A DNA stretch of 64,000 nucleotides, taken from Methylocapsa aurea. Its GTDB lineage: Bacteria; Pseudomonadota; Alphaproteobacteria; Rhizobiales; Beijerinckiaceae. Of the stretch, positions 1-64,000 are shown piece by piece. The translations under genes were made by a program, and so were the position numbers. Location: positions 1 through 64,000 of the forward strand of contig NZ_JQKO01000004.1 in NCBI RefSeq assembly GCF_000746085.1, given 5' to 3'. The first letter of the stretch is position 1. Each line of letters opens with the position of its first letter. The notes under the pieces were generated by a model. It worked only from the letters and a program-made list of their open reading frames with translations. It searched no databases and had not been told where the DNA came from.

Positions 1-1
1 G

Positions 2-598
2 AAGTCGAACATCGGCCCGGATGACGGCGGCTTCAATTACGAGCTGCAAGCGGTCCCGATGCGCGAGCATCCGGATATTATCGCGTCGGTTGTCTCATGG
101 GGCGAGGCGGTCACCGGCGCGGCGCGCGATATCCTCGCCGAAGCCGAGGCCCGGCCAGAAGACGATACCGGCGAAGGCTCGGCGTTCCGGGAAGCCAAGG
201 ACTGGCTTTTTGATTTCCTTGTCGACGGTCCGCGATCGGCGAAGGAGGTCAAGGTGGGCGGCCGCGATGCCTGCCATAGCTGGCGAACGATCGAACGAGC
301 GAAGCAATCTTTGGAGATCATCTCAAAGAAATCGGGCGAAGGTGGTTGGGTCTGGACGCTTCCTCAAGGCTTCGAGCCAAGTCCGCCAACACCTTCTAAC
401 CCTGGCGTAGTTGGCGGCCTTGGCGGTCTTCAAGAAAAACAACAGGTTAGCGAGAGGCAAGACCGCCAAGAAAACCAACACCGCCAAGACCGCCAAGGTT
501 TTAGGGTTGACGGCGTTGTTGGCGGACTTGCCGAAACTGGCGAGCATGATTTCGGCTTGGACGAAGCCGCGACCGGCAGCTGGGAGGGCGAGATTTGA
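2..598 (+). CDS. AAA-family ATPase (RepA/primase-helicase-like), C-terminal part
   Basis: The reading frame is open from the first bases of the window, so the start and the ATPase core lie upstream. The visible part begins KSNIGPDDGGFNYEL and continues with a segment around SVVSWGEAVTGAARDILAEA, which resembles the tail of phage and plasmid RepA-like AAA ATPases. The last 80 residues are low-complexity (Gly/Gln/Asp/Arg rich) and look like a linker. The stop overlaps a TTG start of the next gene, so this opens a co-transcribed phage-type module. Family placement rests on the short conserved tail only. Confidence 0.55.
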   Translation, partial: KSNIGPDDGGFNYELQAVPMREHPDIIASVVSWGEAVTGAARDILAEAEARPEDDTGEGSAFREAKDWLFDFLVDGPRSAKEVKVGGRDACHSWRTIERAKQSLEIISKKSGEGGWVWTLPQGFEPSPPTPSNPGVVGGLGGLQEKQQVSERQDRQENQHRQDRQGFRVDGVVGGLAETGEHDFGLDEAATGSWEGEI

Positions 599-1149
599 GC
601 GCTCTAACCATCATCAAGGAAGCGTCTGCGTGCGGCGTCCTTGTCAGCCTGAACGGCGACAGGTTGGCGCTTAAGGCGGTAGCCAAACCGCCGGCGGACC
701 TACTCGCAAAACTTCGGGAGCACAAAGCCGCAATCGTCACTCTGCTTCGGCAGGCCGAAAGCCCGACACCCGAGCTCGGCGCGGCCGCGCTTGAGGAACG
801 GGCTGCCGCCGCCGATGGCGTGCCGGAACCCTATCGCGACGCCTGGGCCCGGCTTCAAATCCAGAAGCCGATAGGCGTCTCTGACCAGGAATGGCGCCAA
901 GCGATCGCCGCCGCTGGCTTATTCTTAGATCAGTGGGGGAGCCTTGCCGTCCAATTTGAATGGTCGCCGGGGGATCTATTCGACGTTCCGCGCGATGGCG
1001 AGACCGGCGGGGTGATCTGGTTTTGCCACGGCGAGGAAGTGCGGAGCCTTGGACCTGAACACGCCGTCACGGCGAGCGGGCGGGTCTTCGACCGGCTGAC
1101 GCGCACCTACTGGCAAAATCCCTATCACCAGAAAGGCGGTTCAGCATGA
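595..1149 (+). CDS. Hypothetical phage-module protein with TubC-docking-like N-terminus
   Basis: A 184-aa protein starting at TTG inside the stop of the preceding gene. The first 60 residues (ALTIIKEASACGVLVSLNGD, followed by a Leu/Lys-rich helix) resemble the small TubC-type N-terminal domain often annotated on phage and plasmid proteins. The C-terminal half is acidic with a WFCHGEEV segment and has no motif I recognise. The next gene overlaps it by four bases. The function is unknown; a role in phage DNA metabolism is guessed from context only. Confidence 0.55.
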   Translation: MSALTIIKEASACGVLVSLNGDRLALKAVAKPPADLLAKLREHKAAIVTLLRQAESPTPELGAAALEERAAAADGVPEPYRDAWARLQIQKPIGVSDQEWRQAIAAAGLFLDQWGSLAVQFEWSPGDLFDVPRDGETGGVIWFCHGEEVRSLGPEHAVTASGRVFDRLTRTYWQNPYHQKGGSA

Positions 1150-1532
1150 TCGACGAGCCGAAGGTCCTGATCCCCTATGATCGGCGAGAGGCGATAAGCG
1201 TCCGTATCGCGGCCCGGCTGGCGGGGGTCTCGGAGCGGACCGTGCAAAACTGGTGCTCCCAACACAACATCGGACGCCGCGTCGCTGGGGGACCTTGGCA
1301 AATCAGCCGGCCCGCGCTTGCAATGTTTTTGGATGGCGACGATGAGGCGCTGCGCCAATATCAGGCCGGAGAACGGGCCGGCCGCGTCGCCGAGTATTTT
1401 CGCCGCGCCGAGGCTGCTCGCCGCGCCGAACTTCAATGCGCGCAAACTCCGCAAAGCCCGCAACTTCCGCAATCAGCGTCTGGCGCATTGGGCTCGAGGG
1501 TCGCTATCCTTCCACGAACATCGGAGGACTGA
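1146..1532 (+). CDS. Small helix-turn-helix protein
   Basis: A 128-aa protein whose first half carries a MerR/excisionase-type helix-turn-helix: ISVRIAARLAGVSERTVQNW, then a GGPWQISRPAL segment like a short winged turn. The second half is a charged Ala/Arg/Glu helix followed by a Ser/Pro/Gln-rich tail. It overlaps the upstream gene by four bases. It is probably a phage DNA-binding or regulatory protein; its target cannot be inferred. Confidence 0.55.
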   Translation: MIDEPKVLIPYDRREAISVRIAARLAGVSERTVQNWCSQHNIGRRVAGGPWQISRPALAMFLDGDDEALRQYQAGERAGRVAEYFRRAEAARRAELQCAQTPQSPQLPQSASGALGSRVAILPRTSED

Positions 1533-1534
1533 AC

Positions 1535-1789
1535 GTGCCCGACCAGCAGATCATCGCCCTCGCATGCCTCTTCGACGCCTTTGCGTGGGCCGCTGATCCG
1601 ACCGGCGGCGCTATGCGGCGGGCGTGTGAAGGCCTGCGCGAAGGCCTGGCGCTGACGAACGAAGCCGGGGCCAAATCCGAGGCGGCAGAGATCATTCGTC
1701 AATTTCTCGCGCAGGTCGATGATGTCGAAATGACCCTCGAAAACAATCAAATCGAAATCAGAGAAATCAAAGATGGCCCGCGGCGGTAA
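1535..1789 (+). CDS. Small hypothetical phage-module protein
   Basis: An 84-aa protein. I chose the GTG at 1535 because a CGGAGGA ribosome-binding site sits seven bases upstream and it follows the previous stop directly; the longer frame upstream overlaps the HTH gene. The product is helical and acidic (AKSEAAEIIRQFLAQVDDVE). It overlaps the next gene by 17 bases. No family recognised. Confidence 0.45.
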   Translation: MPDQQIIALACLFDAFAWAADPTGGAMRRACEGLREGLALTNEAGAKSEAAEIIRQFLAQVDDVEMTLENNQIEIREIKDGPRR

Positions 1790-2102
1790 GAGACCAGGCG
1801 CAGGACGCCGCAAAGGCTCGACCACGACGCGAACGCGCGAGATTGCCGAGCGGGCCTTTGAAGAAGGGGTGACCCCTCTCGAATATATGCTGTCGGTCAT
1901 GCGTGACATTGGCGCCCAGCCGGCCGTTCGGCTCGACGCCGCAAAGTACTGTGCCCCCTATGTGCACCCGCGTCTTGCGGCGATCGAGATGACCGGCAGG
2001 AATGGCGGCCCGATCGAAACCGTCGACAGTTCGCCGCTCGAAACGGCCCGACGAATTGCCTTTATTTTTGAGAAAGCTCGCCGAGCTTTGGAAGGAAAAT
2101 GA
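1773..2102 (+). CDS. Small terminase-like / phage DNA-binding protein
   Basis: A 109-aa protein with the basic N-terminus MARGGKRPGAGRRKG that is typical of phage small-terminase-like and Nu1-like proteins. It is followed by a helical domain (TPLEYMLSVMRD, AVRLDAAKYCAPYVHPRLAA), also typical of that group. No large terminase is visible in the window, so the packaging role is inferred from family only. It sits in the same tight operon as the flanking small genes. Confidence 0.55.
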   Translation: MARGGKRPGAGRRKGSTTTRTREIAERAFEEGVTPLEYMLSVMRDIGAQPAVRLDAAKYCAPYVHPRLAAIEMTGRNGGPIETVDSSPLETARRIAFIFEKARRALEGK

Positions 2103-2103
2103 A

Positions 2104-2544
2104 ATGACCAATAAAGCTTTAAATGAATCCCGGTTTAAACTGTCTGAACACGCCTTCAATCGATGGTTCGTCACGGCCGAGACCGGCACGACGATCGAAG
2201 AAATCCTGCATCGGGACTATTGGCGGCATATCGCCCGCAACCTACGCCCCTATGACGAGATCCGCGTTGCGATCGACTCCGGGGACTGGCTGCTTGTGCT
2301 GCACGTGGCGTCGGCTGGCGCAACCTGGGCCAATGTCGTCGAGCTCCAGCGCTTCGAAAGCCTGAAGGCCGGCGCCAGCGCGGTTGCACAGGACGAAGGC
2401 GAAGGTCTCCATGTTGATTGGCGAGGCCCTCATGCGCGGTTCGCCGTCATGCGGAAGAGCGACGGCAACGTGGTCAAAGACAAGTTTCAAGATCGCGCCT
2501 TGGCGGAGGAATATATCCGCAACTCTGAAGGCGCAAAGGTCTGA
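2104..2544 (+). CDS. Hypothetical phage-module protein (146 aa)
   Basis: Starts at ATG 2104, one base after the preceding stop; the longer in-frame extension overlaps the terminase-like gene and is unlikely. The product is a mixed alpha/beta protein with a FNRWFVTAETGTTIEEIL segment, a central beta-rich region and a C-terminal region around DKFQDRALAEEYI. I do not recognise a family. The next gene starts one base after its stop. Confidence 0.5.
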   Translation: MTNKALNESRFKLSEHAFNRWFVTAETGTTIEEILHRDYWRHIARNLRPYDEIRVAIDSGDWLLVLHVASAGATWANVVELQRFESLKAGASAVAQDEGEGLHVDWRGPHARFAVMRKSDGNVVKDKFQDRALAEEYIRNSEGAKV

Positions 2545-2545
2545 G

Positions 2546-3136
2546 ATGCAGCAGGAACACGTGGGAACCGTCGAGGGCGTTGAGCCGCCGCTGCAAGCGC
2601 TGCCTACACGCGCACATATCGTTGTTTTTCGAGACGGCGACGGCTGGCGCTCGGCGGACCGAGGCGTCAGGAGTTGGAGCTTGTCGCCTTGGCCGGAGCC
2701 TCCGACAACGCTGAAACGCGTCCTCGAGCGCATCGCCTCAAAAATCCCGGCTTACGACCTGACCGTCACGAACGACACGCCCGATCTCTTTGGCTTCGAC
2801 GAGAATTTGTTTCCAGGCCGCGACGTCGAAATTTGCCTACGCGCAAGACCGGATCCGGCTATTTTCGATGTCTACAGCTGGAACTATAGCAAGCAGCGTG
2901 TTCAGAAAGGCGGCCAGGGCCGCAAGTTCGTCAACTGGAAAGACAGGCTTGCCGAAGTCGTCGCCCAAATGGGTGGTCGGTTCGATTGCTGGATGGATTT
3001 TTGGGTGAGGGCCGATTTAGCGCCGGAGGACCTCTTCCCGGAAGTTCCGCCGGAACCCACAAAGAGCCCGGAACCAACATTTGCGCCATGGCCGGCATCT
3101 TGGCCGCGCGGCGGCGGTTTGCGCGGCCCAACGTAA
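2546..3136 (+). CDS. Hypothetical phage-module protein (196 aa)
   Basis: Starts at ATG 2546, directly after the preceding stop. The product is globular and mixed, with a Trp-rich middle (VYSWNYSKQ) and a Pro-rich C-terminal tail. No domain recognised. Its position just upstream of the large virion-type gene suggests a phage structural or accessory role, by context only. Confidence 0.45.
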   Translation: MQQEHVGTVEGVEPPLQALPTRAHIVVFRDGDGWRSADRGVRSWSLSPWPEPPTTLKRVLERIASKIPAYDLTVTNDTPDLFGFDENLFPGRDVEICLRARPDPAIFDVYSWNYSKQRVQKGGQGRKFVNWKDRLAEVVAQMGGRFDCWMDFWVRADLAPEDLFPEVPPEPTKSPEPTFAPWPASWPRGGGLRGPT

Positions 3137-3151
3137 TCGGGGGAGATCACA

Positions 3152-5392
3152 TTGCCCACATTGCCCGATTTTGGATCGTTAGGCCGCGCCCCGTCCGGCA
3201 ACTCCGGGCGGCCAGCGGATTATGGCGTCGACACATCGGCTGGAGCGACAATTGCGCAGACGGCGGCGAAGGCCGGGACCGGCCTACAGGCTTTCGGCGA
3301 GGGGCTGGCCAGAGCCGGGAAAACTGCCGCCGATTATGCCATTCAGCAGAATGACAAAGCCGACAAGCTGGCCGAAGCGCAAGCGAGCGCGCATTGGCTC
3401 GCCGCAAAGGTCGACATCGATTCCGCGGTAAAGGATGAGCAGGACCAAGGCGCGCTGCGCAAGGACTATCCGGATCGCTATCGGGCCGCGCTCGAACAAT
3501 CGGCGGCGGGCATTCAGAACCCCGAAATCCGCCAACTGTTCCTGCTCAGGAACAAAATCGATGTGGATAGGGGCGGCATCGCCTCCAATCAGCGCGCTGA
3601 TCGTCTGGACGAGGATCAGTTCAAGGCGGGGACCGAAATAAGCCTCGCCGGTCTTCGCGACGCGGCGCTGAAATCCAGCGACCCCCTTGAGCATTCCCGA
3701 ATTTTCCAGACAGCTGGCGGTTTCATCGATGCGATGGCCGAGAGAGGCTACATCTCGAGAGAGGAAGCGGAACAGCGCAAAAACATCTGGACGCAAGATT
3801 TCTCGCACGCCTGGCTCGGCGCGCAACCGGCGGCCAAGCGCGTCGCCCTGCTCGGCGGGTGGGACAAATCGCTTTCGACCCAAGAGAGCGGCGGCAATCC
3901 GGCCAAGGTCAACCAGTTCGGCTATGCCGGAACCTATCAATTCGGAGCGCCTCGCCTCGCCGATATCGGGGTCTATGCGCCGGGCCCCGGCGAGGACCTG
4001 AAGAGCTGGTCGAAAACATCTGCGTCGGCGCCGGGAAAATGGAGCGGGACGTTCAACGTTCCGGGCTTCCCCGAGGTCAAGACCCTGCCAGACTTCCTCA
4101 CCAATTCCGATGCGCAAAAGGCTGCGTTCGGCGCCCACGTTGGCAAGATGGACGAAGAGATCGCATCAAACGGGCTCGGCAAATACGTTGGCAAGACCGT
4201 GGGCGGCGTTGAGATCACCAAGGAAGGCCTCTACGCCATGATGCACCTTGGCGGGCCGGGCGGGGCCAAGCGCGCGCTTGAAGGCGAGGACGTGCGCGAC
4301 GCAAATGGAACATCGGTGATCAGCTATGCCCGGCATGGCCTCGGCGGGCGGGATAAGCAGATCGCCGATCTTCTCCCGGTGGACAAGCGCCAAGCTCTGC
4401 TCACGCAATCCGAGCATGAAGTCATCCAGGACATTCATAAGACCGAGGCGGCGAGCCGGGCGGAGCGGACCGAGTTCGCCAGCCTGATCAAGGATGACGA
4501 AGCCTCCTTGATGAGCACGGGGAAGCCCGTCGACGGATTGACCGCCGATAGGGTCGGATCGGTGCTCGGGCCGCAGGCGCGCGCCGACTTCGAGGCGACG
4601 AGGGCGCGAGGGCAGGCCTATTACACGCAAACCCATGACTTCCCCGTCTTGCCGGCAGAGGAGTTTGAAAGCCGGGTCGCGGCGTTGAAGCCCGCGCCGG
4701 GCGCGCCGGGCTTTGTCGAGCAACAAGCCTATTACGATTCGGCCCGGAAATATGCGCAGAGCATCGCCAAGCAGCGCGCCGAAGATCCGGCCGGGGCCGC
4801 CGATCAATTGCCGGAGGTCGCCGCGGCGAAGGCGCAAGCCAATCCGGCGGACCCCAACACCGTCCTTGCCCTCGCCAAGGCGCGGCTGATCGCACAGGAG
4901 CGGATTGGAATCCCCGAGCCAGCGCGCCAGCCGGTGACCAAGGACGAGGTCAAGCAGATCATGGCTCCATTGACAGCGGCGTTGCCCGGCCAGGAGCGCG
5001 CGGCCCTGTCGAAGATCATCCCGGCGCTGGACAAGGCCTACGGCCCCTATGCCGATCGGGTCTTGCAGTTCGGGCTACAGGTCGCCGGGCAGGACAATGA
5101 AACCGCCGGGATCGCGGCGAACCTTATGCGCAAGCTGCATAATGGCGAGCGGCCCGGCCTGACCGACGCGGCCGCGCTGCAACAGGCGCAGACCAATGCC
5201 GCGATGGCGGCGGCGGCGCGCGGCGAGACATCGGCGCAGGCGGGCAAGAGAATCGCCCCGCCCAATGGCGCGATCACGGCATTGATCCAAAATCCATCGC
5301 GCGCGCCTGACTTCGACAAGCTGTTTGGGCCCGGTTCCGCGGCGCTGGTCTTGGCGTCTCACAAGAAAATGCAGACGGGGGCAAGCCAATGA
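3152..5392 (+). CDS. Internal virion / tail-associated protein with lytic-type domain
   Basis: A 746-aa protein starting at TTG 3152 behind a GGGGGAGA ribosome-binding site. Residues 1-230 are Ala/Gln/Asp-rich and predicted helical. Residues about 240-420 form a lysozyme/transglycosylase-like domain: a Glu in the segment TQESGGNPAKVNQFGYAG followed by TYQFG, then MMHLGGPGGAKRALEG and SYARHGLGG. The rest is helical repeats. This layout fits phage internal virion or tail proteins that breach peptidoglycan during DNA entry. Its last part, with the next small gene, is duplicated in inverted orientation near 9.6-9.9 kb. Confidence 0.6.
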   Translation: MPTLPDFGSLGRAPSGNSGRPADYGVDTSAGATIAQTAAKAGTGLQAFGEGLARAGKTAADYAIQQNDKADKLAEAQASAHWLAAKVDIDSAVKDEQDQGALRKDYPDRYRAALEQSAAGIQNPEIRQLFLLRNKIDVDRGGIASNQRADRLDEDQFKAGTEISLAGLRDAALKSSDPLEHSRIFQTAGGFIDAMAERGYISREEAEQRKNIWTQDFSHAWLGAQPAAKRVALLGGWDKSLSTQESGGNPAKVNQFGYAGTYQFGAPRLADIGVYAPGPGEDLKSWSKTSASAPGKWSGTFNVPGFPEVKTLPDFLTNSDAQKAAFGAHVGKMDEEIASNGLGKYVGKTVGGVEITKEGLYAMMHLGGPGGAKRALEGEDVRDANGTSVISYARHGLGGRDKQIADLLPVDKRQALLTQSEHEVIQDIHKTEAASRAERTEFASLIKDDEASLMSTGKPVDGLTADRVGSVLGPQARADFEATRARGQAYYTQTHDFPVLPAEEFESRVAALKPAPGAPGFVEQQAYYDSARKYAQSIAKQRAEDPAGAADQLPEVAAAKAQANPADPNTVLALAKARLIAQERIGIPEPARQPVTKDEVKQIMAPLTAALPGQERAALSKIIPALDKAYGPYADRVLQFGLQVAGQDNETAGIAANLMRKLHNGERPGLTDAAALQQAQTNAAMAAAARGETSAQAGKRIAPPNGAITALIQNPSRAPDFDKLFGPGSAALVLASHKKMQTGASQ

Positions 5393-5563
5393 CCGAGGAC
5401 ACGCCAGCAGACGAGCCCGAGACGCAGCTGGAGCAAAGCCCTCGTCTACAGGCCGAGCCGCTCAGCCTATGGGATCGTTTGATCGAGATCGTCGGAAAGC
5501 CGGACGTCGACGAGGCGCCACAGCGCCGGCCAAAATTCGCCGTGATCAAGGGCGGCCGAGAAT
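5296..5563 (+). repeat. Inverted duplication, copy A
   Basis: This segment covers the last roughly 30 codons of the virion gene and the small gene after it. It reappears on the opposite strand at 9625-9892 with only scattered substitutions. Both copies preserve the ATG start of the small gene and the phrase AEPLSLWDRLI in its product. Confidence 0.8.
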
Positions 5564-5565
5564 AG
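5389..5565 (+). CDS. Small conserved phage protein (58 aa)
   Basis: The ATG overlaps the stop of the virion gene (ATGA). The acidic product contains AEPLSLWDRLIEIVGKPDVD and ends RPKFAVIKGGRE. It is not annotated by length alone: a second diverged copy on the minus strand (start at 9793) keeps the same start and core, which supports that it is translated. Function unknown; an end-of-operon phage accessory protein is the simplest reading. Confidence 0.55.
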   Translation: MTEDTPADEPETQLEQSPRLQAEPLSLWDRLIEIVGKPDVDEAPQRRPKFAVIKGGRE

Positions 5566-5714
5566 GCGCCGACAGCTTTCCGGCCCGATCAGAATAATAT
5601 GGCCAAACAGACTGCTTGCCGCACAGACATATTTGGCCTTTTCGCGGAGCATCGTTCCCGGGCCATCTGCTTCTGCTCAAAGCAAGGGGCCGATCTTAGC
5701 TTAGAGTCATGTTC

Positions 5715-5954
5715 TCAATAAGGACTATGGTGCCCAGTTTGGCCGGTATAAGGATTGTAATTCCCACGTGTGTTGTAATTGTCATTGGTAGTGGAGTTCG
5801 GATTTGTCTGGTGGTGCGGCGGGACATATGTTCCGTTGTTTCGATAATACCCACTGGTTTCATGAGTGCTCGGATTTGAGCCGCTTCCATAATATTGAGC
5901 AGATGCGATGCTGGTCGAGCCGAAGAGTATTATTGCAGCTATAACTAATTTCAT
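5715..5954 (-). CDS. Small secreted protein with GTYVPPH/NPNST repeat-type motif
   Basis: A 79-aa protein with a clear signal peptide (MKLVIAAIILFGSTSIASAQ) and a Tyr/Asn/His-rich mature part carrying GYYRNNGTYVPPHHQTNPNS and a GNYNPYTGQTG end. Small exported proteins of this pattern are common in alphaproteobacteria and their prophages; none has a known function to my knowledge. The local base composition is clearly lower in GC than its neighbours, suggesting separate acquisition. The 190 bases upstream hold no other gene. Confidence 0.65.
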   Translation of the reverse strand: MKLVIAAIILFGSTSIASAQYYGSGSNPSTHETSGYYRNNGTYVPPHHQTNPNSTTNDNYNTRGNYNPYTGQTGHHSPY

Positions 5955-6142
5955 TTCAAAACCCTCAGGTCAGGCACGCTTTTAAATATTTCAAATATCA
6001 TCTGCGATAATATGTCATAGTGGGCAATAGCTGTATAGAGGCTGCGCCGCGCTTGCCTGGCACTTCAATCAAGCAGGAAGGCCTTGGCCGTCCTGCGCCG
6101 GTCCAAGCGAGCGGCATCACCGGAAACTATCAGGTGAGGCCT

Positions 6143-7177
6143 CTATGGTTTCGGACGCTTGGCTTTCGGAAGTGACTTTTCCGTCCGCCGCAGTTCCGCG
6201 ATCACTCGGTCGGCTTCTTTCTGGCGTTCAATCTTTCGATCCGCGCTAAAGATTTCGTATTGCTGCTCTGCACGCTGCTTGGCGTCTGTCATCTTGACGT
6301 GGCCGCCGTGGGTAAGAACGACTCTGTTGAGCGATCTAAGCTGCTGATCCAGCAGCTTCTTGGCATCATCCATGACGACAAGCTGGCCGATATCAAGTTG
6401 ATCTTCGAAAATGTCGAGAAGTATTGTTGTAAGCCGGTTTAATTCTTTGATTTCCGAATCCGAAAGGTAGCTCTTTGAGACCGTGACATCCTGCTTGCGG
6501 ATGTTGTCATTCGGCCAGTTCGTCAAGCCCATGTTTGGCACTTTGGCGTCGGCGCGCGACTTGATAATTTCGGCCGGCGTATAGCTCGTCACGGCATAGA
6601 GAAGCTTCGCCTGAGTGTTGCGATAGAACTCCTGCCAAACTTCAGATGAACCTTTATAGTCCTGGCACATGGCGCAAATGCTACGGATCTCGCGGTAGAC
6701 ATTTGCTTCATCTGACCGAATATCGCGGATAATTTCGCGAAGCTCGGCGATGCGATCGGCGTTTTCAGGCTGTTTTAGGCGCACTGAATCAACGACAAAT
6801 CCTTTTGTTGCGAACTGCACCAGTTTCTCAGTTGCCCAGCGTCGAAATAGCGTCGCCTGTGCCGAGGATACTCGATATCCGACCGATATCACCATATCGA
6901 GACTGTAAAGAGCAACCGGGCGCGTCGCTCCAGCAATTTGCATTTTTTGCAAATTGCTCTGTTCCGTAAGTTCCCCTTCTTCGACGATGTTCGCGATATG
7001 CCTTGAAATGACAGAAACATCGCGGCCGAACAATTCAGCTATTTGCGCCTGAGTCATCCAAAGCGTTTCACCAACGTAACGAATATCAAGCCGTAAGCCC
7101 TTGTCAGTCCCGTAGATCAAGAAACGGTCTCCAGTGTTTTCATCCTGGTGAAGAATGACGGGCTCAAGCTCGGCCAT
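6143..7177 (-). CDS. RhuM-family (virulence RhuM-like) protein
   Basis: A 344-aa protein. The start at 7177 (MAELEPVILHQ) has a GGAGGT ribosome-binding site just upstream; an upstream in-frame extension lacks one. N-terminal residues about 30-120 contain a winged-helix-like region (LWMTQAQIAELFGRDVSVIS) and the signature VALYSLDMVISVGYRV. The C-terminal half is a long charged coiled coil (EQQYEIFSADRKIERQKEAD). RhuM proteins are found on genomic islands and in some defence or toxin contexts; their biochemical role is unsettled. The gene sits alone between phage fragments. Confidence 0.8.
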   Translation of the reverse strand: MAELEPVILHQDENTGDRFLIYGTDKGLRLDIRYVGETLWMTQAQIAELFGRDVSVISRHIANIVEEGELTEQSNLQKMQIAGATRPVALYSLDMVISVGYRVSSAQATLFRRWATEKLVQFATKGFVVDSVRLKQPENADRIAELREIIRDIRSDEANVYREIRSICAMCQDYKGSSEVWQEFYRNTQAKLLYAVTSYTPAEIIKSRADAKVPNMGLTNWPNDNIRKQDVTVSKSYLSDSEIKELNRLTTILLDIFEDQLDIGQLVVMDDAKKLLDQQLRSLNRVVLTHGGHVKMTDAKQRAEQQYEIFSADRKIERQKEADRVIAELRRTEKSLPKAKRPKP

Positions 7178-7245
7178 TACGGACCTCCAATGGTTCGCTC
7201 TTTTATATGGCAATTCGTCTGCCTTAGAGACCCTAATTGCGGGTT

Positions 7246-7320
7246 TTATCCTCGCTTCCTCAGCCTCACGCCAGCCCCGCCGCCGTTCTCGGCGATAAAC
7301 TCGATGCTGGTTGATTGAGG
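7246..7320 (-). pseudogene. C-terminal remnant of a second HTH regulator
   Basis: Read on the minus strand, this stretch encodes SIEFIAENGGGAGVRLRKRG and then a stop. This parallels the segment AGVIFVEENGEGAGVRLKKR of the intact regulator just upstream. The N-terminal part of this copy is missing. It is best read as the leftover of a tandem duplication or of recombination between two related regulators. Confidence 0.55.
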
Positions 7321-7327
7321 GCGGGTT

Positions 7328-7759
7328 TCATTCCTTTTCCTGAGTGCGCGACTTCCTGCGGCGGTTCTTCAGTTCCGCCAATTCGTTCAGATCGTGCGCA
7401 CGCCTCAGCTGCTTCATTCCTCGCTTTGGGCTGGGCTTCTCGTTGGTCGGATCCGGTGTCATATCGGCCTCCAGGGCGTCAATCTGGCCCGTTAGATCGG
7501 CAACCGTCTCTGAACGTTTCTTGAGCCGGACGCCTGCACCTTCCCCGTTTTCCTCGACGAAGATCACGCCAGCCGATTCGAGGGCGGCGATGATTTTCGA
7601 GCCGGTTTCGGCCCGCCCGCCTAAAACGCCGTCCTGCGCTTCCAGTCGCCTGACCGTCGGCAAGGAGACGCCGCTGCGCTCCGCAAGTTCAACTTGCGAC
7701 CATGCCAGCAGCTCACGAGCTGCCTTTATTTGCCGAATTGATATTTTTAATATTGACAT
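7328..7759 (-). CDS. XRE-type HTH transcriptional regulator
   Basis: A 143-aa protein. Residues about 8-60 form a Cro/CI-type helix-turn-helix (IKAARELLAWSQVELAERSG, then VSLPTVRRLEAQ), followed by a segment shared with many XRE regulators of this class (KIIAALESAGVIFVEENGEG). The C-terminus is charged and probably disordered. The gene is divergent from the small gene at 7810, with two palindromic boxes across its own start, so autoregulation is likely. Confidence 0.8.
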   Translation of the reverse strand: MSILKISIRQIKAARELLAWSQVELAERSGVSLPTVRRLEAQDGVLGGRAETGSKIIAALESAGVIFVEENGEGAGVRLKKRSETVADLTGQIDALEADMTPDPTNEKPSPKRGMKQLRRAHDLNELAELKNRRRKSRTQEKE

Positions 7760-7788
7760 ACGCCACCCTCATCGATATTTTTAATATC
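7740..7788. promoter_or_regulatory. Twin operator between divergent HTH gene and 7810 gene
   Basis: The box GATATTTTTAATAT(C/T) occurs at 7740-7754 and 7774-7788. The second copy, GATATTTTTAATATC, is a 6-3-6 inverted repeat. The first copy overlaps the start codon region of the regulator; the second lies 22 bases upstream of the divergent gene. The centres are 34 bases apart, about three helical turns, suiting cooperative binding by the XRE repressor. The assignment is inferred. Confidence 0.6.
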
Positions 7789-7809
7789 ATATGCAAAGGA
7801 GCAACGCAA

Positions 7810-8070
7810 ATGTCAAAGCCGAAAAGCACCGATCTTTCCATCGCCTCGGCGACGCGTGAGCTCGACGGCGTCCGCCGGGCCGCGTCGATGGCGGGACGCG
7901 CGATGCAGCGCCTCGAAGCCGACGCCGAACGCATTGCGGGCGAAGTCGGAACGTCGGGCCGAAGCCTTCGCCTGGTCTCGGCCAGCGAACAATTTTCCGC
8001 GCTGATCAAGCACGGCAAGACCGTGATCCAAATCGAGGGCGACGCCTTCGCGATCACATCCGGAGACTGA
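7810..8070 (+). CDS. Small hypothetical protein (86 aa), operator-controlled
   Basis: Starts at ATG 7810 behind AAAGGAG. The product is helical in the first half (ATRELDGVRRAASMAGRAMQ) and has a short beta-like C-terminus (KTVIQIEGDAFAITSGD). It is the first of five plus-strand small genes and lies divergent from the XRE regulator, whose boxes overlap its promoter. No family recognised. Confidence 0.55.
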   Translation: MSKPKSTDLSIASATRELDGVRRAASMAGRAMQRLEADAERIAGEVGTSGRSLRLVSASEQFSALIKHGKTVIQIEGDAFAITSGD

Positions 8071-8106
8071 CGCGCTCATATCCTCTCATCCGCAGGAGCA
8101 ACCCCA

Positions 8107-8379
8107 ATGCTGAACCCCACCGTTCAGGCAAGCGCTACCGGCTTGCCTGCGCCACGCCTGAAACTTCCGCTGCACGAAGTCATTTGGATGCGGCTTCAAT
8201 TCCGCTATGCGATGGCTCTTCTTCGCCTCGCCGAACAGGCGGAAAAGCTCCGGCGCGCGGCCTCCGGAGAGGCTATGCGGATTTCCGGGGAACTCCTCGA
8301 AAAGATCGATCCAAGCTGGCGCGTGGCCGGCAAGGGCGATGAACCCAACCTCAACGGGAGCAGCTGCAATGCCGAATGA
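8107..8379 (+). CDS. Small hypothetical protein (90 aa)
   Basis: Starts at ATG 8107 with CAGGAG upstream. The product is a mostly helical protein (HEVIWMRLQFRYAMALLRLA). It overlaps the next gene by eleven bases, indicating coupling. No family recognised. Confidence 0.45.
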   Translation: MLNPTVQASATGLPAPRLKLPLHEVIWMRLQFRYAMALLRLAEQAEKLRRAASGEAMRISGELLEKIDPSWRVAGKGDEPNLNGSSCNAE

Positions 8380-8650
8380 ACCCATTCCGGCGGCCGATAC
8401 CGGCTTGCCTTATTTACACGAGGTAACGGCGCCAAATCATCATCAGCTGATCAATCAGCTTTCCGCCCGCGTTGAATCGCAAATAAACGAAGCGCGCCAA
8501 GGACTTCGTTGCGAATTCTGCTCAGCTTGTCAGTTCCGTTCATGCCGTCAGGCGGCATTTCTACGATGGAGAGAATTCCTGCGGCGACTCGGCTCGGCGC
8601 TTGCGGAAGGCGACGCTGCAATTTTGCATCGTTCGAAATCAATGACTTAA
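8369..8650 (+). CDS. Small Cys-rich hypothetical protein (93 aa)
   Basis: The ATG at 8369 lies inside the end of the preceding gene. The product carries a compact cysteine cluster, CEFCSACQFRSC, at about residues 50-61, which could hold a metal or form disulfides, followed by a basic helix. No known family is evident. The leader of the next gene starts inside its 3' end. Confidence 0.45.
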   Translation: MPNEPIPAADTGLPYLHEVTAPNHHQLINQLSARVESQINEARQGLRCEFCSACQFRSCRQAAFLRWREFLRRLGSALAEGDAAILHRSKSMT

Positions 8651-8679
8651 CTGGTAGATATTGAAGGGGAACCCCTATG
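8620..8679 (+). repeat. Duplicated gene leader, copy 1
   Basis: About 60 bases leading into the ATG at 8677 match the leader of the gene at 9084 (9026-9086). Shared elements are AATTTT, TTTGAAATCAATGA (one substitution), ATATTGAAGG and a C-rich stretch ending at ATGAC. Confidence 0.7.
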
Positions 8680-9000
8680 ACAAACGAAAACACAATTCAA
8701 ATTTATGACGATCTGACCGAAGTTTCCCATCTGCTCGCCGCCGCATTTCTCGCCGCCGACGGCATGCGCAGCGATCGATCAGAACCGATGATGGCGCTGC
8801 TTAATGTGATCGAACACAAGGTCAAAGAGCTCCGGGAAAACACCATGACTTTCGGCGGGATCAGCGACCCGGACTCGAAAAGCCCTGCGCTGAAGCTGGA
8901 GACGAGCAACGCTGTCGGTATTGGGAGATTTGCAAAGTGGTGCGCAGCGGGCGGCCTGTTCACAGCCGTTATGGTGTTTCTTTTCCGGCACTTGCCTTGA
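8677..9000 (+). CDS. Small hypothetical protein with C-terminal membrane segment
   Basis: A 107-aa protein with an acidic helical body and a hydrophobic C-terminal segment (WCAAGGLFTAVMVFLF) near residues 88-104, ending in a short basic tail. This looks like a tail-anchored membrane protein. Translation starts in a leader nearly identical to that of the gene at 9084. Function unknown. Confidence 0.5.
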   Translation: MTNENTIQIYDDLTEVSHLLAAAFLAADGMRSDRSEPMMALLNVIEHKVKELRENTMTFGGISDPDSKSPALKLETSNAVGIGRFAKWCAAGGLFTAVMVFLFRHLP

Positions 9001-9025
9001 ATGCTCCCAAGAGTTCAGAGGGTCG

Positions 9026-9086
9026 AATTTTCGACCGTTTGAAATCAATGATTTATGCGGCACATATTGAAGGAGAAGCCCCAATG
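9026..9086 (+). repeat. Duplicated gene leader, copy 2
   Basis: Counterpart of 8620-8679. The conserved stretch ends in the ribosome-binding site GAAGGAG and the start codon, so the shared unit is probably a 5' untranslated region or promoter rather than coding sequence. Confidence 0.7.
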
Positions 9087-9569
9087 ACAACGAAATCGAA
9101 GACACGCAAGGCGCCCGCGGCCAAGTCAATCGCGCCAGAGCCAAGCTTGAAGGAAACAGCAGGCGCGGAAAAGACCGCGGCGGACAATATTCGCACGCTG
9201 GTCCTGCGCTGGCGCTTTTTGGACGCCGATCGGAAATATCAGGAGGCTATCGAAACAGATAATACGGTGGAGCCTTTTAGCAGGCACCGAAACCTACATG
9301 TGCAGGAACAGGATCAAATCAAAAGCAAACTTTCGAAATTGGTTCCGAAAACATTTGAAGAAATCGACCTGGTCCTTGATTTCGCGACGGCGGCTATATC
9401 TGCGAAAATCGAAAGCCGCATAAGCGACAATCCGGAACTCAAAATGCTGAAAAACGCCAGAAAGGGCATTATATTCGCCGAATCCAAGGAATGGGCGTGC
9501 AACGCCGTAGAAAAGGTGACCGCCATCGACGCCGCAAAGAGGAAACTTATCGAAATCGATGCGACCTGA
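9084..9569 (+). CDS. Hypothetical protein (161 aa), helical
   Basis: Starts at ATG 9084 behind GAAGGAG. It has a Lys/Ala-rich N-terminal tail (KSKTRKAPAAKS) and then a long helical body including EEIDLVLDFATAAISAKIES and AVEKVTAIDAAKRKLIEI. It is the last of the plus-strand set. Its 3' end lies about 50 bases from the inverted phage fragment. No family recognised. Confidence 0.5.
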   Translation: MTTKSKTRKAPAAKSIAPEPSLKETAGAEKTAADNIRTLVLRWRFLDADRKYQEAIETDNTVEPFSRHRNLHVQEQDQIKSKLSKLVPKTFEEIDLVLDFATAAISAKIESRISDNPELKMLKNARKGIIFAESKEWACNAVEKVTAIDAAKRKLIEIDAT

Positions 9570-9624
9570 CGCCGGCGGACAGGGCGAAGCAAACCGCCCG
9601 CCCCGCGCCGCAGCGCCAATTCTC

Positions 9625-9892
9625 GGCCACCCTTGATCACGGTGAATTTTGGCCGGCGCCGTGGCGGGTCGTCGACCTCCGGCTTTCCGACGATCGCAAT
9701 CAAACGATCCCATAGGCTGAGCGGCTCGGCCTGTAGACCGGGGGCTTGCTCAATCTGCGTCTCGGGCTCGTCCGCTGGCATGCCCTCGGTCATTGGCTTT
9801 CCCCCGTCTGCATTTTCTTGTGAGACGCCAAGGCCAGAGCCGCAGATCCCGGCCCAAACAGTTTGTCTAAGTCAGGCGCGCGCGATGGCGAT
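9625..9892 (-). repeat. Inverted duplication, copy B (truncated phage genes)
   Basis: Minus-strand copy of 5296-5563. It holds the last codons of the virion-protein gene and a homologue of the 58-aa gene starting at 9793 (core AEPLSLWDRLIAIVGK). The homologue has lost its normal stop and reads on into unrelated sequence. Copy B breaks off within a base or two of the 3' end of the beta-propeller gene at 9893. Confidence 0.75.
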
Positions 9893-11413
9893 TCACCGTG
9901 CGAGACTTGAGCGGAATCCCATGCCTCTTCCCCTCCCACCTATATCCAATGGTGCGGGGCCACCGACAACGACCGGGTTTGAGATCTTGGCTTCGACCGC
10001 GACAAGGCCAGCATGGTCGCCGACGATCTGGCGGACATAGACCGGATTGGCGATATTCGTGAGGTTGAGACCCTGCGCGGCCACATGGACGTTGAAGCTC
10101 TTAGCGTCGGCTGGCGCGATATAGGCTTGAACTTGTGCGCCCGCGATTGTCCCAATGAATCGGTAGCTCCCGTCGCTCTGCCGTTGGAACGACCCGGGTG
10201 GAATTGTGATAGAGACGTCTCCGATCTTGAGAATGAAGGCTTCGCTTGGGCTCATCCCATTGCTGGTCGCGCCGGGGGTGAACGAGGCGTAGTAGATAAA
10301 GGAATCCTTGTTTCGCTGGGTCCCGAGATTGATGTGGAGGCCCGCGATCTTGAAGTCCTGAAATGGCAGTCCCTGCGGCGGCGGGACAGCGGCGACGGCG
10401 ATCGGTTCCATCGGCAATGCGATTTTAGGCCCAACCAAAGCCTTCGTCGCCGTGTCGATAATGTAGGCGGCGCCGTAAAGATCGATCACATAGAGGCGTT
10501 TTCCGTCGGGCGTCACGGTGAGTCCAGCGGGAACCAGCCCAACCCGGATCGAGCTTCCAAGCGCCTCATTCGTATTTGCATCGATCACGGAAACCGAGCC
10601 ATTGTAATATTCATTCGCAACATAAACGAATTTCCCATCGGGCGACACGGCGAGCGCTGACGCGTGAAAGTCGGGATATGGCCAAATATTCTTCGTGACC
10701 GTGTTCGTGGCTGCGTCAATCACCTGAACGCCCCCAAATGTCGCCTCTTGGTCGGCGACATAAACAGATTTTCCATTGGGTGTGACAGACAAGGCAATCG
10801 GCGTGTCATCCGCCGCGATCGACGCAATGACCTTGGCGGCGGCGAGGTCGACGACCGCCACGGATCCGGGGTAGCTGTCTCCCCCGGCGACATAAAGGTG
10901 CTTGCCGTCCGGTGAAACCGCGATCGCCCTAGGACTAGCCCCCACAGAAATCGGAGCGCCCACCGGCGTGTTCGTGGCAGTCGCGACGACGGTTACGGTT
11001 CCCGCATTAAGATCTGTGAAATAGAGAAACCTGCCGTCCGGCGAGACGGCCAGCGCTTTTCGAGCGCCGCGCGCGCGAATGGTCTCGATCGCGGAATTCT
11101 TCGCGGCGTCGATGACCGAGATGACGTCGCCGCCGTCAACATAGACATATCTTCCGTCGGGCGTTACGGCGACGCCATTGCTGCTATAGGCGGCGGGAAT
11201 CGAGATCGAGGCGACCACCTTGTTGGTGGAGGCGTCGATGACGGAAACTCCCTGCGGAGCGGTCGCAACATAAATAAAGGGGCCGACTTGACGCGGCCAA
11301 GCGAAGGCCGGCGCGCTCCATGCAATTGAGGCGAGCGCGATGGCCAAAGCCGAGAGGCGCCGCGCTCCAGAAAGCGCGCGTTTCAAAGTGCCAATGTTAT
11401 GTCGATTCATCAT
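9893..11413 (-). CDS. Exported YVTN-family beta-propeller protein
   Basis: A 506-aa protein with a signal peptide (a basic start, then LSALAIALASIAWSAPAFA). At least seven repeats of the YVTN/YncE type follow, with phrases such as VAVTPDGRYVYV, AVSPDGKHLYVA and VTPDGKRLYVIDL, each ending in a VIDA/TNT segment. This predicts a seven-bladed propeller in the periplasm or outside the cell. About 150 C-terminal residues form a separate beta-rich domain. The last codons lie against the inverted phage copy, so the native C-terminus may have been altered there. Function unknown. Confidence 0.75.
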   Translation of the reverse strand: MMNRHNIGTLKRALSGARRLSALAIALASIAWSAPAFAWPRQVGPFIYVATAPQGVSVIDASTNKVVASISIPAAYSSNGVAVTPDGRYVYVDGGDVISVIDAAKNSAIETIRARGARKALAVSPDGRFLYFTDLNAGTVTVVATATNTPVGAPISVGASPRAIAVSPDGKHLYVAGGDSYPGSVAVVDLAAAKVIASIAADDTPIALSVTPNGKSVYVADQEATFGGVQVIDAATNTVTKNIWPYPDFHASALAVSPDGKFVYVANEYYNGSVSVIDANTNEALGSSIRVGLVPAGLTVTPDGKRLYVIDLYGAAYIIDTATKALVGPKIALPMEPIAVAAVPPPQGLPFQDFKIAGLHINLGTQRNKDSFIYYASFTPGATSNGMSPSEAFILKIGDVSITIPPGSFQRQSDGSYRFIGTIAGAQVQAYIAPADAKSFNVHVAAQGLNLTNIANPVYVRQIVGDHAGLVAVEAKISNPVVVGGPAPLDIGGRGRGMGFRSSLAR

Positions 11414-11629
11414 GTCGCGCCCGCGCCTTTAGTACCTAACAATACTAGATAGCATCTGGAACCGGCATTCGCCGAATAAGATTTTTCTTGGCTATTGGAA
11501 ACGCGGCGAGTTCTTTCACATCCGATTTGGCTGGATCAGTTCACCCTCTCCCCGCGCCCGGCGGCGTTTACCTTGCCCATGATCTGCCCGGCGTAGTCCC
11601 CAGCCTGAGCTTGGTTTGCCGTTGGCAAC

Positions 11630-11833
11630 ATGCGCGCTCTTGGCGTGCGATCGGTCATGGCGCAATGCGCTTGCGGGCACGCTGGCCGGGCCGACGTGTC
11701 GAGCTTGGTGGACTCCTTCCCCGTTCCTCGCACGCGGGAGCGTCTCAAATGCTCCGAATGCGGAGCCCGGCCCTTGGACGTGCGGCCGAACTGGCTCGAG
11801 CACAAAGCGCAGGGTGCGGGAAGACAAGCTTGA
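11630..11833 (+). CDS. Small zinc-ribbon-like protein
   Basis: A 67-aa frame with two Cys pairs: CACG near residue 13 and CSEC near residue 41 (LKCSECGARPLDVRPNW). This pattern resembles short alphaproteobacterial zinc-ribbon proteins of unknown function. A second ATG nine codons in is equally possible. The surrounding 11414-11629 and 11834-11973 stretches hold no gene I can support. Confidence 0.4.
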   Translation: MRALGVRSVMAQCACGHAGRADVSSLVDSFPVPRTRERLKCSECGARPLDVRPNWLEHKAQGAGRQA

Positions 11834-11973
11834 GCAAGGCGCACGAGGGTTCCCGGCCAGCACAGTGGCCGATGTTTTCCCTGAATTTCCGATTTCTGCT
11901 TACCGAGTGCTTACCGAGTAGAGCGCGCTTGCCGCTAGAATGCCTAAAAAGGCCGGTAACCATTTGAAAAAAC

Positions 11974-12049
11974 TGGTGCCGCAAGAGGGATTCGAACCCC
12001 CGACCCCCTCATTACGAATGAGGTGCTCTACCAGCTGAGCTATTGCGGC
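11974..12049 (-). tRNA. tRNA-Thr (anticodon CGT)
   Basis: On the minus strand the 76-base sequence folds as a tRNA: acceptor stem GCCGCAA paired with TTGCGGC, D-loop AGCTCAGCTGGTAGAGC, anticodon stem CCTCA/TGAGG with loop TTCGTAA (anticodon CGT, Thr), T-arm GGGGGTTCGAATCCC, and an encoded CCA end. Confidence 0.95.
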
Positions 12050-12179
12050 GTGACCCCGAGGAAAACACGAACCGAGACGTCACGGGCCACCTATTAGCCG
12101 GATCGGCCAATGTTCGCAACACTGGTTGTTTCCGGCGACAGAACGGGGGCGCCCTTGACCGGCTGGCTCGAACTCAAAG

Positions 12180-13769
12180 CTAAAGGAAAAGACGCGGCTT
12201 CGGCTTCTCAGCGCGGCCGGGATCATCGGGCGCCGAAGGTACGGGAAAAATGACGGGCTGGCCCACTGCCGCTTCTATGTCGGCGGCCTGGCTCACTGTC
12301 GCTTGCGAAGCAGGCTCCACTGCGACCGAGGCTCCGGGTCCTTGAAGTCGCTCGGCCTCGGCCTTGATCGGCGCTGGCTGGGGCGCAGCAAGCGCCTTCG
12401 CTGGCGTCTCTTCGATTTGGATCGGCGCAGGAGAGACCGAAATCGGGGCAAAAACGGCTTCTTCAGCTTCGGCCTCGGCGCTCAACCGCTCGACCGGCCT
12501 TTGCCAGACGAACGCATCGAGTTTGCCGGTCACCGGCGAGGCCGGCAGCCATTGGTCCGAAACGACGCCATCGGCTATCCAGACCGGATCATGCGGCGCG
12601 CGGGATGCGCGCGCTAGCCATTCGCGCACATAACCCGCTGCGCCATGCTCGGCCTCTTCGAGATCGGCCATGATCCGGCACATGCCGGCGGTTGGCCGCG
12701 CGCCAGCTTCGATCAGCGGCTGCATGCTCTCGCGAGCGACCTTGTATTCGCCCGCGGCGATCGCCGTTTGCGCAACGGCGATCCGGCTTTCAGGATCACG
12801 CGGCGCAAGCCGCGCAAGCGCCCGCGCCCGCACCAGACGATCGGCGTTGGATTCGCCGGGACGCAAGTTGAGATATATTTTCGCGAGGTCAGGATGGGGC
12901 GCGAGCGGCCAAGCCGTCTCGATCATTTTCGTCACCCTGCGCACGTCGCCCTTACGGCCAAGCAGGCGGGCGGCGATCGCAACAGCCGGAACAAGGCCGG
13001 GTTGGCGCTTAATCGCCGAACGGGCGTAGCGAAGAGCCTCGTCAGGCGCGGTCTCGGCCTTGTCGAGCGCGATCGCCGTTTCGAGCACGGCGCGCTGCCG
13101 TTCGCGGGTTTCCTTGTCGGCGAGCCGAGCCCCGACGTTGCTTTCCAGCGTCGCCAGGGCCTTATGCCAATCCCCGGTTGCGGCGCGATGCTCGAGATGG
13201 GCCTTCGCCGTCCAAGGCAACGGGCCGATTTGATGGGCTTCATTGGCGAAATGATGCGCGGTCTCGACATCGCCGCGCCGATGCGCTTCGACATGCAGCC
13301 CGCGCAAGCCAAGGAGACGGGTGTCGCTCCGCTTGGTCATTTCCTTGAAAGCCGCTTCCGCCTGGCCCCGGTCGTCCAAGAGCTGGGCGGCCTGAGCCGT
13401 CAGAAGCAGCGTCAAGGGCTCATGACGAAGATATTTTTGCGCCTCGGCGGCGGATTTACGGGCAAGTTGCCCATCGCCGGCGCCCACGGCGATCATGCCG
13501 CGCGAGATCGCCGCGTAGCCTTTGTCGCGGCGGCGAGCCTGCGAGGTCAGGGAGATGAGCGAGGGAAACCGAAACACAAAGCGGAGAAGGCTCCAGATCA
13601 AAGAAAGGCCCATTGCCGCAGCGGCGACGACGCCAAGACCCACCAGGACAGAGGTTTCGATCCGATACCCTTGCCAGGTCAGGATGATTTCGCCCGGCCG
13701 GTCGATGAGCCAAGCCTCGCCGAAAGCCAAGGCGATCAAAATGAGGAAGAATAGGAGAACCCGGATCAT
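12180..13769 (-). CDS. hemY: HemY-like membrane protein with TPR domain
   Basis: A 529-aa inner-membrane protein with two N-terminal membrane segments (residues 1-22 and about 40-70). The HemY N-terminal signature RPGEIILTWQGYRIETSV is followed by tetratricopeptide-like helical repeats and a Pro/Ala/Glu-rich C-terminal tail. Proteobacterial HemY of this type is encoded with the uroporphyrin genes but its biochemical role in haem synthesis is not established; it is not protoporphyrinogen oxidase. It follows the COG4223 gene by 46 bases, the usual pairing in Hyphomicrobiales. Confidence 0.8.
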   Translation of the reverse strand: MIRVLLFFLILIALAFGEAWLIDRPGEIILTWQGYRIETSVLVGLGVVAAAAMGLSLIWSLLRFVFRFPSLISLTSQARRRDKGYAAISRGMIAVGAGDGQLARKSAAEAQKYLRHEPLTLLLTAQAAQLLDDRGQAEAAFKEMTKRSDTRLLGLRGLHVEAHRRGDVETAHHFANEAHQIGPLPWTAKAHLEHRAATGDWHKALATLESNVGARLADKETRERQRAVLETAIALDKAETAPDEALRYARSAIKRQPGLVPAVAIAARLLGRKGDVRRVTKMIETAWPLAPHPDLAKIYLNLRPGESNADRLVRARALARLAPRDPESRIAVAQTAIAAGEYKVARESMQPLIEAGARPTAGMCRIMADLEEAEHGAAGYVREWLARASRAPHDPVWIADGVVSDQWLPASPVTGKLDAFVWQRPVERLSAEAEAEEAVFAPISVSPAPIQIEETPAKALAAPQPAPIKAEAERLQGPGASVAVEPASQATVSQAADIEAAVGQPVIFPVPSAPDDPGRAEKPKPRLFL

Positions 13770-13815
13770 GTTTTTCTCGTCGGAGGCTTCGATTTCGGGT
13801 CTTGGCGAGACGAAA

Positions 13816-15072
13816 TCACGATTTCGGTTTGCCGAGAGCCGCCACGGCGTCGGCCTCGATCGATCGCGCGGCGCTCAGAGCGCCGAGCCGCGCCTTTGCG
13901 GCCTCGCCCCAGCTGTCAGACTTGGCTTTGGCCGCGCTGGGAAGTTCGGTCCATATTGTGAACGCCTCTTCAATATCAAGGCGCTTCAGGGCATTTTCGA
14001 TTCGCGCGACAAGGCCGGGAAGATCTGGATCATTGGCGCCGGCCTCGCCAACGCGGCGAACGCGCACCAAATTGGCCGCATTGCGCGTCAGGCGGTCAAT
14101 GATGCCGGCGTCTTCACTGGCCGGCTCGGACGCAAGAATCGGCGAAGCAAGAGCGGAGAACTCGTCGGCCAATTTACGCGGGCTCACAACGCCGGCTCCG
14201 GCGACGGGACGCAGAGGCGCAAGTTCGGCCGGCCCGACGCCAAGGTTTTCGAGCGCCGCGAGCTCGGTTGAAAATGGCGCGCCGCGGTCCAACTTGCGCA
14301 GCAGACTTTCAGCAACGATCGCGATGGCCTGGACCTGCGAATTCGGCTCGGCGGAGGCGCTTTCGCGGTCCTGCTGCGCCCGGACGTCCGCCTTGGGCGC
14401 CGCAAGCGCTGTTTCGAGCGATCCGAGTTTCAGCTCGATCGCCTCGATGCGGGTTTGCAGCGGCCCAAGATCGACGAGCTCCGCGGTCGCGCCGCCAGCC
14501 GCCCGCGCCAGCGACGCCAGCCGCGCGGCGAGCGTCTTTTGCATCTCGCTCAGCGCCGAATTCACATCGCTGGCGGCTTTGCCCGCAGCGCTTTCGGCCA
14601 CGCCGACGCGCCGCTCGAGCGTGGTCACAGCGGCGCGCAACGCAGCAATGGACGAATCGGTCTTGCTTCCGATTGCATCGGCGCGTGCGTTCGCGGCGGC
14701 CATGCGTTCGTCAAAGGCGGCAGTGGCGGAACCCGAGCCGTCGAAATAACGAAGGCCGAAAGCGCCGCCAACGGCGAGGACGGCGCTGGTTACGATGGCG
14801 GCGGCAAATAGCGGCAGGCTGGAGCGCGACCCCGTCTGTTCCGGCGTCGACCGGGCGCTCCCGATCAGATTCGCCTCAGGCGCCGGCTTTTGGTCTGCTT
14901 GCAAATCGGACTGATCTTCAGGGGGCGCAGCGGACGCGGACGCGCCGGCAAGGGGTTCACCTTCGCCAGGCTCGGACGTTTCGGATGGGCTCCCCGATGA
15001 ATCCTGTCGCAGCCCATTTGCCGAGCCCTGCGCGGCCTTAGTCCCTCTACGCTCGTCCTCATCACCAGCCAT
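13816..15072 (-). CDS. COG4223 / mitofilin-like membrane protein
   Basis: A 418-aa protein. Residues 1-95 are acidic and disordered, one membrane segment (PLFAAAIVTSAVLAVGGAFG) lies near residues 105-125, and a long coiled coil and helical C-terminal domain follow. This is the layout of the COG4223 family that precedes hemY in many alphaproteobacteria, where hemD usually comes before it. No hemD is visible upstream here, so the ancestral cluster has been interrupted. Confidence 0.75.
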   Translation of the reverse strand: MAGDEDERRGTKAAQGSANGLRQDSSGSPSETSEPGEGEPLAGASASAAPPEDQSDLQADQKPAPEANLIGSARSTPEQTGSRSSLPLFAAAIVTSAVLAVGGAFGLRYFDGSGSATAAFDERMAAANARADAIGSKTDSSIAALRAAVTTLERRVGVAESAAGKAASDVNSALSEMQKTLAARLASLARAAGGATAELVDLGPLQTRIEAIELKLGSLETALAAPKADVRAQQDRESASAEPNSQVQAIAIVAESLLRKLDRGAPFSTELAALENLGVGPAELAPLRPVAGAGVVSPRKLADEFSALASPILASEPASEDAGIIDRLTRNAANLVRVRRVGEAGANDPDLPGLVARIENALKRLDIEEAFTIWTELPSAAKAKSDSWGEAAKARLGALSAARSIEADAVAALGKPKS

Positions 15073-15700
15073 CGCGAGCCCTCATTTTTTCGCCCTTGTA
15101 AAGGAAGGTAGCGCCTTTCGCAACGGCGCGGCGGTCGGCCTCCCCGTGATTTAGGCACGAGTTCCAGGAAGCTTCCGAATGCGACGGACTCACCTGATCG
15201 AATTGGACGGGCGCAAATTCAAAAAATCGACGCGCGTCGGAATCGAATGCGCCGATCACCTTCTCTTGAACCGGCCTGGGCTAGCCTCCCGCCGCGCTCG
15301 AAGCCCTTCTGTGCGATCCGAGTATGTTCTTTTTCGGACCGAAACCGCGCTGGCGACTCTTTCGCCGGGCCGAAGGATTCGATTGGATGTCGAAAAGCCA
15401 GAGGAGCTCTGCAAGAAATTCTAAGGAGCAGCGCACGAGGCCAGGACCTTGAACCAGCCTTCGCGCTCCGCCGAAAAAGTCGGGGCGATCGCCCACAAAG
15501 CCTGATCTTGCCGGCGCCCTTCGCCGCGCACGCGACAATCGACGCAACGACTAAATTCGCACAGATTTTGGCGAGAAGTCGACCTGGATTGATGGTAGCG
15601 GAGGTCCGCTACATCCGTAAACCCACTAAACGACGAGACGTGTTCGCTCTCCGTTTCCAGAAAAAAATCGCCGCTTAAATGTTATCATGGTCGTCAGCTC
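15073..15700. other. Gene-poor stretch with a recombinase-like 3' remnant
   Basis: No convincing gene. A 20-base string around TAGCGGAGGTCCGCTA (15594-15613) matches, with one change, the string at 44106-44125 in the 3' end of the large serine recombinase gene. Both are readable as V-A-E-x-R-Y in frame. This may be the leftover end of an earlier recombinase-bearing element that displaced the genes normally upstream of COG4223. Confidence 0.35.
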
Positions 15701-15868
15701 TTACTTATTGCCGCCGCCGATGATGCCCAACGTCCTCCGGCCCGAGGCCGGAGGAAGATCCGGCGGCGGCGAAGGCGGCGCGAGGTCCAGGAAATAGACG
15801 TCGCAGCGCTCAAGGCTCTCAAGAAAAGGCCCATTATCAGCAACTTCGGAAAAATCGAACACTCTTCA
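15701..15868 (-). pseudogene. C-terminal fragment of an unidentified gene
   Basis: On the minus strand an open stretch encodes VFDFSEVADNGPFLESLERC, then DVYFLDLAPPSPPPDLPPAS, and ends GIIGGGNK before TAA. The composition is protein-like, but an upstream stop at about 15868 leaves no start. It is probably a truncated gene end; no family recognised. Confidence 0.3.
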
Positions 15869-16099
15869 ACGTGGCGGAAAAACGAGCGCTTTCCGAATGG
15901 GTTGGCCCAGCCCATTCGATTGAAATTGATATCATCTTGACCTAGCATTACAGTTGCATTTTTGAATTGACATGGGCTTTTCGTGCCGCGGCTTGATGGG
16001 CCCTTCGCCAGATTGACCATGCAATGATGTGGGCAGGTTGGATGCGATGCTGAGCAAGCCGCGTGGCTATGCGGCGGATTTCTTGGACCGACCAGCGGA

Positions 16100-17101
16100 T
16101 CAAGGCTGACGAGGCCTCGCTGGCGTTGGTCTCATGGTCTTGCGCTTCGTTTTTGGGGGCGGCGCGCTGTTGGCATGACGACGGATCGCAGCCATCATGG
16201 CGAACGCGAGCATCACGAGCGAGACGTGGCGATGCCAGCCATGCCAGGAGCGAGTCTCGTTATGGTCATGCCCCAATTCATTCTTGGTCGTCTCGAAGCT
16301 GTCCTCGATCGCCCAGCGATGACCTTCTACCCTGACCAGGGTTTCGATGCTCGTTCCAACCGGATGCCAGGTGGAGAAGTAGGTGAGATCCTCATCCGCG
16401 ATGTTGCGGCGGATCAACAGGCCCCGCGTCCACAAACCCGATCGTTTTTCATCGTATTCGGCGGCGTCGAGATCGGCCAGTTCGCAATATGCCCAATCGT
16501 GCAGCCTCGCCCCTTTGGTTCCTTCGCCAGCCGACAGGCGCCGCCAAGCAGAAGGATCGAGATATCGCGCGATTTCCTCGGCCGCGCCGGCGATGGCAGG
16601 CTTGCCGCCCCAGGACCCGAAACGGTGCTTGGCGTTGACCCCGAGCACATAGCCTTTGCCGGCGCGCCGCAGCGCCATCTCGATATCGCCGACCCCGTAG
16701 ACGCTGTCGGCCGGGACCCAGGCGAATGGCGCATCCGCAGCGATCGCCCAATCGATCATGTCGAGAGCGAGCCGAGGCTTGGCTGCGAAGGCCGTCCCCT
16801 CCGGCACATGGGCCGCCGCCATCCGTGTGGGATCATCGGTCCAGGCCTTGGGCAGGTAGAGAGCCCGGTCGATGAAGGCGTGGCCGTGGCGCGACGCGTA
16901 GGTGGCGAACACACCGATCTGGCAGTTGGCGATCTTGCCGGCCGAGCCTGTGTATTGGCGCCCAACGCCGCACGAGGCCTTGCCCTGCTTCAGAAGGCCG
17001 GTTTCATCCAGAACCAGCACGGCGTCCTGATCGGTCAAGGTCTCCACCACGTAGTCCCGCACGATGTCGCGCAGAGCATCAGCGTCCCACCGGCCGCGGC
17101 C
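16100..17101 (-). pseudogene. IS701-family transposase, 5'-truncated
   Basis: The frame carries the typical IS701 series: WDADALRDIV, AVLVLDETGLLKQGKASCGV, GRQYTGSAGKIANCQIGVF, RWAIEDSFETTKNELGHDHN and WHGWHRHVSLVMLAFAMM, with the catalytic acids of a DDE transposase (the DET near the start and the E of the EDSFE segment). About 80 residues normally before the WDAD segment are missing. The codons upstream (RLKQPLANQRPNRVCRGRGR) do not look like transposase, and a stop lies at about 17168. The element is therefore probably immobile. I could not define terminal repeats. Confidence 0.75.
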
Positions 17102-17265
17102 CCGACAGACTCGATTGGGGCGCTGGTTCGCAAGGGGCTGCTTGAGGCGCTGTCGCGCGGCGCTTAATCAGGGTCTCCTTCATTCTCCGCGCTCGTATGA
17201 CAATTTGATCAGAAGCGTTCTTGCTCGATGCAGTTTGAGGCAGGCGCGGCCATTCAAGCGAGGCT

Positions 17266-17592
17266 TCATCCGGCATGCCGAGGGAGGTTAGCCAGGATTG
17301 CGGCTGCGTCCGAGACGATCGCACGCAGTCTCTCGTCTGCGGAGATGATAGCGGTAACTCGTCCAACGCCTTGACCGGCGTAAAGCGCCATCGCTTCAAA
17401 ATCGCCCGTCATCGAGCGGAGCGGAGAGTCCGTGCTGAAAAGATAGATCGGTCGCCCTTCTTCCTCGCCGATGATAGTTCTCGTTTCTGAGAAGGGATTT
17501 CCGCGCTCTCCGCGGGTTACGCTATTGGCGAGCATCCGGACCCGCGCGCCAATCGGCCAGTTGATGTGGAAGGCATCCGAGAGATTGTTGCG
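17266..17592 (-). pseudogene. Nitronate monooxygenase, C-terminal fragment
   Basis: This frame encodes about 110 residues (PIGARVRMLANSVTRGERG, then PLRSMTGDFEAMALYAGQGV) matching the C-terminal end of nitronate monooxygenases (2-nitropropane dioxygenase type). The flavin-binding barrel is absent. It is fused in sequence to the end of the DUF488 remnant just upstream, so it marks a deletion joint. Confidence 0.55.
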
Positions 17593-17616
17593 CTCCGGAT
17601 CTTGCGCAGCGAACAA

Positions 17617-17910
17617 AAAAGGGTAAGGCGTCCCGTTCTGGAAAGATCGCGCAGGCGTCGGACCGCTTCCATATTGCGGTCGAGTTCGTCATGGTAGCGA
17701 TGGCGAAACTCGTCCCAGCGCTTCGGCGCACGCGCGAACCATTGGCGCAGGGCCTTGCTTGGTGCGATCTCCTTTAGCCACACTGTCAGCGCCGTAGCTT
17801 CCTTACGCACCCCCCCACGGCCAGATACGGTCGACCAGGACCCTCGCCCCATCGGCGGGGGCGGCTGGGTCGTAAATGCGCCTGGTGCGGATGTCAGCGA
17901 TTATGATGTG
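17617..17910 (-). pseudogene. DUF488-family gene with two frameshifts
   Basis: Pieces in different frames assemble into a DUF488 protein: GARVLVDRIWPWGG, then RKEATALTVWLKEIAPSKAL, RWDEFRHRYHDELDRN and SRTGRLTL, then FAAQDPERNN. The first shift is at a run of seven C (17810-17816) and the second at an A-run near 17612-17618. Both are homopolymers, so sequencing error cannot be excluded. The end joins directly to the nitronate monooxygenase fragment, which indicates real decay of at least one partner. Confidence 0.55.
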
Positions 17911-18050
17911 AGCACGGCGATTGCGCGCCAAACTCTTCAACCATCTCCAGGAACAGCCGAGTTCTCCGACTTGGCGAAGGACGACGAGTCGCTGATTCTC
18001 GGATAGCGGCCGCGACTCCAGCCAAGCCGTTCCGCACTGCAAGATAGGCG

Positions 18051-19079
18051 CTAAGCCCGCAGAAACTGCTCGCTGAACACACGATCATGCGCGATCCCGG
18101 CTTTAAGGGCGACGGCCTCGGCGGCCTCGATCAGGGCCGGCGGCCCGCAGACGTAGAGATCTGGCAGCGTACCGAGACCGGCTAGCGCCGAAGCAAGCGC
18201 ATCGGTCGGAGTTCCGGAAAAGCCGGTCCAACCCGGTTCCGGTTTCCAAACGCAAAGGGCTACCTTCAGCTGGGGCAATGCCGTCTTTAACGTTTCAATC
18301 TCTTCTGCGGCGAACAGCTCTTCCTCCCGGTTGACGCCGAAGAAGAGGCGGCAGTCGCGCGGATCGCCGAACTCCGCCATTTGCCGCAGAATGGCCAGCA
18401 TCGGCGCGAGGCCGGTGCCCCCGGCAACGAACCAGCGCGGCGCTTGACTTGCTTCATCGACCGTGAAGCTCCCTTGCGGACCTCGCACGACAAGCATGTC
18501 GCCAATCTTGGCGCGGTCAGCAAAATAACTCGAGAACGCGCCGTTCGGCTGCAAGCGGATTAGGAACTCGAGCGTCCCGTCCCAGTTCGGCGTATTGGCG
18601 AGCGAATAGGCCCGTCGGATCAATGTCCCAGGAAGGGCGAGCTCCACGAACTGGCCCGGAATGAATTCGGCCGCCCGGCCCCACATGGGATCGTCTGCGA
18701 GTCGCAACACGAGGCGCACCGCGCTCGAACCCGCGGACGAGAGTTCGGCGATCGCGGCGTTTCGCTCCGGAATTGGCATGAATCCAATGGCGGCTCGATC
18801 GAAAGGCGCCTTCAACTCGAGGTCGCTCCTCGCCTGTGTGCGACATAATAGGATCTCGCCCGCGGCGCGCTCCGCATCGCTCAGCGCCGCCTTGCTGTAG
18901 GGGCCGTGCTCGACCTCACCGGTCTGGCGAGTCACCCGGCAGCTTCCACATCCCCCTTCCCGGCACACGGCCGGCAGAAAAATATTGGCCCGAGCGGCGG
19001 CGTCGAGCAGCGTCTCGGTCGGTTCGGCGGCGAAGGTCACGCGTTCGCCGTCGCGGGTGGTCAGTTCGATCGTCGGCAT
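18051..19079 (-). CDS. MmoC-like NAD(P)H oxidoreductase with 2Fe-2S domain (probable Hcp reductase)
   Basis: A 342-aa flavoprotein. Residues 1-95 are a plant-type ferredoxin domain with CREGGCGSC and a fourth Cys in LLCRTQ. Residues about 105-225 are an FAD domain (RRAYSLANTPN), and the rest is an NAD(P)H domain (FVAGGTGLAPMLAI and DLYVCGPPALIEAAE). The domain order and wording follow the reductases of soluble di-iron monooxygenases such as MmoC. No monooxygenase genes are near. The gene follows hcp by 120 bases, so it most likely supplies electrons to the hybrid cluster protein, the role of Hcr in enterobacteria, although Hcr has its ferredoxin at the C-terminus. Confidence 0.75.
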   Translation of the reverse strand: MPTIELTTRDGERVTFAAEPTETLLDAAARANIFLPAVCREGGCGSCRVTRQTGEVEHGPYSKAALSDAERAAGEILLCRTQARSDLELKAPFDRAAIGFMPIPERNAAIAELSSAGSSAVRLVLRLADDPMWGRAAEFIPGQFVELALPGTLIRRAYSLANTPNWDGTLEFLIRLQPNGAFSSYFADRAKIGDMLVVRGPQGSFTVDEASQAPRWFVAGGTGLAPMLAILRQMAEFGDPRDCRLFFGVNREEELFAAEEIETLKTALPQLKVALCVWKPEPGWTGFSGTPTDALASALAGLGTLPDLYVCGPPALIEAAEAVALKAGIAHDRVFSEQFLRA

Positions 19080-19199
19080 GAAGGATGGTCCAAACGGAGA
19101 CGCTCGGCGCTGCCTTGTTCGCTGGCGAATGAAAATGCCGATGCAAGTTGCAAGGAGAAGCCGGACGGTCGCTGTCGAGCGCCCGGCGCGCCAGACAAA

Positions 19200-20864
19200 T
19201 CAAGCAGCCCGCGTCAATGCCGCTTCGATATCGGCTTTAGCCTCACCGATCGGCAGAATGCCGAATTTGTCGACCAGCACATCGACGAGAGCGGGGGTCA
19301 GAAATGCCGGCAATGTGGGACCGAGCCGCACATTACGGACCCCGAGCGCAAGCAGGGTCAGCAGCACGGCGGCCGCCTTTTGCTCGAACCAAGAGACGAT
19401 CAGCGAGAGCGGCAGCTCGTTCACGCCGACTCCGAACGCTTCGGCTAGTTTGCTGGCCACGACGACGGCGGAATAGGCGTCGTTGCATTGACCCATGTCG
19501 AGGAGGCGCGGCAACCCGTCGATCGCGCCGAAATCATTGCGATTGAAGCGATATTTGCCGCAACCGAGGGTCAGGATGACGGTATCCTGCGGCGCGGCTT
19601 CCGCGAAGTCAGTGTAATAGTTGCGGCCGGGCGCCGCGCCGTCGCAACCGCCAACCAGGAAGAAGTGACGGATCGCGCCGGCCTTGACCGCCGCGATGAT
19701 CCTGTCCGCGACGCCGAGCACAGCGTCGCGACCGAAGCCGATGGTAATCGTTTCCGCAGGGGCGTCTTCGGCGAAGCCGGGCAAAGCCAGCGCGGCTTGG
19801 ACCACCGGCCGGAAATCTTCGTCCTTGATATGACGGATGCCGGTCCAACCCACCGGTCCAGCGGTGAACAAGCGTCCGCGATAACGGGTTTGCGGCTCGA
19901 TCAAACAGTTCGACGTCATCACGATCGGGCCGGGAAACTCGGCGAATTCCCGCTGCTGATCCTGCCAGGCGCCGCCGTAATTGCCGACGAGATGCGGATA
20001 GGCCTTGAACGCCGGATAGGAATGAGCCGGCAACATCTCGCCATGCGTATAGACATTGACGCCCGCGCCCTTCGTTGCTTCGAGGATCGCGTGCAGATCC
20101 TTGAGGTCATGGCCCGAGACGAGGATCGCCTTGCCTTTGACCGGGCTTACGCGGACCTCGGTCGGCTCCGGGGTTCCGAAGGCGCCGGTATTTGCCGCGT
20201 CGAGCGCTTCCATGGCGGTGAAGTTCGCGCGGCCGAGGGCAAGCGCCTCCTCCAATAGCGGACCAAGTTCTGTCGGCTTGCTGGCCAGAAGGTCGAGAGC
20301 GTGCTCGACCGCCTCGAAGACGGCGTTCCGCTCTTGACCCAGCACGGCGGCATGGTGGGCGTAGGCGCAGACGCCTTTCAAACCGTAGAGGACCAGGGAG
20401 CGAAGCCCGACGACATCCGCGCCGACGACGCTCAGGTCCATCCTCACGGCCGCCTCGCCGGCCTGGGCCAAGAGGCCGTTGAGATCCTGCGCGGGAACGA
20501 AAGCCGCCGGCCCCGAAAGCGCTTCCGGCGCCTTGCCGGCCGCGCGCGCCGCAACCTCGTATGCGGCCTTGACCCGGTCGCGGATCTGCGCCGCCTGCGC
20601 GATCATGTCGACGAAGCGGCTCGCGTTGAAATTCACGTTGGTCAGTGTGGTGAAGAATGCATAGAGGAGAAAGCGGTCGGCCTCGGGGTCGGTTGCATCG
20701 AGCGCCCGGGCGCGGACCGCATATTGGCCGATGCCCTCGCAAACATGAATCAAGACGTCCTGCAAATCGGCCGTCGCAGCGTCCTTGCCGCACATTCCTT
20801 TCGAGCCGGAACAGCCGGCGAGATCGTCGGATCGATAGGTCTGCTCGCATTGGTAACAGAACAT
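19200..20864 (-). CDS. hcp: Hydroxylamine reductase / hybrid cluster protein, class II
   Basis: A 554-aa cytoplasmic iron-sulfur protein. The N-terminal cysteines C3, C6, C18 and C25 (spacing x2, x11, x6; MFCYQCEQT then [11 protein letters not shown]) are those of class II Hcp with a 2Fe-2S cluster. Downstream are hybrid-cluster ligand regions such as [44 protein letters not shown] and [11 protein letters not shown]. Hcp acts on nitric oxide or hydroxylamine under nitrosative stress. It is preceded by a palindrome fitting the NsrR-like regulator encoded upstream and followed by a reductase gene. Confidence 0.95.
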
Positions 20865-20921
20865 CAGCGCTTCCTCCGCTTGGTCTTGATTAACCGGAGC
20901 GTCGCGTTGGCGCCCCTAAAC

Positions 20922-20938
20922 AGGTATTTCAAATACCT
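20922..20938. promoter_or_regulatory. NsrR-type operator upstream of hcp
   Basis: AGGTATTTCAAATACCT is a perfect 8-1-8 inverted repeat; the symmetry extends to 20917-20943 with one mismatch on each arm. It lies 58 bases upstream of the hcp start and 55 bases downstream of nsrR. The size and AT-rich core fit NsrR sites. A weaker related string, AGTATTTGAAACT (21444-21456), lies upstream of nsrR and may allow autoregulation. Confidence 0.7.
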
Positions 20939-20992
20939 ATTTAAAGCCATAAGGTCAAGCACCCGGCCCGAGGGCGACGAATGCTTGGGATA

Positions 20993-21427
20993 TCAGCTGG
21001 TTAGATCAAGCGCCGGAACCGAAGCCGTCTCGACGAGGCAATCGCTGAGCGTGAACCGATCGAGTTCCCGCAAGAACCCTTCGCTCGCCCGGGCGAGCAT
21101 GCCCTTGAGGCGGCATCGCGGGAGCAGGATGCAATTTCCGCCATCGGCGCGAAAGCATTCCACGATGGCCTGATCGCGATCGAGGGTTCGAATGACGTCG
21201 CCGATCCGGATATCGCGCGGGTCGCGCGCAAGCCGCACGCCCCCTTGTGCGCCCCGTATCCCTTCGACGAAGCCGGCGGCGGCGAGTTCCTGCAGCACCT
21301 TCGCCATGTGATGGCGAGAGACGCCGAAATGGTCCGCGATCGCGGCGGAACTCAGGATTTCCGGCCTTCGATCGGCCAGGAGAATAAGGGCGCGGAGCCC
21401 GAAGTCAGTGAAATTGGTCAGACGCAT
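20993..21427 (-). CDS. nsrR: Nitric-oxide-sensing Rrf2-family repressor NsrR
   Basis: A 144-aa Rrf2 protein beginning MRLTNFTDFGLRALILLA, the NsrR signature. A winged helix covers residues 1-75 (SAAIADHFGVSRHHMAKVLQ, then GGVRLARDP). Three cysteines follow at 91, 99 and 105 (CFRADGGNCILLPRC) to hold the NO-sensitive Fe-S cluster. It is encoded just upstream of hcp on the same strand with a palindromic box between them, so it very probably represses hcp and the reductase until NO destroys the cluster. Confidence 0.9.
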   Translation of the reverse strand: MRLTNFTDFGLRALILLADRRPEILSSAAIADHFGVSRHHMAKVLQELAAAGFVEGIRGAQGGVRLARDPRDIRIGDVIRTLDRDQAIVECFRADGGNCILLPRCRLKGMLARASEGFLRELDRFTLSDCLVETASVPALDLTS

Positions 21428-21499
21428 AAAAAAATCATATCATAGTATTTGAAACTCCGAAAATCAGCTCAATTGCCGATTCGAGCCCCGACGTCCCGG

Positions 21500-21768
21500 A
21501 TATCCGAAATCCGGTCGCTCGGCCTGCGGTGCAGCGACAAATTGCGATGCCGCAGCGTGCCAGTTGCGTCCTCGCTTACGTGCTGGAAACTGTCGGCATT
21601 CGCCCACTCGACGATGTCGTCCACATGCCCTTCAGGCGCCGGCCCGAAAGCCAGCTCGCCGATTTCGATCACATAAATTCTCGGCTCGGCGCTCTACGCG
21701 GGAAAAGCAAACGGCAGAAGGCCGAGCGCCAGCGCTCCGCCTGCCACGATGTTCAATCGACTCTTCAT
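21500..21768 (-). pseudogene. Cupredoxin-like gene with early nonsense codon
   Basis: The ATG at 21768 opens a signal peptide of 24 residues (core IVAGGALALGLLPFAFPA), immediately followed by an in-frame TAG at 21694-21696. The same frame continues as AEPRIYVIEIGELAFGPAPE then GHVDDIVEWANADSFQH, the start of a plastocyanin/azurin-like copper fold including the first His ligand. After that the frame no longer matches the family and the second ligand set (Cys-His-Met) is not seen. It follows the DUF4142 gene by six bases, so it was the second gene of that operon. Confidence 0.55.
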
Positions 21769-21774
21769 CAGAGC

Positions 21775-22302
21775 CTACTTCAACTCGCTCACGAGGTTCT
21801 CGGCGTGCTTTTCATGCTCCTGGAAGAGCTTGAGGCCGGTTTGCAACAAGCTCTTGAGCTCGCCGTTCTGCGCAGAGGGGATCAGCGTCTTTTCGAGCGC
21901 CCCGTTGACGGTTTGATGGTAGGCGACCTCGTTCTGAATGTAAGCCTTGTCAAAGGCCGCCCCGCTCAACTTCGACAGTTCTTCCCGCTTCTTGGTCGCC
22001 GCCTCGGCCAACGACTTGCTGGTGTCGTTATCTTCCGGCTTCACCTTCAGCTTGTCGAGCAGAGCGAGGGCCTGTTTGTTCACCGCCGTGTGGTCCTGAA
22101 CCATTGCCTCGGCAAAAGCTTTGACATCCTTATTCTGCGTCTTCTTCAGCGCCTGATCGGCCGCTTCGACGTCGATCTGCCCCGCCGTATAGGCGATGTG
22201 GGCGATCTGAGGATCGGTCGGTTTTGGAGCAGTCTGAGCCATGGCGCTGGCGCCGGCAAAGCACAAGACGGTTATTGCAAGCGAACTTCCGAAACGGAGC
22301 AT
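21775..22302 (-). CDS. DUF4142 periplasmic protein
   Basis: A 175-aa protein. The start at 22302 has a GGGAGAAT ribosome-binding site and gives a clean signal peptide (LAITVLCFAGASAMAQ). The mature part is the helical DUF4142 domain (AHIAYTAGQIDVEAADQALK, VKAFAEAMVQDHTAVNKQAL, FDKAYIQNEVAYHQTV, LFQEHEKHAENLVSELK), with the conserved DH and YHQ segments. Such four-helix, ferritin-like exported proteins often accompany ECF sigma factors in stress regulons. It faces the sigma factor gene across a mirrored promoter pair. Confidence 0.85.
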   Translation of the reverse strand: MLRFGSSLAITVLCFAGASAMAQTAPKPTDPQIAHIAYTAGQIDVEAADQALKKTQNKDVKAFAEAMVQDHTAVNKQALALLDKLKVKPEDNDTSKSLAEAATKKREELSKLSGAAFDKAYIQNEVAYHQTVNGALEKTLIPSAQNGELKSLLQTGLKLFQEHEKHAENLVSELK

Positions 22303-22350
22303 GATATTCTCCCGCCTGATGAGAATCCCGCTGCTGCGGGCCTTGACCAT

Positions 22351-22381
22351 CATTGGATGCAACGGGACGTGAAACGTTCCC
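22351..22381 (-). promoter_or_regulatory. ECF-type promoter for the DUF4142 operon
   Basis: The minus strand reads GGGAACGTTT, then CACGTCCCGTTGCATCC. The GGGAAC resembles an ECF -35 element, and GCATCC about 15 bases on would be the -10. It matches the plus-strand element at 22394-22424 in 25 of 31 positions, which supports recognition by the same sigma factor. Confidence 0.6.
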
Positions 22382-22393
22382 GCATTTGGGAGC

Positions 22394-22424
22394 GGGAACA
22401 TTTAATCTCCCGCCGCATCCAATG
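22394..22424 (+). promoter_or_regulatory. ECF-type autoregulatory promoter of the sigma factor gene
   Basis: The plus strand reads GGGAACATTT, then AATCTCCCGCCGCATCC, 20 bases before the sigma factor start. It mirrors the element at 22351-22381, with a 12-base centre between the two. Autoregulation by the encoded ECF sigma factor is the simplest reading. Confidence 0.6.
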
Positions 22425-22443
22425 TGCATAGGAGACGGATGCG

Positions 22444-23136
22444 ATGGAGCAGGCGCGAGCGACGCGAGCGGAGTGGACGCTCTCTTCCGATGCGGATCTC
22501 ATCGCCCGCATCGTTGCAGGCGAGGCCGACGCCTTTGTCGCGCTCATGCAGCGCTATAACCGCACGCTCTATCGCGCGGCCAGAAGCATCACAGGCGACG
22601 ATGGTGAAGCCGAAGACGTTGTGCAGGAAGCCTGGACGCGCGCCTATGCTCACATCGCCGAATTTCGCGGCGACGCCCGCATCGCCACTTGGCTTGTCCG
22701 CATCACTTTGAATGAGGCGCTCGGACGAAAACGCCGCGCGAGGCCCACGATGGAAATGGATGACATCGACGAGCGTCCGAGTGGGAGTGTGATCATGTTC
22801 CCCTCCGCGGCGAACGACCCGGAAAGCGATCTGTCGCGGAGACAAGTGCGGCGCATTCTCGAGGAGGCGATCGATTCATTGCCGGCTCTCTTCCGCGCGG
22901 TCTTCGTCTTGCGCGCGGTCGAAGAAATGAGCGTCGAGGACATAGCGCTGCAGCTCAAAATTCCCGAGGTGACGGTCAGAACCAGGATGCACCGCTCGCG
23001 CGCTTTGCTGCGAAAAACGATCGAGAGGAAGCTCAGCGCCAGCCTGTCGGACGTTTTTCCCTTTGATGGCGTCCGCTGCAAGAGATTGACCGATCGCGTC
23101 TTGGCCACGATCAAAACGTTGGACGAGCGGCGATAA
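22444..23136 (+). CDS. ECF RNA polymerase sigma factor
   Basis: A 230-aa sigma-70 family member with region 2 at residues about 25-95 (FVALMQRYNRTLYRAARSIT, AEDVVQEAWTRAYAHIAEFR, ATWLVRITLNEAL) and region 4 at about 135-190 (LPALFRAVFVLRAVEEMSVE, then IPEVTVRTRMHRSRALL). It has a C-terminal extension of about 35 residues with one Cys (VRCKRLTDRVL). There is no anti-sigma gene alongside, so control may lie in the extension or in transcription. It shares mirrored promoters with the DUF4142/cupredoxin operon, its likely target. Confidence 0.9.
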   Translation: MEQARATRAEWTLSSDADLIARIVAGEADAFVALMQRYNRTLYRAARSITGDDGEAEDVVQEAWTRAYAHIAEFRGDARIATWLVRITLNEALGRKRRARPTMEMDDIDERPSGSVIMFPSAANDPESDLSRRQVRRILEEAIDSLPALFRAVFVLRAVEEMSVEDIALQLKIPEVTVRTRMHRSRALLRKTIERKLSASLSDVFPFDGVRCKRLTDRVLATIKTLDERR

Positions 23137-23372
23137 ATCGGTGATGGGGCGTGAAGGCTAGCTACTGTGCGAATCAGGCTCTTATGCGAGCGGACGGGCA
23201 AGCGCGCCATGTGCGTGTCCTATTCGAGCGGGCGTGATCCATGTAAGCGTCGAGGGGCAAGGCGGACGACCCAACTGATGCAGCCCGCAATTCATTGCCG
23301 GATTTTGCTGTGCCTGCGCCTGCGGGTTTACGGCCAAGATCAAGAGGAGCCGAGTGTTCTTGTTCGACAAGG

Positions 23373-23594
23373 GACATTCAACGAATCTTAGCCACCGGCG
23401 CGCTCGGCCAGATCGGCTCCGAGCTGGTCCCCACCTTGCCGGAGCGCTACGGCATCGAGCGGGTCGTCGCTTTCGGCGTGCGCATTTCGCCGGCGCAGCT
23501 CTCGGGGCCGGATGGCGTTTACGAGCACCTTCACTGCACGCAGCCGCAGCAGATCTTCGAACTGATGCGCCGCCAAGGCCAGGTCATCGATCGC
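23373..23594 (+). pseudogene. NAD-dependent epimerase/dehydratase fragment
   Basis: A 74-codon stretch encodes ILATGALGQIGSELVPTLPE, then RYGIERVVAFGVRISPAQL and CTQPQQIFELMRRQ. This is the N-terminal Rossmann region of SDR-type epimerases related to bacterial L-threonine dehydrogenase. The catalytic YxxxK part and the rest are missing. The flanks 23137-23372 and 23595-23855 contain nothing I recognise. Confidence 0.5.
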
Positions 23595-23855
23595 ACGCTA
23601 AAAACAGGAGTTATTGGACCTCCCACCTCGATCCGGCTACCGATGCAATTGTAACCTGGACCATTCATTGCCAGTTTGAATGGAACGCGCTCGACTGCAG
23701 CGACCGGAAGCCGGACCTCCACCCCCGTGGCCGGCGTTGGCGCAGACAATGGGGAATCGGCCGGGTCGACTCCGCGGTAGGGCCGGAGGTGCGGCATGAT
23801 CGGCGGCATGACAGCCGTAATTTCCGAGCAGCGCCTTAGTATCCTGGCCCCGCGT

Positions 23856-25289
23856 TCACTCATTGCCGTATTTCAACCAATGAACGCCAAAGACTTCCTC
23901 GGGCGCCACGCGCCGCGGCGCGACCGGGCGGGAGACCCAGGTCAGATTGACGAAATGGCGGACATTGACGTTCTCCGTCGTGATGTTCCCGCCCCAAGTC
24001 CCGCAGGAGAGCGAGAGAGTATAAGGCAGGCCATTGCGGACGCTGCCCGCTCCTTCATTCAAGCTCTGATTGACAATCACGCGCGCCGTCCTTGTGCCAA
24101 AGGCCAAAGTGCGAACGTGATCGTCGCGACTGCTGTGAATGCCGCAAGTATGACCGGCGCCCTGATATGAAGTAATTCGGTTGACGAGGTCGACTGCGCC
24201 GTCGATGCCGCCGCTGTACCGATAGAGCGCCAGGACCACCGACAGCTTCTCCCCGGAGAAAGGATGCGCCTCGCCGACGCCGTCTTCCTCGACCATGAGA
24301 AATGTGCGGTCCGGTGCGAGCTCGATTCCAGCCAGTTCGGCAATGCGCGCGGCGGACTTGGCGACAACCTCGATCGACGGAATGTGCTCGCCCTTCGGCC
24401 ACATCGCAGCCTGCAGACGAGCCTTTTCGGCCGGCGCGCAGACATGACCGCCGCGCTCGACGAGTTTCCGCTTGAGGGCCTCGTAGATAGAGGAATGGGC
24501 GGCGACGGAATTGTCGGCGAGGCAACTCGTTGCATAATCAAAAGTCTTGGCGTTGGCGATCATTTGCGCGGCGTCGTCGAGATCCGCGGTCTCGTCGACG
24601 ACATGCACGGCGTTGCCCACGCCGACGCCATAGGCCGGCGTCCCGGAACTATACGCCGCTTTCACCATTCCCGCGCCGCCAGTTGCAACAATCAAGTCGC
24701 TCATTCGCATCAACAGTTCGGTCTTTGCGATCGACGGCCGTTCGATGACCTGGATGAGGTCGGCTGGCGCTCCGACTTGCAGACATCCCTTGCGCATGAC
24801 CTCGACGACGGCGGCGGATGTCTTCCTGGTCCGGGGATGGGGCGCGATGATAATCGCATTGCGGGCCTTGAGCGCTCCCAACGCCTTGACGGGCGGAGTG
24901 GCGTCCGGCCCTGTCGTGGGAATGAGCGCGGCGATGACGCCGACCGGCTTGGCGATCTTGATCAATCCGCGCGCCGGATCTTCCTCAACGACGCCGCACG
25001 TCTTGATTGACGCCATGTCGGTCAGCGTTCCCATCACGCGGTTGGCGAACTTGGCGACCTTGTCTTGAACGTTGCCAAAGCCGCCCTCTTCGACTGCGAG
25101 CTTCGCCAGCGCTTCTCGCGACTTGTAGACCTGCCACCCTACGGCCGTGACCAGGGCGTCCGCCTCTTCCTGCGCATAATGTTCTATGGCCGCCTGCGCA
25201 ACGCGCGCCCGTCCCACCATCGCTTCTATCTCGCAGCGCGCCTCGTCTTCCGCGGGGACAACAGCGGGAGCCTTAGTGAGCGTCTCCAT
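23856..25289 (-). CDS. Acylating aldehyde dehydrogenase, sulfoacetaldehyde dehydrogenase (SauS)-like
   Basis: A 477-aa CoA-acylating aldehyde dehydrogenase. The start at 25289 (METLTKAPAVV) overlaps the upstream gene by 17 bases and has an AAGGACG site. Features are GVIAALIPTTGPDATPPVKA (cofactor domain), DLIVATGGAGMVKAAYSSG, and FDYATSCLADNSV with the presumed catalytic Cys. The C-terminal GAGSVRNGLPYTLSLSCGTW and NVRHFVNLTWVSRP segments are typical of the EutE/SauS branch. SauS interconverts sulfoacetaldehyde and sulfoacetyl-CoA. As the last gene of the coupled CoM block, a C2-sulfonate substrate is plausible; acetaldehyde is the main alternative. Confidence 0.75.
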   Translation of the reverse strand: METLTKAPAVVPAEDEARCEIEAMVGRARVAQAAIEHYAQEEADALVTAVGWQVYKSREALAKLAVEEGGFGNVQDKVAKFANRVMGTLTDMASIKTCGVVEEDPARGLIKIAKPVGVIAALIPTTGPDATPPVKALGALKARNAIIIAPHPRTRKTSAAVVEVMRKGCLQVGAPADLIQVIERPSIAKTELLMRMSDLIVATGGAGMVKAAYSSGTPAYGVGVGNAVHVVDETADLDDAAQMIANAKTFDYATSCLADNSVAAHSSIYEALKRKLVERGGHVCAPAEKARLQAAMWPKGEHIPSIEVVAKSAARIAELAGIELAPDRTFLMVEEDGVGEAHPFSGEKLSVVLALYRYSGGIDGAVDLVNRITSYQGAGHTCGIHSSRDDHVRTLAFGTRTARVIVNQSLNEGAGSVRNGLPYTLSLSCGTWGGNITTENVNVRHFVNLTWVSRPVAPRRVAPEEVFGVHWLKYGNE

Positions 25290-27390
25290 GGTCTCGTCCT
25301 TCTTGCTCAAGCGACCGGGAAGAATTGACGACGCGCATGCGCGCGTCAACAATAGTGAAATCATCGCCATTGGCGATGATGGGATTGAGATCGAGTTCGC
25401 TAAGCCAGGCCGCGGCGCAGAACCATTGCGACAGGTCCCCGATCAATCGGGCGAAGCGAATGAGGTCGATCGGCGGGCGGCCCCGAAATCCGGCAAGAAC
25501 CTTGTGGCCTTTCAGCTCATCCAACATGGTCCGCGCCTCGTCGGCATCGATCGGCGCCAGACGCAGGGCGACGTCGTCCAGAACTTCCGTCCACACCCCG
25601 CCAAGGCCAGCCATCACGATCGGGCCGAAGAGCGGATCGCGCCGAGCCCCGAGGATCAGCTCCACACCCGGTCCCTCCTGTCGCTGCAAAAGAGCCGGGC
25701 CGGCGCCCAGTCGGCGAGAGAAATCCTCGAATGCCTCGGCGACTGCGGCGCCGTCGGTCAGGCCTAGGCGCACGGCGCCTGCGTCACTCTTATGCGCCAG
25801 CTTAGGACGCTCCGCCTTGAGGACGACCGGAAATTGCATCTTGGCGGCCGCCGCTGCCGCAGCGGCGGGGTCCGTAACCACCATCCAACGCGCCACGGGG
25901 AAGCCCGACTGTTGCAACAGAGAAAATGCCGCGGCGGAGGTCAACCAGCCTGCATCGTCGACAGCGGCTGGCTGGAGAATTGGCTCCCTTGCCGACAGGC
26001 GCGCCAATGGTCGGAGCGGTCGGGAGACGGCGCCCGCAAGAATGGTAGCCGTCGCGCCCGGCCAAGCGTGGCAGGGCACCCCTGCCGCTTGCAGCTTCTT
26101 GCGATTAGCGTCCGCGCTTCGCGGCGCCACCCAGCAGACATGGATCGGCTTGAGCGAGCCCCTCTCACGCGCTCGCGCGCTTGCCGCAATGACGACGTCG
26201 CCAACCTCAGGCATCAGCGCCGAGCGCTGCAGCAGGACCGGAACCACCGCGTCCACTTCCTCGGACGTCATCAGGGCTTCAACCGCAAATTCGTACATTG
26301 CTGCGAAGCGCTCCCAGTCGGTGGCGACATCAATGGGATTGACGGCCGATCCTTGCGGCGGCAGTTGGCTTGCGATCTTTGCTTGCAGGCCCGGCGACAG
26401 AGCCGGCACGGCGAGACCTTTCGACTCCAGGAGATCGGTTAGCTCCACGCCTGTTCCGCCCGAATTGGTGACGATGCCGATATTGCGGCCCCGCAGCGGC
26501 GGCTGGCGATCAAGGGAAGCGGCCACGTCGAGAAGCGCCAGCCCATCTTCGACAAGATGCACGCCTGCTTGACGGAGAGCCGCGAAAATCACGGCCGCGT
26601 CGCCGGAGAGCGCGGCGGTGTGGCTGGCTGCCGCCCGTTGAGCGTCGGGGTGACGCCCTGTCTTCAAGGCGACGATTGGCTTTCTCGTCGCTACCGCCGC
26701 CGCCGCCTCGAACAGCCCGCGGCCATCGGAGATCGATTCCAGCAGCATGGCGACGACTCTCGTCTCGGGGTCCCGCCCCAGAAATTCGAGCAGCTCGACG
26801 TCGTCGAGGTCGAGCTTGTTGCCAAGGGCGACTATCTTGGCGAAGCCGGTGCCGTCATCCGTCGAGCGCCCGTAGGCCGCCATGCCATAGGCGCCGCTCT
26901 GAGTCAGCAGGGAAATGCCCCCGCGTGAAGGCAAGCCGATCGATAGGGAGCCGTTGAGGCCGCAAGCGGTGTTGATGACGCCAAAGCAGTTCGGGCCGAG
27001 AATCCGCACTCCACGCGCAGCCGCCATGCCGGCCACCTCGCGCTGCAACTCGACGCCGCGCCGTCCGGTCTCGGCGAAGCCGCCGCTGATGACGATAGCG
27101 ACAGGGACTCCTGCAGCGCCGCAGTCCGCAATGACGTTTGGCACAGCCGCCGGCGGCGTGACGACGATCGCCAAGTCCACCGGCCCAGGAACGGCCGCAA
27201 GACTGGGATAAGCGGGACACCCCAGAAGCTCGCTGGCCGACGGATGAATCGCGACGACTTCGCCTTCGAAGCCCGCCTCGAGGGCCGTCAGGTTGCGCAG
27301 GAACAAGGCTCCGGCCTTGCGGGGGGAGGCCGAAGCTCCGACGACCGCCACGCGGCGCGGCGCGAACAAGGCGTCCTGCCAATCCGTCAC
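25273..27390 (-). CDS. ADP-forming acyl-CoA synthetase (NDP-forming acetate-CoA ligase family)
   Basis: A 705-aa fused enzyme: CoA-binding domain (VAVVGASASPRKAGALFLRN), succinyl-CoA-ligase-like domains with the phospho-His segment AASHTAALSGDAAV, and a C-terminal ATP-grasp domain (VVLKAERPKLAHKSDAGAVR, LSELDLNPIIANGDD). It reversibly couples acyl-CoA plus ADP and phosphate to acid plus ATP plus CoA. GTG start; the four-base overlap with the PLP-enzyme gene couples it to CoM synthesis. With the acylating aldehyde dehydrogenase after it, it could link sulfoacetate to sulfoacetaldehyde in either direction. Substrate is inferred. Confidence 0.8.
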   Translation of the reverse strand: MTDWQDALFAPRRVAVVGASASPRKAGALFLRNLTALEAGFEGEVVAIHPSASELLGCPAYPSLAAVPGPVDLAIVVTPPAAVPNVIADCGAAGVPVAIVISGGFAETGRRGVELQREVAGMAAARGVRILGPNCFGVINTACGLNGSLSIGLPSRGGISLLTQSGAYGMAAYGRSTDDGTGFAKIVALGNKLDLDDVELLEFLGRDPETRVVAMLLESISDGRGLFEAAAAVATRKPIVALKTGRHPDAQRAAASHTAALSGDAAVIFAALRQAGVHLVEDGLALLDVAASLDRQPPLRGRNIGIVTNSGGTGVELTDLLESKGLAVPALSPGLQAKIASQLPPQGSAVNPIDVATDWERFAAMYEFAVEALMTSEEVDAVVPVLLQRSALMPEVGDVVIAASARARERGSLKPIHVCWVAPRSADANRKKLQAAGVPCHAWPGATATILAGAVSRPLRPLARLSAREPILQPAAVDDAGWLTSAAAFSLLQQSGFPVARWMVVTDPAAAAAAAAKMQFPVVLKAERPKLAHKSDAGAVRLGLTDGAAVAEAFEDFSRRLGAGPALLQRQEGPGVELILGARRDPLFGPIVMAGLGGVWTEVLDDVALRLAPIDADEARTMLDELKGHKVLAGFRGRPPIDLIRFARLIGDLSQWFCAAAWLSELDLNPIIANGDDFTIVDARMRVVNSSRSLEQEGRDHGDAH

Positions 27391-28391
27391 GACATTCCCT
27401 CCACGGCGGCGGTGAACAGGCTCGGAGCCCCACCGGTATGCAGAAAGAGAACGTCATCCGCGCCGGCATATCGGCCTTGCGACAGCAGGGTGCGGTAGCC
27501 GGCCATGGCTTTGCCGGTATAGGTGGGATCGAGGAATACGCCTTCGGCGCGCGCTGTTGCGACAATCGCGCCCTTCCCTTCCGGCGATGGAACACCGTAC
27601 CCCGCTCCAAGGAAACCATCATGGACGAAGAGCTTGACGCTACCGAGCTGCGCGGGACAATCGAGCGCGGCGGCCGCTTCGGCTGCTAAATTCCGGGCCC
27701 GCGACAAAGCTTCGGCTGCCGGCCGGCTGACCGTGATCGCTTCCAGCCGCCAAGTCGCGCCGAACAGCGCCGTTCCCAATAGCCATCCCGCGAGCGTCCC
27801 GGCCCCTCCCACCGCCATAACCACTGCTTGCGGCATGACGCCGAGATCCGCGCATTGTTCGAGGGTCTCGCGCACCGCCAGGACGTGGGCCAGGGCGCCG
27901 AGGGCGCAGGCGCCGCCACGAGGAACGCTAAAAGGCCGGCCGCCCCGCGCGACAACCTTGGCTACGGATGCCTTGATGCCGCGATCCACGGAAGCGCGGT
28001 CCGCATCGCCGGTAAAGACGATCTCGGCCCCGAGCATTCGGGTCAACCAATGGTTTCCTTCGACCCTCGGGGGCGCTGCGCCCCAATAGATGGCGATGCA
28101 ACGCAATCCGGTCATGGCCGCCACACCGGCGCTGGCCCGAACATGGTTCGACAGGGGACCGGCGCCGGTAACCAGAGTGTCTGCGCCTTGACGCAACGCT
28201 TCGGCGACGATGAGATCCAGGGAGCGAACCTTGTTGCCGCCGAATGCAAAAGGAAGAAGATCGTCGCGCTTGAACCACAATTGTGGACCGCCAAGGGCCG
28301 CCGAGAGGCGGCGGGCGGGGGCGAGTGGCGTCGGTTCGCACACGAGCGACAGACGCGGCAGGGCGTCGAGGCTAGCGGTCCAGGCGGTCAC
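27387..28391 (-). CDS. xcbE: PLP enzyme of CoM synthesis, XcbE-like (D-cysteine desulfhydrase family)
   Basis: A 334-aa fold-type II PLP enzyme. The PLP lysine is K54 in FKRDDLLPFAFGGNKVRSLD. Further motifs are GAGPLSNHVRASAG (phosphate/substrate loop) and the C-terminal LHTGGAPSLF. The family includes D-cysteine desulfhydrase and L-cysteate sulfo-lyase. In Xanthobacter a relative (XcbE1) belongs to the bacterial CoM pathway, where a PLP enzyme is reported to perform thiolation. Gene order after comA and two lyases and four-base overlaps on both sides make XcbE the best call; cysteate sulfo-lyase is the main alternative. Confidence 0.8.
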   Translation of the reverse strand: MTAWTASLDALPRLSLVCEPTPLAPARRLSAALGGPQLWFKRDDLLPFAFGGNKVRSLDLIVAEALRQGADTLVTGAGPLSNHVRASAGVAAMTGLRCIAIYWGAAPPRVEGNHWLTRMLGAEIVFTGDADRASVDRGIKASVAKVVARGGRPFSVPRGGACALGALAHVLAVRETLEQCADLGVMPQAVVMAVGGAGTLAGWLLGTALFGATWRLEAITVSRPAAEALSRARNLAAEAAAALDCPAQLGSVKLFVHDGFLGAGYGVPSPEGKGAIVATARAEGVFLDPTYTGKAMAGYRTLLSQGRYAGADDVLFLHTGGAPSLFTAAVEGMS

Positions 28392-29746
28392 GGCGGGCTC
28401 CCTTTGAGAACCCGGTCCACCAGCTCTCGACAGTGCCCGGTTTGGGCCTCGATGGAAAACAGCCGATCGATTTCTTGCGTCTTCAGATGACTGCGGATGT
28501 CTAAATCCTCCGCGACGGCGGCCGCGAAGGGCCTGCCTTCGCGGCGCGCCGCGGCGGCCAGCCGTTGAACCGCACGATGCGCTGTCTGCTTGCCGACGCG
28601 GTGGGCAAGGGCGATCATGAGGGCTTCCGAAAAGAGCAGCCCGCTGGAAGCTTCCATATTGGCGCGCATGCGGTCCGCGCGCACCTCCAGCCCCCCGAGG
28701 AGAGATGCGAGCAGGCTATGGGCCTTGCCCGCCGCCATGGTCAACTCCGGCACGGCGTGCCATTCCACCTTCCACGATCTGCCATCGCGTTCGTGGTCGT
28801 GAACCAGGCCCTCGGCAAGAAGCCCAGCATTTGCCCGCACGACGCGGGCCAGGGTTCCAAGATGTTCGGCCATCTCCGGGTTGCGCTTATGCGGCATGGT
28901 GATGCTGCCGATCCCTTCGGTGCTGGCGCTTTCGCAAAGCTCGCCGATCTCGTCGCGCTGAAGGTTGTAAATCTCGTGCCCGATCCGGTCGGCGGCGCCG
29001 GTGGACAGAACCAGGAGGTGAGCCCATTCGGCGAGGATGTCGCGGCTCGCCGTCCAGGATATATCCGGCTCGCGCAGGCCGAGGCGCCCGAGGAAGCGCC
29101 GCTGCACGGCCAATGCTTCCGGCCCCATGGCCGAAAGGCTGCCGACGCCGCCGCACAGCTGGCCCACTTCCATGCGCCGAGCGGCTTCCTCGAAGCGCTG
29201 TCGATGGCGTCGCAGTTCGGCCAGCCACCCCGCGGCCTTGAACCCGAAGGTGATCGGCAGTCCCTGCTGCCCGTGGGTTCGTCCGGCCATGACCGTATCC
29301 CGGTGGCGTCGGCAGAGGTCCGCCGTCGCCGCCATCGCGCGCTCGAGGTCCGCGACGAGCAAGCCGCGGGCCTCACGCAGCGTCAGCATGAGCCAGGTGT
29401 CCGTAATGTCCTGGACCGTGGCCCCGAAGTAGAACCATTCAGCGCCGGACGCGGAGCATCGGCGCGCGACGGCCGCGATCAAACCGGCCGTCGAGTGGCA
29501 GGTTGCTTCGTATCGTTCCCGGCATTCGGCGAGAAAATCAGCGTCGACATCGATCGACCGGCACGCCGCCTGAATGTCTCGGGCCGCCTCAGCCGGGATA
29601 AGCCCATGTTCGGCTTGCGCTTCCGCGAGCAGGCCCAACAGATCGAGCCATCGCCGCGTTCGCGGCGCATCAGCGAATAGGGCCCTCATCTCTGGGGTGG
29701 CCCACGCGCCGCCGTAGATGGCCGACCCGAATGACCATTCCGTCAC
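28388..29746 (-). CDS. xcbD: Aspartase/fumarase-superfamily lyase of CoM synthesis, XcbD-like
   Basis: A 452-aa lyase of the class II fumarase/adenylosuccinate lyase type. Conserved blocks are FGATVQDITDTW, AGRTHGQQGLPITFGFK and the catalytic serine loop GSITMPHKRNPEMAEH. GTG start, overlapping genes on both sides. Of the two adjacent superfamily members this is second after comA, matching xcbD1 in Xanthobacter. The published bacterial pathway assigns sulfite addition, phosphate elimination, decarboxylation, thiolation and reduction; the step of this protein is inferred to be the one after phosphate elimination. Confidence 0.75.
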   Translation of the reverse strand: MTEWSFGSAIYGGAWATPEMRALFADAPRTRRWLDLLGLLAEAQAEHGLIPAEAARDIQAACRSIDVDADFLAECRERYEATCHSTAGLIAAVARRCSASGAEWFYFGATVQDITDTWLMLTLREARGLLVADLERAMAATADLCRRHRDTVMAGRTHGQQGLPITFGFKAAGWLAELRRHRQRFEEAARRMEVGQLCGGVGSLSAMGPEALAVQRRFLGRLGLREPDISWTASRDILAEWAHLLVLSTGAADRIGHEIYNLQRDEIGELCESASTEGIGSITMPHKRNPEMAEHLGTLARVVRANAGLLAEGLVHDHERDGRSWKVEWHAVPELTMAAGKAHSLLASLLGGLEVRADRMRANMEASSGLLFSEALMIALAHRVGKQTAHRAVQRLAAAARREGRPFAAAVAEDLDIRSHLKTQEIDRLFSIEAQTGHCRELVDRVLKGSPP

Positions 29747-31272
29747 GAGGCGTCTCCCGCGAAAGCCTCCGCCTCGGCATGGAGGCGACGGAGCGCGGCC
29801 TCCCGGTGCGCGCGCGCGACTTCGATCGCGCGGCGGCGCTGGCCGACCGCCTCGAATAGTGCGGCCGCCATCGCCGTCACCTCTTCCGGTGAGGCGCCGC
29901 CAACATCCCTCCGCGACGCGACGCAGGTGGTAGGATTGAGCGCCGCGGCGACCAATTGATCAGTAACGCCATTGAAGGGCAGGCCGGCGGCCCGCAGGGC
30001 GTTGGCGACGTCGCTCGCCGTCGCCGCGGCGAGGGTGCGCTTATTCTCCTCCAGCGCTCCGACGAGACGCCCGACGACGCCGTGCGCGCAACGGTAATCG
30101 ATTCCGACCGCCGCCATCAGACGCTCGGCAAGGTCGGACGCACATGCCGACCGATCGTCCAAGGCGGCAAAAGCGCGCGCCTCGTCCATGCTCAGCCCAT
30201 CCACGCACTCGGCGACGAGCGATGCGGCCTCGCCGGCGGATCGAACGGCATCGGGCGCCGCCTCGTAGGCGAAAAAGCGGTTGTCCATCTGGCCGGAGGG
30301 CGTCCGGGCGGCGGCGGCCATCCCGGCCTGCACGCCGATCAGACGGTTCGCGACAGCCCTGACGAAGGCCAGAGCATATGGGTTGCGCTTGTGCGGCATG
30401 ATCTTGCTCGCCCGCGCATGGCGGTCAGCAAGTCTGACGAACCCGAATTCGGCCGATGCGAAGATCATCAGGTCCTCCGCCAAGCGGTCCAGATTCACCG
30501 CCGCGGTCACGGCGACGGCGGCCGCTTCAAGAGCGATGTCCGCCTGCCACATGGCGTCGCGGGCGTGCCGGACCGGTTGGCGAAAACCCAGGCGGTCCGC
30601 CAGCTTGGGCCGGTCCTGCATCGTCACCGAGCCATTGGAGCTGCCGATGCCCGCGGGGCTCTGGTCGACGCGGTCGTAAAGGGCCTGGACCCGATCAAGG
30701 TCGCGCAGGATCGGCCAGGCGAAGGACTGCAGGTAATGGCCAAATGTGGTCGGTTGGGCCGCCTGCAGATAGGTATAATCGGGCATCAGCGCGTCGCGGC
30801 GTCGCAGCGACGCGGAATTGAGAGCCTCGGCCGCCTTGGCCAGGGCCTCGCCGAGATCAAGCAATTCGTCGCAGAGCGTGAGATGGTAGGCCGTCGTCAG
30901 CGCCTCGCGGCGTGCGCGGGCGACGCCTAGCCAGCCGACCGCCTCGGTGCGTTCGGCGAGCCAAGCCTCCCGATTGGTGTATAGGTCGCCATATTCGGCG
31001 GCCGGAGCGAATGAGGCGCGCGCCTCGTGGAGCGCGAGAAGCGCCGCGACCAAGGCGCGGGCGCTATCGCGGGGGATGACGCCTCGCTCCGCCAGGGTCA
31101 TCGTATGCGCGAGATCAACCCAGCCAATCGTCGTGACCAGACCTTTCTGCGCTTGCAACTCGCGACTAAACGCGATGTCGGTGAGGCGCTTCGACGGCGC
31201 TTCCGTCAACCGTTCACCGACCTCGAGGACGGCCGCGCGCGCGATGTCGCCCAAAGGAATGGTCGGGCTCAT
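29743..31272 (-). CDS. xcbC: Aspartase/fumarase-superfamily lyase, XcbC-like phosphosulfolactate phosphate-lyase
   Basis: A 509-aa lyase of the argininosuccinate-lyase type: [32 protein letters not shown] and the catalytic loop [15 protein letters not shown], with residues that differ from canonical argininosuccinate lyase around the substrate. It starts at ATG 31272 overlapping the end of comA. In Xanthobacter the lyase encoded next to comA (XcbC1) removes phosphate from phosphosulfolactate to give sulfoacrylate. The same neighbour relation here supports that reaction. It is about 50 residues longer than typical family members. Confidence 0.75.
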
Positions 31273-32159
31273 TTTTCGCTCCGGGCGGGTTCGATTCCGA
31301 CTGCGTCCTCAACCCGCGTCGGATCCCAGCGGCCAGAATCCATGGATTGATGGGCGATCGTCGAAAACGTTTCGAAACGCAGGCCGCAGCGCAAGGCTTC
31401 CAGAGCCAGGCATTCTTGCGGTCGGATATTGCCCAGGCTGACATTGGCGCCGAATCGGCAAACCAGATAGGCCTGCTGGGGCCGGAGGGGGGCCTCCCAG
31501 ATAAGGCGAGGAGCAGAGTCCCCGACCAGCCTGATGATCTCATCCAGGAAACCGGTGCGAATGCCGCCTTTCTGGTCGTAGATGCCAATGCCCTGCCCGC
31601 ACTCCCTCCCCTCGATAATCACCCAGGAGGCTCCCCAGGCCAGATCCTTCAAAGCCTGCTCGGCCAGTTCCTCGGCGCCCGGCTGCCGCTTGGGGTCCTT
31701 GCGGCCAACCTCGGTAATGGCGACGAGTCCAGAATCCCGCGCGCACTCAATGACTCGCCGGCGACGGTCGCCGGGCAGGTCGATGGTCCCTTCGGAAATC
31801 TCGACCGCCCGGAACCCCAGGTCTTTCGCGTGTCGCATGAAGACGCGGCAGTGCTGCTGGACGATGGCCGCTTCGAGCAAGGTGCCGCCGGGGTAAGTCA
31901 AGAGGTCGCGCGCATGGAGTAGCGCCAGCTTCTCCTCGAGGATCGGCAGCGGCATCAAGGCCGAGGTGCCAAAGCCGAACTTCCAATGGTCGATGTGCTC
32001 CCCCGCCAGCGCCAAAATGTCTCGCAGGGCGGTGGCGCCGAGGCCGGTGTCGATGACCATCGTGACGCCGGTCGTCCGCGGCCGGCGGATCCTGCGGTTC
32101 ACGATCACGTCAAGGGACCATACGCCCTGCCAGGGCGATCTAAACCCGGTCGATGTCAC
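31269..32159 (-). CDS. comA: Phosphosulfolactate synthase (ComA/XcbB)
   Basis: A 296-aa TIM-barrel enzyme adding sulfite to phosphoenolpyruvate, the first step of CoM synthesis. Family blocks are [95 protein letters not shown] and [15 protein letters not shown] start with GAGGGAG upstream overlaps the preceding gene by 20 bases, and the stop overlaps the next start. This is the anchor gene for calling the block a CoM pathway, because ComA has no common close look-alike. Confidence 0.92.
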
Positions 32160-33078
32160 GCGACAACTCCCTCAACGCCCGTTCGATCATCACCAGGTTC
32201 GCCCCCCACGGGACAACCATGACTTCGCCCTCACGTTCGATGTCGAATTCCCAAAGGCAGCATTTGAGGATTGTCGGCTCACTCCTGCAACCGCCGATCA
32301 CGCGCGGGCACATTTCCACTCGCGGCGGCTCGTCGCCATAGTAGTGACGGTGGAATTGCAGGCTGCGTTCGCAGCCGATCAAGGTCCAGTCATGACGCTC
32401 GGGAGGTCGCTCGTCGAGATAGTAGATCGGAGCGCCGAGGTCCTCGAGGCCTCCCGACCTGCAAGGGACCAGGAACGCGGGCGCCGACATGTTCCGCACC
32501 AAATTCTTCAGGTCTATCCGTTCGAGGACCGGAATGATGGGAGGCAGATCGGCGTAGCTGAGAACGTGGCGAACGAGGTCGAAGAGTTTGGGAGGCTCGG
32601 GAGGAGCCACTTCGACGACCTTGAGAACGAAAGGACTCGGATGGTGGATGAAGTTGACGTGGTCATACTTTCCTTCGCAAATGAGCGTCTGGTCCTTGCT
32701 GACGCCGTGGAGGGCCGCCAGAGCGGCAAGGGCCGACCGGTTTGCGCAATCGGTTTCGGGATCGCGCACATAGATGCACGCTTCAGCAAGGGCCAGGACC
32801 TCCACATGCACAATCGGCGCGAAAAGGGGTTCACGGTCGGAAACATCGACGGCGATGACCGCATGTCCTCCGCCCGGCGCCTTCAGCACGATGAACTCAG
32901 TGCGGCGATAGGCCTCCCGGCCAAGGAAATAGTCAGCAATTCCGTGCTCCGTCATCGGGCCATCGAAAGCTTGGACGCTGACTCCGCGGTAGGGAAGCGG
33001 AACCACGTTGAGCCTCTCCTTGAACAGCGGGCGGGCGGTTTTGGCTTGGGGCGCGAGCAGACCGGCCGATGCGGGCAT
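32140..33078 (-). CDS. Uncharacterised protein opening the CoM biosynthesis block
   Basis: A 312-aa soluble protein without a signal peptide or membrane segment. It has a His-rich segment ([10 protein letters not shown]), a second His run ([14 protein letters not shown]) and clustered cysteines (ILKCCLWEF and the MCPRVIGGC region), which could bind metal. Its 3' end overlaps comA by 20 bases, so it is translated with the CoM genes. I do not recognise a family. Context suggests a role in CoM synthesis, delivery or regulation; the unassigned final reduction step is one candidate, but no nucleotide-binding motif is visible. Confidence 0.7.
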
Positions 33079-33100
33079 AGGACATTCCTCCCTCGCGCCC

Positions 33101-33190
33101 AGAGCATGATGTCTATCATGCTCTCTATCTCTTTGTTTTAACGTATGATCTTATCGAAAAAGTCTGTACGTTTTGGGATCATGCTCTAGG
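33101..33190. repeat. Intergenic palindromic repeat (AGAGCATGAT type)
   Basis: AGAGCATGAT-GTCT-ATCATGCTCT (33101-33124) is a perfect 10-base stem with a four-base loop. About 50 bases on, GATCATGCTCTAG repeats the arm, and AAAGTCTGTACG between them resembles the spacer of dispersed Hyphomicrobiales palindromes. It fills the gap between the CoA-transferase-like genes and the CoM block and may stabilise or attenuate the polycistronic RNA. Confidence 0.6.
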
Positions 33191-34025
33191 TGATTGCGAA
33201 TTCGCGCCGCAGATCCTCGGCGCGAATCTCCTTCTCGTGGACCTTCAGTGGATCGAGCCGCCGGATGAGTTCGACGACCGAGCGCTCCGGCGCCGGAATC
33301 GTCTCGACCTTGGCGGCGAGCCTCGGCGTGAACCCCATGTTCTCCAGAACCTCGTCGAGCGAGGTGTCGCGGTAGACTGCGGTTAGCCGGGCGTGCCCGT
33401 CGGCGTCGAAGTCGAACAGGCCGAGCTCGGTCACAAGCCATTGCGGGCCGCCGCCGCGATGGCCGAGCTCCTTTGCGGGCTGTCCGTCTCGGGTGCGGTG
33501 GCCAAGATTGGTGATAAAATCGCAGTCCTCGACGAGACGGAATCGGCGTTGGCCCTTGGCGTCCTTCGGCGACCGATGGGCCGTGGTCCAAAGGGTGATA
33601 TGGGCTGCGTCGCAGGAAAGGTTGCAGCCGCCGCCGCCGCCGGGCAATTTCAGCTTGATGTTGGGATAGCCCAGCGCCGTCACATTGCAGTTGCCCCATC
33701 GGTCGATCTGTAAGCCGGACAGGAACATTCGTCCCATGCGCCCGGCCGCCGCGAGGTCGAACAGCTCCTCAATGCCAAGCGAGGACGACGCGCCGCGATC
33801 CATCACCCAATCGTTCGAGGTGGGGGCCAGAAAAGGCGGTTCAGGATCGACCCCATAGGTAGCGCCCGCCACCAAGATCATCCGCGGCGCATGGGTTCGC
33901 TTCGCCACATGCATGGCGAGCTGGATCAGCGGCGATCCGAATCCATGGAAGACCAGCGTCCCGTCCGCGATCGTGCGGGTGAGCGCCGCGATCATCATCT
34001 CGCCGAAGGTGCAGCTTGTCGTCAT
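33186..34025 (-). CDS. CoA-transferase-like subunit B
   Basis: A 279-aa protein of the class I CoA-transferase beta type, related to GctB/IpdB: FGEMMIAALTRTIADGTLVF, FLSGLQIDRWGNCNVTALGY, KLPGGGGGCNLSCDA. The start at 34025 overlaps the alpha stop (ATGA). Where class I transferases carry the catalytic Glu after a beta strand (ESG type), this protein reads LVAGATYGVDP with no acid. This recalls IpdAB-type enzymes, which are CoA-transferase folds acting as hydrolases. The likely substrate is an acyl-CoA or 3-oxoacid from the epoxide pathway, by context. Confidence 0.7.
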   Translation of the reverse strand: MTTSCTFGEMMIAALTRTIADGTLVFHGFGSPLIQLAMHVAKRTHAPRMILVAGATYGVDPEPPFLAPTSNDWVMDRGASSSLGIEELFDLAAAGRMGRMFLSGLQIDRWGNCNVTALGYPNIKLKLPGGGGGCNLSCDAAHITLWTTAHRSPKDAKGQRRFRLVEDCDFITNLGHRTRDGQPAKELGHRGGGPQWLVTELGLFDFDADGHARLTAVYRDTSLDEVLENMGFTPRLAAKVETIPAPERSVVELIRRLDPLKVHEKEIRAEDLRREFAIT

Positions 34026-34984
34026 GCCATCGCCTCGTCCATGTAAAGGCGCTTCCAGGCTTCGGCGCCATCGCGCCAAGAGGAAAGACGGGCGCGCGCT
34101 TTTTCGCCGCCGATCTGCGCAAGATAGTCGGCGTGGTCGGGCGCGCCGTGGACAAAGACGGAGAGATACTCGGCCAAGAAGGCGTCGGCGCCCTTGCGGG
34201 CCGCCTCATAGTACAAGACCGTATGGCGTCGATCGTAGGCATAAAAGGGATAACAGGCGGTGGGATGCGCGCCCATCGGGACCTCGCTCACCGCAGTTAC
34301 GTAGAAGTATGGGATGCTGACGCCGCCGAGTTCCTTGAGCCGCGCCGTCGAGACGATCTCCTCGACCGTCGCCAGCACCTCCCGCGACGCCTTTGCGAAA
34401 AGAATATCCGCGACAGGTGGTCCCTGAATCAGCAGGTTGCCCTGGGCATCCCCGTACTGGGCGTGAATGAGGGCGACCTCGGGCTCGATGGCCGGGACGA
34501 GCAACAGCTCTTCGCCGGTAAAGGGGCAAATCATCCGCTTGTACTCGGGGTGAAGCGACGGAAAGCTAGTGCCCCTGACCGACCGGATGGGCAGGAACGG
34601 CAGGCCCTGGATGGCGGCCCGAAGCTGTTGCACAAGAGTATAGCAACAGCTGTCATCAACGCTGACTGCGCCGGATTCGAGCGCGCGCCGATAATTCGGC
34701 GCCATGCCGAAATCCTGCTCGAAGCCGACGTAGCTCTCCGAAGATCGTGAAATGGCGCCGCCGCCGCTCAACAGGTCGATATCGATGCCATGCGCCGAGC
34801 CGACCACGGTGAGACCCTTGACGCCACGGCGCAGGATGGCCCGCAGCAGGGCCATGGGCTCCCGCGAGGAGAGGCCGCCTCCCACCGCGACGACGGAGCC
34901 ATCCTTGACCTGCGCGGCAAGATCGTCGAGGCCCGTGCGCTTATCGGAGTCGACGTAAATGGGTCGTGGCTCGGTCTTGGACAT
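34022..34984 (-). CDS. CoA-transferase-like subunit A
   Basis: A 320-aa alpha subunit (GctA/IpdA type). The start MSKTEPRPIYV at 34984 is preceded by a GGTGAG site; a longer frame lacks one. Blocks are GSVVAVGGGLSSREPMALLR, AISRSSESYVGFEQDFGMAP, EPEVALIHAQYGDAQGNLLI and GAHPTACYPFYAYD. It pairs with the overlapping beta gene. In Xanthobacter-type propylene metabolism the carboxylase yields acetoacetate, which needs activation to acetoacetyl-CoA. A transferase here would fit, unless the missing beta Glu makes the pair a hydrolase. Confidence 0.75.
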   Translation of the reverse strand: MSKTEPRPIYVDSDKRTGLDDLAAQVKDGSVVAVGGGLSSREPMALLRAILRRGVKGLTVVGSAHGIDIDLLSGGGAISRSSESYVGFEQDFGMAPNYRRALESGAVSVDDSCCYTLVQQLRAAIQGLPFLPIRSVRGTSFPSLHPEYKRMICPFTGEELLLVPAIEPEVALIHAQYGDAQGNLLIQGPPVADILFAKASREVLATVEEIVSTARLKELGGVSIPYFYVTAVSEVPMGAHPTACYPFYAYDRRHTVLYYEAARKGADAFLAEYLSVFVHGAPDHADYLAQIGGEKARARLSSWRDGAEAWKRLYMDEAMA

Positions 34985-35007
34985 CTCACCGCCCATTAAA
35001 CTAAAAA

Positions 35008-36600
35008 TCATACGCCCTGCCGCGAGCCGTTGCGAATCAAATCCGCTGCTTTCTCTGCGATCATGATCGTTGGCGCATTCGTGTTGCCGCTTACGATTGT
35101 CGGCATGATCGACGCGTCCACGACGCGCAGTCCCTCGACGCCATGCACTTTGAGATGGGGATCGACGACAGCCATCTCATCAACTCCCATCTTGCAGGTG
35201 CCGGCCAGGTGCCATGTGGTGGAGGCAGCGCGCCTCACGAAGGACTCGATATCCGCATCGCTTCTCAGCTCCGCTCCCGGCGCTATTTCGACGCCTCGGA
35301 TGTCGTCAAAGGGCTTAGCGTACAAAATCCTGAGGTTCCAGCGTACGCCAGCGACGGCGCATCTCATATCGTCGGGCGCACTCAAGTAGTTGAAATCGAT
35401 CATCGGTCGATCAAGAGGGTCGGGCGACGAGAGCGTGACCTCGCCGCGGCTGAGCGGCCGATTCATGTAGGCGGTGAAGGTTACGCCATGCCGGTCTGGC
35501 GGCCCGCCTTCGGGATAGTCAGGAGCCAGCGTCATGAGGAAAAATAGCTGGAGCCCCGGATACGCCTCTTTCGGCTCGCTTTTGACAAACGCTCCCGCCT
35601 CAAGGAAGTTTGACGCGAGCGGGCCGCTGCGATGAGCCGCGTATTCCTGACATGCGGCCGCCTTCGTTTCGTCCGGGAGCGGGGCGAAGGTGAGCGGCCG
35701 CGCGATCTCGCACCGCACTCTTGTATGGAGATGGTCCTGCAGGTTCTTGCCCACGCCTGGAAGATCCAAGCGAATGTCAACCCCTCGCCGTTCAAGCTCG
35801 GCTTTTGGTCCGATCCCGGAAAGCATCAGCAACTGAGGCGAACGCAAAGCGCCGGCTGAAACGATGACCTCGCTAGCAGCGCGCGCCTGCTCCAGGACTC
35901 CGAAGCGGAGATAATCGACGCCAGCGGCTCGGGCGCCGCTGAAATGCAGCTTCGTCGCCTGGGCATGGGTCAGGATGGTCAGGTTCGGACGCGAGCGCGC
36001 CGGGTGGAGATATGCATTGGCGGCGCTACAGCGGGCGCGATTTGCGAGCGTGGCTTGCAAAGGGCCACACCCTTCTTGAAACTCTCCATTGAAGTCTGGG
36101 TTGAATGGGATTCCCACTTCCTCCGCCGCGGCGAGATAGCGTTCGACGAGAGGGTTCGAAGGCAAATGGCTGTCGACATCAAGGGGACCGCCCGTGCCGT
36201 GATAGCGGTCGGAAAGGGTCTTATTGCCTTCCGCTTTCACAAAGTAAGGCAAAACGTCATCGTATCCCCAGCCCTCGTTCCCGCGGCGGCGCCATTCGTC
36301 GTAGTCGCCGCGGTTGCCGCGGATGTAAATCATGTAATTGATGGAGCTCGATCCGCCGAGCACCCGGCCTTGAGGCACAAAGATACGGCGCCCATTCAAA
36401 TGCGCCTGGGGAAGAGTTCTGTCAGCCCAGTCGCAGGGGCTGTCCTGGAGTTGCCCGTAGAATGCCGGTATCCGGATCGAGGGCGCGTCGTCTTCGCCGC
36501 CCGCTTCGAGCAATAATACCCGGCAAGCGGAATCCTCGGTCAACCGGCTTGCCAAGACGCAGCCCGCAGATCCGGCGCCGACAATGATGTAATCGAACAT
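35008..36600 (-). CDS. GMC-family FAD oxidoreductase (choline dehydrogenase-like)
   Basis: A 530-aa flavoprotein starting [20 protein letters not shown] at 36600. GMC signatures are present: [35 protein letters not shown], the catalytic His region [17 protein letters not shown] and the closing [18 protein letters not shown]. Such enzymes oxidise primary or secondary alcohols. Placed between the hydroxypropyl-CoM dehydrogenase and the CoA-transferase genes, it may oxidise a hydroxyalkyl intermediate, perhaps the enantiomer not served by the single SDR, or an alcohol made upstream. Substrate not determinable. Confidence 0.8.
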
Positions 36601-36715
36601 GACCGCTTCCATCACGGGCCGATTCGGTGGCCGGTGCCATTGGTCTTCACCCGATTGCCTTCCGCCCGCTTAGACATCCCAGAACCACCTACCGAAAGCC
36701 ACGTGGTTGCATCGA

Positions 36716-39042
<2,327 letters not shown>

Positions 39043-39088
39043 TTAATCGGGCGTAGAAATCGGTGCTTGTCCTGACGATCGCGCCGGG

Positions 39089-39286
39089 TTAACCGCCGCA
39101 GCAAGGACAACCGGCGCCATGACCTGTCTCCCAGGGATGGGGCTCAGGACGCTTGTTGGGATCTGGCCGCGCGCGGCGACCCCCGCATCCCGAGCATGTC
39201 CACTCGGTGGGCATGCGGGCGCCCTTCAGAACGAAACTCTTCGCAACCCGCCCGCAGTCGGGACAGGCGATCGTATAGACTGGCAT
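39089..39286 (-). CDS. Small double zinc-ribbon protein of the epoxide cluster
   Basis: A 65-aa protein starting MPVYTIACPDCGRVAKSFVL at 39286 with GGAG upstream. It carries two CxxC pairs (CPDCG, CSGCGG) as in FmdB-like zinc ribbons, a Pro/Asn/Arg linker, and a C-terminal WETGHGAGCPCCGG with His and two more cysteines. It lies between the transferase and carboxylase genes on the same strand. It could be a zinc chaperone for the zinc-dependent transferase or a small regulator; neither is proven. Confidence 0.65.
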   Translation of the reverse strand: MPVYTIACPDCGRVAKSFVLKGARMPTEWTCSGCGGRRARPDPNKRPEPHPWETGHGAGCPCCGG

Positions 39287-39343
39287 TTTAGAAGCTCCGG
39301 CGTCAGATGGCGGGGGCGTCAGTGGCCGCGCCATCTGGTCAAG

Positions 39344-40474
39344 TCACTCGGCGGCTACGGCTTGCTGCAGCCTTTCGCGGACCAGCTTGGTCCCTTCGAC
39401 CAGGGCGTGGATCTTGTCCTGCGCAATGTAGCGCTGCAGCAGGATCAGGCCACAGTCTGTGGTGACGCCGAGCCGATCGGCCGGGACGACCCTCAGCAGG
39501 GCGGTGATGCGGTCCGCCACTTCAGCGGCCGTTTCCGTGATCGTGCTCTTGACGTCGATCACCCCGGCCCAGAAGTCGATATTGTCCGGCAGCGGAAATT
39601 CCTTGAAGGCGTCGAGACCTGACATATCATCGACGCGTCTGCCGCAACTCTCAAGATTGAGGACATTGATGCGCGCTTCGTAAGCCTTCGGCACGATCGA
39701 GCGCGTTGCCGCCGGGGCGTTCGCTTTCTCCTTGCGCTTAGTCAAGTCGTAGATCTCGCCAGGCGTGCCGGTCTCGTCCGGATAATAGGCCGGGGTGCCG
39801 CCCCAATTGCCCCAGCAGACATGGACGATAATGCGGGCGTTCTTGACCCCTTCGACCGCCGTGTTGAATGCTTCGATGGCCCAGTCCTCGAAGAAATAGG
39901 GCCAAGTGAACTCATCCAATTGGATGAAGTCGACGCCCAACGCGTCTACCTCCCGAATATCCTCGTTCATGGCCTTCGCGATGGCCAGCGCTCGATCGCG
40001 GGAGTTGCTATAGTAGAGATCGTTCGTACATTGGGCGAGAACCTGGACGCCTGTGTATTGCACCTTGGTCGGTTTACTCGTCGCGCGTTTGAGCGCCCGC
40101 GCCTGCTCGACCATTATGGCGCCGTGCCGCCGAATTTCATGCTCCACCGTCCCAGAATGCAGACGACTATAAATTGGGAAGCCTAGATGATTGCCTCGAA
40201 GATCGTAGCCCAGCCGCCGAAAATAATGGTAGACTGCGGTATCAGCGTAGTTGTCGCCGTGGACGCGTCCATCCGTGATGATGTCGAGGCCAGCGTTTTC
40301 CTGATCCAGGACAACCGCTGCGACGGCGTCTTCGAGAGCTTCGCGGCTCATGGAATCCGGCGGTTCCCGGTCACCCTTGAAATGTCGCGCCCACGTAGCA
40401 TCCCACCAACGTGGGTTGGGGTAATTGCCCACCATGCTGGTTGGAAGTGGGATGTCTTGCCCTCGAATTTTCAT
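39344..40474 (-). CDS. xecA: Epoxyalkane:coenzyme M transferase
   Basis: A 376-aa zinc enzyme of the MetE-like fold, the first step of epoxide use: CoM thiolate opens the epoxide to a hydroxyalkyl-CoM. The start MKIRGQDIPLPTSMVG at 40474 follows a GAGGGAG site. Zinc ligands fit H218 and C220 (IVHVCWGNWGG) with C277 (LNLESCGRR). Further blocks are YPNPRWWDATWARHF, ITDGRVHGDNYADTAVYHYF and FIQLDEFTWPYFFED. The length matches the Xanthobacter enzyme. It is the first gene of the minus-strand cluster, whose promoter must lie in 40475-40710. Confidence 0.93.
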   Translation of the reverse strand: MKIRGQDIPLPTSMVGNYPNPRWWDATWARHFKGDREPPDSMSREALEDAVAAVVLDQENAGLDIITDGRVHGDNYADTAVYHYFRRLGYDLRGNHLGFPIYSRLHSGTVEHEIRRHGAIMVEQARALKRATSKPTKVQYTGVQVLAQCTNDLYYSNSRDRALAIAKAMNEDIREVDALGVDFIQLDEFTWPYFFEDWAIEAFNTAVEGVKNARIIVHVCWGNWGGTPAYYPDETGTPGEIYDLTKRKEKANAPAATRSIVPKAYEARINVLNLESCGRRVDDMSGLDAFKEFPLPDNIDFWAGVIDVKSTITETAAEVADRITALLRVVPADRLGVTTDCGLILLQRYIAQDKIHALVEGTKLVRERLQQAVAAE

Positions 40475-40625
40475 GCCCTCTCTCCCTCGTTGCCCCCCCG
40501 AAGTTGACGCTGGCCTCCGATGCACGACAATTGCGTGAGCGCCAATGTATCCCTTTAACGCTATGACTTAGTTATTAGTTCCTGATTTGGCGTAGCTGCA
40601 CAAAGCAATAAAATCAGAGAGCTAA

Positions 40626-40713
40626 GGCTCTGGTGCAAACAGCGCAAGGGAGGCATATTTGCCGATAAGGGAGCGGCATGCTGAGCGTAGATGATTTGTT
40701 CAAAGGCCGCCAT
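40626..40713 (+). mobile_element. IS6-family remnant (left end)
   Basis: GGCTCTGGTGCAAACAG (40626-40642) resembles the terminal repeat of IS6 elements. 35 bases later an ATG at 40678 opens MLSVDDLFKGRH, the usual IS6 transposase start. The frame is cut after 12 codons by the end of the ISKra4-type element. Confidence 0.6.
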
Positions 40714-42185
40714 TGAGACCGTCTCAAACTTGGGGGTTCTAACCCGCCTGGCATATGGGGGAGCGCGTCGACAGGCCGAGAGCGATATGGTCGCGTTCGA
40801 ATGTTCCGTTCAAGACGGCGGTCAGAACCTTGAGCATGAAGTGCGCTCCTCTCGGCGACCAGCGCATTTGCTGCTTTGCCGTCATCCGCCGATGCAGCAG
40901 TCTATGGACTGCGCTCTCGGTTTGGGCCGTCGAGATTAGCTCGGCTGAACGCCGCGCGGCGGCATAATTGATGATCGAGGAGAATTGTCCCGAGACGTAA
41001 GTCTCGAGATCTCGCAGGATGCCTGTGAGTTTCTTTGAGATAGGCCGCGGTCAGCTGGACTTGGCGCTTTGGCATTTCGATGTCCTGCAAAATCTCGTCG
41101 ATTAGATCAAGAGCCCCTTGGGGGCGGCCGTGCCATAGCAGCCAACGGATCCGTTCAATCTTCTTCGCGAGCAGATCGCCTTGCGGGAGATCCTCGTTGG
41201 TCCCGCGCGGCCAGCTTCGAACCGTTTGGGTCACGTGCTGAACTCGCATCGAAAGATGAAACCAGTCCATAACATGACGCGCCGGACCCGGGCTCGCGGA
41301 TTCACCCAGAAAGCGTGGGCCTTCTACTCCGTCGCTCAACACCGTCACCAGAGTCGCGGGCGTTGCGCCAAGGTCGCGCAGGACGGCGCTGAGCTGCTGA
41401 CGCTGCCGATCCGCCTCGACCGGGACGCTGCAGAACAGCTGCTGCTTCCCTCGGTCGTTACTGGCGCAAGCCAACATGACCTCGAACGATCGCATCTGAT
41501 AGCTTCTGATCGACTTCACATGGCCGCCGTCGAGCGAGACCACGATCGACTGAGCCGATGGCGGACTGGCCAATGGCTTGGCGGCCAGGCTCTGCTGCTC
41601 CAATTTCGCTCCCACCCAAAGGGTTCGCCGTCGCGCCGTTTCGACCGCAGGCGCTTTATCCAGGGGTAGAAACTCGGCCATCAAGGCCGCCGCGCGGCCT
41701 TAAGCGGCCAAGCTCCTTATTTTGACGAGAATGCGCTCGTATTCTTGTGTGCATCGATCCCGCATGATCTCAGCCAGCGGGCTGACAATTCGGCGCGAGG
41801 CGACTCCACAACGGCAGGGATTGAGGCGAGGCGCCTCGACTTTCACGACCCCGAACAATGTCGTCAGCTGCCGGGTGCGCCCGTCCTTGATGGCGCGACG
41901 GGAGCCGCAATGCGAACAAATGCGCCTATGATCACAATATTCATCGGCTTGGGCTTGAACCAGCTCGGTCTGCATGGCGGCCAGAACTGACTTGCCCTCG
42001 GCCAAGGTCAGCCCAATGTCCTCTGGAAAGATCGCGCTTGTCGGTCGGTGGCCAGTCACCAGCTCACGCGTCTCCACGTTCCCGTTTGCCTCTGTCAGCT
42101 CCAGCAAAACCCGCCACTTCATTCCACGTCCCCAGGTCAATAACGACCAGAAACCTATAGCACCCCCAAGTTTGAGACGGTCTCA
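40714..42185 (-). mobile_element. ISKra4-type insertion sequence
   Basis: About 1.47 kb bounded by inverted repeats: GAGACCGTCTCAAACTTGG near 40715 on the plus strand and the same on the minus strand ending near 42184. It contains one decayed transposase gene. The left end interrupts an IS6 transposase and the right end interrupts a small plus-strand gene, so the flanks are not one continuous gene. No clear target duplication was found. Confidence 0.75.
40739..42140 (-). pseudogene. ISKra4-type transposase, nonsense codon and frameshift
   Basis: The N-terminal part (42140-41703) has the zinc-finger segment ICSHCGSRRAIKDGRTRQL and APRLNPCRCG. An in-frame TAA at 41700-41702 interrupts it before LMAEFLPLDKA. 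The catalytic part follows (IVVSLDGGHVKS, HVMDWFHLSMRVQHV). Near 41035 the frame shifts by one, after which LTGILRDLETYVSGQFSS and QQMRWSPRGAHFMLKVL continue to a stop at 40739. With both lesions the transposase is probably inactive. Confidence 0.8.
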
Positions 42186-42187
42186 TC

Positions 42188-42367
42188 AGCCACCATGAAA
42201 CAAAGGCAGTCCGGCCGGACGAGGGCGCGATCCTTGTTTCAGATGACGGGGACCGCCAAAAAGCGGTCTGGCTGCCAAAGGCGGCTATTGAGATCGAGCG
42301 CGCCAAGGACGGTTCGACAATTGTCACTATGCCCGAGCGGCTGGCGGTCGATAAGGACCTCGTCTGA
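42188..42367 (+). pseudogene. Small mobile-element gene, 5' end removed by IS insertion
   Basis: An open frame entering from the IS boundary encodes AVRPDEGAILVSDDGDRQKA, then VWLPKAAIEIERAKDGS and TMPERLAVDKDLV. Small proteins of this kind often precede recombinase genes on alphaproteobacterial elements; I do not know a function. No start codon remains on this side of the IS. Confidence 0.5.
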
Positions 42368-42369
42368 GA

Positions 42370-42531
42370 ATGCGCCGCGCGCCGCGTCCCCGCTCAGCCC
42401 CGGAAGAACGCCCCATCGATCCTCGGATGATTGAATTGGTGCGGGCTCTTGCGCGCGAGGCCGCAAGGCGGGATCATCGCCTCGCGCTGGAGCGGATGGC
42501 CGCTAGGCGCGCGGGCGAGGCGAAGGAATGA
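42370..42531 (+). CDS. Small basic protein upstream of recombinase
   Basis: A 53-aa Arg/Ala-rich protein (IDPRMIELVRALAREAARRD) starting at ATG 42370 two bases after the preceding stop and ending in a four-base overlap with the recombinase start. The tight spacing suggests co-translation with the recombinase, perhaps as a DNA-binding accessory. No family recognised. Confidence 0.5.
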   Translation: MRRAPRPRSAPEERPIDPRMIELVRALAREAARRDHRLALERMAARRAGEAKE

Positions 42532-44202
42532 AAGCGGTCATTTACGTGCGGTTTTCCACAGACCTTCAAAGCGAAAAATCCATTGAAGATCAAATAGAGC
42601 TCTGCCGTGACTATTGCCAAAACGCGGCCTGACGATCGCCGGAACCTATGAGGATAAAGCGCGGTCCGGCGCTTCGATGTTCGGCCGAGACGGCCTGCTC
42701 GCGATGATGGAGCGAACGCGGGCGGGAGGCGTCGACGTTGTCGTCGTCGAGGCCCTGGACCGGCTCTCGCGCGACATGGAGGATCTGGCTGGCATCCACA
42801 AGCGCCTAGCCTATGCCGGGATCGAGCTGCGCGCCGTCCATGACGGAAGAGCTGATACGGTCACCGTGGGCCTGCGGGGCCTGGTCGCCCAGCTCTACCG
42901 CGAGGACGGCGCCAAGAAGGTCAAGCGCGGCATGGCGGGCGTGATCCGCGACGGCCGTCACGCCGGCGGCCGAGCCTATGGATATCGGCCCATCGCTGGG
43001 AAGCCAGGGGAAATGGAGATCATCCCGGATGAGGCCGATATTGTGCGCCGCATTTTCGCGGCCTACGCCGCCGGCGCGACGCCGCGCGATATCGCCGGCG
43101 CGCTGAACCAGGACGCGGTTGCTCCGCCGCGCGGCGCAAAATGGAACGCCGCGACGATAAAGGGTCCCGCCAGCGCGCCAATGGCATTCTGCAAAACGAG
43201 CTCTATGCCGGAAAAATCATCTGGAACCGCGTCAGGATGGTGAAGGACCCTGACACAGACCGGCGGGTCTCGCGGCCGAACCCGGAGTCGGAATGGCTGT
43301 CCGCCGAGGCGCTGCATCTGAGGATTTTGGATGATGAGACATTGGCTGCCGTCAGGGCCAAGCGCGGCGCCAGGTGCGGGGAAGCGCCGGCGAAAAGCCG
43401 CCGGCCGAAGCGCTTGCTCTCGGGCCTGCTAAAATGCGGCTGCTGCGGAGCCGGCATGGCAATCCACGATCGCGACAAGACAGGCAAAACGCGCGTGCGC
43501 TGTTCCGCCTTCCGCGAGAGCCGATCCTGCTCGCACGCGCGCCTCTATTATCTCGAGGACATCGAGCGCGTCACCGTGGAGGGTCTGCGAGCGGAGTTGC
43601 GCGATCCAAGGATGATCGCGGAATTCGCAAAGATCTATCATGCCGAGCGAAGCAAACTCGCGCATGAGGCCGTCGTCGCGCGAGCGAATACGGAGCGCCG
43701 CCGCAACGAGACGACGCGATCTCTGAAGCGTCTGGTCGATGCGCTGGCCGACGAAAGCGCAAATATTGGCGCGATTCGCAACCGGCTATTGGATCTGGAA
43801 GGAGAAAGAGCGCGGATCGAGGCTGAGCTGGCGGACATGCCCGAGCCGATCGACGCCACGGCGCTGCATCCGATGGCGATTGCGCGCTATCTCGAACAGA
43901 TCGATCAGTTGTCGGCCGCGCTAAAATCGGGCCGCGATATCATGGCCGGGTCTTCGGCGGATTCCTTCCGGGCGCTGGTCAACGCGGTGATCGTCCACCC
44001 CGTCGCGCCCCGCACTCCCCTGGATATTGAATTGCGAGGCTATCTGGCGGAACTGACCGCAGAACCAAAATTCCGCCCGCATGGGCGGCATAGTGGGGTA
44101 ACGGTGGTAGCGGAGGCCCGCTACAGCCATTCCCCCCCACCGGAAATCGCGGAGTTTCCCTTGCGGTTGCAGGGCGCATTTGTTCGCCCAAACGCGATTT
44201 AA
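42528..44202 (+). pseudogene. Large serine recombinase with two frameshifts
   Basis: Three consecutive frames assemble into one recombinase. From 42528 comes MKAVIYVRFSTDLQSEKSIE with the catalytic Ser. After a shift near 42612-42630 comes GLTIAGTYEDKARSGASMFG and EALDRLSRDMEDLAGIHKRL, then the Recombinase domain (YGYRPIAGKPGEMEIIPDEA). After a second shift near 43160 come NELYAGKIIWNRV, the zinc ribbon (LLKCGCCGAG with later Cys) and a coiled-coil end. The C-terminus reads VVAEARYSHS. Total length would be about 555 aa, usual for the family. As written it cannot make a full enzyme. Confidence 0.8.
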
Positions 44203-44422
44203 CGATGTCCGGCTCCCTACGGTGGACCCTGGCTGTCCGCTTCGACACCCGAACCGGACGCTTTTCCGGTTGAGCAGACCTCAGCTCGGCCCACGGGTTC
44301 GTCTTCCCAGAAAACGCCCGCCGTTCATTATTGCGCCATGCTGACCGAGTTATGCAAAGACTATTTGCGGCTTGCGATAGCGGCATCGATAGACCACTAT
44401 TCATTTGAATTGGAGGGGCATT

Positions 44423-46822
44423 GTGTCCGAATCAATCAATACCATCGGTGAAGTCGAGCCGAGCACTTCGATCATATTTCTTGGGTCAGGCTTTAGTCTT
44501 GGCGCGAAAAACATCGCTGGCGGCAGGCCGCCGAACGGAAATGGCCTGCGGCGGCATTTCATTCAGAAGCTCAAGTTTCCAGCCGATACGAGCTATGATC
44601 TTCAGGTACTGACCGAGGAGTTTGCGAGCGACGATTCGCAGAGGCTTCGAGACGAAGTCTACCAGATATTCCGGATCGCCTCTCTGGACAACGCGCAAGC
44701 GGCGATTTTGGATGAGCCGTGGCGCAGGATCTACACGACCAATTACGACGATGCCGTCGAGGTCTACCGGCTTGGCAAGAAGCTGCCCCCGAATGGATAC
44801 GACGTGTCTGAGCCGGTCCCGAACAAGTTGCCACACGGCGCGGTTGTTCACCTGCATGGCAGCATAAGGCTCGTTACCCCGGAGAATGTCCGCACCAGCT
44901 TGGTTCTGGGCGAGGCCTCCTACGTCAATCAGTATGTTGTCCGATCACCCTGGTACGACCAGTTCCAGCGCGATCTGGTGTTCGCGAGCGCCTTATACAT
45001 TATAGGATACAGCCTCGCCGACTACCATATTGCGGCTCTGCTCCTCGAAGATTCAGGGCTCGCGACGCGGACGCTTTTCATTCAAGGGCCAGACCAGGAC
45101 GATGTTTTTCTGCGACGAACAGCGCCTTATGGACGCACCCTGTTCATCGGAACGAATGGCTTCGCGGATGCCTTGAAGAAGGCCCCCAGAGCCGAGGCAC
45201 CGACCGACTTGTCCCGGCTCAAGTCATTCAGGCCGTTAAATCCGGTGCGGGATCGCAGTTCCATCGTGCAACCGACCGCGGGCGAGGTATACGACCTGCT
45301 TGTATATGGAAATTTTGATCCGGGCCGGCTAGCGAGATCTCAGCCGGGAGAGACATATGCGATTGCGCGCGCGGAAGCCGTTCGATCGGCGGCGGACGCG
45401 ATTGAGCATCGCCGCGCGCTTGTCGTCGATGGCAGGCTTGGAAATGGCAAGACACTATTCCTGCATCTGCTCGCATTCGAGCTCTCGAAGCGCGGCTGGA
45501 CATGCCTCCTTTTTCGGCCGGGTCATCCCGAGATCGCGGGCGAGGTCGTTGCGCTTCGGAGCGTCGAGCGCCTCGTTATCTTCGTCGAGCAATATTCGAC
45601 CAGCCAGGACGCTCTGCAGGGTCTCCGTGCCGCTTTGCCCGACGTCAAGTTTGTCATCGAGGTACGCACCGGCACATTCGAGGTGCGCTATCATGAATTC
45701 GCCGAACTGCTGCCCAAGCCGTTCGAACGGATCAGCCTGAATCAGCTGACCAACCCCGAGATGGCAGCGTTTACCCGTCTTTGCAAGTATGCCGGCCTGC
45801 CTTTACCTGCAACCGGCGGGAAGCAACCGAGCGATCTGAGAGACATGCTCCTCGAGCTGTTCAACAACCGGTCGATCCGGGACCGGATCGAAAAGTCGCT
45901 GGCGCCGTTGTTCGAGACGCGCATCACGCGGCGCATCCTTGTGATGACAATGTTGATCGCCGCATACCAGGGATCGATCAGCGCCGGGTTTATCCGATCG
46001 GTTATTGGCGCCGATCCCTTTGTGGCGCTGAAGCCCGTGGAGGACCTCGCCAAAGAAATCTTCGAGTTGTCGGCCGACAGTTTCCGTGCCAGGTCCGCAG
46101 TCTTTTCGGCATTCGTGATCAAGGCGTTCATCGAGCCCGAGGAGATCGCCGACGCGGTCACCGAGGTGACGCTGGCCGCAGCGGAGCGCAAACCCCAGCG
46201 TGCCTATCGGGTCCTGATGTCGAACATGATGGCCTATAGCAGTCTTCACCGTATGCTGCGGGACAAGACGGACGCGATGGCTGTGATCCTCCGGATTTAT
46301 GAACGGCTACGCTACGACGAACGGGTCAACGATGAACCCCTCTTCTGGCTGCAATATGCCATTGCAATGGCCGAACTCCCCAAACTCGACGCGGCGCGGG
46401 AATATATTCAGACCGCCTATCGCAAGGCTAATGAGCTTCCCGGCTTTCAGACCTTTCAGATCGATACGCAGGCGTTCCGGATTGCGCTGTTGTTCGCGAC
46501 CCAGGAAAGGCCGGGTGGTACGATTACGAACATCGAAGAAGTTCTGGCCGGGTTGGAGCGCATAGATGGCATGCTGACCGAGGACAGCCACCGCGCCTAT
46601 GCCGTTAAGGTGCTTGAGGGCATCCCGCTATTCGTATCGGCTCGACTGAAAGACATGTCTGCGAGTGAAGCGACCGCCGTGCAATTCTGGTTGCTCAAGA
46701 TCGCCCGTTCGCTCTCGGCACTGCCCGCTGACTTCAAGGCGACGACGGGATCGGAACTGGTGCGCACACACGTTACGGAATCGGCCGCCCGCTTCCTCCA
46801 GGCGGACCAGGGTTGGCTGTAG
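44423..46822 (+). CDS. SIR2-STAND anti-phage protein (Avs5-like)
   Basis: A 799-aa protein with GTG start at 44423 behind GGAGGGG. Residues 1-230 are a SIR2-like NADase domain: IIFLGSGFSLGAKN, IYTTNYDDAVEVY, VVHLHGSI and YIIGYSLADYHI. Residues about 310-470 are a P-loop STAND module (VVDGRLGNGKTLFLHL Walker A, ERLVIFVEQYS Walker B-like). The rest is helical, TPR-like sensor sequence. Such proteins sense phage components, oligomerise and deplete NAD+. The gene stands alone between the recombinase and restriction genes, in a defence island. Confidence 0.75.
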   Translation: MSESINTIGEVEPSTSIIFLGSGFSLGAKNIAGGRPPNGNGLRRHFIQKLKFPADTSYDLQVLTEEFASDDSQRLRDEVYQIFRIASLDNAQAAILDEPWRRIYTTNYDDAVEVYRLGKKLPPNGYDVSEPVPNKLPHGAVVHLHGSIRLVTPENVRTSLVLGEASYVNQYVVRSPWYDQFQRDLVFASALYIIGYSLADYHIAALLLEDSGLATRTLFIQGPDQDDVFLRRTAPYGRTLFIGTNGFADALKKAPRAEAPTDLSRLKSFRPLNPVRDRSSIVQPTAGEVYDLLVYGNFDPGRLARSQPGETYAIARAEAVRSAADAIEHRRALVVDGRLGNGKTLFLHLLAFELSKRGWTCLLFRPGHPEIAGEVVALRSVERLVIFVEQYSTSQDALQGLRAALPDVKFVIEVRTGTFEVRYHEFAELLPKPFERISLNQLTNPEMAAFTRLCKYAGLPLPATGGKQPSDLRDMLLELFNNRSIRDRIEKSLAPLFETRITRRILVMTMLIAAYQGSISAGFIRSVIGADPFVALKPVEDLAKEIFELSADSFRARSAVFSAFVIKAFIEPEEIADAVTEVTLAAAERKPQRAYRVLMSNMMAYSSLHRMLRDKTDAMAVILRIYERLRYDERVNDEPLFWLQYAIAMAELPKLDAAREYIQTAYRKANELPGFQTFQIDTQAFRIALLFATQERPGGTITNIEEVLAGLERIDGMLTEDSHRAYAVKVLEGIPLFVSARLKDMSASEATAVQFWLLKIARSLSALPADFKATTGSELVRTHVTESAARFLQADQGWL

Positions 46823-47160
46823 ATTAAAACGGCCTCTATTCCGCCGAAATCTGGCATCTTTCCCGCTCTTTGTAGATCGTATCCGTGCTGGGCGATGAGC
46901 TGCGGGCACGGCCAACCACATGGCTGTTTGAGGATGAGCCAGAAATGGGCCTCTCCAACGCGGTCTACTGTATTTGCGTTTCAGATCCGAACAAGAGGAA
47001 GCGTGCATTCACCATCGGAAGAGCCGGTCCCCGAGCGCCCAGCACCAAGGAGAAGAGGCCGTGAAGCAGCGGCGAATCTCTGAGGAAAGGCCCGCTAAGA
47101 ACTAGATTCCTTGGTACGGGGCACAGCCATCCCAAGGAAAAACAGTGGCGCTTCCGTCTG
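46823..47160. other. Intergenic stretch between convergent defence genes
   Basis: This separates the SIR2-STAND gene from the convergent restriction gene. A 39-codon frame from ATG 46944 (MGLSNAVYCICVSDPNKRKR) is protein-like but has no recognised family and no clear ribosome-binding site. Nothing else is supported. Confidence 0.3.
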
Positions 47161-50064
47161 TTATTTCGTCATCGCTAACCGATCGGCGCTTACAAACCCA
47201 GCCTTCCTCTTCACGATCGGAGGAAGCCCAGGTCCGACAACTGATTCGTTATCCTCTTCCTTTGTTGCAACGGATTGGTTGAGATCCAGAAGGAAGACCA
47301 GCGGGTCCTCGGATTTTTTAATGCCATATGCCTCCCGCACAGCCACATCCAAATCGGCGTGCGCGGCTTTGAGCGGCGAAGCTCCCGGAGTTTCCAGTGT
47401 CCGGTACACCTCCCGAAGGGAAAGATCGTATTTTTTCATGAGATCGCGGCGAAGTTTTCTGAGCGAAACAGCCGCCTTTGCGACGTTCTTGACAGAGGAG
47501 AGTGTCGGTGTCTGCGGCCACGGAAAAGAGTCAAATACCGTGTTCGAGGTATACCTGGGATCGCTCTTCATTGTCGAACATCGTTCGGTGAACCACGCCC
47601 AGTGGATCCCGGATTGGAGAATTCCAAACGAGTAATCATCGTCCAAAGGAAAGGCCGTTAACGAATCGTTGGGGCGAATTTCCGGCGAGATAAATTCGAA
47701 TATCGGCCGTTTTGTCACGCGGCCGCATACGATGTACCGCTCCAGCGGAGCTATATGCGAGAGCAATTCACCCCGTCGGCGGAAAAGCAACCACCAGGTC
47801 TTCAGCGCATTCGCGTGATCCTTGGCTATTTTGCCTTCTTCGTCATCAAGCAAGGCCTCATCATTGCTCAGCTTCTCCTTCTCCGCCGCCTTCACCCTTG
47901 CCTTGAGAACGCGCTGTTCAAGGATTTTGTAAACTGTCGAAAATTTCCGCACATCAAGCAGGCCGAGAGTTTCAAAATCAATTACATACCGGGTCGGCAA
48001 GCCGTCCTTGGTGCCGATCAGGTCATCCGTAATCATGTAGGGGTGAAGATAAGGCTTTAGCCCCTTATCGCCCTTGATAAGGTTTCTCGCTTCCTCGGGG
48101 CTTAGCAGAAATCCATCGTTCCCATGCGTTTGTCCCTGATAGCATGCGGTAGAGAACGCGTTCGCGTAAATCGGTCTGGCGGTGCTAACGTCAACCTCGA
48201 ACGAAAGGGACGGCCCGATACGCTCTAGGTCCCTTATTTCCCATGGCGAGTCCTTGTGGTCACCGATTTGCCGAAACAGCTTCCTCTTTGGCTTGTAGGT
48301 TCCCTTCACCCAATTGACGATAGAGACATGGACAACTGCGTCTCCGCTCCACACTTGGGACGAAACGGCCTCCGTGATCGTTCCGCCGTTTTTCACGATG
48401 TAATCGAGCCCGCCCATTCGAGAATAGTTCTGGCGGATGGTGTTTGTTCCGACTAGACCGGCATGCTCTCCTGATTTGAGATGATCGTGTGCCTTGCGAA
48501 ACCAGTAGACGCAATAGTCCGCGCGTCCCGGAACGCCAGGGATTTTCTTTCGTACTCTGTTGACATACGCGCGTCCGAGTTCCTCGATCATCTTATTTTT
48601 CGACTGATAAGGCGGATTGCCGATAATGGTGTTCACCTCCGGCCAGTCAACGAATAGAGCGTCGCCGCAGCGAATGTTTGAATCGAGATTGTCGAGGGGC
48701 AGCGCGTCGTCCCCGTGCAGAGCCAGTTCAATCTGATCCCGCTCCAGCACTTCTATAGCCTCGTCGAGGGCAAGCTTCTTGGCAAGCATCAGCGTGACTT
48801 TGGCTAATTCGACCCCGAAGGAGTCCCGATCAATCCCGTAAAACTGTTTGGGACTGATAAGAGAAATAGTCTTTGCCTGCGCCTGAAAATTCGAGGCGCT
48901 CACCGTCTCCTTCAGCTTTGCCATTAGTGCGATTTCCACCCGCACCAACTCGCGATAAGCTAGGTAAAGGAAATTGCCGCTGCCGCAGGCGGGATCGAGC
49001 ACCTTGAAGCTCATGAGGTCGCCGCGCAAGGCCAGCAGGTCCTTCATCGTAGACGCCTTGCTAATCCGCTCATCCCACGGCCTCGATATGGTCGGCGTTA
49101 TTATGCGCATAATGTCCGCTTCAGATGTGAAGTGAGCGCCGTACGCATGACGCTCCTCTGCATCCATGCTCTGCTGGAAAATTGTGCCGAATATCGCAGG
49201 ATTTACTTTCGACCAGTCCTTAGTCGCCGCTCCCTCGTCGGGTGCGCAAATGAGTTCAAGTTCTGCTGGCTTCAGGTCGACCGGGTCGATGGTCTGAAAG
49301 ACGCCGCCGTTAAAATAGGGAACGCTCTTGTACCTGCCGCCGGTCGCCAGTTTGGTCGAGTTCATTTGTGAAAATAGGCCGCCGAAAAGATCATACGGAC
49401 TTTGACCCTTGCGCCGGCAATCATCCGCTAGGCCGTAGACGATGCCCGCGGGCAGCAGGCCTATGTCCTCGGCAAACATCGCTACCACCATCTGCAGGAC
49501 GAAGCGCTGCGCCCTTGCGCGGTCTATCCCTCGCGCTACGAGAGTATTGAAGAGTTGAGCGACTTTGTCGGCGGCCTCACGGGAAACCGCTTCCCGGTCG
49601 TTCCCAAACTGCGGATCCGGATTATCCGGAAAGAGGAAGTTAAGTGCTGTGTACCGACGGGGAAGATCCGCGATAGCTACAATGTCGACTGGCTCATCAA
49701 TCTGTTTGTCGAAGTCGTAAATCCAGAACTCATCGAAATTGCACAGTACGACGTAACGTGGGCGATTCGGAACGGCGTGAATCCAGTAATCGAAGGCTTG
49801 CTTGTAATGTAGAAAGAGGTTCTCACCACGCTTTTTCATCTCTATAAGTAGACGGGGCTTCCAGATCAGGTCCGCAAAACTTGTCCCGCGCGTCACCTTC
49901 TTCTTGATGCGGAATTCGAGCTCTGCACCGGCCTCCTTATATCCCTTGTGGCCGAATGCCTGGAACAGGCGATCGCAGAAAACCTGCGCCTCGCCCTTCT
50001 CGTCCCCCTTGAGCAATTTTATGTAGTCGAGAAAGCGTTCAAGCTGTTCCGTTATCTCGCTCAT
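47161..50064 (-). CDS. MmeI-like type II restriction-modification fusion enzyme
   Basis: A 967-aa single-chain restriction and N6-adenine methyltransferase. The N-terminal nuclease segment has TSFADLIWKPRLLIEMKKRG, a D-(x)n-E-x-K motif as in MmeI. The helical spacer follows to about residue 330. The methyltransferase has motif I VLDPACGSGNFLYLAYREL and motif IV NPPYQSKNK. The remaining 400 residues form the target-recognition region with the typical ITDDLIGTKDGLPTRYVIDF and GRVTKRPIFEFI segments. Such enzymes modify one strand and cut at a distance. A small gene overlaps its start. Confidence 0.85.
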   Translation of the reverse strand: MSEITEQLERFLDYIKLLKGDEKGEAQVFCDRLFQAFGHKGYKEAGAELEFRIKKKVTRGTSFADLIWKPRLLIEMKKRGENLFLHYKQAFDYWIHAVPNRPRYVVLCNFDEFWIYDFDKQIDEPVDIVAIADLPRRYTALNFLFPDNPDPQFGNDREAVSREAADKVAQLFNTLVARGIDRARAQRFVLQMVVAMFAEDIGLLPAGIVYGLADDCRRKGQSPYDLFGGLFSQMNSTKLATGGRYKSVPYFNGGVFQTIDPVDLKPAELELICAPDEGAATKDWSKVNPAIFGTIFQQSMDAEERHAYGAHFTSEADIMRIITPTISRPWDERISKASTMKDLLALRGDLMSFKVLDPACGSGNFLYLAYRELVRVEIALMAKLKETVSASNFQAQAKTISLISPKQFYGIDRDSFGVELAKVTLMLAKKLALDEAIEVLERDQIELALHGDDALPLDNLDSNIRCGDALFVDWPEVNTIIGNPPYQSKNKMIEELGRAYVNRVRKKIPGVPGRADYCVYWFRKAHDHLKSGEHAGLVGTNTIRQNYSRMGGLDYIVKNGGTITEAVSSQVWSGDAVVHVSIVNWVKGTYKPKRKLFRQIGDHKDSPWEIRDLERIGPSLSFEVDVSTARPIYANAFSTACYQGQTHGNDGFLLSPEEARNLIKGDKGLKPYLHPYMITDDLIGTKDGLPTRYVIDFETLGLLDVRKFSTVYKILEQRVLKARVKAAEKEKLSNDEALLDDEEGKIAKDHANALKTWWLLFRRRGELLSHIAPLERYIVCGRVTKRPIFEFISPEIRPNDSLTAFPLDDDYSFGILQSGIHWAWFTERCSTMKSDPRYTSNTVFDSFPWPQTPTLSSVKNVAKAAVSLRKLRRDLMKKYDLSLREVYRTLETPGASPLKAAHADLDVAVREAYGIKKSEDPLVFLLDLNQSVATKEEDNESVVGPGLPPIVKRKAGFVSADRLAMTK

Positions 50065-50261
50065 CGTCTATTCGTGCTCCCCACCTGACGCACCGATGAC
50101 GGAGCCAAGCTTGAGCCACCGCGCCGTCTGGCGACGCAACGACGCATGAATTCCCGGATTACTTGCGCTGCCGGCTTGTCCTGCGCGCGGCACACCTCCA
50201 AGAATGCATCCCTTAGATCACGCTCGACGCGTATGCGAAAGCCTGTATCCTTCGTTCCCAT
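50061..50261 (-). CDS. Small RHH-like protein coupled to restriction gene
   Basis: A 66-aa basic protein (FRIRVERDLRDAFLEVCRAQ, then PAAQVIREFMRRCVARRR), reminiscent of ribbon-helix-helix DNA-binding proteins of plasmids. Its stop overlaps the restriction gene start by four bases, so it is translated first. It could act as a controller of the restriction system or be an orphan antitoxin-like protein. Confidence 0.55.
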   Translation of the reverse strand: MGTKDTGFRIRVERDLRDAFLEVCRAQDKPAAQVIREFMRRCVARRRGGSSLAPSSVRQVGSTNRR

Positions 50262-50439
50262 TCTTGGAGTGTACCCATTGGATACACATTTTGATAGCCA
50301 AAACTACGGATATCGCCGGTCGCTCGGGGATTCGTTCTAGAGTGTCGGAAGTCCGACCTCGCCAGCCGGTTTTGCTCGTGGCAGAAAATTTTTGAAAACG
50401 GCTGCTGAATATAATCCGCACCCATTTCCTGAATCGTTC

Positions 50440-50656
50440 CCCTAAGCGGGCCTCCCAGACGGCCTCTCAGGTGGGACGGGTGACCGGTCCCGCCTCCGGA
50501 TCAACGCGGCTCGCTTCCGCACCCTTCGGGCTTGTGCAGCTCCGCCCCGCATCGCGGCGCGCTGACGCGCGGCGTTTGATCCCTCACCCAATGGTCCCGG
50601 TCCCTTTTGCCCCACGAGGCCGCAATCGCGCGGCCCGCAAGCAAAGGGGAACGACC
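50440..50656 (+). repeat. Structured leader shared by ardC-like and DUF6876 genes, copy 1
   Basis: About 215 bases ending at the ATG of the ardC-like gene match 56814-57040 upstream of the DUF6876 gene. Common blocks are CAGACGGCCTCTCA, GACCGGTCCCGCCTCC, GATCAACGCGGCTCGCTTCC, GCGGCGTTTGATCCCTC and CCCGGTCCCTTTTGCCCC, ending GAACGACCATGAC. It is rich in potential hairpins (GCGCG-CTGA-CGCGC; GGCCGC-AATCGC-GCGGCC). Confidence 0.8.
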
Positions 50657-51538
50657 ATGACAAAAGAACGCTTCGACATTCACCAGCACATCACCGACAA
50701 GATCGTCAGCGCCATCGAGCGCGGCGCCGGAGAGTTTCGCCTTCCCTGGCATCGCGGCACGGGCAACATCATGCGCCCGGTCAACATCGCCTCGAAGAAA
50801 GCCTATCGCGGCGTCAACGTCGTCGCCCTCTGGGCCTATGCCGAAGCATCCGGCTTCAGTTCCGGCACATGGGGCACTTACCGCCAATGGGCCGAGGCCG
50901 GCGCCCAGGTCCGCAAGGGCGAGAAAGCCGCCTATGTCGTCTTCTACAAGGAGCTTGAGATCGCCCCCAATACGGGCGAGGCCGAGACTGAAACCCGCCT
51001 GTTTGCCCGCGCCACGCCGGTCTTCGCCGTCGAGCAGGTGGACGGCTATCAGCCGCCAGCGATCGACGCGCCGCCAGTCATCACAATGACTCCGATCGAG
51101 CAGGCCGAGGCCTTCGTTGCCGCGACCGGCGCGCGGATCGACCACGGCGGAACCCGCGCCTTCTATCGTCCATCGACGGACAGCATCCAGCTTCCCCCGC
51201 GCGAAGCTTTCATCGGGTCGCCGACCAGCTCGCCTGCGGAATCATATTATTCCACGCTACTGCATGAACTCACGCACTGGACTTCGGCCGAACCCCGCTG
51301 CAATCGCCGACTTGGAAAACGCTTCGGCGATCATGCCTATGCGATGGAGGAGCTTGTCGCGGAGCTGGGCGCCGCCTTCCTCTGTGCCGATCTTCAGATC
51401 AGCGACGAGCCCCGCGCCGATCATGCGCAATATCTCGCTCATTGGCTGACCGTGATGAAGGAAGACAAGAAGGCGATCTTCACCGCCGCGTCCAAGGCCT
51501 CCGAGGCAGCAGCGTATCTCATCGGGCTGCAAAGCTAG
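50657..51538 (+). CDS. ArdC-like antirestriction protein (ssDNA-binding, metalloprotease fold)
   Basis: A 293-aa protein starting at ATG 50657 behind AAAGGGGAAC. The N-terminal ssDNA-binding domain has the family blocks FRLPWHRGTGNIMRPVNIAS, YRGVNVVALWA and WGTYRQWAEAGAQVRKGEKA. The C-terminal zincin-like domain has HELTHWTS (HExxH) and YAMEELVAELGAAFLC. ArdC-type proteins are carried by conjugative plasmids to protect incoming DNA from restriction. Its presence beside a restriction enzyme and its duplicated leader point to a conjugative or integrative element. Confidence 0.85.
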   Translation: MTKERFDIHQHITDKIVSAIERGAGEFRLPWHRGTGNIMRPVNIASKKAYRGVNVVALWAYAEASGFSSGTWGTYRQWAEAGAQVRKGEKAAYVVFYKELEIAPNTGEAETETRLFARATPVFAVEQVDGYQPPAIDAPPVITMTPIEQAEAFVAATGARIDHGGTRAFYRPSTDSIQLPPREAFIGSPTSSPAESYYSTLLHELTHWTSAEPRCNRRLGKRFGDHAYAMEELVAELGAAFLCADLQISDEPRADHAQYLAHWLTVMKEDKKAIFTAASKASEAAAYLIGLQS

Positions 51539-51552
51539 CGCCGTCCGGTCCG

Positions 51553-51581
51553 GGGCCGCCTTCGGGCGGCCCGGTTTTTTT
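51553..51581 (+). terminator. Intrinsic terminator after ardC-like gene
   Basis: GGGCCGCC-TTCG-GGCGGCCC stem (51553-51572) followed by GG and seven T. Strong hairpin with a stable tetraloop and a U-run, 15 bases past the stop. Confidence 0.9.
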
Positions 51582-51647
51582 AGTCTGCTTCATGGGAACG
51601 CCAATCTGGCTGTCAGGCAAGGTTGCATCAGCCGTCGCAATCAAACA

Positions 51648-52412
51648 CTAAGGCCCAACGAGAGTCGCGAGGTTCGATATAATCTGGCGCGCCATTACTT
51701 CGGTCGAATTTTGCCGCAGAGATGCGAGTTCAATCACAGTCTGCTTCACATCGGATGGCCTCACTGGCCGTCCATCAATTTCGACGAACGGACCGTCGGT
51801 TTCAGTCAGGAGTCGGTCGCCCGGCAGCCCGGCGACCATCGCTCTGTGCTTGGGAGATCGCAGCATTTCGACATTTATAGAAAAATAGCAGCCGAGGTCA
51901 ACGGCGCGACGTGCCTCGGCGGGTGTACCTGTAAACCAATGCAGGACTGGGCGACCGCTACCGCCCGGCAGGCTCCGCTCGATATGGGCCAGCACCTTGG
52001 AGACGGCGCGGACACTATGGATGGTCAGGATTTTTCCGCCCTGTTCTGCACAAGCGCGTAAGACAGACTCGAAGACTCGCTCCTGAGCCTCGAAGCTCTT
52101 GTAGAAGCGCGGTCCGGCATCAAGCCCGACCTCACCGACGTAGCGGGTTTCGGCGAGGTGGTGATAGAACAGCGGAAGCTCGCCTGCACGTTCAGCGACG
52201 AGTTGGGGATGTAAGCCAAGGGCCACCCGGACGTGCTTGGAAGATGCTGCCATGTCCCGATTGCGGGGCCAGGCTTTAGGGGTAGTGGTAACCGTCAGTG
52301 TCGCGACCGCGTCTTGGTCGCATTCCGCGATCAATGCAGCGTGATCTTGATAAAGATCAAGATGGCAATGGAGATCGACCCACTTCGGGCGTGTCGGAGC
52401 AGGATCGGTCAC
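51648..52412 (-). CDS. qatD: Qat anti-phage system TatD-family nuclease QatD
   Basis: A 254-aa metal-dependent hydrolase of the TatD family: VDLHCHLDLY (HxH), RYVGEVGLDAGP, ILTIHSVRA, VLHWFTGTPAEARR and LLTETDGPF supply the metal ligands. It is the last gene of a four-gene minus-strand operon in the order qatA-qatB-qatC-qatD and overlaps qatC by four bases. TatD enzymes are DNases or deoxyribonucleoprotein-processing enzymes; in Qat its exact substrate is unknown. Confidence 0.88.
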   Translation of the reverse strand: MTDPAPTRPKWVDLHCHLDLYQDHAALIAECDQDAVATLTVTTTPKAWPRNRDMAASSKHVRVALGLHPQLVAERAGELPLFYHHLAETRYVGEVGLDAGPRFYKSFEAQERVFESVLRACAEQGGKILTIHSVRAVSKVLAHIERSLPGGSGRPVLHWFTGTPAEARRAVDLGCYFSINVEMLRSPKHRAMVAGLPGDRLLTETDGPFVEIDGRPVRPSDVKQTVIELASLRQNSTEVMARQIISNLATLVGP

Positions 52413-53782
52413 AGGGGTTTGACCCTGACGCCGGCAATCAAGCGACCTACCTCGCGCAGCCCCTCAGCGTAGACCGTCTCGTAGGCGCCTAAATCGCCGG
52501 GGTAGTCGCCGAGCGGGCCCGGCCTATGGATGTCGAATCTGGCGCGGCCCGGTTTTTTGGCAAGACGGGACAGCGCCAATTGAAAGGACCGGATGTGTTC
52601 GCCTTCAGCTTTGTTAGAGTCCAGCACACGGGCATGGAGGTCAGGGATCTGATAGGGCGTGTCATCCGAGCCCAGGCCTTCCAACATCGCCGCCCGGCGG
52701 ATCAGGCAGGGCACGCAATACCCGCAATGCTTGGGTTGGCGCTGGTCTTCCTCCTTGGCATATCGAGTCTTCGCCGGCGCCGAGCAAGACATGGTGTTGC
52801 GCGCTTGCTTGCGGAGAAATGCCAGATCAGCGCATCCCTTGGCCATCGCACCCTTCGTCTGATGCCGATAGGCGTTGTCGACGCGGGCGCTTATTTTGAG
52901 GCCCCGCAGCAGATCGTCAAATCTCGCCATGTAATAGGGATGGGTTGTGCGAGTGCTCAGCGCACCCAATCGGAGCGAATCAAGCGGTACGTTAAGTGAG
53001 ATCAGACCATTCTCCGGAACGTGGATGACGACGTCGCCACCGATGGCGTCGGCGGCGAGCGCAGCCAAGGCGAAAAACAGGAAAGACCGAGCCCGCAGTG
53101 TATTCTCAGACGGTGAATCTTCAACGGTGTCGTTTGGGAAGCCGACACGCGCCCTGATATGATTGAATTCAATTCCGGGAAAATGTCGCTTCAAGACTCC
53201 GCCGCAGTACTTCTGATGCTTGCTGGTGATGCCGTCCCAATAATGACTGACAAGCATCGGTTTCGCGCCAGCAGCGAAAAGGTCGATTGCCCCGATAAAG
53301 CTGTCAAGACCGCCCGAGAACAAGCAGACCCCCGTCGGGTTCGCGGTGCGAAGTTTCTTCGGCAGCGTCACCAGCAGTGACAGGCCGGCGATCCTTGGCC
53401 GGAAATATAGCCCCCAACGATCGCCGGTGAGGAAGTCGAGCATTCGTCGGAGCAGCGGAACCAGATCCTCCCAGATTGCGGGATCTGCTACCGGGATGTG
53501 TAGATCGATCTCTCGCGTCCAGGAATCCTGAGATTCAGTCTTTCGTGATACGCGGGTATCAGCGGCGGTGAGAACGGCCGCAAGCAGGGCCAGATCAACC
53601 GCTCGTTCCGAAGGGCGAAGGCCGAGTTCCCCAAGCTGATCGAGAGCTTGTCCGAGGCCGAATCCGAGCCTATGGTCACCGTCGACGAAGTGAATCTCGG
53701 TGACATGACTGTCGAAACGCGCCGGCCTCACTGGTGCTGTGTCTCCTACGCCGAGGCGGCAGACGATGCTGTGGTGTCTCAT
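52409..53782 (-). CDS. qatC: Qat system QueC-like protein QatC
   Basis: A 457-aa protein. A PP-loop ATPase core begins GVCLFSGGLDSFIGAIDLF (SGGxDS motif), and a QueC-type zinc site near the C-terminus reads KHCGYCVPCLIRRAAML with an upstream Cys. The N-terminal 150 residues are specific to Qat. QueC makes 7-cyano-7-deazaguanine in queuosine synthesis; the Qat version may modify a protein or DNA with a related chemistry, which is inference. It overlaps qatB and qatD by four bases each. Confidence 0.88.
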   Translation of the reverse strand: MRHHSIVCRLGVGDTAPVRPARFDSHVTEIHFVDGDHRLGFGLGQALDQLGELGLRPSERAVDLALLAAVLTAADTRVSRKTESQDSWTREIDLHIPVADPAIWEDLVPLLRRMLDFLTGDRWGLYFRPRIAGLSLLVTLPKKLRTANPTGVCLFSGGLDSFIGAIDLFAAGAKPMLVSHYWDGITSKHQKYCGGVLKRHFPGIEFNHIRARVGFPNDTVEDSPSENTLRARSFLFFALAALAADAIGGDVVIHVPENGLISLNVPLDSLRLGALSTRTTHPYYMARFDDLLRGLKISARVDNAYRHQTKGAMAKGCADLAFLRKQARNTMSCSAPAKTRYAKEEDQRQPKHCGYCVPCLIRRAAMLEGLGSDDTPYQIPDLHARVLDSNKAEGEHIRSFQLALSRLAKKPGRARFDIHRPGPLGDYPGDLGAYETVYAEGLREVGRLIAGVRVKPL

Positions 53783-54639
53783 TTCGCTGCCTCCCCTGCG
53801 GCCGCGACGAGTTCGAACGCCGCTTCATAGATTTGATCGACGACCCGCTCGATGTTGCGGTCGCTCAATCGATCGACGCCGTCCAATCGGTCGGAAAGTT
53901 CCCCGCGGGTGCATCCAGTCACGAAGTCATGGAGCTGCTGCTGTGCGCTTTCGACGGCAGCGACATCATCAGGAAGAGTCACGCCACGTCCACCCAGGTC
54001 CGCCACGACGCGGCCTTCGATCGAACGAGCAATGAAATCGAGAAAGAACTCCTGCATCTGGTCCGGCGTCATAGTGCCGAAGTCGCCGACCCCCGACTCT
54101 GCGAGATCGCCGATCGTTTCCAGCATTGCCTGCCGGGCGATCGCTTCGTCTATCGCACCGCCCGGCGGACATACGAACTCCAGGAGTGCCATGAAGACGT
54201 CTGCCGCTGGCCGTCCAGCGAGCCCCGGCAGGTTGAGCTGACGCAGCGCTTCTGCCGCGCCGAAGCGTTGGACATCACGGACGACCCCGAGGAGGCGCGC
54301 GCCCGTTGCGCGGGAAGCCCCCATGCGCCGCGCTGCGCGTCGTGCTCCGCCGGTCCCGTTGCGCACATAGTTAGATAGGGCGCTGCCCAAGGCACTCCGA
54401 CTGCTCGTTCTGGCGAACCGAGAGAAGCTACCGCGCGCGCCTCCCAATCTACCCGCGCCAGAGACGTCTGGCGCGCGCGGGACTGCCGGCGCGCCTGGTA
54501 AGGGTTGAGCGGGGGCAGTTAGATTGGGGGCGCCGGGAGCTGGCGCTGGCCCGGCGGGGGCCACGCCCGGCACCGGGTCATCGACCCAGGAAGGTACGAG
54601 ACCGGTTGCGGGGCCGCCATATCCCTTCGACGTTCCCAT
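53779..54639 (-). CDS. qatB: Qat system protein QatB
   Basis: A 286-aa protein with the QatB-type start MGTSKGYGGPATGLVPSWVD, a Pro/Ala-rich linker, a GSFSRFARTSSRSALGSALS segment and a helical C-terminal domain (LNLPGLAGRPAADVFMALLE). No catalytic motif is visible. It is unique to Qat operons; its function is unknown, and the conserved Gly-rich start could be a substrate tail for the QueC-like partner (inference). It lies between qatA (four-base gap) and qatC (overlap). Confidence 0.85.
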   Translation of the reverse strand: MGTSKGYGGPATGLVPSWVDDPVPGVAPAGPAPAPGAPNLTAPAQPLPGAPAVPRAPDVSGAGRLGGARGSFSRFARTSSRSALGSALSNYVRNGTGGARRAARRMGASRATGARLLGVVRDVQRFGAAEALRQLNLPGLAGRPAADVFMALLEFVCPPGGAIDEAIARQAMLETIGDLAESGVGDFGTMTPDQMQEFFLDFIARSIEGRVVADLGGRGVTLPDDVAAVESAQQQLHDFVTGCTRGELSDRLDGVDRLSDRNIERVVDQIYEAAFELVAAAGEAAK

Positions 54640-54643
54640 CCGG

Positions 54644-56599
54644 TCAGGCCTTCTTCATCGAGGCGATTGCGTGGGCTGCAGTCTGTAGAACCTTGTTCTC
54701 GGTTTGCTCGGCCCAACCGTTCAGGACGCCTTGAAATTCGGCAGCGGTGTTCGTCTCGGTGAAACAATTTCCCAAACTCGATGCAGCCCAAGCCCCAACC
54801 TTCGCGGTTGGCAGTTCTCTAACAAGCCCGAGCAGACGGCGCTGGAGCGGCGGATGTGCCGCGACGAGCGCGATTAGCCCCTGAATGCCTTTCGGCTCTG
54901 TTGTAAAGCTATCTTCCTGCAATATGCGCCCACGGATGGCGTCGAAAACCTCTTCCGGTTCCGGGCCGGTCAGCTTGGCGATCTCCTGTCCGGCACCCCG
55001 GGCCATCATGCGGGGACCCATCAACTTTTCAACAAGACCCTCAAGATGGCTGGCTGCGGCGAGTCCGCCAAGGGAGCTGCGTTTATCCCGCGTAACGAAG
55101 ACGTAAGGGCGAAGATCGACGCCCGCGAGCAGAGGGTCGATTGCCGCCCAGCCCTTCGCCCATTCGTTCTTCGTCCATTCCTCGGCTTCTGCAGGCAATG
55201 GTGTTGCCTTGGGGCGCGGTGCTTTCCGAGCGCCCTTGCCGACCGGCTTATCGTCGTCGTCATCTTCGAAGGCGGGATTGCGAACATAGTCTTCGAAACG
55301 GGCAACCGCCTCGGGTTTGCCGTCGTTGGCGCCTGCGGTCAGCCGAGCGATCTGCTCATAGAACTCGGAATAGAAGCGTTCGGCCAACATGATCTTGGCC
55401 AGAACCGGCCGCTGAATCTCGGCGCCGAAGCCGCGCTCCTCGGCGATCGCGTGGCGGAGCATCATTGAGTTGAGGAACCGCTTGATCTGTCTCGGATTGC
55501 CACGGGTCCCTTCGCTCAAGATCTTGGTGACGTGAGCACTAAGGACGAGCGCCTGATCGATCTCGGGCGGCACGGTTCCGCCCATCGCCGTCTCAACCGT
55601 TTTCCGATCGAGCCCCCGGCTCTTCCAGGGACGCTTCATGTCCTCCCGAGCCGCCCCAAGAAGTTGGATGAAGCGCCTATCGCTTGTGCCGAGCGCATTC
55701 TCGGCGAGAAGCAGGGTGACGTAGACGCGGGTCTCGGCGAGACCGAGAGCGGGGATACGGAACGGCACCTGAATCAGCTTTTCGAGATAATTTCGTGCGT
55801 AGCTTACGGGACCGGAGCTAGGGGGCAGATCGGGAAAGTGCTCGCGGACGGCGTATTCGATCATCAGCTCGTCGGCGCCGATGACAAAGGCGGTGCGTTC
55901 GACGAACAGGAAGAGCCTGATTGCTTCCAAGGTCGCGATGGCCGTCTGCGGAAGGCAGCGGTCGAGATCGTCGACGATGACTACGAGTTGGTCGATATCG
56001 GCGGCGTCCAGCAATTCCTTGAACTCTTCCCGGAAAGCGTGGATGTGTTCAGGAAGATGGTCGGCATCCTCAGGAGCCCTCTTGATGAAATCGCCGGCCT
56101 GTTCCGCCACGCTCTTCATATCTTCGAGCGATAGATGATCCTGCGGTTTGGCCAATACGGCCGTTGCCATATCGAAAAAGCTTTTGACCTGATCGAAGGT
56201 CGGAATGCCGGTTGCCGCTGTGAAAGCGAATCCGCCTGCCTTATGCGCGAGTTTCAGCCAATCGACCCGCTTCAATACCTTGCGGGCGGCTTCCGCGACC
56301 TTGCTTGAAGCCGGCCGAGCGCGGCGCAGTTCATCGACGATGGTTTCGATGACGACTGTCTTGGCATCCTCGAAGCCTTCGAAGGTCCAGCCATTGAACC
56401 AGAGGCAAAGCACGCGCTTGTCGTCAGCGAAGGCGGCCTCGGTCATCTTGAGGACGCTGGACTTTCCCGCGCCCCAGTCTCCGTGGACCCCTATGGTAAC
56501 AGGCGCTTCAGGGGACTCGCGGATGAGCTTGACCACGGTCTTGGCAATCGCCTCGTAGTAGAGGAGATCTGTTGCGGTCTCTTGATCGTTCAAGAACAT
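54644..56599 (-). CDS. qatA: Qat system KAP-family P-loop NTPase QatA
   Basis: A 651-aa KAP NTPase: Walker A VHGDWGAGKSSVLKMTE at residues about 38-55, FNGWTFEGFEDAKTV, and Walker B LVVIVDDLDRCLP followed by LEAIRLFLFVERTAFVIGAD. A KAP-typical insertion lies between the Walker motifs, but it shows little hydrophobic character. First gene of the qat operon; the promoter must lie in 56600-56800. Qat is an established anti-phage system of four genes, and all four are intact here. Confidence 0.88.
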   Translation of the reverse strand: MFLNDQETATDLLYYEAIAKTVVKLIRESPEAPVTIGVHGDWGAGKSSVLKMTEAAFADDKRVLCLWFNGWTFEGFEDAKTVVIETIVDELRRARPASSKVAEAARKVLKRVDWLKLAHKAGGFAFTAATGIPTFDQVKSFFDMATAVLAKPQDHLSLEDMKSVAEQAGDFIKRAPEDADHLPEHIHAFREEFKELLDAADIDQLVVIVDDLDRCLPQTAIATLEAIRLFLFVERTAFVIGADELMIEYAVREHFPDLPPSSGPVSYARNYLEKLIQVPFRIPALGLAETRVYVTLLLAENALGTSDRRFIQLLGAAREDMKRPWKSRGLDRKTVETAMGGTVPPEIDQALVLSAHVTKILSEGTRGNPRQIKRFLNSMMLRHAIAEERGFGAEIQRPVLAKIMLAERFYSEFYEQIARLTAGANDGKPEAVARFEDYVRNPAFEDDDDDKPVGKGARKAPRPKATPLPAEAEEWTKNEWAKGWAAIDPLLAGVDLRPYVFVTRDKRSSLGGLAAASHLEGLVEKLMGPRMMARGAGQEIAKLTGPEPEEVFDAIRGRILQEDSFTTEPKGIQGLIALVAAHPPLQRRLLGLVRELPTAKVGAWAASSLGNCFTETNTAAEFQGVLNGWAEQTENKVLQTAAHAIASMKKA

Positions 56600-56813
56600 T
56601 TAATCTTCCAAGCCCCACTTCTTCGCAAAGCGAATCGCCATGTAAACCAAGTATATTCAACTTATAGGAATTTGGGTCACAGAAACGGATGCCGTCTCCT
56701 CCACACGAATTGGAATAAATCCGGCGTGTCGGATTCTGGTAAAATTTGCGACCTCGATTATTTTGCAGAACAGTCCCGTCGTAAGGCTCACTTCTATCGG
56801 TTCCCAGCGTCCT

Positions 56814-57040
56814 TCCCTAGGCGGTCACGCAGACGGCCTCTCATGTGGGAACATATGACCGGTCCCGCCTCCCGATCAACGCGGCTCGCTTCCGCCCCCG
56901 GATCAAGTCCGGGCTCGTGCAGCTCCGCCCCGCAGGGCGGCGCGCTAACGCGCGGCGTTTGATCCCTCGTCCAATGGTCCCGGTCCCTTTTGCCCCACGA
57001 GGCCGTAATCGCGCGGCTCGCCAAGCAAAGGAGAACGACC
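56814..57040 (+). repeat. Structured leader, copy 2 (upstream of DUF6876 gene)
   Basis: Counterpart of 50440-50656. It differs by scattered substitutions and a short insertion (a CCGGATCAAGTCCGGG hairpin). Loop changes such as CTGA to CTAA leave the GCGCG/CGCGC stem intact, which argues for selected structure. Confidence 0.8.
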
Positions 57041-57409
57041 ATGACCGATACGAAAACACTCACCAGAGACGACCTGATCCAGTTCACCGGAAGCGAGCAA
57101 TGGTATCGTCACGCAATGGTGCGCGACATTCATTACACCGACGGCGTGAAATACGTCGCCGAGACTGGCGGCGCCCATTGGCTGATCGATGAAATCGCCT
57201 TCGCGCAACGTTTCGACAAGCTCATTGCAGCCGAGGAGTTTCAGAGCTGGAAACTCACCGTCAATCTCGATCACACCGCCACGCTCAATTGCGAAGACGG
57301 CAATGGCGGCGTCGTGTTCACCAAGGCGATCGAGTTCACCGATTTTCCGCTGGCGGAAATCACCCTGTATTTCATCAACAACACCATCCTGTTGCCGAGC
57401 GAATATTGA
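57041..57409 (+). CDS. DUF6876-family protein
   Basis: A 122-aa protein starting at ATG 57041 behind AAAGGAGAAC. The family pattern is clear: LIQFTGSEQWYRH, YTDGVKYVAETGGAHWLIDE, FQSWKLTVNLDHTATLNCED and FTDFPLAEITLYFINNTILL, ending LPSEY. Such proteins occur on plasmids and integrative elements, often next to antirestriction genes; no activity is known. It shares its leader with the ardC-like gene about 6 kb upstream, so the two are probably co-induced. Confidence 0.75.
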   Translation: MTDTKTLTRDDLIQFTGSEQWYRHAMVRDIHYTDGVKYVAETGGAHWLIDEIAFAQRFDKLIAAEEFQSWKLTVNLDHTATLNCEDGNGGVVFTKAIEFTDFPLAEITLYFINNTILLPSEY

Positions 57410-57424
57410 CCGGGAGGAGGGACG

Positions 57425-57446
57425 GGCCGCCGTTTGGCGGCCTTTT
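57425..57446 (+). terminator. Intrinsic terminator after DUF6876 gene
   Basis: GGCCGCC-GTTT-GGCGGCC stem followed by TTTT, then CCTTTT, 15 bases past the stop. Confidence 0.85.
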
Positions 57447-57573
57447 CCTTTTGGCCCACCTCTTGTGGGTCCCCCCGCCGGTGCGATGCCGCCCGCCCGG
57501 CATTCCCCGTTGATCCGAGTGGGCAGGTTTTTTTGTTCCGGCACTGTCGAGATCGGGGCGGGCTTGCGTTCTG

Positions 57574-58152
57574 TCATTGAAGCCGGACGATAAATCCCAT
57601 CGGATCGTCGTCGAGCATTTCGACATAGCCGTTCTTCTGCACGCGCATCGAAACGCCGAATAGTACGCCCTGATAAACCATGTAGCCCTTGAAGGCGAAG
57701 GCATCGCCGTCAGCGGTCTCGCCCATGCAAACGAAACGCATATCCTCGGGCATCCGCTGATCCGGCTTGTCTTCATTGACCAGCCTGTAGCCATTCAGAG
57801 ACTCGACGATCACGAAGGACTCGCCGGCATCAGTCTGCAAGAACGTCGTGAAAAACCGGACATAAGCAATCACGTTATCCCGCGTGAGCGCGAGGCCGGC
57901 GGCCTCATTCGCCGCGTGAATATCGGCGCTTTTCCCGGTCAGCGGATAATACTCCTGCGCAGAAAGATCGCCCGGTCCGGCCGCGACCATGAACGCAAGG
58001 TCCATGTCGATGATCATTTTGACCAGTTCGCCATTTCGATAAAATGGAGCCTGCATGGTGGATGCCTCCTGGATCGTGTAATGCGGCGGCAAATCCAGTC
58101 GTTCGTGCAGGCGTGTCAGCTCTTCACCCTGAATAATTTTAGTCCAGGACAT
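57574..58152 (-). CDS. Hypothetical mobile-element protein (192 aa)
   Basis: A 192-aa soluble acidic protein (MSWTKIIQGEELTRLHERLD, MIIDMDLAFMVAAGPGDLSA, TADGDAFAFKGYMVYQGVLF). No signal peptide or recognisable motif. It runs opposite to the neighbouring mobile-element genes and has its own GGAG-like site. Function unknown. Confidence 0.6.
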   Translation of the reverse strand: MSWTKIIQGEELTRLHERLDLPPHYTIQEASTMQAPFYRNGELVKMIIDMDLAFMVAAGPGDLSAQEYYPLTGKSADIHAANEAAGLALTRDNVIAYVRFFTTFLQTDAGESFVIVESLNGYRLVNEDKPDQRMPEDMRFVCMGETADGDAFAFKGYMVYQGVLFGVSMRVQKNGYVEMLDDDPMGFIVRLQ

Positions 58153-58621
58153 TCTGAATGCTCCGTTGCGGTGTGCTCTCCTTTCTATTTTTGACGCTGC
58201 TGTTTGGGCTTCAAGGCGCGTTGCTGGTCATAAACTGGTCATTCGCATAGCGGTCGTGAGCAGGGGATTCACACCGACTCTGCGTTGCGCTTCTACGAAG
58301 ATGCGGCTCCATCCCGCATATCATCGGTAGCCATCAGGAATTGAAGCTGCGTTCCCCGCTTAAACCGGCGCGGACCGTTTGGCGTCGAGCACTGCGAAAT
58401 CGCCCGGCGTGTTCTCCCACTTATGAGGCCCGCCAGAGGGCCTCGAATGCGCGCGATCCCTGAAGACCCGCGTCAGGGCGGCAAGACCTTTCTTCGACCC
58501 TTAAGGAGGGAACCCAACAAAGGACCGGCTTCGCCTTCTTGCCCCCCTGCCTTGTGCGGCTCTTCGGCCGGGCCGCGTCGAGGCCCCGCTGTGGCGGCCT
58601 CCAGAAAGAAGGAGAATCCCG
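58153..58621 (+). other. GC-rich leader region with 18-base repeated motif
   Basis: No gene seen in this roughly 470-base stretch. It contains the first copy of GGGGATTCACACCGACTC (58263-58280) and then a series of inverted repeats up to the start at 58622, for example GAGGCCCGCCAGAGGGCCTC. Its position before a plus-strand mobile-element gene resembles the leaders before the ardC-like and DUF6876 genes. Confidence 0.5.
58263..58280 (+). repeat. GGGGATTCACACCGACTC motif, copy 1
   Basis: Identical 18-base motif found at 58263-58280, 59085-59102 and 62295-62312, always on the plus strand and always upstream of a plus-strand mobile-element gene. Copies 1 and 2 share seven further upstream bases (GTGAGCA). 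Confidence 0.8.
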
Positions 58622-58987
58622 ATGGGACTGGATATGTTCGCACTGACGACCACCGAAAAACCTGCCTCGAACGTCGATTTTGACGCCGATGCGCACGGCG
58701 AGCTGCATTACTGGCGAAAGCACCCCGATCTGCATGGCTGGATGGAAAAGCTGTACCGCGAAAAGGGCGGCGCCGCTCAATCCTTCAACTGCGTCCGCAT
58801 GGTGCTTGCGACGCCTGATCTCGACCGCCTTGAAGCCGACTTCAAAGACAGCCGCCTGCCAGATACGCAGGGCTTCTTTTTCGGCGAGTCGGACGGGTCT
58901 GAAACAGCCGGTGACCTGGCGTTCATCGGCAAGGCGCGCGCCGCCATTCAGGAAGGCCTGACGGTCTATTACACATCGTGGTGGTAA
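58622..58987 (+). CDS. Small conserved phage/plasmid protein (121 aa)
   Basis: A 121-aa protein starting MGLDMFALTTTEKP behind AAGGAG. The pattern HYWRKHPDLHGWMEKLYREK, FNCVRMVLATPDLDRLEADF, TQGFFFGESDG and a C-terminal YYTSWW is common among phage and plasmid proteins sometimes mislabelled phosphoglycerate kinase. It has no kinase features and its role is unknown. An intrinsic terminator follows. Confidence 0.7.
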   Translation: MGLDMFALTTTEKPASNVDFDADAHGELHYWRKHPDLHGWMEKLYREKGGAAQSFNCVRMVLATPDLDRLEADFKDSRLPDTQGFFFGESDGSETAGDLAFIGKARAAIQEGLTVYYTSWW

Positions 58988-58999
58988 GACACCGCCGAA

Positions 59000-59024
59000 A
59001 AGGGCCGCCAGCTGGCGGCCCTTT
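59000..59024 (+). terminator. Intrinsic terminator
   Basis: GGGCCGCC-AGCT-GGCGGCCC stem followed by TTTCT, 12 bases after the stop of the 121-aa gene. It closely resembles the stems after the ardC-like and DUF6876 genes, so these genes share both leader and terminator style. Confidence 0.85.
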
Positions 59025-59084
59025 CTCTGCTTGTGCCCCCCGCCGGCCAGTCCCGCCGGTCCCGATCCCCAGCGGGAGTGAGCA

Positions 59085-59102
59085 GGGGATTCACACCGAC
59101 TC
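59085..59102 (+). repeat. GGGGATTCACACCGACTC motif, copy 2
   Basis: Second copy, 115 bases upstream of the ATG at 59217. The preceding GTGAGCA is also shared with copy 1. Confidence 0.8.
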
Positions 59103-59216
59103 CGCTTTCCATTACGATTCTCCGCTCCGATTGGACCTGTCCGCCATAGCCTCCTGTCCGCCGAAGCCTTGGCGTAGGAGGGCGGCGAAGGCGGATCGCA
59201 TGGAAGGTTTCAAATC

Positions 59217-59699
59217 ATGTGGCGGCGTGACGTTTGTTTACGGCCCGAATGGGACTGGGCATCGAAGCCCGAACACTGGGAACAAAAAGCAGCCGAGGCG
59301 CGGCGCGGCATGGACAGGCGTATTCCAGAACTCAAAGCTGCGGGCTGGAGTGATGCTGACGCCGGGCAAGTCGCCCGTGACTATCTGGAAGAAATCGAGG
59401 TTTGCAGCATCAATGTGGAATTGCTGAACCGCACAGGGTCATTCGATGACCCGGCATGGATCGAGCGGCGCTGCCTTGCCGCCCGCGAACGAATGGACGC
59501 TGAAACAGACCCCGTAATGATGCTTGGCCGCCGTAAGCTGGTCAGAAAATGGAACGAGGAAATTATGCGGTTTCAGGCCATTGTGCGGATCAAATCACGC
59601 ATCGCCTGCGGGAATCAGGCCGGGGCGGAAGCCGCCTATCGTGAATTTTCAGAATGGATGAAGCGACCGGATCGAAAAGACTTCGACGAGACCGGATGA
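59217..59699 (+). CDS. Hypothetical mobile-element protein (160 aa), parent of a partial duplicate
   Basis: A 160-aa highly charged helical protein (WIERRCLAARERMDAETDPV, MMLGRRKLVRKWNEEIMRFQ, NQAGAEAAYREFSEWMKRPD). Its C-terminal 83 residues recur almost unchanged in the frame at 62333. No motif recognised; the Arg/Glu-rich helices could bind DNA or protein. Confidence 0.55.
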   Translation: MWRRDVCLRPEWDWASKPEHWEQKAAEARRGMDRRIPELKAAGWSDADAGQVARDYLEEIEVCSINVELLNRTGSFDDPAWIERRCLAARERMDAETDPVMMLGRRKLVRKWNEEIMRFQAIVRIKSRIACGNQAGAEAAYREFSEWMKRPDRKDFDETG

Positions 59700-59896
59700 T
59701 CAGGGCCGCCGACTGGATCAAGTGCGGAAGGTTTCGCGCACCGCACCCCCGGCCTTAGGCGAGGGGATTGAGGCGGCGCTTCCAGTGGCCGGGCCGCTCT
59801 TGCAAAGTTTAAGAGGCAATCCCACATATTGCGCCATACCTTCCAGACGCGACTACAACTTGTAGTGCGGCATGACCTCGGCGGAGTGACCGGAAT

Positions 59897-60103
59897 ATGG
59901 ATAAGGACCAATTGTTTGTGGAGCGGCGTCCGCAAGGAGATTATGCCGTCAGGAAACCAAATTCGGAGAGGGCCAGCGACGTTCTCCCCACCCAGGCGGA
60001 AGCCATTGAGCGGGCAAGGGAACTGAACCAAGGAAAGCCGCCATTGGTCGAGCGTGTCCGCTACACCGGGCGCGGCAAACCGGACAAATGGCGGAAGCCA
60101 TAG
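59897..60103 (+). CDS. DUF2188-like small protein
   Basis: A 68-aa protein with the DUF2188 pattern: VERRPQGDYAVRKPNSERAS, then LPTQAEAIERARELNQ and a basic C-terminus. Such proteins are short, of unknown function, and common on integrative elements. It starts at ATG 59897 on the plus strand. The gap 60104-60244 holds no gene. Confidence 0.65.
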   Translation: MDKDQLFVERRPQGDYAVRKPNSERASDVLPTQAEAIERARELNQGKPPLVERVRYTGRGKPDKWRKP

Positions 60104-60244
60104 CCCCGCATCACCATTGAATCTCCGCCTCGCCATTCCTTCCATGAGGGGCGGCAGCAAACAATTCCTTACCCACCACCGCCGGCGTGCGCATGAGGCT
60201 CTTGCCATGCACAGCAATCGCCGAGCGGCTAGAGGACAATAACA

Positions 60245-62029
60245 TTGTCTTTCGACCAAGAAATCACCGTTGCCGACAATCAGCAGCTCCGCATTCCGCA
60301 GCGCGAAGGTTGGGTCCGCATAAGAGATCATTTCCAGCAGGCCGACGCCACGCGCGAGGTCGGAATTGTCCTTCCTGTAGGCTGCGGCAAGTCCGGCCTA
60401 ATCGCCATCACGCCTTTTGCTATGGGCGCACGGCGCGCGCTGATAATAGCGCCCGGTACACGAATCCGAGGTCAGCTCGGCAATGACCTGAGGGCTAACA
60501 GCGCCACAAACTTTTACGATCGCTTCGGCGTGATTTCAGGCGATCAGGAGCTTCCGGAGACAACGATCATCGCCAGCGGGCGCGTGAACCTTGACGACAT
60601 CCGGCACGCTGACTTTTCGGTTTCCAATATTCAGCAGATCGCCGGCAACGAGAACCGTTGGCTGGACGATCTTGAAGCGGATTTCTTCGATCTGATTCTG
60701 GTCGATGAAGCGCACCACAACACCGCCGAAAGCTGGCAGCAGGTAAAGAGGCGCTTTCCCTCCGCCCGTATCGTAAATTTCAGCGCCACCCCCAGCCGCG
60801 CAGACGGCGGGTTAATGGAAGGAGAGATCATCTACAGTTTCCCGGTTCTTCGAGCGATCGAGGCGGGCTATGTGAAGCGTCTTCGGGCGAAAATGCTGCG
60901 CCCAACTGAACTGCGCTATGTGGATCGCGCTGATGGGCAAGAGCGCCTGATCGACGCAGACGAGGTCAGGCGACTCGGCGAAAGTGACGCGGAGTTTCGC
61001 CGCGGCATTGTCATGTCTGACCAAACGCTCTGCTCGATAGTGGACCAGTCGATCGGCGAGCTTCGGCGTCTGCGCAAGGAGACAAGGGAGCCACGGCTCA
61101 AGATCATCGCGTCCGCCGTCAATTACGACCATTGCATCCAGATCACTGAAGCCTTCCGGACACGCGGGCTTCGGGCCGCTTATGTGCATTCGCGTGAAGG
61201 CCAAGCGAACGACCGTGTGTTCCAGCAGCTCGAAAACCACGAGTTGGATGTCATCGTTCAGGCCCGTATGCTTGGAGAGGGCTTCGACCACCGCTACCTC
61301 GCGGTTGCGATGGTGGGGAGCATCTTCGCTAACCTGAGTCCTTTTGTGCAGTTCGTCGGCCGCATCATGCGGGCGATCGAGCAAAACCAACCCGGCCATC
61401 CCACTAATCAGGGTGTCGTTGTTTTCCATGTTGGGGCGAATGTCGCTCGCCGATGGAACGATTTTCGGCAATTTAGTGAGGCCGACCAAGGGTTCTTCGC
61501 CGATCTGCTTCCGGAAGTGGAAGACGTTAACTTCACCGGCGACACAGTGGAGCGCGAGCTGGGTGGGGGAGGCGGGCTTGCGCCCGTCGAAATCTTGGAA
61601 GAAAGGGGCGTCCGCGCCGCCGACATGGACCCGATCGGAGATCCACAGGCGGCAGCTCTCCTCCAGCAGCTTGCGGACCTCGGAATTACGCCGGATCAGG
61701 CAGCCCAAGAGATTCGGCGTCTTCGGACCACACGGCAGGATCGCAGGGAAGCCCGGCGCGGCTCTTTGAACGACCGTGTGCAGAACGAGAGCGGCGGCAT
61801 TCTTGGGCGTCTCGGCATCGCACCCGGAGGGAAAACGCTCGACCCGAGGCGGCGGACGCGTAATTTCGTGTGGACGGCCTCAGAGCTGCATCGCCGTGTC
61901 AACGAACGCGTCGGCGGTGCTGCGGCCGATCGCCAGAATTTTACGCTTGAACAACTGGACACGGCGCATACGGCCCTTCCGGAAATCGTGCAGGCATTCG
62001 AGGAGCAGCTTCGCGATGCCGCGCCCTAG
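60245..62029 (+). CDS. SF2 DEAD/DEAH-type helicase
   Basis: A 594-aa superfamily 2 helicase with motif I VLPVGCGKSGLIAI, motif II LILVDEAHH, motif III VNFSATPSR, motif V VQARMLGEGFDH and motif VI QFVGRIMRAIEQ. The C-terminal 180 residues are charged and family-specific. TTG start at 60245 as the frame stands; a later start is possible but motif I must be kept. It overlaps a small zinc-finger gene by 14 bases. The defence-island setting suggests a DNA-acting immune helicase, though no known system with this pair comes to mind. Confidence 0.8.
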   Translation: MSFDQEITVADNQQLRIPQREGWVRIRDHFQQADATREVGIVLPVGCGKSGLIAITPFAMGARRALIIAPGTRIRGQLGNDLRANSATNFYDRFGVISGDQELPETTIIASGRVNLDDIRHADFSVSNIQQIAGNENRWLDDLEADFFDLILVDEAHHNTAESWQQVKRRFPSARIVNFSATPSRADGGLMEGEIIYSFPVLRAIEAGYVKRLRAKMLRPTELRYVDRADGQERLIDADEVRRLGESDAEFRRGIVMSDQTLCSIVDQSIGELRRLRKETREPRLKIIASAVNYDHCIQITEAFRTRGLRAAYVHSREGQANDRVFQQLENHELDVIVQARMLGEGFDHRYLAVAMVGSIFANLSPFVQFVGRIMRAIEQNQPGHPTNQGVVVFHVGANVARRWNDFRQFSEADQGFFADLLPEVEDVNFTGDTVERELGGGGGLAPVEILEERGVRAADMDPIGDPQAAALLQQLADLGITPDQAAQEIRRLRTTRQDRREARRGSLNDRVQNESGGILGRLGIAPGGKTLDPRRRTRNFVWTASELHRRVNERVGGAAADRQNFTLEQLDTAHTALPEIVQAFEEQLRDAAP

Positions 62030-62258
62030 ATCCCTCATTGTCAGCATGGAGATCACGGTTGCCGGCAGCTCTCACAACTGCCGGAACAACGATAGCCATC
62101 GCATCGCGAAGGGTGTGAAGCGCCTGACCATCAAGTCCGATGGCGACAAACAGCATTATTGCCTCGGCTGTGCAAAGGGCTTTCTGGTGAAGGATGTAGA
62201 GCGATTACGCGCGATCCTTGCCGAAATTGAAAGCGGTGCTCCGCCTGCCGCAGCGTAA
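62016..62258 (+). CDS. Small zinc-finger protein coupled to helicase
   Basis: An 80-aa protein starting at ATG 62016 inside the end of the helicase gene. It has a treble-clef-like set: GSSHNCRNNDSHRIAKGVKR with Cys and His, then YCLGCAKGF, giving C-x(n)-H ... C-x2-C, like PARP-type or short C-terminal zinc fingers that bind DNA ends. The C-terminus is a short helix. Overlap implies coupled translation and probably a complex with the helicase. Confidence 0.6.
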   Translation: MPRPRSLIVSMEITVAGSSHNCRNNDSHRIAKGVKRLTIKSDGDKQHYCLGCAKGFLVKDVERLRAILAEIESGAPPAAA

Positions 62259-62294
62259 AGGCATTTTGTTGCATAAATCCGGTGTCAAAAACCG

Positions 62295-62312
62295 GGGGAT
62301 TCACACCGACTC
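62295..62312 (+). repeat. GGGGATTCACACCGACTC motif, copy 3
   Basis: Third copy, 38 bases upstream of the duplicated fragment at 62333. It shares the following CCGCTTT with copy 2. Confidence 0.8.
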
Positions 62313-62332
62313 CGCTTTGCCAGGGTCATTAG

Positions 62333-62587
62333 ATGACCCTGGCATGGATCGAGCGGCGCAGCCTTGCCGCCCGCGAGCGATTGGAAGCTGAAACAGACCC
62401 CATAATGATGCTCGGTCGCCGTAAGCTTGTCAGGAAGGGGAACGAGGAAATTATGCGGTTTCAGGCGGAGGTGCGTATCAAATCACGCATGGCCTGCGGG
62501 AATCAGGCCGGGGCGGAAGCCGCTTATCGTGAATTCGCAGAATGGATGAGGCGGCCGGATCGAAAAGACTTCGACAAGACCGGATGA
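62333..62587 (+). pseudogene. Partial duplicate of the 59217 gene
   Basis: An 84-codon frame whose product WIERRSLAARERLEAETDPI, MMLGRRKLVRKGNEEIMRFQ ... DRKDFDKTG matches the C-terminal half of the 160-aa protein. Homology begins at about 62321 (GGGTCATTAGATGACCC versus the string at 59437) and runs to the stop. The N-terminal half is missing, although an ATG happens to open the frame. Confidence 0.65.
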
Positions 62588-62590
62588 CAT

Positions 62591-63043
62591 TCACCGGCTT
62601 TCATCTCTTGTGGCATCCGGGACAAGTTCCGTCAGGAAAACCCGCGCGGTGAGAATGCGCACGGTCCGGTATTGACCGAGCGCCAGCAAGTCCTTGTCGC
62701 CCGTTACAATCGTGTCGGCTTTCGCGGCGAGAGCGGCGGCAAGCACATGGTCGTCGTCGGGGTCGCGGCACACCGCGCCGATCTCCGGCAGCGGCGCACG
62801 AAGCATGGAGCCGATTTCCTGAAGTTCGGCACACCATGCAATCGCGTCCTCTTCGCTGTGGCCGTAGGCATCACGCAGACCCGCACGGAGGAGGGACCGC
62901 CGGGCTTCCACAAGCAGGATAGGCGACAGGTGCATGGCAAACATGCCCCGGTCCGCCAGCTTCAGAACCCGGCCCGGAACGCTCTCGGGGAACAGGAACG
63001 CGCTGACAAGGATCGAAGCATCAAGAACGGCGCTCGGCGGCAT
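62591..63043 (-). CDS. PIN-domain toxin (VapC-like)
   Basis: A 150-aa PIN ribonuclease fold: VLDASILVSAFLFPESVPGR (first acid), VEARRSLLRAGL, CRDPDDDHVLAAALAAKADT and VTGDKDLLAL with the remaining catalytic acids. The start MPPSAV at 63043 lies inside the end of the antitoxin gene, the usual coupling of toxin-antitoxin pairs. It probably cleaves RNA when not neutralised. Confidence 0.8.
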   Translation of the reverse strand: MPPSAVLDASILVSAFLFPESVPGRVLKLADRGMFAMHLSPILLVEARRSLLRAGLRDAYGHSEEDAIAWCAELQEIGSMLRAPLPEIGAVCRDPDDDHVLAAALAAKADTIVTGDKDLLALGQYRTVRILTARVFLTELVPDATRDESR

Positions 63044-63257
63044 ACGCTTTGCGTTCTTCATCGACGATGGCGAGGATTTCAGCTTCCTGCGCCGGGGTTG
63101 GTTCACGGCGTCCGGCGATGCTGACGGGCCGCAGCAGGATCGCGCCGCTTTCCGTGACCTCGGCTTCCAGATAGTCGCCTTCCTCCAGCCTGGCCGCTTC
63201 CCGGATGACGAGAGGCAGGGTGATTTGCGCGGCGCGGCGCACCTTCACGATGGTCAT
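63021..63257 (-). CDS. AbrB/MazE-type antitoxin
   Basis: A 78-aa protein starting MTIVKVRRAAQITLPLVIRE at 63257 behind AAAGGGA, with the swapped-hairpin AbrB fold (LEEGDYLEAEVTESGAILLR) and an acidic C-terminal helix (EAEILAIVDEERKAY) for toxin binding. It precedes and overlaps the PIN gene, and probably represses the pair. The AT-rich stretch just upstream (63268-63310) is the likely promoter. Confidence 0.8.
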   Translation of the reverse strand: MTIVKVRRAAQITLPLVIREAARLEEGDYLEAEVTESGAILLRPVSIAGRREPTPAQEAEILAIVDEERKAYAAERRS

Positions 63258-63416
63258 TGGCAATCCCTTTCAGAAAATACGAATTTATTAATCTACAAAT
63301 TTAGTATAGCACTTGATGCCAAGCTATAGCTAGAGCTTTCGTCTCCTGCCCTCCGAAGCCTCTTGTCATGCCGAAGCCTTCCTGGCGAAGGCTGATGGCG
63401 AAGGGGATAGCATGAC

Positions 63417-64000
63417 TCACCCCTTCATCAGCCGTCGCCGCAACGTCGATGGATCGACGCCGAGCGTGCGGGCGATTTCAGCTCTGCCTTCGCCTTCGCC
63501 TTCGCCTTCGACAAGCATGCGCCGCGCATAATCGAGCTGGTCGGCGCCGAGTTTCGCCGGACGGCCCACATGCCGCCCGCGCCGTTGCGCCGCCGCCATG
63601 CCCGCCTTGGTCCGCTCCGAAATCACGCTGCGCTCGAATTCGGCGATGGCCCCGACCATCGAGAACACCATGCGGCCCGCCGCCGTGTTGGTGTCGATCC
63701 CGTCCATGACCGACTGAAAGCCGATATTCCGCGACCGGAGATCGTCGAGGATTTGCAGCGGGTGGAGCGCCGACCGCCCGAGCCGACCGCCCGAGCCGGT
63801 CGATCCGCCAGACCGCCAGGGTATCGCCTTCCCGCACCGTCTCCAGCGCCGTCAGCAGGACGGGCCGCGCCGACACGGCTCCCGGACAACCCCTGATCCT
63901 GAAACACCCTCTCGCAGCCCGCCGCGTCAAGCGCGTGCGGTTGCATGCCGAGGTTCTGTTCATCCGTCGAGACGCGGGCGTAGCCAATTTTTATGGCTGG
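63417..64000 (-). pseudogene. Resolvase/invertase-family serine recombinase, frameshifted, running off the window
   Basis: From the window edge the minus strand reads KIGYARVSTDEQNLGMQPHA and DAAGCERVFQDQGLSG. After a shift it reads LLTALETVREGDTLAVWRID and RLGRS. After another it reads MDGIDTNTAAGRMVFSMVGA and AEFERSVISERTKAGMAAAQ, with the C-terminal helix-turn-helix RAEIARTLGVDPSTLRRRLM. A 13-base tandem duplication (CCGACCGCCCGAG twice, about 63772-63797) coincides with one shift. The start lies beyond 64000. Confidence 0.75.

Follow-up and report, generated by a model that had tools for sequence, protein, structure and literature searches.

The window, i.e. the whole 64,000-nucleotide stretch of Methylocapsa aurea DNA that was analysed, contains 14 minus-strand genes packed tightly at positions 23856–40525. 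With a probability of about 0.72 these form a CoM-dependent epoxide operon of the ethylene type, the host being a Methylocapsa-like methanotroph; the operon would be primarily detoxifying, with acetyl-CoA probably also assimilable. The genes, their order, their key residues and the gene content of the host are observed directly. An earlier sequence-only reading had proposed CoM biosynthesis and a CoM-dependent epoxide pathway in one cluster, and this is borne out by the 14 open genes on one strand and by their family scores. That reading overlooked the methanotroph host and the fact that methanotroph CoM epoxide clusters were already published in 2024 (PMC11507031, cited in part throughout).

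All 14 reading frames are open and have no internal stop codons. Nine of the 13 gene junctions overlap, in seven cases by 4 bases, and the remaining four are spaced by 9, 55, 100 and 107 bases, the start codons being our own choice. The first gene, at 39344–40474, encodes the epoxyalkane:CoM transferase EtnE (EaCoMT); its open reading frame opens at 40525, and from the ATG the 376 amino acid protein ends at 40474, matching the earlier figure. Directly upstream of etnE is a decayed ISKra4-type insertion sequence (40695–42204) with a 47-nt inverted repeat that is 81% complementary and a partial transposase (40902–41684) that scores 87.6 bits against a cut-off of 205. An Rfam search of positions 23000–42000 at gathering scores gave no match. 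An ECF-type sigma factor is found at 22444–23136, beyond the 3′ end of the operon.

The EtnE sequence displays 77% identity to the 2-hydroxypropyl-CoM lyase of Xanthobacter autotrophicus Py2, 49% to the Nocardioides JS614 protein and 47.5% to that of Mycolicibacterium chubuense NBB4; identity to the remaining 27 of the 30 records listed (of 257) is 27.9–30.8%. By this identity gap among the matches listed, EtnE groups with the characterised EaCoMTs, apart from methionine synthases. The HxC...C residues, presumably zinc ligands, are conserved in a seven-row alignment. Three of 12 inner branches are well supported in an EtnE tree built without methionine synthases, and three of eight in a 2-KPCC tree; no set holding the window sequence is supported in either, and neither tree strengthens or weakens the assignments. 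EtnE is followed by a small zinc-ribbon protein at 39089–39334, which has a weak Pfam Zn_ribbon_8 match (21.9 bits, cut-off 34.4); homologous genes occupy this position in the Py2, g18 and Porisulfidus-type clusters.

The gene at 37456–39033 encodes a 2-KPCC homologue, i.e. a member of the NADPH:2-ketopropyl-CoM oxidoreductase/carboxylase family. Among PDB entries, those of 2-oxopropyl-CoM reductase score 796–802 bits (1mo9, 802 bits) and the next family scores 108. Thirteen of 14 checked positions are the same as in Py2, including C82, C87, F501, H506, R56 and R365 as well as H84, H137, M140 and Q509. Thus the protein has the features expected of the family, which we take to be a redox Cys pair, a Phe/His pair replacing the usual dyad and a CoM-binding Arg pair. 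The short-chain dehydrogenase (SDR) at 36716–37459 is an R-type 2-hydroxyalkyl-CoM dehydrogenase (HPCDH): it scores 242 bits to the 2-(R)-HPCDH 2cfc versus 127 to 4gh5, presumably the S-HPCDH enzyme. The S-Y-K triad and the R152/R196 sulfonate site are present and the S-type R..KY residues are replaced, the roles of these residues being our assumption. R196 is also Arg in three of four S-type enzymes of the g18 genomes, and therefore it is R152 that carries the R/S distinction; the S-type Lys is itself replaced by Arg in two of the four. R-HPCDH residues are no proof of hydroxyethyl-CoM activity, and action of this SDR on hydroxyethyl-CoM is putative.

The bacterial CoM biosynthesis set is present, with all five Xcb families above their NCBIfam cut-offs (given in brackets) and contiguous in the order A-B-C-D-E. 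XcbA (DUF7714, PF24830) at 32140–33078 scores 486 bits with NF052538 (150), and XcbB/ComA phosphosulfolactate synthase at 31269–32159 scores 304.7 with TIGR03849 (280). Two proteins of the aspartase/fumarase superfamily follow, XcbC (phosphate elimination) at 29743–31272 with 807.5 bits to NF052535 (575) and XcbD at 28388–29746 with 669.5 to NF052536 (600), and then the PLP enzyme XcbE at 27387–28391 with 528 to NF052537 (450). The AlphaFold model of XcbA, computed with 8 sequences, has a mean pLDDT of 63.7; Foldseek found no PDB match to it at E 0.001, and the lone PDB sequence match has E 0.48. The XcbC cut-off is exceeded in only 7 of 397 family genomes, that of the window included, which agrees with the rarity of bacterial CoM use asserted earlier. 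Gene order comparison likewise confirms that xcbB-C-D-E are arranged as in Py2.

Five further genes complete the operon. A GMC-family flavin alcohol oxidase/dehydrogenase at 35008–36615 scores 597.5 bits with the choline dehydrogenase subfamily, below the cut-off of 605. Subunit A of a glutaconate-type CoA-transferase is at 34022–35011 (Pfam CoA_trans; PDB 5mzw and 1poi) and subunit B at 33186–34025 (ATG at 34025, reading frame from 34079; weak Pfam CoA_trans below cut-off; 49% identity to JS614). An ADP-forming acyl-CoA synthetase at 25273–27390 displays Pfam ATP-grasp_5 and Succ_CoA_lig domains and 46% identity to JS614. The last gene, at 23856–25289 (ATG at 25289, reading frame from 25370), encodes a SauS-like CoA-acylating aldehyde dehydrogenase, 70% identical to JS614, with 517.5 of the 600 bits set for the acylating sulfoacetaldehyde dehydrogenase equivalog SauS (NF047625). 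The roles of the GMC protein and the acylating dehydrogenase are deduced from gene neighbourhood and both are putative.

The sequence-only reading regarded several of these genes as going beyond the described set. Its 312 amino acid protein is XcbA, whose homologue adjoins xcbB in Py2, JS614 and NBB4, and the zinc ribbon is 49% identical over 53 residues to a protein of the Py2 cluster. Counterparts of the CoA-transferase pair, the synthetase and the acylating dehydrogenase occur in JS614 and among the PMC11507031 clusters. The GMC oxidase alone had no match in the 41 kb searched from each of Py2, JS614 and NBB4.

The host genome carries pmoA plus a pmoCAB-like run, and a PmoA-family gene is found in all eight cluster-bearing genomes. 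The dedicated alkene monooxygenase of alkene growers was not found: a search for the SDIMO hydroxylase (PF02332) was negative in the host genome and positive in three of three alkene-degrader plasmids and two of eight genomes. A reductase at 18051–19079 scores 416 bits with the MmoC model, below the cut-off of 500; it is not counted as part of an alkene monooxygenase because no hydroxylase partner was found among the window reading frames scanned or in the genome. The epoxide probably arises as a by-product of methane monooxygenase. Isocitrate lyase is present in all three own-genus carriers (the copy of the window host is confirmed by NF005074), and each of the eight hosts has this enzyme or crotonyl-CoA reductase. 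As the host has isocitrate lyase, acetyl-CoA is probably assimilable as well, and the hosts might assimilate ethylene carbon.

What is predicted from these genes is the proposed pathway as a whole: its expression, its substrate, each of its reactions and the sequence of its middle steps. pMMO would unavoidably epoxidise ethylene to epoxyethane, which EtnE would couple to CoM supplied by XcbA-E. The alcohol of hydroxyethyl-CoM may then be oxidised by the R-type SDR, the GMC flavoenzyme or both, and the product converted to an acyl-CoA, either by the acylating dehydrogenase or, via the free acid, by the CoA-transferase together with the synthetase. Reductive thioether cleavage by the 2-KPCC homologue would give free CoM and acetyl-CoA, the first role of the operon being detoxification. 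CoA-transferase and synthetase mark the ethylene pathway, and R- plus S-HPCDH the propylene pathway (PMC6440738, likewise cited in part). The window has one HPCDH with a CoA-transferase pair and a synthetase, i.e. the ethylene-type set, and thus acetyl-CoA is a likelier product than the ketoacid proposed earlier, which is the propylene outcome. A bolder and rather less likely version is that the operon serves as a C2 pathway by which serine-cycle methanotrophs of the Beijerinckiaceae, among them an Arctic oxidiser of atmospheric methane, gain carbon. Here the GMC oxidase and acylating dehydrogenase would form CoM-S-CH2-CO-SCoA, which the 2-KPCC homologue would cleave to acetyl-CoA without carboxylation, trace ethylene being a co-substrate and not merely a poison.

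A propylene-type pathway, in which epoxypropane yields 2-ketopropyl-CoM, 2-KPCC forms acetoacetate and the CoA-transferase activates it, would suit the identities to Py2 (EtnE 77%, 2-KPCC 68%, SDR 50%). The 13 conserved 2-KPCC positions, F501 and H506 among them, also fit; the carboxylase residues checked are kept, and this counts against the ethylene-type reading. However this pathway is unlikely, as no close S-HPCDH that would complete the R and S pair was found in the host genome: among its matches listed the window SDR is 38% identical to the Py2 S-HPCDH and the others at most 37%. Four g18 relatives have only the opposite HPCDH type close to the cluster, and CoA-transferase with synthetase is an ethylene mark (PMC6440738).

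Two other explanations were considered. CoM may be a consumable thiol that traps epoxide, the conjugate being excreted and its carbon lost. Methylohalobius crimeensis is harmed by ethylene and does not grow on it (PMC11507031), and genome G281 retains EtnE and XcbA-E, with neither 2-KPCC nor a close HPCDH found, a gene set that does not account for CoM release there and also counts against the ethylene-type reading. In Porisulfidus-type loci, likewise, the stretch examined contains no match to 2-KPCC. In the window, however, the full downstream set including 2-KPCC is open and tightly spaced, and purely protective use is improbable. That the genes are a silent or decaying acquisition is very improbable. 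The insertion sequence remnant about 170–220 bases upstream of etnE, further mobile genes in the surroundings and the lack of an adjoining regulator among the reading frames run through Pfam or NCBIfam would agree with it, but all 14 frames are open and the same order is kept at 83–91% identity in G198.

Among the related clusters, that of G198 has all 14 genes, and a GMC oxidase is present in all eight, the window included; the cluster is also found in the Arctic USCalpha AHI MAG, where xcbC shows an apparent frame break. Residue typing covered the window and G198, two of the three own-genus carriers (the third is G172), and each has one close HPCDH only, of the R type. Four of five g18 genomes have an S-type HPCDH, 56–58% identical to the Py2 S-HPCDH. 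Such opposite-handed dehydrogenases in two genera are what an achiral C2 substrate would allow, and favour the ethylene-type reading. No close acylating dehydrogenase was found in the five g18 genomes, all of which keep XcbA-E, and this counts against that reading. Window reading frames of at least 100 aa between stops that lie entirely outside the cluster had no match at E 1e-5 in approximately 40-kb stretches of six relatives and two G172 contig pieces, whereas 78 in-cluster frames did match. Some of the G198 stretch consists of N, and the case for separate insertion sites is therefore weak.

Methane oxidation in soils is inhibited by ethylene (PMC11507031), and the identity of the methanotrophs able to remove epoxyethane thus matters for the methane sink. 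Carbon gain from ethylene in glyoxylate-shunt or ethylmalonyl-CoA hosts, unlike M. crimeensis, becomes testable through the comparison, and so do the roles of the conserved GMC and zinc-ribbon proteins. PMC11507031 assigns the sulfoacetaldehyde-dehydrogenase-like protein to CoM synthesis. As no close copy was found in five genomes that have XcbA-E, and the window has this protein alongside XcbA, CoM synthesis versus epoxide breakdown can be tested as its role.

The Py2 propylene cluster on pXAUT01 matches nine of the 14 window genes and shares the xcbB-E order and the zinc ribbon after EtnE. Unlike the window, Py2 has SDRs of both types by residues (their R- and S-type names being our assumption) and a di-iron monooxygenase, and its 41-kb stretch has no match to the GMC protein, either CoA-transferase subunit, the synthetase or the acylating dehydrogenase. 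The JS614 ethene cluster on pNOCA01 matches 12 of 14, all but the GMC protein and zinc ribbon; however gene order and strands differ, the plasmid carries a di-iron monooxygenase, and the SDR has neither R152 nor R196 and carries the S-type Lys and Tyr. NBB4 matches 11 of 14 and has two SDRs, one R-type by residues; its stretch gave no match to the GMC protein, zinc ribbon or acylating dehydrogenase, and a monooxygenase adjoins its cluster. No CoM terms appeared among the matches listed from the sponge-symbiont literature.

EtnE clusters at >65% identity are reported from 14 of 150 methanotroph genomes, M. aurea included (PMC11507031), and the present cluster is, as in that paper, found in a methanotroph without alkene monooxygenase. 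The host resembles M. crimeensis, a pMMO methanotroph in which 11 of 13 corresponding proteins increased with ethylene and which has no alkene monooxygenase. It shares EtnE, one SDR, a CoA-transferase pair, a synthetase, CoM synthesis, a sulfoacetaldehyde-dehydrogenase-like protein and an island-like setting (PMC11507031). M. crimeensis differs in having a MEDS regulator, which no other methanotroph cluster of that paper has, and in lacking isocitrate lyase and the ethylmalonyl-CoA pathway, whereas the window host has isocitrate lyase. The window has XcbA and a GMC protein; the main text of PMC11507031 names no M. crimeensis XcbA homologue and does not contain "GMC" or "choline dehydrogenase". 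To the published clusters the present comparison adds the GMC gene in all eight clusters, the opposite-handed dehydrogenases, the five genomes without a close acylating dehydrogenase, the occurrence of the cluster in USCalpha AHI, an Arctic MAG, and the finding that every host has crotonyl-CoA reductase or isocitrate lyase.

The cluster at positions 23856–40525 of the window (minus strand) was delimited by open reading frames and family searches and contains 14 genes. In order these encode epoxyalkane:CoM transferase (EtnE), a small zinc ribbon protein, 2-ketopropyl-CoM carboxylase (2-KPCC), a hydroxyalkyl-CoM dehydrogenase (SDR), a GMC oxidoreductase, two CoA-transferase subunits, the CoM synthesis proteins XcbA, XcbB, XcbC, XcbD and XcbE, an ADP-forming acyl-CoA synthetase and a CoA-acylating aldehyde dehydrogenase. 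The genes overlap at 9 of 13 junctions and the remaining gaps are 9, 55, 100 and 107 bases, thus they likely form one operon. The sequence-only reading had correctly seen a CoM-epoxide cluster here, as the 14 genes are on one strand and the CoM synthesis families are over their cut-offs. Its gene names also largely hold, however the 312 aa protein that it regarded as extra to the described set is XcbA. This is shown by the dedicated NCBIfam cut-off, which XcbC, XcbD and XcbE pass as well; XcbB passes the ComA cut-off.

The window XcbA displays 41% identity to a protein beside phosphosulfolactate synthase in Mycolicibacterium chubuense NBB4, whose position and length suggest that it is the xcbF1 of PMC8727900. 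In the Xanthobacter autotrophicus Py2 plasmid record (L010) the XcbA match at positions 24810–25666 is divided between two frames, and no gene is listed there. The EtnE match in the Nocardioides JS614 plasmid (L011:20001–21154) is likewise in two frames.

The host genome is 3.97 Mb in 34 contigs, and the window represents bases 1–64000 of contig 3. GC content of the cluster is 64.1%, against 60.7% in the left flank, 59.4% in the right flank and 60.1% over the initial 20 kb of the host's pmo contig. An ISKra4-type remnant, carrying 47-nt inverted repeats, is immediately upstream of etnE and a DDE transposase piece is found left of the cluster. To the right are a serine recombinase broken over two frames (42614–44202, plus strand) and an ArdC-like anti-restriction protein (50471–51538); the setting is island-like. 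The region also has a complete-looking Qat defence system at 51648–56599 (minus strand; QatA 988, QatB 347, QatC 634 and QatD 395 bits), adjoined by a type IIG restriction-modification enzyme (47161–50064) and a SIR2-like protein (44405–46822) whose STAND matches are weak.

Distribution was analyzed in an even sample of 397 family genomes, taken from a larger group, and in 14 control genomes. At an E-value of 0.001 the XcbC model matches in 390 of the 397 and in all 14 controls, presumably because related lyases also match. Sequences over the XcbC cut-off are found in 7/397 family genomes and 0/14 controls; XcbC of the own-genus carrier G172 is in two pieces and under the cut-off. Within the own genus, full-length EtnE is present at 86%–100% in three of 15 genomes, and three further genomes show EtnE matches at 26%–32% only. 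A second genus, g18, has the cluster in five genomes. The third own-genus carrier, G198, has all 14 window genes in the same order. In G172 the set is divided between two contigs, one with EtnE, 2-KPCC and SDR and the other with the genes from GMC to the dehydrogenase. In all five g18 genomes EtnE, zinc ribbon, GMC, the CoA-transferase pair, XcbA–E and synthetase are contiguous, and in four of them 2-KPCC and an S-type SDR are divergently upstream.

Among nine genomes or records searched for the acylating dehydrogenase, three have a close copy, and all three belong to the own genus. In g18, the five genomes display partial matches only (24%–29%), and the Py2 plasmid has none. The presence of XcbA–E without this dehydrogenase in five genomes argues against its general need in CoM synthesis.

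Six further loci (L004–L009) are from MAGs, two titled Candidatus Porisulfidus, three Gammaproteobacteria and one Nitrospira; the L004 title names a sponge. All six have XcbA–E, the CoA-transferase pair and the acylating dehydrogenase, and five have EtnE and zinc ribbon (the L009 stretch starts too late). At E 1e-5 the fetched stretches gave no match to 2-KPCC, HPCDH, GMC or the synthetase. The clusters of L004 and L006 have a lipoamide-dehydrogenase-like gene in front and a GMC-like protein from a different subfamily behind (families checked in L004).

A PmoA-family gene is present in all eight carriers (that of G172 is cut by the contig end) and in 15 of the 20 genomes given. The window host has one AMO/PmoA-family gene, in a pmoCAB-like run by open reading frame analysis. 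No soluble di-iron hydroxylase was found in its genome with PF02332, a search that gives matches in 3/3 alkene-degrader plasmids and 2/8 genomes given. The Methylocapsa-like genomes examined in PMC10672854 are described with one pmoCAB and no soluble MMO. An MmoC-like reductase (18051–19079, minus strand; 416 bits, under cut-off) was rejected as a monooxygenase component; it adjoins a hybrid-cluster (prismane) protein, and the two (18051–20864) are probably an Hcp/Hcr-type pair.

According to PMC6440738, ethylene degraders have one SDR with CoA-transferase and synthetase leading to acetyl-CoA, and propylene degraders have R- and S-HPCDH leading to acetoacetate or acetone, without CoA-transferase. 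The window gene set fits the ethylene rule. One handed dehydrogenase is kept per genus, of opposite hands in the own genus (R-type by residue in the window and G198) and g18 (S-type in four genomes), which is what achiral 2-hydroxyethyl-CoM would allow; with epoxypropane of both hands as substrate, both dehydrogenases would be expected. In the window SDR, R152 and R196 are kept and the S-type R..KY is absent; R196 alone is not discriminating, as it is also present in three of four g18 S-type enzymes. Counting against the ethylene-type reading, the window 2-KPCC looks like a true carboxylase. It is identical to the Py2 enzyme at 13 of 14 positions checked, including the redox cysteines, Phe501, His506 and two arginines. 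All four g18 2-KPCC sequences (L033–L036, L039–L042) keep Phe501 and have Tyr at the His506 position, therefore the enzyme may differ between the two genera. The roles of the checked 2-KPCC and SDR residues and the R and S names of the Py2 dehydrogenases are taken as background; for 2cfc, the name comes from its PDB title.

In the proposed middle steps, SDR or GMC would oxidize the alcohol, the acylating dehydrogenase or else CoA-transferase with synthetase would carry out the activation, and the 2-KPCC homologue would cleave the thioether. The putative GMC role rests on presence of the gene in 8/8 related clusters and on the GMC-like protein, of another subfamily, beside a Porisulfidus MAG cluster. 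The g18 genome G281 (L043, L044; 99% complete) counts against the proposed pathway: it shows no 2-KPCC (best match 33%) and no close HPCDH, and keeps EtnE, XcbA–E, GMC, CoA-transferases and synthetase.

PMC11507031 reports that 11 of 13 such proteins in M. crimeensis increase under ethylene, and its authors favour detoxification of pMMO-derived epoxyethane. By analogy, this is most likely the primary role of the window cluster. Carbon gain from ethylene is also plausible, since each of the eight carriers has the marker enzyme of one acetyl-CoA assimilation route (one marker per route), and acetate is reported to support growth of M. aurea and strain D3K7 but not of three other Methylocapsa (PMC10672854). 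Isocitrate lyase is present in all three own-genus carriers (1067 bits on NF005074 in the window host, cut-off 446) and crotonyl-CoA reductase is over its cut-off in all five g18 carriers.

The cluster is also present in USCalpha AHI, an upland Arctic soil methanotroph. Its MAG contig (L003) shows the same identities as G172 (L020), with the match ending at the same base. By sequence the MAG belongs to the genus of the window host, and PMC10672854 treats it as Methylocapsa-like; by this route the window host, too, is assigned as Methylocapsa-like. The xcbC of the MAG is interrupted, with its parts in two frames, possibly through an assembly error. The MAG announcement does not mention coenzyme M, epoxide or ethylene, and the main text of PMC11507031 has no occurrence of "USC".

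The system is of a kind already published (PMC11507031, 2024), and the window host may even be among the strains of that survey. The window cluster is of interest for the C2-assimilation question and for the GMC oxidase. Unlike the carriers described in PMC11507031, which are mostly from wetlands and rice paddies, USCalpha AHI is from upland Arctic soil. M. crimeensis is reported there to be without isocitrate lyase and the ethylmalonyl-CoA pathway, whereas all eight carriers analyzed here have isocitrate lyase or crotonyl-CoA reductase.
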